Source: Clostridia bacterium (GTDB taxonomy: Bacteria; Bacillota; Clostridia; Christensenellales; Aristaeellaceae). From it: DNA of 32,817 nt. A program made the position numbers and the translations under genes. Where the stretch lies: positions 1 to 32,817 of the forward strand of contig JAFUGS010000005.1 of NCBI GenBank assembly GCA_017469265.1. Reading direction: 5' to 3'. Positions 1 to 32,817 of this stretch are shown piece after piece; position 1 is the stretch's first letter, and each line of letters starts with the position of its first letter. The notes below the pieces were generated by a model that was not told where the DNA came from, ran no database searches, and saw only the letters and a program-made list of their open reading frames with translations.

Positions 1-339
1 GGAGAGGAAACGCCGGGGCTTTCCGGCGGGGAGGCGCAGCGGCTGAAGCTGGCCTCCGAAATGGGCCGGCAGCAGGATGATTCCGTCTTTGTCTTTGACG
101 AGCCGACCATCGGCCTGCACCCGAAGGATGTGGAAACGCTGCTGAGCGTATTCCAGACGCTGATCGATCATGGCGCCACCGTCATCGTGATCGAGCATGA
201 TCTGGATGTCATCCGCTCCGCGGACTACATCATTGATATGGGGCCGGGCGGCGGCGCGGACGGCGGCCGGATCGTGGCCTGCGGAACGCCGGACGAAATC
301 CGGCGTGCCGCGGAAAGCGTCACCGGCAGGTATATCTGA
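1..339 (+). CDS. uvrA: UvrA-family excinuclease ATPase, C-terminal part (5' end outside window)
   Basis: Frame 1 is open from the first base and ends at a TGA at 337-339, so this is the last ~112 residues of a longer protein. It shows the second ABC ATPase half of a UvrA protein: the signature LSGGEAQRLKLA at the start, Walker B plus D-loop VFVFDEPTIGLH, and the H-loop region VIVIEHDLDVI followed by IDMGPGGG. UvrA is the DNA-binding, damage-recognising subunit of the UvrABC nucleotide excision repair nuclease. The wording DEPTIGLHP and a C-terminus ending soon after GRYI look somewhat more like the shorter UvrA2/UvrA-like class than housekeeping UvrA, but the missing 5' part is needed to decide. 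It converges on the rhomboid gene with only 3 bp between stop codons. Confidence 0.85.
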   Translation, partial: GEETPGLSGGEAQRLKLASEMGRQQDDSVFVFDEPTIGLHPKDVETLLSVFQTLIDHGATVIVIEHDLDVIRSADYIIDMGPGGGADGGRIVACGTPDEIRRAAESVTGRYI

Positions 340-342
340 TGT

Positions 343-924
343 TCACCGGACGCGGCCGGCCCGCTGGTTCAGCAGGAACCCGGCTCCTGAACCGATCAGT
401 CCGCCGACGATATGGGAAAGATTCGAAACATTGTCCCGGACGGTAAGCCCGTCCCAGATCTGCTGCCCCAGGTAGATCACCGCCACCAGGATAAAGGTCA
501 GCGGAATCTCCCCCTCCCGGAATTCCGTGAAGGATGTCAGCAGGATAAAGGCGAAAACAACCCCGCTGGCGCCGAGCAGAATCGTTCTGGAAAACAGGAG
601 ATTATGAATCAGGCCGGTAAAAAAGGCGGTCAGCAGGATGACGGTCAGCAGGTTTTTCCAGCCGTACTTTTCCTCCAGCGCGGGACCCAGCAGCAGAATA
701 TATCCCAGGTTTCCCACCAGATGCGTCAGCCCCGAGTGGCCCAGCACATGCGTCAGCAGCCGCAGCCAGGTCAGCGGATTCGACAGCGGAGAGGCGTATG
801 TTGAAAACAGCAGCGCCGTGCTGGATTCCCCTGTCAGGGTTCCCAGCAGCGTCACCGCAGCGCAGGCCAGCGCGAATCCCAGAACCAGCGGGGAGTTGAA
901 GGAGATCTTCAGCTTCGTCTTCAT
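343..924 (-). CDS. Rhomboid-family intramembrane serine protease
   Basis: A 193-residue polytopic membrane protein. Rhomboids cut single-pass membrane proteins within the bilayer using a Ser-His dyad. The visible hallmarks are HLVGN at residues 68-72 (the HxxxN oxyanion-side motif), GASG with the catalytic serine at S120, and SHIVGG with the catalytic histidine at H171. About six hydrophobic segments are present and there is no extra soluble domain. The frame stays open upstream to 1071, but I chose ATG 924 because an AAGGAAA ribosome-binding site lies 7 nt before it and the upstream residues are Arg/Pro-rich and non-conserved in look. The substrate cannot be deduced. It is the last gene of the minus-strand run and lies 235 bp after nrdR, so it may have its own promoter. 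Confidence 0.88.
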   Translation of the reverse strand: MKTKLKISFNSPLVLGFALACAAVTLLGTLTGESSTALLFSTYASPLSNPLTWLRLLTHVLGHSGLTHLVGNLGYILLLGPALEEKYGWKNLLTVILLTAFFTGLIHNLLFSRTILLGASGVVFAFILLTSFTEFREGEIPLTFILVAVIYLGQQIWDGLTVRDNVSNLSHIVGGLIGSGAGFLLNQRAGRVR

Positions 925-1159
925 CTTCGTTTCCTTTCTTTCCGTTCTCCGGCCGCGGGTCGGAACTTCCGGCAGGCATGCGCGCCTGTTTTCCCGCGTT
1001 CCCTTAAAGGGAGGAACGGATTCCCGGTCAAAAAACCGGTCCCGCCGGAAAGGTGGGATCGGTTCTTTCATATCCTGTGGGGCGTGATCATTTCCCGCGG
1101 CCCGAGCCTTCTTTTCCGCTCATACCTTTCAGGCCGGCGGGAAAACCCCGGTCACGGTT
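925..1159. other. Gap between nrdR and the rhomboid gene with several inverted repeats
   Basis: No convincing gene is seen. The minus-strand leader to the rhomboid gene contains a 13-nt palindrome TCCCTTAAAGGGA at 1000-1012 and a small CCGGT/ACCGG inverted repeat at 1024-1039 whose loop is an A-tract (T-tract on the minus strand). The latter could act as a weak terminator for nrdR or as a leader structure. I found no clean -35/-10 pair. Confidence 0.3.
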
Positions 1160-1621
1160 TCACATTTTGTTTTCATCCACCAGCTTCTGCAGCTCCTGCA
1201 TGAAGGTGCCCAGATCCGTAAACTTCCGGTATACCGCGGCGAATCGGACGTAAGCCACATCGTTCAGGGTTTTCAGCTCAGCCATCACCAGATCGCCAAT
1301 CTGTTCCGAAGGAATCTCCCCTTCCATGGTGGCGTAGCATTTCTGCTCGACGCGGGAAACGATGTCATCGATCTCTTGCATCTTCACCGGCAGCTTGTCA
1401 CAGGCATGGATGATCCCGGCCTTGATCTTCTGGCTGTCAAACATCTCCCGGCGGCCGTCCTTTTTCACCACGAACAGCGGGTTCATTTCCACCTTTTCGT
1501 AGGTCGTAAACCGGCGGCCGCAGTTGGTGCATTCCCGTCGGCGGCGGATGCTGTTGCCGTCATCCGTGGGGCGGGAATCAATCACCTTGCTGTCCGTGCA
1601 GCTGCAATACTGACATCTCAT
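1160..1621 (-). CDS. nrdR: Transcriptional repressor NrdR
   Basis: A 153-residue protein of full family length. NrdR is a zinc- and nucleotide-binding repressor of ribonucleotide reductase operons that senses ATP/dATP. The N-terminal zinc ribbon has C3-C6 and C31-C34, with the DNA-contacting arginines RRRRECTNCG just before the second knuckle. The ATP-cone domain follows from about residue 49 (LFVVKKDGRREMF) to about 139. The ATG overlaps the xylB stop as ATGA (1618-1621), so translation is probably coupled to xylulokinase, an unusual partner. No nrd genes or obvious NrdR box pair are in the window, so its targets must lie elsewhere. Confidence 0.97.
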   Translation of the reverse strand: MRCQYCSCTDSKVIDSRPTDDGNSIRRRRECTNCGRRFTTYEKVEMNPLFVVKKDGRREMFDSQKIKAGIIHACDKLPVKMQEIDDIVSRVEQKCYATMEGEIPSEQIGDLVMAELKTLNDVAYVRFAAVYRKFTDLGTFMQELQKLVDENKM

Positions 1622-3147
1622 GCGTCCAGCCCTCCCAGTTGCTTGAAGAGGTCCTTATTGGCCGTGTACAGCTGCTGATAAACCGCGTATACCTTCGCGT
1701 ACTTCGGTACGTTCTCCGCGATGGGATCCTGGGCCGGATTCACCTTGATCATCTGCCGGCAGGCTTCCTGCACGGAGGGATACAGACCCGCGCCAACGCT
1801 GGCCAGGATGGCCACGCCCAGCGCCGGCCCTTCCGTGTTGACCGTGGTCGCCACCGGGCAGTTCATCACGTCCGCCAGCATCTGACGCCACAGGGGGCTC
1901 TTTCCGCCGCCGCCGCAGGCCAGCATGGTTTCCGGCGCCACGCCCATCTCCGCCAGGATACCCAGACAGTCATTCAGGCTGAAGCTGACGCCCTCCATGA
2001 CAGCCCGCAGCAGATCCCGCCGCTGATGCATCGCGGACAGGCCGAAGAACATCCCGCGGCAGTCGCTGTCCAGATGAGGCGTGCGCTCGCCCATCAGGTA
2101 GGGCGCGTACAGCAGCTTGTTGGCGCCGATGGGGCTCTGGGCCGCTTCCTTGTTGGTCAGCTCGTAGGGATCCACCCCCATCTGGGCGGCGGCTTCCTTC
2201 TCCGCCGCGCAGAAGGTATCCCGGAACCACTTCAGGCTCAGGCCGGCGGCCTGGGTCACGCCCATGACATGCCAGGCGCCGGGCACGGCGCAGCAGAAGG
2301 TGTGCACCCGTCCCTTCGGGTCGATGGCCAGCTTGTCCGTATGCGCGAAAACCACCCCGCTGGTCCCGATGGTGGTAAAGGCCTTTCCGTCCTCCACCAC
2401 GCCGGTGCCCACGGCCGCGGCCGCGTTATCTCCCGCGCCGCCGACCACCAGCGTCTTCTCGCTCAGGCCGGTCTTCTTCGCGGCTTCCGCGGAGATATGA
2501 CCCGTTACCTCGCAGCTCTCATACACCTTGGCCAGCATGTTTTTGTCGATATCCAGCATGCCCAGCAGCTCGTCGCTCCAGCACCGGTTCGGCACGTCCA
2601 GCATCTGCATGCCGCTGGCGTCGGAAACCTCGGTCGCGTAGTCCCCGGTCAGCACAAAGCGCACATAATCCTTCGGCAGCAGCACGTGCCTGCAGCGGGC
2701 ATAGTTTTCCGGCTCATGATTCCGCACCCACATCAGCTTGCTCAGTGTGAAGCCCGGCAGGGCGGGGTTGGCGGTAATCCGGATCAGGGTATCATAGCCC
2801 ACCCGGGCGGTGATTTCCTCGCATTCCTTCGCGGTCCGCTGATCGCACCAGATGATGGAGGGGCGGATCACCTGGTTGTCCTCGTCCAGCATCACCAGGC
2901 CGTGCATCTGGCCGCTGATGCCCAGGCTGACAACATCTTCCTTCGCCACGCCGCTCCTGGCCAGCACGGTCTGAATGGTGGCGATGGCCGCGTTCGCCCA
3001 GTCCGCCGGATCCTGCTCCGCCCAGCCGTTCTGCGGCTGATACATGGGATATTCCACCGTCGCGGAGGCCATGGCCTTTCCTTCCTGGTCAAACAGCACT
3101 GTCTTGGTTCCGGAGGTTCCCAGATCGATCCCCAATACGTATTTCAT
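1618..3147 (-). CDS. xylB: Xylulokinase (FGGY family)
   Basis: A 509-residue sugar kinase that phosphorylates D-xylulose with ATP to xylulose 5-phosphate, feeding the pentose phosphate pathway. The first FGGY domain starts GIDLGTSGTKTVLFD and carries SGQMHGLV, typical of xylulokinases. The second domain has the ATP-site GGGGKSPLWRQMLADV. Length matches the family (about 500). I chose ATG 3147 rather than the longer frame to 3225 because the fold begins at MKYVLGIDLG, a GGGAG ribosome-binding site lies 10 nt upstream, and the longer start would overlap the -35 box of a consensus promoter at 3197-3225. It lies just downstream of a pectin methylesterase, consistent with plant cell-wall sugar use. 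A related FGGY substrate such as L-ribulose is less likely given SGQMHG. Confidence 0.93.
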   Translation of the reverse strand: MKYVLGIDLGTSGTKTVLFDQEGKAMASATVEYPMYQPQNGWAEQDPADWANAAIATIQTVLARSGVAKEDVVSLGISGQMHGLVMLDEDNQVIRPSIIWCDQRTAKECEEITARVGYDTLIRITANPALPGFTLSKLMWVRNHEPENYARCRHVLLPKDYVRFVLTGDYATEVSDASGMQMLDVPNRCWSDELLGMLDIDKNMLAKVYESCEVTGHISAEAAKKTGLSEKTLVVGGAGDNAAAAVGTGVVEDGKAFTTIGTSGVVFAHTDKLAIDPKGRVHTFCCAVPGAWHVMGVTQAAGLSLKWFRDTFCAAEKEAAAQMGVDPYELTNKEAAQSPIGANKLLYAPYLMGERTPHLDSDCRGMFFGLSAMHQRRDLLRAVMEGVSFSLNDCLGILAEMGVAPETMLACGGGGKSPLWRQMLADVMNCPVATTVNTEGPALGVAILASVGAGLYPSVQEACRQMIKVNPAQDPIAENVPKYAKVYAVYQQLYTANKDLFKQLGGLDA

Positions 3148-3196
3148 GTTTTTCACGCTCCCAGACACAAAATATAGTGGTTCCAAAGCTTTATTC

Positions 3197-3225
3197 ATTA
3201 TAGGCTTGTGGTTTCCTTCTGTCAA
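3197..3225 (-). promoter_or_regulatory. Consensus sigma-A promoter of xylB-nrdR with overlapping palindrome
   Basis: On the minus strand TTGACA (3225-3220), a 17-bp spacer and TATAAT (3202-3197) form a perfect consensus promoter. Predicted start is near 3190, about 43 nt before the xylB ATG. The -35 box sits inside an inverted repeat TTCCTT-GACAG-AAGGAA, a plausible repressor operator. Confidence 0.88.
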
Positions 3226-3249
3226 GGAAGGATTTAACCGGAAGGCGTG

Positions 3250-4233
3250 TCACGGCGCCGGCCGCCAGGCGTCATTTCCCCGCAGAACCCTGTCCGGCGT
3301 CAGCGCCGCGGCCTCCTCCCTCGTCAGCCTTTTCTCCATCGGATGCCGCGTGCGCAGATCCGCCCGGGCCCCGGTTGTGGCCCATTCGCCGCAGCGGCCT
3401 TCCTGCAGTTTCCGGGTTTCATCCCAGTCCGTGAAGCCCTCCGGCGCCACGCAGGCTTCCATCTCGCATTCCAGAAAGAAGGTTCCCGCGTATTCCCGCC
3501 ACGGGCGCCCCAGGTACGCCCGGCCCTCCCCGCAGCTGCCCGTCAGCCGGCAGCGATGGAAAATCAGCCCGTATGGCTGCTCCTGATGGGTGTTCGCGGC
3601 GGTGTACCACCCGCCCCGCTCGTTCACGAACAGCGTACAGCCTTCAAACCAGCAGGTATAATTGCCGAAGATGAAGTCCACATCTCCTTCAATATAGCAG
3701 TCCGCAAAGTACTGCCGGCTGGTAGTCAGCGGGCCGTCCTGCACCCGGGGATGCTGCTCCGCGCTTCCGGTTCTGGGCGCGATTTCCGCCACCACGTCCG
3801 GAATCCGAAGGGGACCGCAGTATAGCGTATCCTGGTGCGCGATGAACCGGCACCCGCGCCAGATGCCCCGGTCTCCGGCCGCGTACACCGCCACGGCCTG
3901 CCCCACAACCCGGCCATCCCCCGCGTCATTGCGGATGGTCAGGTTTTCGACGGTTACGTCCCGCCCGGTCACCATGAACGTCGCGGAAAGGAAGGTGGTC
4001 TTTTCCGTCCCGTCCGGATGGAGATCCTTCGCGCATCCCCGGCCCGTCAGGATCGTTTCCATGACGTCTTCCCCCACGATGCGCAGATTGTCCTTATGCG
4101 CCACGACCCGCTCCTCGTAGATGCCCTTCCGGATTCGGACCGTCACCGCTTCCGGCCGCTCCGCGGCCGCGTCAATCGCTTCCTGCAGGCTGGTAAAATC
4201 CCCGCTTCCGTCCTTCGCCACAGTATATTCCAT
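3250..4233 (-). CDS. Pectin methylesterase (pectinesterase, CE8)
   Basis: A 327-residue right-handed beta-helix enzyme that removes methyl esters from galacturonate residues of pectin, releasing methanol. Family signatures are VAKDGSGDFTSLQEAID at the N-terminus, GQAVAVYAAGDRG (Q112 site), HQDTLY (Q134, D135), DVDFIFG (D186) and LGRPW (R243, W245). These correspond to the catalytic Gln, two Asp, Arg and Trp of CE8 enzymes. There is no signal peptide, so it probably acts in the cytoplasm on short imported methylated oligogalacturonides, which fits the sugar transporters upstream. The ATG at 4233 has a GGGAG site about 10 nt before it. The gene ends 24 bp before the xylB -35 box. Confidence 0.92.
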   Translation of the reverse strand: MEYTVAKDGSGDFTSLQEAIDAAAERPEAVTVRIRKGIYEERVVAHKDNLRIVGEDVMETILTGRGCAKDLHPDGTEKTTFLSATFMVTGRDVTVENLTIRNDAGDGRVVGQAVAVYAAGDRGIWRGCRFIAHQDTLYCGPLRIPDVVAEIAPRTGSAEQHPRVQDGPLTTSRQYFADCYIEGDVDFIFGNYTCWFEGCTLFVNERGGWYTAANTHQEQPYGLIFHRCRLTGSCGEGRAYLGRPWREYAGTFFLECEMEACVAPEGFTDWDETRKLQEGRCGEWATTGARADLRTRHPMEKRLTREEAAALTPDRVLRGNDAWRPAP

Positions 4234-4287
4234 TTGCTTTTCACTCCCTGCGATCCGGTTTATTGACCCTTCATCAAAGTCACGGAA

Positions 4288-4316
4288 AGCATATCATAAT
4301 TGGCCTTTTCTTACAA
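4288..4316 (-). promoter_or_regulatory. Probable promoter of the pectinesterase gene
   Basis: On the minus strand TTGTAA (4316-4311), a 17-bp spacer and TATGCT (4293-4288). It lies just after the terminator of the solute-binding protein gene and about 50 nt before the pectinesterase ATG. Each hexamer has mismatches to consensus, so moderate strength is expected. Confidence 0.55.
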
Positions 4317-4328
4317 CACGCCAAAACG

Positions 4329-4356
4329 AAAAAAGGATCGCTCCGAAGAGCGATCC
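4329..4356 (-). terminator. Rho-independent terminator of the 446-aa solute-binding protein gene
   Basis: On the minus strand GGATCGCTC (4356-4348), a TTCG tetraloop, GAGCGATCC (4343-4335), then six T (4334-4329). The stem is a perfect 9 bp. It starts 17 bp after the stop codon. Confidence 0.95.
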
Positions 4357-4373
4357 CGAAAAAGGCTGGAAAA

Positions 4374-5714
4374 TTATTTGCCGTTGAAGGTGTCGCACAG
4401 CGCCTGCCAGGCGGGCATGCCGGCTTCAATCAGCTCAGCGGGAGTCGCGCCGCCCAGGGCCCACAGCAGGCTGTTGCCCAGCACGTCGTTCTGGGTGCCC
4501 AGATAGGTCACATTGTTCACGCGGCAATGCTCGGGCTCACGCAGCATGGCGTAGGTTTCGTCCACAGCGCGCTCGTCGGTGTAGTTGTACTTGTTGCCGA
4601 TCCAGCTGTCCTCGTCATCATAGCCGGGGGTCGGGTTGGACCACAGGTCATAGATGAAGGTCAGCTTCGCCACGGTCTCCTCGTCGTAGCAGGCGGGGAT
4701 CATGGTGATGTTGTCGCTGATAACGGTGATGTAGGGATCGCCTTCGTTCGGCACGGGGAACGCGACGCAGCCCCACTCGTCAGCCATGTCAGCCATTTCG
4801 GAGTTGTCGTTGAATCCGCCATAGGTCTGATACATATAGAAGCCGCAGTAGCCCTGCTTCCAGGCATCCTTGTACCAGTCCCAGTTGGCGCCGTCGGGAG
4901 TGGGCGCCCAGTACTTCGCCTGGATCTCCTTGCCCCAGGTCAGCGCGTTGATGGTCGCGTCGCTGTTCATCGCGGGATAGATCTGGCCGTTCTCGTCGAA
5001 GTCGAAGAAGCAGCCGCCATTGGCGAAGGTGGCGCAGACATACATGTCGTCGCCGGAGCCGATCAGACCGTAGATATCGGTCACGCCGTCGTTATCGGTG
5101 TCGCGGGTGATGGTCTTCAGCATGTCTTCAAACATCGCCCAGGTCCAGGTGCCGTTGGCCTGCGCGTCATAGATGGTGTTGTAGTCGATACCGGCTTCTT
5201 CCAGGACGCGCTTGTTGAAGTACAGGCAGCCGCGGGGCTCAGAGTTGCCGGCATACAGGCCGTACAGCTTGCCGCCCACGGTCATGAACTGCTTCTCCGC
5301 CTCGTTCCACTTTTCGTTGTTCAGATCGATGTACTTGTCATTGATCGGGGCGGCGATGCCGTTGGCCACCAGGGAGCCGACCTTGCCGGGCTCGATGATG
5401 TAGATCCGCAGGGTATCATCGGGCGTCTGGGTGAAGTTGATCATCTGCTCTGCGCAGGTGCCCCAGTCGCCGTCCTGCAGCTGATAAACATCCACGTTGT
5501 AGGTCTCGTTGATCCAGTCACGATAGTCGTACTGTGCCTGCTGTTCCTCCGTGGGTTCAGCGACACGGTCCCGGGAGCCGGTCCAGTAGTCGGCCACCCA
5601 AACGGAAGCGCCGCCGAAGTCGATGCCTTCGACCACCGCGGGATACTCAGCCAGCGCGCTGCAGCAGGCCGTCAGCATCATCGCAGCCAGAACCAGAGCC
5701 ATGATTTTCTTCAT
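4374..5714 (-). CDS. Extracellular solute-binding protein of a CUT1 sugar ABC transporter
   Basis: A 446-residue exported sugar-binding protein. The N-terminus MKKIMALVLAAMMLTACCSALAE is a signal peptide. LTAC could be a lipobox with lipidation on C17, while SALA/E could be a signal peptidase I site, so the mode of anchoring is uncertain. The mature protein has family-1 features: WVADYWTGSRDR near the start, a DTDNDGVTD acidic calcium-loop-like motif in the middle, and aromatic-rich stretches near the C-terminus (ANWDWYKDAWKQ, MYQTYGGF) typical of oligosaccharide-binding clefts. A strong AGGAGG lies 9 nt before the ATG. It follows a second permease pair (5918-7953), its likely partner, but has its own promoter, which would allow excess binding protein over permease. 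The exact sugar is unknown; neighbours suggest pectin-derived sugars. Confidence 0.9.
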   Translation of the reverse strand: MKKIMALVLAAMMLTACCSALAEYPAVVEGIDFGGASVWVADYWTGSRDRVAEPTEEQQAQYDYRDWINETYNVDVYQLQDGDWGTCAEQMINFTQTPDDTLRIYIIEPGKVGSLVANGIAAPINDKYIDLNNEKWNEAEKQFMTVGGKLYGLYAGNSEPRGCLYFNKRVLEEAGIDYNTIYDAQANGTWTWAMFEDMLKTITRDTDNDGVTDIYGLIGSGDDMYVCATFANGGCFFDFDENGQIYPAMNSDATINALTWGKEIQAKYWAPTPDGANWDWYKDAWKQGYCGFYMYQTYGGFNDNSEMADMADEWGCVAFPVPNEGDPYITVISDNITMIPACYDEETVAKLTFIYDLWSNPTPGYDDEDSWIGNKYNYTDERAVDETYAMLREPEHCRVNNVTYLGTQNDVLGNSLLWALGGATPAELIEAGMPAWQALCDTFNGK

Positions 5715-5763
5715 ACCGAGAAAACCTCCTTTAAAATTTTTTGCGGCAAAACCGCTATCCTCC

Positions 5764-5781
5764 TACAGTGTTTCCACTGTA
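5764..5781 (-). repeat. Leader hairpin upstream of the solute-binding protein gene
   Basis: TACAGTG, loop GAAA, CACTGTA on the minus strand: a perfect 7-bp stem with a GNRA tetraloop in the predicted 5' UTR (~86 nt). A second small stem GCGG-TTTTG-CCGC follows closer to the ribosome-binding site. No T-tract follows either, so this looks like an mRNA leader structure, not a terminator. Confidence 0.6.
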
Positions 5782-5806
5782 AATGAGACGTTTTTCTTCG
5801 CCCCGT

Positions 5807-5835
5807 ATTTTATCACTTTCACTCGCTGTTGTAAA
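5807..5835 (-). promoter_or_regulatory. Promoter of the 446-aa solute-binding protein gene
   Basis: On the minus strand TTTACA (5835-5830), a 17-bp spacer and TAAAAT (5812-5807). The sequence TGAAAGTGATAAAA across the -10 box loosely resembles a cre site for CcpA (two mismatches at key positions), so carbon control is possible but unproven. No strong terminator lies between this promoter and the permease operon stop at 5918, so read-through is possible. Confidence 0.75.
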
Positions 5836-5917
5836 GAATGAAAATGCGCTCTTCCCCGTCGTTGCTTCTCCGGACCGCAAAATCTGATCAGTTCATATCC
5901 GGATGAAAAAGCGCGGT

Positions 5918-7045
5918 TTATTCCTTGGACCCGGACATGGCCAGGCTTTCCGTGAAGGTGCGCTGCGTAAAGATGTACAGGATGATCAGCGGAACGGAGC
6001 AGATCAGCACGGCGATCGAGATCAGCTGCTGCTGGCGGCCATTCGGCACCACCACCGCCACGGAGGCGTCGGCGGAAAAATACCGGGCCATTCGGGTCAC
6101 CATCGAGGACATCTGGCTGGAATATACGGAGTAGGAAGTGGAAGGAATAAACAGGCGGGTATAGAAGATATCCGTCCATTGCCAGACAAAGCTGAACAGG
6201 AAGCAGCTGGCGATGGTGGGCAGCGCGTCCGGCAGCATGATCTTGACGAAGGTATGCAGGGTTCCGCACCCGTCCACATAGGCCGCCTCCTCCAGGCTGG
6301 TGGGAATGCCCTGGAAGTACTGCCGCATAATGTAAATGTACAGCCCGTTTTTCAGCCCCATGCAGGTCAGGGACATCAGCATGTAGGCGGAAATATTCGA
6401 GCGCAGGTTAATCGTCTTGCCGGTGATCAGCGCGATCAGCCCCGTACCGGTGCCATCCACCACGCTCAGCAGGCGCTGCCCGAAGCTCAGGCCTTCCGCG
6501 TTCACGCCGAAGAGCGTGAAAATCCGCAGCACGTCGAAATTCGCGAAGTTCATATACAGCGCGGACTGAATGGTCTGCGGCGGGATGATGATCAGCGCCA
6601 CCACACACCCGAACCAGAATTTCTTCAGCGGAAACTCATACCGCGCGAAGCCATAGGCGACCAGCGTCGTGGATACGATGGTTCCCAGGGAGATCACCAG
6701 GGAAATCCAGAACGTGTTCAGCAGCGCGTTGAAGGTCCATCCCCCGCCGATATTCTTCAGGTCCGTCAGCTCCGCCACGATGCGGTAATTATCCAGCGTA
6801 ACGTTTCTGGGCAGCAGGATGATGGTGGAGTCATACAGATCCTTCTCCTGCATCAGGCCCATGGAGAATCGGGTCAGCAGGGGCTGAATGATCATGAAGC
6901 ACAGCCCGAACAGCAGAAGTCCCCGGATCACGGAAACGGCAATCTGCCCGGCGCGTCTCCGGAGCAGGTAACCGCCGCTGCGCCGGTTGCGGTCCCAGAA
7001 GTTCTTGTTTTCGCCCACAAAAACCGTATTGCTCTTCTTACTCAT
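5918..7045 (-). CDS. Carbohydrate ABC transporter permease (MalG-type, with long insert)
   Basis: A 375-residue inner-membrane permease of the CUT1 sugar transporter family. The cytoplasmic coupling helix (EAA loop) is visible as EEAAYVDGCGTLHTFVKIMLPDALP, here quoted in part: EEAAYVDGCG then IMLPDALP. It is about 90 residues longer than usual MalG-type permeases. Extra sequence occurs at the N-terminus (residues 1-33, basic) and as an insert in the middle (approximately residues 160-205, including NAEGLSFGQRLLSV and GTGTGLIALITGK) between membrane segments. The ATG overlaps the stop of the partner permease as ATGA (7042-7045), so the two are translationally coupled. It is the last gene of the eight-gene operon that begins at 17859. 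Confidence 0.88.
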   Translation of the reverse strand: MSKKSNTVFVGENKNFWDRNRRSGGYLLRRRAGQIAVSVIRGLLLFGLCFMIIQPLLTRFSMGLMQEKDLYDSTIILLPRNVTLDNYRIVAELTDLKNIGGGWTFNALLNTFWISLVISLGTIVSTTLVAYGFARYEFPLKKFWFGCVVALIIIPPQTIQSALYMNFANFDVLRIFTLFGVNAEGLSFGQRLLSVVDGTGTGLIALITGKTINLRSNISAYMLMSLTCMGLKNGLYIYIMRQYFQGIPTSLEEAAYVDGCGTLHTFVKIMLPDALPTIASCFLFSFVWQWTDIFYTRLFIPSTSYSVYSSQMSSMVTRMARYFSADASVAVVVPNGRQQQLISIAVLICSVPLIILYIFTQRTFTESLAMSGSKE

Positions 7046-7953
7046 TGCGCAGATTTCACCGCCCTTGAGATGATAAAGGAACTGATGAGGATGAAGGCCA
7101 GCGCGATGGCGAAATAAATCCAGCTCATGGCGGAGGCGATTCCAAACTTGAAGTCCTTATACATCACTTCATAGATTCTTTCCATGACCCTGTTATCGTT
7201 TTTCGTGAAGAAATCGATAATGGTATAGATGGTGTTTACCAGCAGCAGGGGGCTGACCATCGGGAAGGTGATCTTCCAGAAGGATTCCCAGGCCGTGCAG
7301 CCTTCCACGTCCGCCGCCTCATACAGGGAGGGGGATATGGCCTGCAGCCCCGTCAGGAAGATGATAATCTGGATGCCGCTGGCCATGACAATGTCGTAGA
7401 TCGCGTCGATCATCTGAAAGACCACCGCGAAGACGCCGCTGCCCACGCCGGAGACGGAAAGCAGGTTCTGCAGGGAGGCGGAAATGTTCACGCCAGCCGC
7501 GCCTTCCACCGATTCCGCGACGCCGGCCATCATGTCATAGAATTCGTTCTGACTCTCGATGCCGGGCAGCACGCCGGAGGCCAGAATCACCGGCAGGAAG
7601 AAGATCGCCCGGCACAGCGTCCGCCCCTTAAAGTCCTGGTTCAGGATCACGGCGATCACAAAGCTGAGCACCAGGGTGGCGATGGTGTTGATCACCATCC
7701 GGCCGATCTCGTCAATCAGGTACTGATTGTAATAGGGGTCCACGGCCCAGGCCTGCCGGTAATTGTCGATCCCAAGCCAGGACATGGTAAACCCGGAACC
7801 GGGAACAATCGTCACGTCGTTGAAGGACATGATCAGGGACTGCAGCATGGGCTTTGCCATGAAAAGGATAAAACCGATGATAAAGGGAAGGATAAACAGA
7901 TAACCTGTCTTGGCCCGGCGTCTGGCCATGGTGACCGGCTTCTTTTTGCTCAT
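7042..7953 (-). CDS. Sugar ABC transporter permease (MalF-type, with insert)
   Basis: A 303-residue CUT1 permease. The N-terminal segment ARRRAKTGYLFILPFIIGF is a typical first membrane helix, and the EAA loop reads YEAADVEGCTAWESFWKITFP. An unusual Gly/Ser/Ala-rich insert (about residues 135-175, GVAESVEGAAGVNISASLQN and following) lies before the loop, at a place comparable to the insert in the downstream partner. I chose ATG 7953 because a GGGGGAG ribosome-binding site lies 6-7 nt upstream and it forms an ATGA overlap with the DUF5696 gene stop (7950-7953). Longer readings of this frame to 8280 only overlap the upstream gene. No ATPase gene is nearby; a shared MsmX-like ATPase is expected elsewhere. 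Confidence 0.88.
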   Translation of the reverse strand: MSKKKPVTMARRRAKTGYLFILPFIIGFILFMAKPMLQSLIMSFNDVTIVPGSGFTMSWLGIDNYRQAWAVDPYYNQYLIDEIGRMVINTIATLVLSFVIAVILNQDFKGRTLCRAIFFLPVILASGVLPGIESQNEFYDMMAGVAESVEGAAGVNISASLQNLLSVSGVGSGVFAVVFQMIDAIYDIVMASGIQIIIFLTGLQAISPSLYEAADVEGCTAWESFWKITFPMVSPLLLVNTIYTIIDFFTKNDNRVMERIYEVMYKDFKFGIASAMSWIYFAIALAFILISSFIISRAVKSAQ

Positions 7954-10526
7954 TCCTGACTCCCCCTTTCCACCACATAGTCCCGGGCGGGAATCTGAAC
8001 GCCGCCGGCCCTGTAGTCTTCGCTGCCGTAGTTCACATAGACCGCCGTGCCGTCGGCGTAAACGGTCTTCGTAACCTCCTCCGCCAGCCGGACATGGTCC
8101 GTGATCCGCACCTGGTTCAGCCCCCGCATCTCCCGCTGATACCGCTGGATCATCGGGATCACCTGATCCTTCCAGTAAGCGTAGCCGGAGGAGGTATAGC
8201 AGCTGTAGGTCGAATCCTGCAATACGCGGGTATCCGCAGCCATGAAGGTGAAGTTCAGCCCCGCGCCGTACTCCGCGCACTCCAGCAGCATGGTCTGATA
8301 GTCCCCGGAAAGGTTGATCGCTTCCCCGGTATAGTCTTTCATGCCGTGCAGCGCGATCTGATAGAACGGGATCCGCTCGTCGATAATCGCGTAAGCCTGC
8401 CCCGTCAGGTTCATGTCCGTAATCAGATCCGCGTACGGGACAGCGTAGTCATTTCCTTCCTTGATGGTAACCTTCAGGCCGTTTTCCGCCGCTTCCCGCA
8501 TGGTTTCCAGATGCATCTGCTTCACCTGCTCACGGGTGAAAAGATCCTTCGGATAGTAGTCCGCGCTCAGCAGGCTTCCGATATCCCGGAAGGCGATTCC
8601 GGCGGCGCTCCTGCTCTTCAGCGCGCTGATCAGGTTGGACGCGTTCTTTTTCGCGTACAGCGGGCGGGTCAGATAGTAGTCATCCATCCAGTCCGCGGTC
8701 TGGTAGGTCACGATATCATAGGGATAGAGGTGAATCTGTTCCCGTGTGGCGTACCGGGCGGCATCCCGGAAAGCCAGGAATCCGTCGAACAGGCCGCTGT
8801 GGTAGGCAAAGCAGGTAACACCGTCCAGCGAAAGGCTGACATTCCGCGCTTTGGCGGTCTCGATCAGCGTTTTCAGCTTCCCGTCCCCGCCAAGCTCGCC
8901 CAGGGTGCGCACCTTCGTCAGCACCTTCTGCCGCACGCCGCCGTTGCTCCATCCGGTCATCCGGATGTTCAGGTTCCGGATGTCCTGGTCGGAAAGCTCC
9001 TCCACGATCGCGGCGGCCTGGTCAAAGGTCGTCGTGGCCACCACGCTGTCCACGGGAATGCCGAACTTGACCACGTTCTTGTTGATGGCGCCGATCAGCT
9101 CCACATGGACGGGCATTTCCTCGCTGGCCAGGCTTTCCGCCAGCTCCGGATGATTCGCCCGCAGGTAATCGCCGTAAGCGTTGGCTAGATCCGCGTAACG
9201 GGTGCTGTCAATAAAGCGGTACCGCTGCCGGATCGTGTCCTGGGGGATGTGCTTTTCATAGATATACACCAGCTGCGCCGTCTTGGCCGAAACATTGTAC
9301 TGCTCCGCGTGCAGCACATTGTATTTCGCGTAGACGGTGTTATAGCTGTTGTACCGGCCGGAAATATCCGCGTTCACGCCGCCGTAGGAGCTGGCGCCTT
9401 CCAAGATGCAGAGGAAGGATCCGCCGTCATGGGTTCCGCCGAACACCGGATAGGCGTTCCGGGTCTCACTGACCGCTTCCTTCCGCTGCACGGCGTAATC
9501 CCAGCCGTACAGGTTGGCGTAATACGGGCTCTGGCTCAGTTTTCCGTTGTTGTACTCGATGATCGCTCCGCCGCCCTCGGGAATAAAGTGATACCCTTCC
9601 TCCTCCAGGCCGGCCGCGCCGAACATGGGCAGCGGGCTCAGGTAGGTGATGGGATATTCCGCCTTATACCGGATCTCCTCGTAGGGGATTTCCACGAGGA
9701 GATCCTCCCCGTCCAGGCGGTAAATCATGCTGATGTTGAACACCGGGCCGGAATTGGTTTTCGTGTTGACCGCCAGCGCCTGGTCGATCTCGTAATCCTC
9801 CTGGGTATATCCGGCTTCCTCAAAGTACTGCTCGATCTTTCCCTTGTTGTTGGTGCTGGTATCGGACTTCAGGATATACAGCGCCTGCTCCGTGATGCTC
9901 GGATAGTTTTCAATCAGCTCGTCCTTGTCCGCCCGCTTATCCAGCTTCTCCGGCTCGATCAGCGTGTAATTGGAGGCCAGCTTTTTCTTGGTGGATTTGG
10001 ACATCCGGTCCGTAATCTCCGTATATCTGTCTTTGGTGATGGCGGTCGGGATCAGGAAGATCCGCTCGATCTGGCCCACGGCGTAATCCACCCGGATGGT
10101 CTGGTCATCCGGCTTCTGAATGTCGTAGGTCTGATTCTGGATGGAATAGGTATAATTGTTCATGGACACCTCACCGCCGGAGGTGGTGTAGGTGACGATG
10201 AGGGTGGAGCCCAGGGTATCCCTGTTCAGGGACAGGGCCACCTTGTCCTGCGCCGCGTCCGCCGGGTTGGATGTCCACACCCGCCCGGTTTCCTTCTCCG
10301 TCAGGGTGAACTGGGTCGTGGCGGGATCCATCACAAAAGCGAGATGCTCGTTTTCCAGCGTCAGATTCAGGCCGGAATCCTCAAAGTAGGAAATGGTCGG
10401 CGGATCAATGACTTCTTCCTCCTGCGGTCCGTACAGCGGAATGCCCACGAAGATCACCAGCGCCGCGATCAGCGCCGCCGCGATGATCCAGGGAATCAGC
10501 CGCCGGAGAAGGGATTTCTTTCTCAT
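7950..10526 (-). CDS. Membrane-anchored DUF5696 protein, probable TIM-barrel glycosidase-like
   Basis: An 858-residue protein with one N-terminal membrane helix (residues 10-30) and a large extracytoplasmic part. Residues 45-460 look like beta-rich domains (NLTLENEHLAFVMDPATTQF, EGGGAIIEYNNGK). Residues about 470-790 have the alternating pattern of a TIM barrel, with charged residues at predicted strand ends: NIRMTGWSNGG near 520, GIAFRDIGS with D648, VTIKEGNDYA with E690. The last ~50 residues (VYADGTAVYVNYGSEDY, GVQIPARDY) resemble the small C-terminal beta domain of some glycoside hydrolases. I recognise it as DUF5696-like from memory of such clusters; enzymatic activity is inference. AGGAGG lies 8 nt before the ATG. 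It sits between a Yip1 gene (16-nt gap) and a permease (ATGA overlap). Confidence 0.75.
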   Translation of the reverse strand: MRKKSLLRRLIPWIIAAALIAALVIFVGIPLYGPQEEEVIDPPTISYFEDSGLNLTLENEHLAFVMDPATTQFTLTEKETGRVWTSNPADAAQDKVALSLNRDTLGSTLIVTYTTSGGEVSMNNYTYSIQNQTYDIQKPDDQTIRVDYAVGQIERIFLIPTAITKDRYTEITDRMSKSTKKKLASNYTLIEPEKLDKRADKDELIENYPSITEQALYILKSDTSTNNKGKIEQYFEEAGYTQEDYEIDQALAVNTKTNSGPVFNISMIYRLDGEDLLVEIPYEEIRYKAEYPITYLSPLPMFGAAGLEEEGYHFIPEGGGAIIEYNNGKLSQSPYYANLYGWDYAVQRKEAVSETRNAYPVFGGTHDGGSFLCILEGASSYGGVNADISGRYNSYNTVYAKYNVLHAEQYNVSAKTAQLVYIYEKHIPQDTIRQRYRFIDSTRYADLANAYGDYLRANHPELAESLASEEMPVHVELIGAINKNVVKFGIPVDSVVATTTFDQAAAIVEELSDQDIRNLNIRMTGWSNGGVRQKVLTKVRTLGELGGDGKLKTLIETAKARNVSLSLDGVTCFAYHSGLFDGFLAFRDAARYATREQIHLYPYDIVTYQTADWMDDYYLTRPLYAKKNASNLISALKSRSAAGIAFRDIGSLLSADYYPKDLFTREQVKQMHLETMREAAENGLKVTIKEGNDYAVPYADLITDMNLTGQAYAIIDERIPFYQIALHGMKDYTGEAINLSGDYQTMLLECAEYGAGLNFTFMAADTRVLQDSTYSCYTSSGYAYWKDQVIPMIQRYQREMRGLNQVRITDHVRLAEEVTKTVYADGTAVYVNYGSEDYRAGGVQIPARDYVVERGSQE

Positions 10527-10542
10527 CTTTTCATCCTCCTCC

Positions 10543-11247
10543 CTAGTTCAGCCGGAAAACAATTTCCCGGTACATGCTGATAAAGTAGCTGGCCGCGTCG
10601 CTCAGCAGGCTGAAGAAGGTCAGCAGCAGGAAAATGATCACCAGCGCGCCGATCACCGTTACAAAGAGGAAAATGATGGTCTTGCCCGGGCCGTAATCAT
10701 GGACTTCCATCAGTCCGGTGAACACCAGGAAAACGCACCAGATGATGCTGAAGGTCATCAGCACCTGGTAAAAGCTTCCTTCCTCATAGGTCAGGATATT
10801 GCTCATCAGGATCAGCGGCAGCTGGATCAGGATGTAGGGAACCAGCGCGTAGCACATGGCCATGTAAATATCCCGGAACCGGCCCTTCCCGTCGAACAGG
10901 GTCGTCATGGCCCAGTTCGCCAGGCACAGGATGATGAAGGGAAACGCCAGGGAGCCCATCTGTTCAAAAACGTTGATGTACTGAATGGGCACATTGATGA
11001 ACTGGAAGCTGGTCAGCATCAGCTTCAGCACCCTGGTGATCAGGAACAGGAGCAGAAACGTATGGGCCGCGGCCATGGTTCCGCGCTTTTCATGGATCAG
11101 ATCCCAGAAGCCGTCGAAGGGATGCGTAATCACATGCAGCCCGTACCGCAGGGAACGGAAATAGCGTTCTCTGGCGGCCTTCCGTTTTTCAGCCTTCAGG
11201 GCCTGATCCGCGGCGGTCGGATTACTTATGGATTTTCCGAAGCTCAT
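10543..11247 (-). CDS. Yip1-family multi-pass membrane protein
   Basis: A 234-residue protein with a basic cytosolic N-terminus (about 55 residues, Lys/Arg-rich, SNPTAADQALKAEKRKAARE) followed by about five membrane helices. The pattern YGLHVITHPFDGFWDLIHEKRG before the first helix and the ALVPYILIQLPL segment are typical of Yip1 domain (PF04893) proteins in Firmicutes. Function in bacteria is unknown. The start ATG 11247 overlaps the end of the NHL gene by 26 nt; it is preferred because GGAGG lies 9 nt upstream. Its constant position between NHL and DUF5696 genes suggests it helps assemble or anchor the surface complex; this is inference. Confidence 0.8.
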   Translation of the reverse strand: MSFGKSISNPTAADQALKAEKRKAARERYFRSLRYGLHVITHPFDGFWDLIHEKRGTMAAAHTFLLLFLITRVLKLMLTSFQFINVPIQYINVFEQMGSLAFPFIILCLANWAMTTLFDGKGRFRDIYMAMCYALVPYILIQLPLILMSNILTYEEGSFYQVLMTFSIIWCVFLVFTGLMEVHDYGPGKTIIFLFVTVIGALVIIFLLLTFFSLLSDAASYFISMYREIVFRLN

Positions 11248-12745
11248 GCGCCGTCACCTCCCCTTTCATTTTTTTCACCCTGCCCACGCACAGCGGCACG
11301 ATCAGCAGCACCGCGACCAGCAGCAGGATCCACCAGATATTGCCCTCAACCCATTCCTTCCGGTACAGCTTGAACGCCCGGCCGTAGTTCTCCCGGTCGT
11401 GAGCCAGCTTGAAGTAGTCCATCGCCTCTTCATACCGGTCCTGCCGCAGCACGGCCCGGCCGATGCCACGGAAGGCCAGCGGATAGTTGGCGTTCATCTT
11501 CATGACGTTCCGCCACAGGTCCGCGCTCTCCTCATACTTGCCGTCCAGATAGGTTTCCGTCGCGTCATAGATGGTCTGCCCGTACTCCGTGGTCTGGAAA
11601 ACCGTGATGCTGTTCTCCAGCTGGTCCAGCACCAGCAGGTCATATCCCATATGCTCCAGGCTGACCGCGCCGGTAAAGGCGCCCTCCACATTGCCCTTCG
11701 TGCCGAAGGCCCACAGCAGGACGCCCTGACTGTCATAGCCGAAGAGCCGTCCGCGCGTGCGGTCCAGCGCCACGTAGATGTCATTTTGCATGACCGTGAT
11801 GTCCACAAATTTGCTGGGGCCGCTCGCCTCCGCTCCCTGCTCCACCCAGAACAGGTCCCCGATGGGCGGGAAGCGGTCGTTCTTGATCAGGATGTCCGAG
11901 CCGAGGCTGTTCAGCCGGCGGATGGGCTTCGCGTTGTCGTACTTCAGGTCGTACTCGCTGAAGACGATGTTGGTGGCGTAGATGAAGCCTTCCGGATCAA
12001 TATAGATGTTCTCGTATTCCGTCGGCACGAAGCTTTCCGTCTGGGCCCGCTGCTCCTTCGTCTGGAAATACCGTTTCCAGATGTACTCGCCCATGGAGAT
12101 GGACACGGTGTTGGCGCCGATAAAGCCGGAGAAGGTGCCGTCCGCCTCGTACTTGACCAGGCCCTTGTTCACGTTCTGGCACAGGGCGTACACCCGGCCC
12201 GCCACGTCCACCACGATTTTTTTCGGCAGGAAATTCAGGCTCTGGTCAAAGGTGGCGTCCGCCGGCTTGGTGTAATCCCGAATCCATTTCAGGTTTTTGT
12301 CCATCATGGCCACGCGCTGGTTGCCGTAATCCGCCACGTAAATATTGTAATCCGGATCCACGAAAACATCGTACGGTGTGGAGAAGGTGTTCACCCGCGA
12401 ACCCGTCATCTCCTTAATCACGCGTCTCAGCGAGAAGGCGTTCCCCTTCCGCTCGATCTCCAGGATCCGGTGATTGTTCGTGTCGCAGACGTAGATGAAC
12501 TGATCGCGCACGTACAGGCTCTGGGCCTTGTTGATCCGGACATTCTCCAGCTTCTCCAGCCCCAGGGTCATGCTGTCAATCACCGTGGCGACCCGGTAGG
12601 CGTCGGGCGACTCCTGCACATCCTCCCAGTAATCGTAGGTGTAGGTATAGGAAGTGCTGAAGCCATCCTCCGCCTGCGCGGCCGCCAGGATGAAAACCAT
12701 GATGAGGCAGCACAGCAGCGCGCCCGCCCTCTTGGTGATGTTCAC
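11222..12745 (-). CDS. Secreted, membrane-anchored NHL-repeat beta-propeller protein with TPR-like segment
   Basis: A 507-residue protein. It has an N-terminal signal peptide (MNITKRAGALLCCLIMVFILAAAQA) and one C-terminal membrane helix (about 467-490, WWILLLVAVLLIVPLCV) with a basic cytosolic tail. Between them, residues 70-390 carry NHL-type blades: IYVCDTNNHRILEIER, NIYVADYGNQRVAMMD, GFIYATNIVFSEYDL and similar. Residues about 400-450 (YLDGKYEESADLWRNVMKM, LRQDRYEEAMDYFKLAHD) look like two TPR helix pairs. The propeller therefore faces outside and is likely a binding or scaffold part. The start is GTG 12745, with AAAGGAGGG 9 nt upstream. The family is known in clusters with Yip1 and DUF5696 proteins, but I know of no assigned function. 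Confidence 0.82.
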   Translation of the reverse strand: MNITKRAGALLCCLIMVFILAAAQAEDGFSTSYTYTYDYWEDVQESPDAYRVATVIDSMTLGLEKLENVRINKAQSLYVRDQFIYVCDTNNHRILEIERKGNAFSLRRVIKEMTGSRVNTFSTPYDVFVDPDYNIYVADYGNQRVAMMDKNLKWIRDYTKPADATFDQSLNFLPKKIVVDVAGRVYALCQNVNKGLVKYEADGTFSGFIGANTVSISMGEYIWKRYFQTKEQRAQTESFVPTEYENIYIDPEGFIYATNIVFSEYDLKYDNAKPIRRLNSLGSDILIKNDRFPPIGDLFWVEQGAEASGPSKFVDITVMQNDIYVALDRTRGRLFGYDSQGVLLWAFGTKGNVEGAFTGAVSLEHMGYDLLVLDQLENSITVFQTTEYGQTIYDATETYLDGKYEESADLWRNVMKMNANYPLAFRGIGRAVLRQDRYEEAMDYFKLAHDRENYGRAFKLYRKEWVEGNIWWILLLVAVLLIVPLCVGRVKKMKGEVTAHELRKIHK

Positions 12746-12775
12746 TCGGATTTCCCTCCTTTCTGCGTTCCCGTC

Positions 12776-14002
12776 TCAGTCCTTGATGCCGGAGGATGCC
12801 ATGGTTTCCAGAATCCGGCTCTGGCTGAAGACGAAAACCAGGATCGGGACCGCGACGATGATGACGTTGGCCGCGGCCACCTGGCCCGTGCGGGCGATGC
12901 CGCCGGCCTGGATCTGCTGCAGCGCGTAGACCATGGTCTTTTTCGCCTCGGAGTAGATGACCGTGGCGGCGCTGGTGTTCCACAGGCTCTGGACGCTGAA
13001 GATGATCATCGTCAGCCAGGCGGGCTTCACGTTGGGCATCACAATGCTCCAGAAAATCCGGAAGCGTCCGGCGCCGTCGATGGTTGCCGCCTCAATCAGC
13101 GCGGTGGGCAGCCCTTCCATGAACTGCTTCATCAGGAACAGCCCGATGGGAGCCGCGAAGGCCGGCAGGATCAGGGCCCAGTAGGTGTCGATCATCCCCA
13201 GGCGGCTCATGATCAGGTAGTTCGGGATGCCGGTCACGTATCCGGAGAACATCAGGCAGGTGGTTACCACGCCGAAGAACAGCTTCCCGCCGGGAAAATC
13301 GTATTTCGCCAGGACGAAGGCCGCCATGCTGGCGATGACCAGGTGGCCGAAGGTGCCGACCGCCGTGATCAGCACCGTGTTGATCAGGTACCGGCTGAAG
13401 GGCACCCAGCTCTGCCCCATGGTGACAAACAGGTCGGAGAAGTTGTCCGTCGTGGGATGCTGGGGCCACACGGGCGGCGGAAAGCGGAACAGCTCGTCCA
13501 GGGGCTTCAGGGAGGATCCCACCAGGAACAGCAGCGGGAACACCATCAGGAAGCCCACGATAAACAGCATGAGGTAGATCCCGATATCCCCGGCGATGGA
13601 ACGGTTCGGATGCCGGCGGGTGATCAGATGCTTCTTTGGCACCTGGATTTTCTCCCCCCGCAGCTCCGCCAGCCGCCGGAGCTCGTCGCCCCGGGTTTTG
13701 GGCGTCACCGGCTTATCCGCCCAGTGGCTGTCCATGAAGCTGTACAGCTTCAGCCCGTGATCCAGTTCGAACACGTACCGGCTGTCGTCTTTCAGAATCA
13801 CCGTCAGCTGGGTGGAGGTGCCGCCCCTGCGGATGCTGTCCATCCGGTGCAGCCTGGCGTAATGCCACTGCACCATGGGCTCCTGCTTCCCCTTCTGGCA
13901 GAAGGCGGCGCCCTGTTCGTCCGCGGTCAGGGTTCCCCTGAATTTTTTACCGTCGATCAGCCGGAGGGTACCGGTGGACCGGACATTGTTCACTTCGCTC
14001 AT
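12776..14002 (-). CDS. Carbohydrate ABC transporter permease (MalG-type) fused to an N-terminal PH-like domain
   Basis: A 408-residue protein. The C-terminal ~275 residues are a CUT1 permease, with first helix IYLMLFIVGFLMVFPLLFLV, then FRFPPPVWPQHPTTDNF and the EAA loop IEAATIDGAGRFRIFWSIVMP. The N-terminal ~95 residues are unusual: a beta-rich stretch (GTLRLIDGKKFRGTLTADEQ, MVQWHYARLHRMDSIRR, TQLTVILKDDSRYVFELDHG) ending in the helix LKLYSFMDSHW. This has the look of a small PH/GRAM-like domain, followed by a basic linker. As a MalG N-terminus is cytosolic, the added domain should be inside the cell. ATG 14002 lies 1 nt after the stop of the partner permease; a GTG at 14011 is an alternative start. 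Confidence 0.85.
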   Translation of the reverse strand: MSEVNNVRSTGTLRLIDGKKFRGTLTADEQGAAFCQKGKQEPMVQWHYARLHRMDSIRRGGTSTQLTVILKDDSRYVFELDHGLKLYSFMDSHWADKPVTPKTRGDELRRLAELRGEKIQVPKKHLITRRHPNRSIAGDIGIYLMLFIVGFLMVFPLLFLVGSSLKPLDELFRFPPPVWPQHPTTDNFSDLFVTMGQSWVPFSRYLINTVLITAVGTFGHLVIASMAAFVLAKYDFPGGKLFFGVVTTCLMFSGYVTGIPNYLIMSRLGMIDTYWALILPAFAAPIGLFLMKQFMEGLPTALIEAATIDGAGRFRIFWSIVMPNVKPAWLTMIIFSVQSLWNTSAATVIYSEAKKTMVYALQQIQAGGIARTGQVAAANVIIVAVPILVFVFSQSRILETMASSGIKD

Positions 14003-14003
14003 G

Positions 14004-14951
14004 TCACGCACCTACCCTTCCCAGCAGCGCGCTGATCGCTTTCTTGCACAGAATCATCACCACGAAAAGGATCGTCGCGATGGCGCTGGCGTAGCCCATC
14101 TCAAACCGGCTGAAGCCATAGTCAAACAGGTGGGTTACCACCGTGCGCGCGGCGTAGTCCGTGGAGGGATAGCCGCACAGCGCCCGCGGCACATCGCTGA
14201 CGTTGAAGGCGGAGGTGATGCTCATCACCGCGCCGAAAAGCAGCATGGGCTTCATGCTGGGCAGGGTGATGTGGTACAGCTCCTGCCAGCGGTTGCGAAC
14301 CCCGTCCACATACCCGGCCTCATACATGCTCTTGTCAATTCCCTGGAAGCCGGCCACGAAGCTCAGGAAGCCCGTGCCCATGCTCATCCACAGAATAACG
14401 ATCACCAGGATGGTCATCATATAGTTGGGATCCGTCAGCCAGAGCCGCGGCGCCTCGATCAGGCCAAACTCCATCAGGATGGAATTGAACCAGCCGTAGG
14501 CGTCGCCCCGGAAGATGATGGAGAAAACCGTGAAGGCCGCGCCAGCGATGGAGGGGGCGTAGAAGACCACCACCGCCACCGCCCGCAGCCACTTGGGCAG
14601 CTCATTGATGAACCACGCGAACAGGAAGGAAAGGATATATCCCACCGGCCCGGTGATCACGGCGATGACGAAGGTGTTTTTGATGGCCGTCAGGAACACC
14701 TCATCCTGCAGGATCAGGTTGACATAGTTCTGGAGCCCGATAAAGCGGGCCGGTTCCAGAATGTTGTAATAGGTGAAGCTGTAGAAGATCGACGTGGCGA
14801 TGGGCAGAATGAAAAAGGTGAAGAACAGGATGGCGTACGGGGCCAGGAACAGGTAGCAGCCTTTGTTCTTTTTCGCCTGCAGCAGTCCGTGGCGGAACTT
14901 TTCCCGCTGCATGTCAAGGTATCTGGATGTAAATGACTGGGTTTTCTGCAT
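14004..14951 (-). CDS. Sugar ABC transporter permease (MalF-type)
   Basis: A 315-residue CUT1 permease. The first helix reads YLFLAPYAILFFTFFILP, and the EAA loop is YEAGYVDGVRNRWQELYHIT followed by LPSMKPML. Six membrane segments are expected. The ATG at 14951 was chosen because AGGAGG lies 9 nt upstream; a longer frame to 15026 would run into the upstream gene. It lies 25 bp after the giant solute-binding protein gene and pairs with the PH-fused permease directly downstream. No ATPase is encoded nearby. Confidence 0.9.
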   Translation of the reverse strand: MQKTQSFTSRYLDMQREKFRHGLLQAKKNKGCYLFLAPYAILFFTFFILPIATSIFYSFTYYNILEPARFIGLQNYVNLILQDEVFLTAIKNTFVIAVITGPVGYILSFLFAWFINELPKWLRAVAVVVFYAPSIAGAAFTVFSIIFRGDAYGWFNSILMEFGLIEAPRLWLTDPNYMMTILVIVILWMSMGTGFLSFVAGFQGIDKSMYEAGYVDGVRNRWQELYHITLPSMKPMLLFGAVMSITSAFNVSDVPRALCGYPSTDYAARTVVTHLFDYGFSRFEMGYASAIATILFVVMILCKKAISALLGRVGA

Positions 14952-14976
14952 TGCTTCATTCCTCCTTTCCCGTTCC

Positions 14977-17859
14977 TCAGTCCAGCGGCAGGTTGAATTC
15001 CCGCCGTTTGATACGGATCTCCTCATTGATGGTCCGCGCGTAGTTCAGCAGCGTTTCCCGCGGGTCCTCCTTGGTGTTGATGACCCGGCGGATGGCGTTG
15101 GTGATATGCCGCGTCGTGGAGTAGCCGCCGGCGATCTCCGGGAAGCCCCGGGTGTGGCTCATCTGCTCCTCCAGAATCTTCAGCTGTACGCTGCTCCAGG
15201 CAAGCTGCCGCAGGGCGTCCCGGTTCGCGGTCTGATACCTGGCGCTGGCCCCCAGCACGCTCTCCATCTCCCGGCCGAAGCGGACCTGCGCGTCCGCGCT
15301 GACCCACCACTTCACAAACTCCCACGCGTTCTGCTTCACGTGTTCGTCCTCCGTGGCGACAATCATGCAGCACAGGCCGTCCGTCTGGGCGGTGCGGTCG
15401 ATGGTGCCGTCGGCCTGCTCCGTGCCCGGGATCAGGGTGAAGTCCCACAGCCCGCGGATTTCCGGTGCGGAAACCATCAGCGTGTTGTAGGTCGCGTAGG
15501 ACGCGATGCCCATGGGCATCTCCCCGCTGCGGAAGCGGCTGACGAAGTCGAACACCGTGGGCAGGCCGTAGTCGTTGTACAGGCTGGTATACTGCTTGAA
15601 GGCCGCGACCCCCGCCTCGCTGTCGATCAGCGTCCGTTTGGCTTCAGGGTCGTAGATGGCGCCGCCGTTCTGGTAGATCATGGAATCCAGCACGGAAATA
15701 TCCGCCAGCGCGATGTCCGGGAAGGGCAGCGCCACCGTCAGGCTGTTTCCCTGGATGGTCGGCAGCTCGGCGATCAGCTCCTCCCAGGTGTTGGGAATCG
15801 TCAGCCCCAGCTCCTCCATGATGTCCGTCCGGTAGAAGAGCAGGTTGAAATTCTGGGTTTCCGGCATGCCGTAGACCCCGACCTTGCTGCCGTTGTCATA
15901 GGTCAGGGGCTGCAGAATGCTGGGATTGAAGGCCTGAATCGCTTCCTCGTATCCCGGGAACTGGGTCATGTCCTCCACCGCGTTGCGCATGGCGTAGTTC
16001 ACGGCGAACCAGCCGCTGACGCTGAGGACGATATCCGGCCCGTTGCCGGCCACCACCGCGGTCAGGATGGCGTCCGCCTGCACCAGCTTGACATTGACCT
16101 TGATCCCCGTCTTCGCGGTGAAGGTGTCGTCCACCATGGTCTTCAGCACGGTGCTCTGGTCGCGGCCGGTGGTTATCCAGATTTCCAGCACGTCGTCCTG
16201 CTCGTCGTACTTGTCGCCCAGGGAGTTATAATCCACGGTAAAGGAGCTGACGCAGCTGCGGATTTCGTGCAGCGCGCTGGAGAAGAAACTGTCATGCACC
16301 TGCGGAATGGCCGCGTTTTCCCCGGTGATCAGGATCAGATCCACGTCCAGCTTGCTCTCGGACATGTTCTGCATGGCCGTGCCCAGGGAGGTGATGTTGT
16401 CCTTGAAATTGGTGAAGGATTCCGTGATCCGGTCATTGTTTTCGACAAACTGCTCCAGCTGAACGGCCAGCGTCTGGGCCACGGCCGCCCGGTCGCTCTT
16501 TTCCCCGGTGATGGCCACGATATCGTCCACGATCTTATACAGCCGCTTGCTTTCCAGATCCATGGCCTGAATGGCTTCGGGATAAACCTTGGCCAGGTTG
16601 TAATCCCGGAAGCGGTCCGGATTCACGCCGGTGAGCACCAGCAGCTTGCGGTAGATCTGGTTCAGGCGGTAGATGCTGTCCTCCACGTCCTTCAGCACGG
16701 TGCCCATCTCCCCCAGCGTCACCTCCATCCGCAGGGTATGCGCGCCTTTGGTAAGGTAGAACCGCAGGGGATTTCCCGCCGCGTCCGAGAGGGTCTTCAT
16801 CTCCCAGCTGGTGTTGTAGAAAAAGGTCACCGTTTCCAGGTCCTCAAAGGGGACTTCCCCGTCGATGTACACCGTCCTGCCGCTGAGGGCGCCGCGCTGA
16901 TACATCTGCCGGGCCTTGATGGTGATATGGTAGTACCCGTCCTCCGGCACCTCAAAATCCCACTGGATCCACTCGCCCGGGTGCGTCCAGGGGTCGCCGC
17001 CGATGTAGTTGAGGATGGTGTTGGTCACGGAATAGGGCTCTGTCCGGGGCGAGCTCCGGTCGTACCGGGCGTACAGGCTGGGGGAAGAGCGAAGCCCGGC
17101 GCTTTCTCCCTGCACGGTCTGGGAATAGTTTTTCCCGGTTTCGCTCATCTCCGCCGCCGGCTGCGCGGCGGTATACGCTTCATAGCTCTGATACTGTTTC
17201 AGCGGCGTCAGTGTCAGCCCCTGCAGGATCATGGGCTCATTCACTGCCCGCAGGGTCAGGGTATTATCTCCCTGCTCAAAGTGGAAGGCATAGGGCTCCG
17301 TCTGGTACCCCATGTCGTCCCGGCAGAAGGCGGTCTGCGGCGCGAAAACCTCCACCTGGCTGGGGCGGATGTCGTTGCCCTGGTTGTCCTGCCGGACCTC
17401 GGACCCGTCCGTCCACAGCCGGCTGAAACAAAGCGTGGAGGCACCGCCGAAGGGAACTTCCCCGTTGATCAGCAGCTCCCGCTCAATATCCACCCCGCGG
17501 CTCTCCGTGGTCAGATAATCCAGCCGGATGTTGTACAGGCCGGCCTGCGGAACCTCCACATGCCAGGTAATCACGGATTCGTCCGGCGTGTAAAGCCCTT
17601 CCGCCCGCGGCTCCCCGTCGCCTTCGAAAGAGAGCAGATCCACCTGTACGCTCTCTTTCACGGCCGGCTCTCCCGCAAAGGACGCCACATAGGCATCGTA
17701 CGTATTGCTGCGTCCGATGCCCGAAACATCCGTGGAAAGATCCACCCCCGCGTACTTGTCGCTGAAGCCGGCCGGCGCCTGGCTGAGCAGCCAGATTCCC
17801 ACGCCCAGCACAGCCACCACCAGGACTCCGATGAGTGCGTTCCGCCATTTCCTTGACAT
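14977..17859 (-). CDS. Giant membrane-anchored solute-binding protein with tandem beta-sandwich domains
   Basis: A 960-residue protein. Counting from this start: one membrane helix near 8-27 (ALIGVLVVAVLGVGIWLL), then two similar extracytoplasmic beta-sandwich domains (about 60-220 and 245-385). Both have a carbohydrate-binding-module look: ITWHVEVPQAGLYNIRLDY with ERELLINGEVPF, then IQWDFEVPEDGYYHITIKAR with RTVYIDGEVPF. A helical spacer spans about 385-550. The C-terminal ~400 residues are a family-1 sugar-binding protein (LEIWITTGRDQS, NGPDIVLSVSGWFAVNYAMR, PETQNFNLLFYRTDIMEELG, NAWEFVKWWVS). ATG 17859 is preferred over GTG 17874, because the GTG overlaps the GGGAG ribosome-binding site 8 nt before the ATG. 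It heads the eight-gene operon and is the likely ligand receptor for the permeases downstream. Confidence 0.88.
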   Translation of the reverse strand: MSRKWRNALIGVLVVAVLGVGIWLLSQAPAGFSDKYAGVDLSTDVSGIGRSNTYDAYVASFAGEPAVKESVQVDLLSFEGDGEPRAEGLYTPDESVITWHVEVPQAGLYNIRLDYLTTESRGVDIERELLINGEVPFGGASTLCFSRLWTDGSEVRQDNQGNDIRPSQVEVFAPQTAFCRDDMGYQTEPYAFHFEQGDNTLTLRAVNEPMILQGLTLTPLKQYQSYEAYTAAQPAAEMSETGKNYSQTVQGESAGLRSSPSLYARYDRSSPRTEPYSVTNTILNYIGGDPWTHPGEWIQWDFEVPEDGYYHITIKARQMYQRGALSGRTVYIDGEVPFEDLETVTFFYNTSWEMKTLSDAAGNPLRFYLTKGAHTLRMEVTLGEMGTVLKDVEDSIYRLNQIYRKLLVLTGVNPDRFRDYNLAKVYPEAIQAMDLESKRLYKIVDDIVAITGEKSDRAAVAQTLAVQLEQFVENNDRITESFTNFKDNITSLGTAMQNMSESKLDVDLILITGENAAIPQVHDSFFSSALHEIRSCVSSFTVDYNSLGDKYDEQDDVLEIWITTGRDQSTVLKTMVDDTFTAKTGIKVNVKLVQADAILTAVVAGNGPDIVLSVSGWFAVNYAMRNAVEDMTQFPGYEEAIQAFNPSILQPLTYDNGSKVGVYGMPETQNFNLLFYRTDIMEELGLTIPNTWEELIAELPTIQGNSLTVALPFPDIALADISVLDSMIYQNGGAIYDPEAKRTLIDSEAGVAAFKQYTSLYNDYGLPTVFDFVSRFRSGEMPMGIASYATYNTLMVSAPEIRGLWDFTLIPGTEQADGTIDRTAQTDGLCCMIVATEDEHVKQNAWEFVKWWVSADAQVRFGREMESVLGASARYQTANRDALRQLAWSSVQLKILEEQMSHTRGFPEIAGGYSTTRHITNAIRRVINTKEDPRETLLNYARTINEEIRIKRREFNLPLD

Positions 17860-17980
17860 GCGTTCATCTCCCACTTTTCCGTTTTAATCCTTCGCGTCCT
17901 CGCAAAAACACAAAAACACAAAAGACAGACGGATATTCTTTTCTGAAAACCCGGATTGAAAAACCTGTTCTTACCAGAGC

Positions 17981-18009
17981 ATTATACAGAGCGGTCATCG
18001 CCTTGTCAA
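17981..18009 (-). promoter_or_regulatory. Perfect consensus promoter of the eight-gene transport operon
   Basis: On the minus strand TTGACA (18009-18004), a 17-bp spacer and TATAAT (17986-17981). A long A/T tract (AAAAGCTTTTTTTT) just upstream of -35 could act as an UP element. The predicted leader is about 115 nt and contains two TTTTTGTG-like direct repeats but no obvious riboswitch. Confidence 0.9.
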
Positions 18010-18174
18010 TGAAAAAAAAGCTTTTTACTTCGCTTTCGGACCAGAAAGAACATCATGATTTGCTTTTTTGCTTCCCTGTTTTCCATCCGGTCCGCCCGCC
18101 CGGGCCGGCACGGCTTATATACCCCGCCCCATCCGTTTTATTACATTTTGATAAACATTTTACGCTGCAGATGT
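18010..18174. other. Intergenic stretch between pheT terminator and transport operon promoter
   Basis: AT-rich spacer of about 165 bp. No gene, RNA or further regulatory element is evident beyond the A/T tract next to the promoter. Confidence 0.5.
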
Positions 18175-18207
18175 AAAAAAATCCTTCCCCCGCGCAGGGG
18201 GAAGGAT
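18175..18207 (-). terminator. Rho-independent terminator of pheST
   Basis: On the minus strand an 11-bp perfect stem ATCCTTCCCCC / GGGGGAAGGAT with a 5-nt loop is followed by seven T. It starts 20 bp after the pheT stop. Confidence 0.96.
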
Positions 18208-18226
18208 GAAGGCGCCGCGTCCGTCC

Positions 18227-20632
18227 TCAGCGGATTTCCGCGCCCAGTTTGAATTTCAGGTTGCCCAGAATCTTTTTGATATACTTGTCCACTTCCTCGG
18301 GCTGCAGGGCCTGATCCTCCCGCTCGAAGCGGATCTTGAAGGCCATGCTCTTCTGGCCCTCCCCGATCTGCTCGCCCCGGTAGATGTCGAAAAGCTCCAC
18401 ATCCGTCACCTGACGGCAGGCCCGGGCGATTTCGCTCATCATTTCGCCGCAGGTCACTTCCTCCCGGACCGTCAGCGCCAGATCCCGGATCACCGCCGGA
18501 TAGACGGAAATCGGATGGTACCGGAAGCTGGCCGCGGCGTGGCTGATCATCTTCGGATAGTCGATCTCGCCCAGGAAGATCTTATGATGTGTCTTGCTGT
18601 CCTTGTGCAGCTTCAGTTCCGCGGTGACCTCATTGGCCAGCTTGCCGAAGGCGCCGATCCGCTCCCCTTCGCACAGGATGTAGGCCGCGATGCCCGGATG
18701 CAGCCACGGCACATCCGTCGCACGCTCCACGTCAAACCGCAGGCCGAAGGCTTCGCCCAGGGCTTCGACGCCGCCCTTCATCCGGAAGAAGTCCTCCTCG
18801 TTGCCAAAGGCGGCCAGGCCCAGATGCAGGATCTCCTCCGGCAGCACCTTCTCTCCCAGCGGGTGATAGACGTTGCTCATTTCGAAGATCCGGCCCTCCG
18901 TGTTCCCCCGCTTGATGTTTTCCACCACGATCTTCATCAGGCTCGGGGCCAGCAGCGGCCGCATGATGCTCAGCTTTTCCGTGATGGGGTTCAGCAGCCG
19001 GATGACCTGGCGCTCCGGCGCGTCGGAGGCAATGCGCATCTCGTCCAGATCCTCCTCCGCGTAGAAGGCCAGCGTGGAAACCTCGCTGTATCCCTGGGCG
19101 CACATGACCCGCTTCGCCTTATCCCGGCGCAGCTGATCCGGCGTCTTGCCGCCGCCGGTGACCGCCGCGTTCTTCAGGAAGGTGGGCACCACATGGTCGT
19201 ACCCGTATTCCCGGATGATTTCCTCCGCCAGATCCGGCTCGCCGATTTCGATATCCTCGCGGTACCGCGGGGCCGTGACCTCCAGCAGGTCCCCGTCCCG
19301 TTTTACCTCAAACTGGAGGCTGGACAGGATCCGCAGCATTTCCTCCGCGGGCACCTCAATCCCCAGGATATCGTTGATCTTGCTGATCCGGGCGGTAAAA
19401 TGCTTTCCCTCCCGGGGCGCGCCGGCGCTTTCGTCAAAGCTGCTGGCGGTCACCTCGCCGCACCCCAGCTCCTCGATCAGGTGCAGGGCCCGGGCCATGC
19501 CCAGCTCGGTGGTGTACTCGCTGATGCCCTTTTCGAACCGGGCGGAGGAATCGGAGCTCTGGCCCAGCGCCCGGGAAGTCTTCCGCACGCTGTCCCGGGC
19601 AAACTTCGCCGCCTCAAAAAGCAGCTGGCGGGTATGATCCGTGATCTCGCTGTTCAGTCCGCCCATGATGCCGGCCAGGGCCACCGGGCGGTTGCCGTCG
19701 CAGATGACCAGGTTGTCCGTCGTCAGGGCGAATTCCTTCTCGTCCAGGGTCTGGATCCGCTCGCCTTCCCGCGCCCGGCGGACGATGATCTCCGTGTTCT
19801 CCAGCATGTCCAGGTCAAAGGCGTGCATGGGCTGGCCGATCTCCAGCAGAACGTAGTTGGTGATGTCCACCACATTGCTGATGGACCGCAGGCCGCACAG
19901 CGCCAGATGACGCTTCATCCAGCGGGGGCTTTCCCCCGGCGTGATGTTCCGCACGCCGTGGGCCAGGTACCGGGGGCAGAGATCCGGCGCCTGCACGGTC
20001 ACCTTCAGCCCCGGGTACTGATAATCGCTGGGATGGTAGTCCGTCCGGGGCATTTTCAGCTCCCTGCCCAGCACCGCCGCCACCTCCCGGGCCATGCCCA
20101 GGATGCTCTGGCAGTCAGGCCGGTTGGCGGTGACGGAAATGTCAAAGATGTATTCATCCAGCCCGACCACCGGCCGGATATCCGTGCCGGGCGCCGTGTC
20201 TTTCGGCAGATCCAGCAGGCCGTTCACCTCCGCGCCGGGGTACAGGTCCTCATTCAGGCCCAGCTCCTCGCCACTGCACAGCATGCCCTCGGAGGGGATC
20301 CCGTGCAGGGGCTTGGCCTTGATGGTGATGCCGCCCGGCAGGGTCGCGCCGTCCAGCGCCGCCGGCGTGTGCATGCCCGCGTATACATTCGGCGCGCCGG
20401 TCACGATCTGTTTCGTCCCCCTGTCGCCGCAGTTGACCTGGCAGGTAAACAGGTGGGTGCCTTCCACGTGCTCGCAGGTCAGCACTTCCCCCACGACCAC
20501 GCCGCTGACGTCCTTCCCCAGCTCCGTCAGCTCCTCCACCTCAAACCCGCAGCCGAAAAGCTTTTCCTCCAGCTCCTTCGCGCTGCAGTCGATATCCACA
20601 TATTCCTTCAGCCAGCTGAAAGGTGCAATCAT
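18227..20632 (-). CDS. pheT: Phenylalanine--tRNA ligase beta subunit
   Basis: An 801-residue subunit of the alpha2-beta2 enzyme that charges tRNA-Phe. It starts MIAPFSWLKEYVDI, has the EMAP/OB-type tRNA-binding domain (about 40-150, VVGEVLTCEHVEGTHLFTCQVNCG, quoted in part: VVGEVLTCEH), the B3/B4 editing region with GIMGGLNSEI, the B5 domain, the catalytic-like core (TLAFYAEEDLDE, LLNPITEKLSIMRP) and the C-terminal anticodon-binding FDX-ACB domain from about 705 (HPISVYPAVIRDLALTV). Length is normal for bacteria with a full PheT. AGGAGG lies 10 nt before the ATG. It is 16 bp downstream of pheS in the same operon. Confidence 0.97.
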   Translation of the reverse strand: MIAPFSWLKEYVDIDCSAKELEEKLFGCGFEVEELTELGKDVSGVVVGEVLTCEHVEGTHLFTCQVNCGDRGTKQIVTGAPNVYAGMHTPAALDGATLPGGITIKAKPLHGIPSEGMLCSGEELGLNEDLYPGAEVNGLLDLPKDTAPGTDIRPVVGLDEYIFDISVTANRPDCQSILGMAREVAAVLGRELKMPRTDYHPSDYQYPGLKVTVQAPDLCPRYLAHGVRNITPGESPRWMKRHLALCGLRSISNVVDITNYVLLEIGQPMHAFDLDMLENTEIIVRRAREGERIQTLDEKEFALTTDNLVICDGNRPVALAGIMGGLNSEITDHTRQLLFEAAKFARDSVRKTSRALGQSSDSSARFEKGISEYTTELGMARALHLIEELGCGEVTASSFDESAGAPREGKHFTARISKINDILGIEVPAEEMLRILSSLQFEVKRDGDLLEVTAPRYREDIEIGEPDLAEEIIREYGYDHVVPTFLKNAAVTGGGKTPDQLRRDKAKRVMCAQGYSEVSTLAFYAEEDLDEMRIASDAPERQVIRLLNPITEKLSIMRPLLAPSLMKIVVENIKRGNTEGRIFEMSNVYHPLGEKVLPEEILHLGLAAFGNEEDFFRMKGGVEALGEAFGLRFDVERATDVPWLHPGIAAYILCEGERIGAFGKLANEVTAELKLHKDSKTHHKIFLGEIDYPKMISHAAASFRYHPISVYPAVIRDLALTVREEVTCGEMMSEIARACRQVTDVELFDIYRGEQIGEGQKSMAFKIRFEREDQALQPEEVDKYIKKILGNLKFKLGAEIR

Positions 20633-20648
20633 CTCTCTGTTCCTCCTC

Positions 20649-21671
20649 TTAATCCTTGAACTGCTTCAGGAAGCGCAGATCGTTTTCAAACAGCAGCCCC
20701 ATGTTGTTGATGCCGTACTTCAGCATGGTGATCCGCTCAATGCCGATGCCGAAGGCGAAGCCGGAGTAGACTTCGGGATCGATGCCGCAGTTCCGCAGCA
20801 CGTTCTGATGCACGACGCCGCCGCCCAGCACCTCGATCCACCCCGTGTGCTTGCACAGGCCGCAGCCCTTGCCGCCGCATTCGAAGCAGCTCACGTCCAC
20901 CTCGACGCTGGGCTCGGTGAAGGGGAAATAGCTGGGGCGCAGCCGGGTCTTGACATTTTCGTCAAAAATCTGCTTCACAAACTGATCCAGCATGCCCTGC
21001 AGATCGCACAGGGTAATGCCCTTATCCACCACCAGGCCTTCCATCTGATGGAACATGGGGCTGTGGGTCGCGTCGCTGTCCGAGCGGAAAACACGCCCGG
21101 GAACCAGCACCTTGATGGGCGGCTTCTCCCGGTCCATGACCCGGATCTGCCCGGGGCTGGTATGGGTGCGCAGCAGAATGTCCTCCGAAATGTAGAAGGT
21201 GTCCTGCATGTCCCGGGCCGGATGGTCCTTCGCCACGTTCAGCCGGGTGAAGTTATGATCGTCGTCCTCAATTTCCGGGCCTTCAAAAACCTCGAAACCC
21301 ATGCCCAGGAAGACGTTGATGATCTCGTTCTTGATGATGGTGATCGGATGCAGGGTGCCGTTTTCCCGCTTTTTGGCCGGCAGGGTGATGTCCACCTGCT
21401 CCCGGCGGTTCCGGGCCGCCATCTCCAGCTGTTCCATGCGTTCGCTGCATTCCCGGTAGCGCTCCTCCGCCTGAACCTTGAATTCATTAATCACCTTGCC
21501 CATGGCCGGGCGGTCTTCCTTCGCCACGGCGCCAAGGCCCTTCATCAGTTCGGCGACGCTGCCCTTCTTGCCCAGAAAGTCCTGCCAGAAGGCGGAAAGC
21601 TTCTCCCGGCTGTCAATCCCGCGCAGCCGCTCTTCCATCTGTTCCCGAAGGGCCCTGATCTTCTGCTCCAT
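20649..21671 (-). CDS. pheS: Phenylalanine--tRNA ligase alpha subunit
   Basis: A 340-residue catalytic subunit of PheRS. The N-terminal coiled coil (about 1-85) contacts tRNA. The class II core has motif 2 region [19 protein letters not shown], a [17 protein letters not shown] zinc-ribbon-like insert found in many bacterial PheS proteins, and motif 3 [17 protein letters not shown]. The ATG at 21671 has AAGGAG about 9 nt upstream. It is transcribed from its own TTGACA promoter with a leader of about 34 nt, too short for the T-box riboswitch common before Firmicute pheST. Confidence 0.97.
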
Positions 21672-21711
21672 ATTCTTTCACTCCTTGCAAGGTCAAAAAA
21701 ATAACAGGGAG

Positions 21712-21740
21712 AATGTATCACGCTCCCCCTGGATTGTCAA
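21712..21740 (-). promoter_or_regulatory. Promoter of pheS-pheT
   Basis: On the minus strand TTGACA (21740-21735), a 17-bp spacer and TACATT (21717-21712). It lies between the dnaA terminator and pheS. Confidence 0.85.
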
Positions 21741-21755
21741 GGAAAACCGGCGCTG

Positions 21756-21788
21756 AAAAAAGAGGAACGGGCCTTCCGTCCGTTCCTC
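21756..21788 (-). terminator. Rho-independent terminator of dnaA
   Basis: On the minus strand GAGGAACGG, a 9-nt loop, CCGTTCCTC and six T. The 9-bp stem is perfect and starts 14 bp after the dnaA stop codon. It separates dnaA from pheST. Confidence 0.94.
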
Positions 21789-21801
21789 CCGAAACCGTCT
21801 T

Positions 21802-23124
21802 TTACTGGGCGCTTTTGACCATGCGCTGGATGTCCTCTACCATGGCCTTCATGCCGGCGTTGTCCTTCGTGCTGGCCTCCACCGTCTTGCAGCTGTGCAG
21901 CACGGTGGTATGATCCCGCCCGCCGAAAACATTGCCAATCTGCGGCAGGCTCATGCCCGTCATCTCCCGGGTCAGGTACATGGCGATCTGCCGGGGAACC
22001 GTGATTTCCCGCCGGCGGGTGGCTCCGGTCAGCTCGCTGAGGCTCAGCCCGTAGTAGTCGCTCACCGTCCGCATGATCAGCTCCGCGGTGATCTGTTTGT
22101 GCTGGCGCTGGTCGAAAATCTCCTTCAGGGCCGCCTCGCACAGCTCCACCGTAATGGGCTGCCCCACCAGGTTGGAATAGGCTACCAGCCGGGTCAGGCC
22201 GCCTTCCAGCTCACGTACGTTGTTCTCGATTTTTCCGGCGATCAGCTGCAGCACCTCGTCCGGCGCCTCAATCTGCTCCCGCTGGGCCTTGTCCCGCAGG
22301 ATGGCCAGCCGCGTGTCCTCGTCCGGCCGCTGGATGTCCGCCACCAGACCCCACTCAAAGCGGCTGCACAGCCTTTCCTCCAGGCGCTGAATCTCCTTCG
22401 GGGGCTTGTCGCTGGTCAGGATGATCTGCTTCCCCGCGTCATGCAGCTCGTTGAAGGTGTTGAAAAATTCCTGCTGGGTGCTTTCCCGCCCCGCGATGAA
22501 CTGAATATCATCCACCATCAGGATGTCCACCTTCCGGATCCGCTCCCGGAACTCGAAGGTTTTCTTCTGCTGGATCGCGCTGATCAGTTCGTTGGTGAAG
22601 GTTTCGCTGGTCATGTACAGCACCTGGGTCCCGGGATTCTTCTCCCGGGCAAAATGACCGATCGCCTGCATCAGATGGGTCTTGCCCAGGCCCACCCCGC
22701 CGTAGATAAACAGCGGATTGTAGGCCTCCGCGGGATTCTCCGCCACCGCCAGCGCCGCCGCGTGGGCGAACCGGTTCGCGTTGCCCACCACAAAGCGGTC
22801 GAAGGTGTATTTGGGGTTCAGCCTCGGCGCGTCGTCCTTCGCTTTCGTTTCACCGGCCGCCATCCGCTGCTCCGCCTCGGCGCGCAGCAGCAGCTCCCCC
22901 CGCATGGTGCGGTTCGCCGCCCGTGTCAGGCAGCGGTCGATCACCTGCTGGTACTGTTTGACCACAAAATCCCGCATGGCCTCCAGCTTCACGCTCAGCA
23001 GCAGGCTGTCCTCCTCCAGCTTCACAGGGGAAAGATTGTCCCCGATCCAGGTATCATAGGAAACCCTCGCGACTTCCTGCTGCAGCAGGTCGCATGCTTC
23101 CGTCCAAAGCGTTTCCATTTCCAT
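21802..23124 (-). CDS. dnaA: Chromosomal replication initiator protein DnaA
   Basis: A 440-residue AAA+ initiator that binds DnaA boxes and melts oriC. Domain I spans about 1-85 (TLWTEACDLLQQ, SYDTWI), with a short linker II. The AAA+ core has Walker A GGVGLGKTH (142-150) and Walker B MVDDIQFIAGR. The C-terminal helix-turn-helix domain IV carries the DnaA signature TGATRRREITVPRQIAMYL and GNVFGGRDHTTVLHSC. ATG 23124 (MEMETLW) is preferred: AAGGA lies about 11 nt upstream, and the longer frame to 23193 adds a non-conserved leader. The gene faces away from a cluster of DnaA boxes and has a promoter flanked by them, suggesting autoregulation. Unlike most Firmicutes, dnaN does not follow. Confidence 0.98.
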   Translation of the reverse strand: MEMETLWTEACDLLQQEVARVSYDTWIGDNLSPVKLEEDSLLLSVKLEAMRDFVVKQYQQVIDRCLTRAANRTMRGELLLRAEAEQRMAAGETKAKDDAPRLNPKYTFDRFVVGNANRFAHAAALAVAENPAEAYNPLFIYGGVGLGKTHLMQAIGHFAREKNPGTQVLYMTSETFTNELISAIQQKKTFEFRERIRKVDILMVDDIQFIAGRESTQQEFFNTFNELHDAGKQIILTSDKPPKEIQRLEERLCSRFEWGLVADIQRPDEDTRLAILRDKAQREQIEAPDEVLQLIAGKIENNVRELEGGLTRLVAYSNLVGQPITVELCEAALKEIFDQRQHKQITAELIMRTVSDYYGLSLSELTGATRRREITVPRQIAMYLTREMTGMSLPQIGNVFGGRDHTTVLHSCKTVEASTKDNAGMKAMVEDIQRMVKSAQ

Positions 23125-23252
23125 CGTGATGTCATTCCTTTTGCCGCTCCGCGGAGCGCCGGGCTCCGAAAAAAGAGCGAAAAAATTCACCACCGCCCAG
23201 GCTGTGGATAACCGGGCTGTGGATAAGTCTCTACCTCAAATCCGGCCTGCCC

Positions 23253-23281
23253 ATCTTAGCAGATAATCATAGAAATTTCAA
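23253..23281 (-). promoter_or_regulatory. Promoter of dnaA, flanked by DnaA boxes
   Basis: On the minus strand TTGAAA (23281-23276), a 17-bp spacer and TAAGAT (23258-23253). Two DnaA boxes lie downstream in the leader and one lies 13 bp upstream of -35, so DnaA binding could repress its own gene. Confidence 0.75.
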
Positions 23282-23428
23282 GCCTTCCCGCCCTGTGGAT
23301 AATTTTTGTGAAAATGTAAGAAAGTTTTGATTTTCAGGCTGAGTGTTGTGGTGGCCCCGGATTTTTTCCACAAGATTTATGAATTTCCCCGTCCCGCCTT
23401 TTCCGCGGCTTCGTTTTTCCTCCCGCTT

Positions 23429-23457
23429 TTGTTACATTCATCCGAAAAAAGTAATAA
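23429..23457 (+). promoter_or_regulatory. Candidate promoter of the rightward gene run
   Basis: TTGTTA (23429-23434), a 17-bp spacer and TAATAA (23452-23457). An alternative -10 (TAAAAT near 23496) has no good -35. Either would serve the 165-aa gene starting at 23527. Confidence 0.45.
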
Positions 23458-23526
23458 ATTTTCCGCTTCGCCTGTTTTTTCCCGTCCGTCTGTGTTAAAA
23501 TACGCGGGGGAAAGGGGGGAGTCCGT

Positions 23527-24024
23527 GTGATTGATGAGGCGCTTGTCCGCGAGACGCTGCGAGAATCGCTGGGTTCCGCCCTGGCAGAGGACGCGGCCTT
23601 CTGCGGAGGGGTCACCCGGCTGCTCCGTTCCTACGCCCCCTATAAGGACACCTTTGCCGGCCTGGCCCGCCGCGTGGAGGATTACCTTTTCAACGCGCTG
23701 TATGAGCGGCTTGGCCCGGGTATGTCCGTCCAGCTGGATGACGGGGTCCGCCGCAGGGTGCGGATGGCTGATCTCCCCGCCCTGGCAGATCAGGCGCTAT
23801 ATCCCTTTTTCGCTTCCCTGAAGCCCTATTCCGTAAACTATGAGCACCTGCACGCCTATTGGATGGAAACCGGCTCCTTTGCCGCCATGCGCGCGTTGTA
23901 CTGCTCCTTTGCCGACTTTCTGCCCGTTCAGGATCAGCGTCTGATCGAACGGGTGGTGAAGGAAAACCCGCCGGCCGGGCGGCAGGCTGCCTGGCTGCGT
24001 TCCAAGGAGGATCAGGAATCCTGA
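23527..24024 (+). CDS. Hypothetical protein next to oriC
   Basis: A 165-residue protein I do not recognise. It starts at GTG 23527, supported by a GGGGGGAG ribosome-binding site 7 nt upstream. It is predicted to be soluble, mostly helical and cytosolic, with no signal peptide or membrane helix. Noticeable stretches are TRLLRSYAPYKDTFAGLARRV, quoted in part as LLRSYAPYKD, the run DDGVRRRVRMADLP, and an aromatic-rich segment ALYPFFASLKPYSVNYEHLHAYW. The stop overlaps the next start as TGATG (24024), so it is translationally coupled to the ZnuA-like gene. Its place directly beside oriC and in a cell-envelope gene run is the only functional hint. Confidence 0.8.
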   Translation: MIDEALVRETLRESLGSALAEDAAFCGGVTRLLRSYAPYKDTFAGLARRVEDYLFNALYERLGPGMSVQLDDGVRRRVRMADLPALADQALYPFFASLKPYSVNYEHLHAYWMETGSFAAMRALYCSFADFLPVQDQRLIERVVKENPPAGRQAAWLRSKEDQES

Positions 24025-24926
24025 TGTTGAAAAAAGCTTTTTCCCTCTTTCTGCTGCTGATGCTGCTTCCCGTCTTTTCCCTGGGGGAAACGGTCGTCAC
24101 CAGCTTTTATCCCATCTGGCTGCTGGCCCTGAATCTGGCGGACGGGATTCCCGGTCTGACCGTGCGGAATCTGGCCGCGCCGGACACGGGCTGTCTCCAT
24201 GATTACCAGCTGCAGACCCGGGACATGAAGGCCCTGTCCGAAGCGGATCTGTTCCTGATCAATGGCGCGGGCATGGAATCCTATGTGGATCTGGTAGCCT
24301 CCGCCTTCCCGGATCTGCCGGTGGCGGACGCCTCCGCCGGCGTCCCCCTGCTGTACGGGCTGGACGCGCTGCAGATCGGGGAAGCGGAGGAAGCGGAGTC
24401 CGGCGAAGCCAACGCCCATATCTGGCTCAGCGCCGAAAACGCCATCCGCATGGCGGAAAACCTGGCCCGGGCCATGGCGGACCGTTTTCCGGTGTACGCG
24501 CCGCGGATCACGGAGAACCTGGACGGGCTGACCGCCCGGCTGGCCGCCCTGGACGCGGAGCTGCGGGAAGGGCTCTCCGGCCTGCCCCGTCAGGGGATCA
24601 TCACCTTCCACGAAGCCTTTCCCTATTTCGCCCAGGCCTATGGGCTGAAGGTGCTGGCCGTGGTCAACCGGGAGCCGGGGGAAACCCTGACGCCGTCTCA
24701 GCTGGCCCAGCTGGCGGACGCGATTGTGGCGCTGGACTGTCCGCCCCTTTTCGTGGAGCCGCAGTATGAGGACCTTTCCGCCCGCACCCTGGCCGCGGAA
24801 ACCGGGGCCAGGATCTTTACCCTGGATCCCGTCGTCACGGGGCCGGAGGACCAGGTGCCCCTGGATTATTATGAAACCGTCATGCGCCAGAATATGCAGA
24901 CCCTGCAGGAAGCGTTGAGCGACTGA
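24024..24926 (+). CDS. Zinc/manganese-type ABC transporter substrate-binding protein (ZnuA-like)
   Basis: A 300-residue exported metal-binding protein of cluster A-1. The N-terminus MLKKAFSLFLLLMLLPVFSLG is a signal peptide without a lipobox cysteine, unusual for a monoderm, where these are normally lipoproteins. Candidate metal ligands are H59 (GCLHDYQL), H132 (NAHIWL), H196 (TFHEAFPYF) and E245 (VEPQYED), matching the three-His plus acidic site of ZnuA/AdcA proteins. The usual His-rich loop is replaced by an acidic stretch (about 119-128, GEAEEAESGE). No permease or ATPase gene is next to it, so partners must be elsewhere, or the protein may buffer metal. The gene was chosen to start at 24024 by overlap with the previous stop and an AGGAGG about 14 nt upstream. 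Confidence 0.88.
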   Translation: MLKKAFSLFLLLMLLPVFSLGETVVTSFYPIWLLALNLADGIPGLTVRNLAAPDTGCLHDYQLQTRDMKALSEADLFLINGAGMESYVDLVASAFPDLPVADASAGVPLLYGLDALQIGEAEEAESGEANAHIWLSAENAIRMAENLARAMADRFPVYAPRITENLDGLTARLAALDAELREGLSGLPRQGIITFHEAFPYFAQAYGLKVLAVVNREPGETLTPSQLAQLADAIVALDCPPLFVEPQYEDLSARTLAAETGARIFTLDPVVTGPEDQVPLDYYETVMRQNMQTLQEALSD

Positions 24927-25009
24927 CCCTCCGGGCCGGCTCTTTCCTTTTTACCAGCAAATCCATTCCGGTCCGCGTGTTTCGCGGGCGGAAAAATGGA
25001 GGTGATTCC

Positions 25010-25867
25010 GTGTCGTCAGATCTGTACGAGGTGCTTTCCCTGGCGGCGCGGTATCTTTTTACCCTGCTGGGTGTGCTCATCGCGCTCCGGGCTTTCGTCT
25101 GGCTCCTCTCGGACCGGGCGGAAAAGCGCCGCCGGATCCGGCAGCTTCCGGACGCGGGGCGCGTGGGCGAACTGGTGGTGCTCTCCGGAGGACCGGATCT
25201 GCCGGAGGGAACCGTGCTGCCCCTTTCCTGGGAAGGGGTGCTGGGCTCGGTCCGGACCTGTGATGTCTGCGTCCCCTGCGGCGGGGTCAGACGGCAGCAT
25301 CTGTTTTTCTCCTTTCACGCTGGCGTCGGTCTTTGTATTCATCCCCTCAGCGGCTGCGAGGCCCGGGTGAATGATGTTCCTCTCACCTGCCACAGCCGGG
25401 AGGACGCCGCACCCATGATCCAGGGTTCCTGCCTGGCCGTAGGCTCCGCCCTGCTGCGGCTTCGGCTTTTCGCCGGGCTGGATCCCCGGGCCGGGGCTGA
25501 AAGCGAGGTGGCGCCCCCGTCTCCGGAGGGCTTCCCGGAGGCTTCCCCTGCGGGCATCGTCCCCCAGTCCATGCCGGATATGCCGGCGGATCCGCGCTTT
25601 TCCGCCGCGGGAGCCGGGGGAGCTCCGTTCCCCGCGTGGCAGGCGTCTTCGCCGTATCCGCCTTTCATTCAGGAACCGCCGCTGATTCCGGTGCCGCCGG
25701 TTTCCGCCGGCGGTGCGCCGCTTTCCGCGGAAACAATTCCGGATCCCCCCCTTTCCGCGGTTCCTCCGGACAATGCTTCCGCTTCTCCCGAAGGGGAGAT
25801 CGCCCCGCGGCCCGCCGCGCCGCGCCGGCGTCGCGGCGACAGATGGGAGGCGGACTGGAGTGACTAA
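25010..25867 (+). CDS. Membrane-anchored FHA-domain protein
   Basis: A 285-residue protein starting at GTG 25010, with a very good GGAGGTGAT 7 nt upstream. One membrane helix (about residues 10-33) is followed by a basic stretch (DRAEKRRRIRQ) and an FHA-like domain (about 66-153: GTVLPLSWEGVLGS, VRRQHLFFSF, ARVNDVPL). The C-terminal ~125 residues are Pro/Ala-rich and probably disordered. FHA domains bind phosphothreonine, but the usual GR and SxxH positions read GS and VRRQH here, so key phosphate contacts may be altered. It overlaps the FtsW-like gene by 8 nt. The order FHA - FtsW/RodA - PBP resembles the actinobacterial fhaB-rodA-pbpA locus, suggesting a role in controlling wall synthesis. 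Confidence 0.82.
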   Translation: MSSDLYEVLSLAARYLFTLLGVLIALRAFVWLLSDRAEKRRRIRQLPDAGRVGELVVLSGGPDLPEGTVLPLSWEGVLGSVRTCDVCVPCGGVRRQHLFFSFHAGVGLCIHPLSGCEARVNDVPLTCHSREDAAPMIQGSCLAVGSALLRLRLFAGLDPRAGAESEVAPPSPEGFPEASPAGIVPQSMPDMPADPRFSAAGAGGAPFPAWQASSPYPPFIQEPPLIPVPPVSAGGAPLSAETIPDPPLSAVPPDNASASPEGEIAPRPAAPRRRRGDRWEADWSD

Positions 25868-27089
25868 AAAAAAGCGCACGCCCGGCCGCCGGCTTTCCGC
25901 CGTGGTCATGCTGTTCTACTTCCTGGCTTTCCTCCTGCTGGCCGCCCGGGACGGGTCCCGGCTGGGCCTGATGCTGGCGGTGGCGGTGCCGGTCATCATC
26001 TTCCTGGGCACCAGCCTGCTGCCCCACCTTTTTCCCGCGGACCGGCTGCTCCTCTCCCTGACCAATTTTCTCTGCGCCATGGGGGTGCTGCTGCTTTACG
26101 ATACCAACCCCGCCTATGCCCGGCAGCAGGTCATCGCCTACGGCATCGGGCTGGTCTGTATGATTTTCTGCATCTATCTGGTCCGGGGCATGCACTTCTG
26201 GCGCCGCTGGATGCCGGTGCTGATGGTCCTGTCCCTGGCGCTGCTGATCCTGCCTCTGCTCATCAGCCGGGAAATCAACGGCGCGAAAAACTGGCTGACC
26301 TTCGGTTCCTTTTCCTTCCAGCCCAGCGAGGTCGTCAAGCTGGCGCTGGTGCTGGTGCTGGCGCATTTTCTCTCCCGGCGCCAGACCCTGCCCTGGCTGG
26401 TCTTCACCGTCGCCTGCCTGGGCGTCCTCATGCTTCAGAAGGACCTGGGAACCGCCCTGCTGTACTTCGGCATGACCCTGCTGCTGTACTGGTGCGCCAC
26501 GGGCAATCTGCTGTTTTCCGCGGCGGGCCTCGCGGGCGGATGCGGCGCCGCAGTCTTCGGATACCGGCGTTTCGCCCATGTCCGCCGCCGGGTCGCCATC
26601 TGGATCAATCCCTGGGCGGATTACGACAACGCCGGCTATCAGCTGGTGCAGGGGCTCATGGCCATTGCCAGCGGCGGGCTCTTCGGCGTCGGCCTGGGGC
26701 GGGGTTCCCCCACCTCCATTCCCGTCTACGAATCGGACTTCATCTTCGCCGTGCTCTGCGAGCAGTTCGGCCTGATCTTCGGCATCTGCGTGCTCCTGAT
26801 GTACGCGGCCCTGGTGCTGCGCGGCGTGTCCATCGCCATGGCGGCCCGCCGAAGCTTTCACGGCCTGCTGGCCATGGGCGCCACCACCCTGCTGGGCCTC
26901 CAGACCTTCGTGATCATCGGCGGGGTGCTGAAGCTGATCCCCCTCACCGGCGTAACCCTGCCCTTTATCTCCTATGGCGGCACCTCCCTGATCTCCTCCA
27001 TGTGCCTGGTGGGCTTCATCCAGGGCGTGGAGAGCCTGAATGAGGACGACCTGCGGGAGGATACCCATCTGGCCATGCTCGGAAAATGA
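25860..27089 (+). CDS. FtsW/RodA/SpoVE-family peptidoglycan glycosyltransferase (SEDS)
   Basis: A 409-residue polytopic protein with about ten membrane helices. SEDS proteins polymerise lipid II into glycan strands together with a class B PBP. Family marks are GAKNWLTFGSFSFQPSEVVKL (quoted in part: NWLTFGSFSFQPSE), LQKDLGTALLYF, and near the C-terminus LPFISYGGTSLISSM. GTG 25860 is chosen: GGGAGG lies about 9 nt upstream and the residues before it are only the shadow of the FHA gene. It overlaps the FHA gene by 8 nt and precedes a class B PBP by 117 bp, its likely partner. Whether it serves elongation (RodA) or division (FtsW) cannot be told from the sequence alone. Confidence 0.93.
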   Translation: MTKKKRTPGRRLSAVVMLFYFLAFLLLAARDGSRLGLMLAVAVPVIIFLGTSLLPHLFPADRLLLSLTNFLCAMGVLLLYDTNPAYARQQVIAYGIGLVCMIFCIYLVRGMHFWRRWMPVLMVLSLALLILPLLISREINGAKNWLTFGSFSFQPSEVVKLALVLVLAHFLSRRQTLPWLVFTVACLGVLMLQKDLGTALLYFGMTLLLYWCATGNLLFSAAGLAGGCGAAVFGYRRFAHVRRRVAIWINPWADYDNAGYQLVQGLMAIASGGLFGVGLGRGSPTSIPVYESDFIFAVLCEQFGLIFGICVLLMYAALVLRGVSIAMAARRSFHGLLAMGATTLLGLQTFVIIGGVLKLIPLTGVTLPFISYGGTSLISSMCLVGFIQGVESLNEDDLREDTHLAMLGK

Positions 27090-27116
27090 CCGCCACCCCG
27101 GTCTTCCGTTTCCCGT

Positions 27117-27134
27117 GCCGGTCCATGGACCGGC
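27117..27134. repeat. 18-bp perfect palindrome between FtsW-like and PBP genes
   Basis: GCCGGTCCATGGACCGGC is self-complementary. As RNA it forms a 7-bp stem with a CATG loop. No T-tract follows, so it is not a standard terminator. It could be an operator, a processing site or an mRNA stability element. Confidence 0.7.
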
Positions 27135-27206
27135 GTATCCCATGATCCCATATGACGCGCCTGCCCGGCTCCGGCTTTCCGCCCGGCGCGAGAAAGGAGA
27201 AAGCCC

Positions 27207-28658
27207 ATGAAGAAACAGCGGTTTCGTTTCAAGCTGACCGCGCTGCTGCTGACCGCGCTGCTGGCGCTGGCCGGCTTCTATGGGCTTCGTTCCGTCTCCC
27301 ACTATGGCAGCCGCTGGTTCTCCTACGCCGCCAATCCCCGGCTGAATGCCCAGAAGCAGCTGGTGGTCGAAGGGGACATCCTGGACCGCAGCGGTGTAAC
27401 GCTGGCCGCGACGAAGGACGGGACCCGTGTTTTTGCCGATTCAGAGGCCGTCCGCAAGGCCATGGTCCATGTGGTGGGAGACAGGCAGGGCATGGTGGCC
27501 AACAGCGTCGAAACCTTTCACGCCGGTTATCTTTACGGTTATTCCTCCTCGCTCATGGACGCGGTGCAGCACCTCACCCATCCGGAGGAAATCCGCCAGG
27601 GAAACCGCGTCACCCTGACGGTGGACGCGCAGCTTTCCGCGTCCGTCCCCGCCGCTTTCGACGCCCATCCCCTGACCCGGGGCAAAAACGGCGCGGCGGT
27701 GGTGATGAATTACCTCACCGGGGAGGTGCTGGCGCTGGTTTCCCTGCCCGGGTTCGATCCGGACGCGGCGGATTCGGCAAGCCTGGCCGCCCTGGATCAT
27801 CCGTTTTTCAACCGGGCCACCCAGGCCCTGCTGCCCCCCGGCAGCGTCTTCAAAATCGTGACCTCCGCCGCGGCCCTGTCCGGCCTGTCCGGGCTGGAGA
27901 CCCGTACCTTTTCCTGCGGCGGTTCCCTGCCGGTGACGGATACCTATACCGTCAGGGACTTTGGCCAGGGCGCCCATGGAAATCTGACCCTGGATCAGGC
28001 CTTCGTCCACTCCTGCAATGTGACCTACGCTTCCCTGGCCCTGGAAATGGGCGATACCCGGCTCCGCGCCGCGGCGGAAAATTTCGGTTTCAACCGGAAC
28101 TTCCTTTTCCGGGATCTGGTCGTCTATAATTCCCAGTATCCCACCCAGTCCCAGTCCCGGGAGGCGCTGGCCGCCTCCGGATTCGGCCAGAGCGCGGTCG
28201 CGACCACCCCCATGCATCTGTGCCTCATCGCCGCGGCCATCGCCCGCGGCGGGGACATGCCGGAGCCCCGGCTGCTGAAGCGGGTCACCACCAGCGCCGG
28301 CGGCACGGTCCTGTCCTTTTCCAGCGCTTCCGCGGGAACCGTCTGCGTGCCGGCCGTGGCGGAAAAGCTCAGTGCCATGATGAAGCAGGTGGTGCAGGGG
28401 GGCGGCAGCGGCGCCCAGGCCGCGGTGACCACCCTGGATGTCCGGGGCAAGACGGGAACCGCGGTTTCCACCGTGGACGGGCAGCCCGTCAACTATGGCT
28501 GGTTCACCGGCTTCAACGCCCAGAAGGATCTGCCCGTCGCCCTCTGTATCCTGGTGGAGGACATTCCGGACGGAGAAACGGGCGGCACCACCGCCGCCCT
28601 GATCGCCCATGATGTCTTCTCCTGGCTGAAGCGCAATCCGGATCTGCTGACCCGGTGA
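27207..28658 (+). CDS. Class B penicillin-binding protein (peptidoglycan D,D-transpeptidase)
   Basis: A 483-residue bitopic protein. A short cytosolic basic N-terminus and one membrane helix (about 10-30) are followed by a short dimerisation region (GDILDRSGVTLA at 56-67) and the transpeptidase domain. The catalytic motifs are complete: SVFK (S213 nucleophile, K216), SCN (269-271) and KTGT (415-418). It cross-links peptidoglycan stems and is a beta-lactam target. The N-terminal region is short compared with PBP2/FtsI of many bacteria and more like actinobacterial PbpA. AGGAG lies about 8 nt before the ATG. It directly follows the SEDS gene, its presumed glycosyltransferase partner. Confidence 0.94.
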   Translation: MKKQRFRFKLTALLLTALLALAGFYGLRSVSHYGSRWFSYAANPRLNAQKQLVVEGDILDRSGVTLAATKDGTRVFADSEAVRKAMVHVVGDRQGMVANSVETFHAGYLYGYSSSLMDAVQHLTHPEEIRQGNRVTLTVDAQLSASVPAAFDAHPLTRGKNGAAVVMNYLTGEVLALVSLPGFDPDAADSASLAALDHPFFNRATQALLPPGSVFKIVTSAAALSGLSGLETRTFSCGGSLPVTDTYTVRDFGQGAHGNLTLDQAFVHSCNVTYASLALEMGDTRLRAAAENFGFNRNFLFRDLVVYNSQYPTQSQSREALAASGFGQSAVATTPMHLCLIAAAIARGGDMPEPRLLKRVTTSAGGTVLSFSSASAGTVCVPAVAEKLSAMMKQVVQGGGSGAQAAVTTLDVRGKTGTAVSTVDGQPVNYGWFTGFNAQKDLPVALCILVEDIPDGETGGTTAALIAHDVFSWLKRNPDLLTR

Positions 28659-28778
28659 TTCCGTGCGGAAAAAACATCCACTGCGCTGGAAAGGCCGGAA
28701 AGTTCCTCCGCCGCCCGGGGCGGTCCCGGCGCATATACAAAATCATCCAAAGAAACCAAAGGAAAGGATCTGACCCTT

Positions 28779-29531
28779 ATGAAAAAGATGTTTGCCCTCC
28801 TCCTCGCGGCCCTGACGCTGCTCGCCACCTCCGCCCTGGCCGCCAAGTCCAAGGCTACCCCCACCCCCGCGCCGCTGGAAATCGGCACGGAGGTGGTGAA
28901 TCCGCCGGAAGCCATCCAGCGCCTGCTGGACGTGGCCCATGAGGAATGGGTCACGGTCAACGGCAAGGATCAGGGCAAGAAGAACAAGTATACCACCTGG
29001 TTCAACAATTACGAATGGGGCAAAAACACCTGGTGCGCCGGGTTTGTCACCTGGTGCATGCTGGAGGCGGAAATTCCCCAGGCCACCAAAGACGAGGTAA
29101 AGCAGCAAGTGGAAGAAGGAACCGCGCCGGAGCCGGTTTTCCATATCAAGGCCTCCTCCCCGGCCAAAATGACCCCGGGCTACCTGTACATGCACCGCAC
29201 CTCCGCCATTCCCCAGAAGGGCTTTGTCGTGCTTTACGGCGAAGGCAGCAACAAGTACGTCCATGTGGGCATCGTCTACGACGTGGAGGACCGGGGCGGC
29301 GGCGTGTACCGCCTGACCTGTATTGAGGGCGCCATGAAGAACACCGTCCGCATGTTCGTCTACGATTATGACAGCACGGCGGAGAAAAAGAAGAACATCG
29401 TGCTCCTGCCCAAGGAGGAGCGCACGGAGGAGGAAACCAAGATCTTCACCTACGGCAATCATGTGAAGAATAAAACCTGGTACGTCAACTGTTTCCTCAT
29501 GCCCTGGGTCCCCGGGGACGATAACCTGTAA
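28779..29531 (+). CDS. Secreted CHAP-like cysteine amidase/peptidase
   Basis: A 250-residue exported protein. The N-terminus MKKMFALLLAALTLLATSALA is a clear signal peptide with an A-L-A cleavage site, followed by a Lys/Thr/Pro linker. The remainder resembles a CHAP/NlpC-like papain-fold hydrolase: WCAGFVTWCM with candidate nucleophile C86, VHVGIVYDVE with H162, and a possible third residue E183 in CIEGA. Such enzymes cut peptidoglycan peptides or amide bonds. It follows the SEDS-PBP pair (120-bp gap), so a role in wall remodelling during growth or division is likely. No wall-anchoring repeat is present. The family assignment rests on motifs only. Confidence 0.75.
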   Translation: MKKMFALLLAALTLLATSALAAKSKATPTPAPLEIGTEVVNPPEAIQRLLDVAHEEWVTVNGKDQGKKNKYTTWFNNYEWGKNTWCAGFVTWCMLEAEIPQATKDEVKQQVEEGTAPEPVFHIKASSPAKMTPGYLYMHRTSAIPQKGFVVLYGEGSNKYVHVGIVYDVEDRGGGVYRLTCIEGAMKNTVRMFVYDYDSTAEKKKNIVLLPKEERTEEETKIFTYGNHVKNKTWYVNCFLMPWVPGDDNL

Positions 29532-29595
29532 TCGCCCGGCCGGCGCGCCTGAAAAGGCCCGCGCGGGGCTTCGGCTCCGGCTTGCCTGATCGTGT

Positions 29596-29633
29596 AAAAA
29601 AACAGAGGCCCGCGTCACGCAGGCCTCTGTTTT
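29596..29633. terminator. Bidirectional terminator between convergent genes
   Basis: Stem ACAGAGGCC / GGCCTCTGT (29602-29610 and 29622-29630) with an 11-nt loop. On the minus strand it is followed by seven T (end of glmM-nagB operon). On the plus strand it is followed by a short T run (end of the CHAP gene). Confidence 0.92.
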
Positions 29634-29689
29634 GCTGTGGCCGGGCATCTCCGCGGAATTCAAATCCGCGCCTCCGGCCCCCGCATCGT

Positions 29690-30421
29690 TTATCCCTTGT
29701 ATCCGATTTCGTCCGCCAGCTTCTTCTCAATCACCACGGTCGCGTCCCGATGCATCCGCATGAAGGTGCAGGGGCAGTGGGGATCAATCTTGTCTTCCAC
29801 CAGCAGCTTGGTGGCGGCGGCCTGCTTGTTCCCGCTGATGATCATCAGCAGCTTTTTGGCCCGCATGATGTTCCCCATGCCCATGGTCAGCGCGTGGGTG
29901 GGCACATCTTCCTTGCTGGCGAAGAAGCGCTTGTTGGCCTCAATGGTGCTGTCCTCCAGGGTTTCCTCATGGGCGCCGTCATACAGCGTGTCCCCGGGCT
30001 CATTGAAGCCCAGATGGCCGTCGGGCCCCACGCCCAGCACCTGGATGTCAATATCCGTGCGGTCCAGCACCGCGTTGAATTCCTTCAGGTTCTCCGCCAC
30101 GTCCCCCGTGCCCTTCGCCACGTAGGTGTTGTTCTTGTCGATATTGATATGGTCGAACAGGTTGGTGTTCATGAAATAGCGGTAGCTCTGGTCGTGGGTG
30201 CCCTCCAGGCCCACATACTCATCCAGGTTCACGCTGTGCACCCGGCTGAAGTCCAGCCCTTCCTCCCGGCAGCGCCGCGCCAGCTCCTGATACATGCCCA
30301 CGGGGCTGGAGCCGGTGGCCAGGCCCAGGGTGCAGGCCGGGTTGTCCCGAACGATCTTCTCAATGATGTCCGCGGCCTTGCGGGCGCCGTCCTCATAGTT
30401 CTCCGCGATGATTACATGCAT
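29690..30421 (-). CDS. nagB: Glucosamine-6-phosphate deaminase
   Basis: A 243-residue enzyme that converts glucosamine 6-phosphate to fructose 6-phosphate and ammonia. Motifs are LGLATGSSP (33-40, phosphate loop), SVNLDEYVGL with D67 (catalytic base) and GVGPDGHLGFNEPG (130-143; D134, H136). Length equals the short Firmicute NagB form without allosteric extension. AAGGAG lies about 10 nt before the ATG. It is the last gene of the glmM operon, 16 bp after the acetyltransferase gene. Having nagB (catabolic) with glmM (anabolic) in one operon suggests control of the glucosamine-6-phosphate pool in both directions. Confidence 0.97.
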   Translation of the reverse strand: MHVIIAENYEDGARKAADIIEKIVRDNPACTLGLATGSSPVGMYQELARRCREEGLDFSRVHSVNLDEYVGLEGTHDQSYRYFMNTNLFDHINIDKNNTYVAKGTGDVAENLKEFNAVLDRTDIDIQVLGVGPDGHLGFNEPGDTLYDGAHEETLEDSTIEANKRFFASKEDVPTHALTMGMGNIMRAKKLLMIISGNKQAAATKLLVEDKIDPHCPCTFMRMHRDATVVIEKKLADEIGYKG

Positions 30422-30437
30422 GGTCTTTTTCTCCTTT

Positions 30438-31103
30438 TTATTCTTTTACTTTCACAACGACCTTGCCGCTGTTCTTCCAGATGCAGCCTTCCGGCACCGT
30501 GCCGCGCACGCAGCTGGTGGGATAGATGTTGCTGTCCCGCCCGATGATGGTTCCGGGATTCAGCACGCTGTTGCAGCCCACCTCCACCCGGTCGCCCAGC
30601 ATCGCGCCGATCTTCTTGAGTCCGGTTTCGATCCGCTCCTCGCCGCATTTGACGACGATCAGCTTCTTGTCGCTCTTCACGTTGGAGGTAATGGAGCCCG
30701 CGCCCATGTGGCTCTTGTAGCCCAGAATGCTGTCCCCGACGTAATTGTAGTGCGGAACCTGCACGTTGTCAAAGAGGATCACGTTCTTCAGCTCCGTGCT
30801 GTTGCCCACCACGCAGTGATCCCCCACCAGCGCGCTGCCCCGGACAAAGGCCCCGGGCCGGACCTCGGTCTCATGCCCGATGATGCAGGGGCCGGCAATA
30901 TAGTTGTTGGGATAAATCTTCGCGTCCTTCGCGATCCATACATGCTCGCTGACCTCGTCGAATTCGTCCTTCGGCAGGGTCGCCCCCAGCGCCAGGATAA
31001 AGTCCTTGATCCCGCTCAGCGCCTCCCAGGGGTACGTTGTCTTTTCCAGCAGCGCCGCCGCCCGGGTATGGGTCAGGTCATACAGATCCTTAGTCTTCAG
31101 CAT
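30438..31103 (-). CDS. Left-handed beta-helix acetyltransferase, GlmU C-terminal-domain-like
   Basis: A 221-residue hexapeptide-repeat protein. Residues about 52-210 show the repeats typical of a left-handed beta helix (VWIAKDAKIYPNNYIAGPCI, ALVGDHCVVGNSTELKNVIL). The segment PHYNYVGDSILGYKSHMGAG matches the GlmU acetyltransferase active site, with H118 in the place of the catalytic histidine, followed by SITSNVK. There is no uridylyltransferase domain. GlmU's C-terminal half acetylates glucosamine 1-phosphate, the product of GlmM encoded just upstream (TAATG overlap at 31103), so this enzyme may do that step as a stand-alone unit. A different acyl acceptor is possible. The missing pyrophosphorylase would have to be elsewhere. 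Confidence 0.85.
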   Translation of the reverse strand: MLKTKDLYDLTHTRAAALLEKTTYPWEALSGIKDFILALGATLPKDEFDEVSEHVWIAKDAKIYPNNYIAGPCIIGHETEVRPGAFVRGSALVGDHCVVGNSTELKNVILFDNVQVPHYNYVGDSILGYKSHMGAGSITSNVKSDKKLIVVKCGEERIETGLKKIGAMLGDRVEVGCNSVLNPGTIIGRDSNIYPTSCVRGTVPEGCIWKNSGKVVVKVKE

Positions 31104-32467
31104 TATTTTCTCACCTCGATCAGATGGCCGCTCTCTTCCATGGCCTTGATAATCTCATCCACGTTCTTCTCGCATTCCTCGGTGCTGCCGGCCTCGGCCA
31201 TGACCCGAAGCACCGGCTCCGTGCCGCTCTTGCGCAGCAGCACGCGGCCGCTGTCCCCCAGCCGCTCCGTGCACCGGCTGACGGCTTCCATGACTTTGGC
31301 GTCTCCCATGGTGCCGTCCTTGTCATCCACCACCACGTTCTTCAGCACCTGGGGATACATCTTGCATCCTTCCGCCAGCACGCTCAGGGGCAGCTGCGTG
31401 TCGATCATCACGCTCATCACCATGATGGCGGTGATGAGGCCGTCCCCGGTCCGGGCATGCTTGCGGAAGATGATGTGCCCGCTCTGCTCGCCGCCGATCA
31501 GATGATCGTATACCTTCATGTTTTCATAGACGTAGCGGTCACCCACCGCGGTCTTTTCATAGTTGATGCCCGCGGCGTCCAGCGCCTTATACAGGCCGAA
31601 ATTGCTCATGATGGTGGTCACCACCGTGTTGCTGGGCAGCTGGCCGCGGCTCTTCATGTACTTCGCGCAGATGTACATGATCTTATCCCCGTTGACCTCT
31701 TCCCCGTTCTCATCCACGGCCAGGCAGCGGTCCGCGTCCCCGTCGAAGGCGAAGCCCACGTCCAGCTTGTTTTCCTTCACGTACTGCTTCAGCTGCTCGA
31801 TATGGGTGCTGCCGCAGTGCAGGTTTTCATTCAGGCCGTCCGGCGTATTGTTGATGACGTATGTTTTCGCGCCCAGGGCGTTGAAAACCGCGGGCCCGAT
31901 CATCCAGCTGGAACCGTTGGCGCAGTCCAGCGCGATCTTGTGGTCATCGAAAGGCTTCGTGGCCAGGTTGGTCAGATAACCGATGTACCGGTTCCGCCCG
32001 GTATAGAAATCCACCGTGCACCCAATTTTATCCTCCACGGCGAAGGGAAGCTCCCCAATCTTGCCGTCGATATAGTCCTCCAGCTGATCCTGCAGGGCGT
32101 CGTCCATCTTTTCGCCCTTGTGGTTCATCAGCTTGATGCCGTTGTCCCAGTAGGGATTGTGGCTGGCGCTGATCATGACGCCGCAGTCAAAGCCCTCCGT
32201 GCGGGTGATATAGCTGACGCAGGGGGTGGTCGTCACATGCAGCAGGTAGGCGTCCGACCCGCTGGCCGTGATGCCCGCGGCCAGTGCGGACTCATACATG
32301 TAGGAAGACCGGCGGGTATCCTTGCCGATCACGATCTTCGCCCGGTCGCCGGTATGCTTCTGTCCGTAATACCATCCGAGGAACCGCCCGGTCTTAAACG
32401 CGTGATCCGCCGTCAGATCCGCGCCGGCTTTTCCCCGAAACCCGTCCGTCCCGAAATACTTGCCCAT
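31103..32467 (-). CDS. glmM: Phosphoglucosamine mutase
   Basis: A 454-residue alpha-D-phosphohexomutase that interconverts glucosamine 6-phosphate and glucosamine 1-phosphate for UDP-GlcNAc and peptidoglycan synthesis. The N-terminus MGKYFGTDGFRG is diagnostic. The active site ISASHNP holds the phosphoserine S102, DGDADR binds magnesium, GGEQSGH binds the sugar, and RKSGTEP near the C-terminus binds phosphate. GAGGAGGG lies just upstream of the ATG, preceded by a small hairpin. It is the first gene of a three-gene operon driven by a consensus promoter at 32552-32580. Confidence 0.97.
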   Translation of the reverse strand: MGKYFGTDGFRGKAGADLTADHAFKTGRFLGWYYGQKHTGDRAKIVIGKDTRRSSYMYESALAAGITASGSDAYLLHVTTTPCVSYITRTEGFDCGVMISASHNPYWDNGIKLMNHKGEKMDDALQDQLEDYIDGKIGELPFAVEDKIGCTVDFYTGRNRYIGYLTNLATKPFDDHKIALDCANGSSWMIGPAVFNALGAKTYVINNTPDGLNENLHCGSTHIEQLKQYVKENKLDVGFAFDGDADRCLAVDENGEEVNGDKIMYICAKYMKSRGQLPSNTVVTTIMSNFGLYKALDAAGINYEKTAVGDRYVYENMKVYDHLIGGEQSGHIIFRKHARTGDGLITAIMVMSVMIDTQLPLSVLAEGCKMYPQVLKNVVVDDKDGTMGDAKVMEAVSRCTERLGDSGRVLLRKSGTEPVLRVMAEAGSTEECEKNVDEIIKAMEESGHLIEVRK

Positions 32468-32480
32468 GAAAACCCTCCTC

Positions 32481-32546
32481 GGGGCGTTGCTGCCCCTTTC
32501 TATTGTTCCATCGCATCAAAAAAACACAACATCATGCGTTGAACAA
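32481..32546 (-). promoter_or_regulatory. Structured 5' leader of glmM
   Basis: From the predicted start near 32545, the minus strand can fold a long stem at the very 5' end: TTGTTC (32546-32541) with GAACAA (32508-32503), and CGCAT (32538-32534) with ATGCG (32516-32512), around a T-rich loop. A second hairpin GGGGC-AGCAAC-GCCCC (32496-32481) lies right before the ribosome-binding site. No T-tract attenuator is seen. Confidence 0.5.
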
Positions 32547-32551
32547 GTTGT

Positions 32552-32580
32552 ATTATAACGTCTTAAATCCCACTTGTCAA
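32552..32580 (-). promoter_or_regulatory. Perfect consensus promoter of the glmM operon
   Basis: On the minus strand TTGACA (32580-32575), a 17-bp spacer and TATAAT (32557-32552). It sits 11 bp after the T-tract of the rRNA operon terminator. Confidence 0.92.
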
Positions 32581-32590
32581 CATCTATACG

Positions 32591-32616
32591 AAAAAACCCG
32601 CTGCTTTCGCAGCGGG
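32591..32616 (-). terminator. Rho-independent terminator of the rRNA operon
   Basis: On the minus strand CCCGCTGC, a GAAA tetraloop, GCAGCGGG and six T. The 8-bp GC-rich stem is perfect. It lies 53 bp after the 3' end of 5S rRNA. Confidence 0.95.
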
Positions 32617-32637
32617 CTGATATGGCAAATGAAATAT

Positions 32638-32660
32638 GCTCCGCTGCAAAGCAGCGGAGC
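32638..32660 (-). repeat. Hairpin between 5S rRNA and terminator
   Basis: A 10-bp perfect stem GCTCCGCTGC / GCAGCGGAGC with a 3-nt loop and no T-tract. It shares the core CCGCTGC/GCAGCGG with the terminator just downstream, so the arms could pair alternatively. A role in 3' processing of 5S precursor is possible. Confidence 0.7.
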
Positions 32661-32669
32661 GATATGGAA

Positions 32670-32785
32670 TCCGGCAGCGACCTACTCTCCCGGGCCGTCT
32701 CCAGCCAAGTACGATCGGCACTGAAGGGCTTAACTTCTGTGTTCGGTATGGGAACAGGTGGAACCCCTTCGTTATCACCACCGGA
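32670..32785 (-). rRNA. rrf: 5S ribosomal RNA
   Basis: On the minus strand the 116-nt molecule begins TCCGGTGGTGATAACG and ends GTCGCTGCCGGA. The ends are complementary (helix I). Conserved 5S segments are visible: CCCATACCGAACACAGAAGT, TTAAGCCC and GGGAGAGTAGGTCGCTGCCG. The 23S-5S spacer continues to the window edge at 32817, so the rest of the rRNA operon should lie to the right on the same strand. Confidence 0.96.
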
Positions 32786-32817
32786 AAGGGTGATCTTTTT
32801 CTTCCCGCCCCCTGACA

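Follow-up and report, generated by a model that had tools for sequence, protein, structure and literature searches.

The window, i.e., the whole stretch of DNA that was analysed (32,817 nucleotides of a gut bacterium), holds on its minus strand a unit of nine genes, which runs from a perfect promoter at 18009-17981 to a terminator at 4357-4334. The first-pass annotation had described an eight-gene operon. Its eight ORFs do lie on the minus strand where it had placed them, but the count has to be corrected, as a ninth gene, SBP2 (4374-5714), was overlooked. The features, in the order of transcription, are:

18181..18207, minus strand: terminator-like hairpin that follows pheT and bounds the unit upstream
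17981..18009, minus strand: promoter-like site, 12/12 match to the sigma-70 consensus, spacer 17
14977..17859, minus strand: SBP, giant solute-binding protein of 960 aa, with an N-terminal hydrophobic segment, two CBM35-like domains, a linker and an SBP_bac_1 domain
17173..17727, minus strand: first CBM35-like domain of SBP, profile match to solved CBM35 domains
16660..17172, minus strand: second CBM35-like domain of SBP, homologous to the first
14004..15026, minus strand: perm1F, MalF-type permease, ORF of 340 aa
12776..14011, minus strand: perm1G, MalG-type permease, with a lineage-specific, weakly PH-like N-terminal extension of roughly 110-130 aa
11222..12745, minus strand: NHL beta-propeller with a TPR segment and a C-terminal hydrophobic segment
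10543..11247, minus strand: Yip1-family membrane protein, five hydrophobic segments
7950..10526, minus strand: DUF5696 protein, 858 aa, distantly related to GH129/DagB, hydrophobic segment at the N-terminus
7042..7953, minus strand: perm2F, MalF-type permease, 303 aa, start internal to the mechanical ORF
5918..7045, minus strand: perm2G, MalG-type permease
5807..5835, minus strand: promoter-like site before SBP2, 10/12, with TG ahead of the second hexamer
4374..5714, minus strand: SBP2, second binding protein, 446 aa, assigned by position and similarity among loci, possible lipoprotein by eye
4334..4357, minus strand: terminator-like hairpin after SBP2, closing the nine-gene unit

In other respects the earlier description of the architecture is borne out. 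The run from SBP through perm2G is compact, with intergenic gaps of at most 30 bp and several overlaps, and the promoter matches TTGACA-17-TATAAT at all 12 positions; promoter-type sites with at most one mismatch number four in the window, compared to 0.03 expected. Measured from the ATG at 17859, SBP indeed comprises 960 aa, four of the eight products initially listed are permeases (BPD_transp_1 above the Pfam cut-off in all four), and the scan of 30 window proteins brought up no ABC ATPase.

The encoded proteins

Pfam assigns SBP_bac_1 (2.3e-24), Yip1 (PF04893, 5e-16) and DUF5696 (1.4e-184), and NHL and, weakly, TPR are matched as well. The two CBM35-like domains of SBP form a tandem pair (hhalign probability 99.8). 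The best PDB match is that of the second domain to 5x7g (1.3e-9), and the first matches 2w47 and 2w1w at 1e-4, all three being chains that we take to be CBM35 carriers; Pfam CBM_35 itself reaches 0.005 on SBP, which is under the cut-off. Both SBP and the DUF5696 protein are likely membrane-anchored, judging from one N-terminal hydrophobic segment in each and no lipobox detected by eye. SBP2 has no Pfam match, and related proteins occupy the same place in other loci.

The translation of perm1F probably starts at the second Met, at about 14951, giving 315 aa, because most relatives measure about 295-325 aa. A PH domain on perm1G was rejected, as PF08567 scores only 0.0055, below the cut-off, and finds no support in the PDB. 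EAA loops were found by motif search in perm1F, perm1G and perm2G, and by eye in perm2F (EAADVEG). The best NCBIfam matches of the permeases are of the UgpA/UgpE/GlcT type, all below cut-offs. Genome-wide, 83 BPD_transp_1 matches of all kinds stand against four matches to OB_MalK (MalK-type ATPase), all of which lie outside the unit.

For Yip1, the profile search yielded no credible solved relative. NHL propellers are able to bind many ligands, and the NHL profile matches many propellers in the PDB, including the PknD sensor propeller (1rwi, 2.7e-30). This match would fit a sensor, in which the propeller binds a glycan outside and Yip1 relays the signal, gating the permeases or their expression; the same is suggested by a neighbour cluster that is found at 28 loci and represented by an AraC regulator. 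However, family scans of NHL and Yip1 revealed neither a kinase or HTH nor any other output domain, and no regulator was seen inside the unit. We regard a sensory role as very improbable.

Gene order and genomic surroundings

The neighbourhood search across Bacillota, which had been proposed as a check, came out clearly in favour of co-occurrence: of 398 genomes sampled, 41 have a strong DUF5696 match, and each of these 41 holds the NHL family as well as the giant SBP (cut at a contig end in one, G097), while the NHL family is present in only 2 of the 357 genomes without DUF5696. Synteny was followed in 60 DUF5696-seeded loci from 40 genomes and 22 genera other than that of the window. Directly upstream of DUF5696 lies Yip1 or a fused NHL~Yip1 in 57 of the 60 loci, and directly downstream lies perm2F, again in 57; the exceptions are contig ends or artefacts of ORF picking. 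NHL and Yip1 are fused into one protein in 39 of these loci, with at least five changes of state on the tree. NHL-Yip1-DUF5696-perm2F/G is the core of the module. SBP-perm1F/G precedes this core directly in only 27-28 of the 60 loci, and adjacency of both importers is therefore not universal. SBP2 follows perm2G directly in 26 of the 60 DUF5696-seeded loci and in 56 of the 70 loci that were seeded with perm1F and extend to DUF5696, many stretches in both sets being cut.

These observations bear on the possibility that the genes are co-regulated and not physically coupled, i.e., that two ordinary CUT1 importers and independent surface glycan binders share one transcript through a common substrate, with Yip1 and NHL serving a separate role in the envelope. 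That SBP-perm1F/G is separable from the core in more than half of the DUF5696-seeded loci is compatible with such an arrangement, as is the additional promoter-like site ahead of SBP2, which is located in a gap of 203 bp after perm2G. Nevertheless, the conserved order and immediate adjacency from NHL to perm2F across 22 other genera, the NHL~Yip1 fusion, the invariable co-occurrence and, in the window, the ATGA overlap between DUF5696 and perm2F all argue against it, and we consider it unlikely.

In other lineages, the module is accompanied by CAZyme genes, among them GH10, GH3, GH42, GH26, GH31, GH130, GH43, GH28 and apiosidase. A neighbour cluster of 44 loci with a GH43 representative was not counted; it was built by single linkage, only 2 of 96 neighbours match GH43, and it is probably chained. 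In the window's genus, no conserved CAZyme neighbour was seen and the downstream genes vary, so that carbohydrate use in this genus has to be read from the proteins themselves. Here, pheT lies upstream of the unit in 8 of 14 orthologous loci (L181-L188). This frequent position beside pheT, outside any CAZyme cluster seen in the genus, could indicate a housekeeping function, with the module recycling or handling surface glycan of the cell itself instead of a food glycan. Yet the place is not fixed, as pheT was not found in the 0.5-1.05 kb available upstream in the other six loci (L175-L180). Moreover, the scattered distribution (in 41 of 398 genomes), multiple copies in one genome within some families, the occurrence in spirochaetes (8 of 80 named loci, including contigs titled Treponema) and the varied CAZyme neighbours fit nutrient use better, and a housekeeping role appears to us highly unlikely.

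A fixed place between pheT and xylB-nrdR is not borne out, in view of the same six loci. Xylulokinase and nrdR occur in 3 of the 14 same-genus loci (L176, L177, L183), and xylulokinase was taken as local background and not as a clue to the substrate. Pectin had been considered as a substrate on account of a neighbouring pectinesterase gene. This gene is separated from the unit by the terminator-like hairpin at 4357-4334, and tblastn (1e-5) against 160 stretches from relatives, including 20 of the window's own genus or order, returned no match to it; it therefore gives no clue to the substrate, which probably differs between lineages.

DUF5696 and its relation to GH129

The DUF5696 profile matches DagB (5opq, 7e-18) and NagBb (5e-8). 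At the level of sequence, profile positions 35-472 align with residues 25-437 of 5opq, which lead from a beta-sandwich into a TIM barrel, and a second, weak stretch (617-674, 5.2 bits) points toward the C-terminal Ig-like domain of 5opq, with domain borders as given in the excerpted text of PMC5698469. DUF5696 thus resembles GH129 NagBb and GH129-like DagB, as portrayed in excerpts of PMC8106489 and PMC5698469, in the passage from beta-sandwich to TIM barrel and, more weakly, in the Ig-like C-terminus. A profile of the C-terminal half of DUF5696 did not recover DagB. None of the 23 DUF5696 members matches Pfam PF11308 at E-values up to 1 (16 families listed). A PF11308 search of 149 genomes likewise returned no match, but its controls were equally silent, which renders it uninformative.

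The column aligned to NagBb D330, which we take to be the catalytic nucleophile, corresponds to R532 in the window protein and holds Asp in 1 and Glu in 4 of the 23 members. In the columns aligned to H320 and D322 (alanine in the 5wzq chain), presumably metal ligands of NagBb, neither His nor Asp, respectively, occurs in any of the 23. At position 656, 20 of the 23 members carry Asp (D656), which precedes a conserved Arg; the alignment to the second catalytic Asp (NagBb D435, DagB D486) at this point is below significance. In view of the unmatched PF11308 and the variable nucleophile position, DUF5696 was rejected as a plain GH129. It further differs from NagBb and DagB by its N-terminal hydrophobic segment and its linkage to transporter genes. 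The trimming of glycans by DUF5696 that had been envisaged finds no support in this form, since conservation is absent at the positions aligned to the NagBb nucleophile and the two putative metal ligands. A glycosidase activity with another residue set is possible, because DagB also lacks a NagBb-type nucleophile and is nonetheless active, according to the excerpt of PMC5698469. An assignment of DagB to GH167 was dropped, since GH167 is described in the literature as GH42-like.

Probable glycan capture and import

Two sugar-type permease pairs, the tandem CBM35-like domains, a GH129-like barrel and the CAZyme neighbours in other lineages agree with the glycan handling suggested at the outset. 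We favour, with a probability of roughly 0.58, the reading that the nine genes encode a membrane-bound module for glycan capture and import. From the fusion and the synteny, we infer a putative physical coupling of the capture parts to the importers. In such a module, the CBM35 domains and the DUF5696 barrel would hold or present a complex oligosaccharide, and propeller, CBM35 domains and barrel together would retain the glycan for the two CUT1 channels. SBP would supply perm1F/G and SBP2 would supply perm2F/G, while a shared MsmX/MalK-type ATPase encoded elsewhere could power both pairs. As a scaffold, NHL-Yip1 might hold the extracellular components close to the permeases, much as the Yip1 protein YknW modulates the assembly of YknXYZ. 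As NHL-Yip1-DUF5696-perm2F/G form the invariant core, pair 2 would be the first partner of NHL-Yip1 and DUF5696.

SusC/SusD polysaccharide utilisation loci couple glycan capture to a channel. The module, as proposed here, shares this idea, but it is found in Bacillota and on contigs titled as spirochaetes, and SusC/SusD had no match among the 30 window proteins scanned. A more far-reaching version of the capture-and-import reading, which we hold to be doubtful, would place a SusCD-like principle outside Bacteroidota: the NHL-Yip1 scaffold would physically join two CUT1 importers, a catalytically altered barrel of GH129 fold (a pseudo-glycosidase serving as glycan receptor) and the giant CBM35-bearing SBP in a single membrane complex, which might hold and thread large branched glycans and share them between two channels that borrow the same ATPase.

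With CUT1 oligosaccharide import loci of Bacillota, the unit has in common MalF/MalG-type permeases with EAA loops, an SBP and the lack of an ATPase of its own; an excerpt of PMC5730181 describes B. subtilis YtcQP-YteP as a CUT1 importer energised by the shared ATPase MsmX. It departs from them in the two permease pairs per unit, the giant SBP with its CBM35-like domains, and the partners NHL, Yip1 and DUF5696. A Yip1-family membrane protein encoded alongside ABC transporter parts is also found in YknWXYZ of Bacillus, where, in the excerpted text of PMC4887032, YknW modulates transporter assembly; YknWXYZ is, however, a MacAB-related exporter, whereas the present permeases belong by type to the sugar importers, and Yip1 frequently forms one protein with an NHL propeller.

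DUF5696 appeared in no paper found, and no description of this gene combination was recognised in the literature searched, as judged from titles and abstract openings. The unit ties together three families without an assigned role, DUF5696, bacterial Yip1 and this type of NHL, and links them to sugar-type ABC import. This tie extends over gut, rumen and other Bacillota and contigs titled Treponema, which makes the function directly testable. If the capture-and-import reading is true, glycan-using bacteria would possess a capture-coupled importer new to that literature. Loci of one genus (g130), such as L071, display the order SBP-perm1F-perm1G-NHL~Yip1-DUF5696-perm2F-perm2G-SBP2, after which comes a GH43 protein (type scanned in L076). 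Athe_0085-87 of C. bescii, a 'putative oligosaccharide ABC transporter' with no assigned substrate in PMC8579813, is possibly the same module as these loci, which we match to its locus tags tentatively.

Gene content and borders of the unit

The window is one entire contig of a 2.57 Mb Bacillota genome (103 contigs) and has a GC content of 60%. ORF reading and a family scan recovered the eight minus-strand ORFs of the first-pass annotation (5918-17859) with the same coordinates and families: the giant binding protein SBP (960 aa), the MalF/MalG-type permease pair perm1F/perm1G, an NHL, a Yip1 and a DUF5696 (PF18952) protein, and the second pair perm2F/perm2G. The observation is real, and the perfect promoter reported with it is likewise present at 18009-17981 (12/12 match); upstream of it, 3' of pheT, lies a terminator-like hairpin. 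The count of eight genes falls short by one, a ninth gene, SBP2, having been overlooked 203 bp past the named ORFs:

4374-5714, minus strand: SBP2, ninth gene
4357-4334, minus strand: terminator-like hairpin directly after SBP2, 10-pair stem plus T run

SBP2 is preceded by a promoter-like site of its own and has no Pfam match; related proteins occupy its position in many relatives. L177 is the exception among the same-genus loci read, in that its SBP2 is encoded on the strand opposite the other genes. In agreement with the first-pass annotation, no ABC ATPase was seen among the 30 window proteins scanned. The unit belongs with the known ATPase-less CUT1-type glycan loci, to which it adds three conserved, functionally uncharacterised partners.

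Two further perfect 12/12 sigma-70 promoter matches lie on the minus strand at 3197-3225, overlapping the xylB ORF start, and at 32552-32580. Very long plus-strand ORFs opposite the operon (11228-14035, 935 aa; 14863-17856, 997 aa) are taken as putative by-products of 60% GC coding sequence.

Recurrence and gene order among relatives

Rare co-occurrence, named in the first-pass annotation as evidence against a joint glycan-handling role, was not found: DUF5696, NHL and giant SBP occur together in 41 genomes. The PF18952 search covered 398 Bacillota genomes with a ceiling of three scored candidates in each, which leads to undercounting in multi-copy genomes. Any match was obtained in 52/398 genomes and one above cut-off in 43/398; 41 of these carry a strong DUF5696 match (23 genera by our own count), the remainder being partial or weak. 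The NHL profile (A7) matched 43/398 genomes, taking in all 41, with a partial match in G223 and a weak, partial one in G335. The giant SBP profile (A8) matched 48/398, again with all 41 among them (the G097 copy ends at the contig end); beyond these, the match is full-length in G098 and G140, partial in G075, and confined to the SBP domain in G007, G050, G087 and G116. G098 and G140 have no strong DUF5696 match; their assemblies may be incomplete, or else the system occurs there in reduced form. Co-occurrence of DUF5696 and NHL over the 398 genomes gives a Fisher p of 6e-54; because these genomes are related to each other, the genus count is the safer measure.

Gene order was read in 60 stretches, each seeded with DUF5696 and no longer than 20 kb (40 genomes, 22 genera); they represent 60 of the 63 strong places outside the window. 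Yip1, or a fused NHL~Yip1 protein, adjoins DUF5696 upstream in 57/60 loci, and perm2F adjoins it downstream in 57/60; the misses trace to contig ends (L051, L053, L088) and to ORFs overlooked by the gene picker yet visible to a simple search (L034, L087). NHL and Yip1 form one protein in 39 loci and two in 18, with at least five changes between the fused and separate states on the DUF5696 tree (FastTree; some long branches meet). SBP-perm1F-perm1G stands directly upstream of the other genes in 27-28/60 loci, and elsewhere after perm2G or out of view. These two patterns separate a near-invariant core, NHL-Yip1-DUF5696-perm2F-perm2G, from a modular partner, SBP-perm1F/G, whose SBP is nonetheless present in 41/41 genomes. 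A second set, selected on perm1F, comprises at least 80 titled loci; among the matches listed, DUF5696 is reached in 70 of 80, and 67 of these 70 perm1F-selected loci show the order SBP-perm1F-perm1G-NHL-Yip1-DUF5696. Among the matches listed in both sets, where many stretches are incomplete, the complete nine-gene order occurs in 67/140 loci and NHL-Yip1-DUF5696-perm2F in 120/140.

Distant homologies and a proposed mechanism

The two N-terminal domains of SBP are homologues of one another, with an hhalign probability of 99.8. Against solved structures, the second matches 5x7g (1.3e-9) and the first 2w47 and 2w1w (1e-4), chains which we take to bear CBM35; Pfam CBM_35 itself stays under its cut-off, at 0.005. 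By profile, the NHL protein consists of a propeller and TPR, with one hydrophobic segment at its C-terminal end, where Yip1 is joined in the fused proteins. Yip1 has five hydrophobic segments, and no credible solved relative of its profile was found. The N-terminal extension of perm1G (13650-14011) is weakly PH-like in nine sequences (the window, L091-L096, L100, L101), whereas eight relatives (L098, L099, L102, L104-L108) have two hydrophobic segments there instead: a candidate swapped domain on an ABC permease.

The 23-row DUF5696 profile matches the GH129-like enzyme DagB (5opq) at 7e-18; this alignment starts in the N-terminal sandwich, continues into the barrel and resumes weakly at the C-terminal domain. 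The match to the GH129 enzyme NagBb (5e-8) covers the barrel. The columns aligned to NagBb D330, its nucleophile, and to H320 and D322, its putative metal ligands, hold D in 1/23, H in 0/23 and D in 0/23 sequences, which leaves the previously proposed "trimming" by DUF5696 unsupported as worded. Other acids are conserved: D/E317 (21/23), D343 (20/23), D656 (20/23), D716 (19 D and 1 E of 23) and E752 (21/23). DagB itself is reported to be active while keeping a single one of the two NagBb catalytic residues (D435 = DagB D486; PMC5698469). DUF5696 may accordingly act as a receptor, or as an enzyme whose active centre is built differently.

The observed gene content, order, co-occurrence, fusion and distant homologies form the basis of a model. 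Judging from the families, import would proceed through sugar-type channels with energy from a shared ATPase, for which Bacillus MsmX offers a precedent (PMC5730181); the genome outside the unit has four OB_MalK matches, versus 83 BPD_transp_1 matches of all kinds in the genome. Yip1 may act as an assembly factor, as described for YknW (PMC4887032). We further propose a scaffold role for NHL-Yip1 and a glycan-receptor role for both DUF5696 and the CBM35 tandem, with pair 2 as the permease pair that the core mainly works with.

Hosts, neighbours and substrate clues

The perm1F-found loci (at least 80) stem mostly from rumen or gut Clostridia MAGs and Lachnospiraceae, including Butyrivibrio and Roseburia; one, among the matches listed, is from Epulonipiscium. 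Eight listed loci (L162-L164, L166-L170) are titled Treponema or Spirochaetaceae. Five spirochaetal rows in the DUF5696 tree (quick method, midpoint root) take two placements among Bacillota rows, which suggests that the module moved between phyla by transfer; most being MAGs, the spirochaetal contigs may alternatively be misbinned.

Twenty extra stretches comprised 14 same-genus orthologous loci, 4 divergent copies in the same genus and 2 loci from the order. Upstream of the orthologous loci, pheT is present in 8/14 (L181-L188); the other 6, with 0.5-1.05 kb of upstream sequence in view, showed none; xylB and nrdR follow within ~5.5 kb downstream, as in the window, in 3/14 (L176, L177, L183). 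Beyond the terminator-like hairpin, the window carries a pectinesterase gene (3250-4233) without a tblastn match in 160 relative stretches (the 20 extra and L031-L170), and hence perhaps a recent insertion.

Neighbours in the distant set (96 proteins, 39 loci; member matches without deduplication, first 25 of 122 families) include, among the matches listed, GH10 (4), GH3, LacI and AraC-type HTH_18 (3 each), and GH42, GH26, GH31, GH130, GH43, GH28, apiosidase, alginate lyase, alpha-fucosidase and alpha-galactosidase (2 each). This variety would fit complex glycans that differ from lineage to lineage rather than a single fixed substrate. Caldicellulosiruptor bescii Athe_0085-87 is listed as an oligosaccharide transporter with no substrate assigned (PMC8579813), while the exoproteome of this species shows Athe_0089 to be xylan-specific (PMC5865380). 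Judged by gene order, these genes would belong to the module seen in the loci of genus g130, a loose lead to the substrate. At L160:12843-13553, SBP2 is followed by a biotin-lipoyl-like protein, possibly an exporter adaptor, whose cluster spans five loci.
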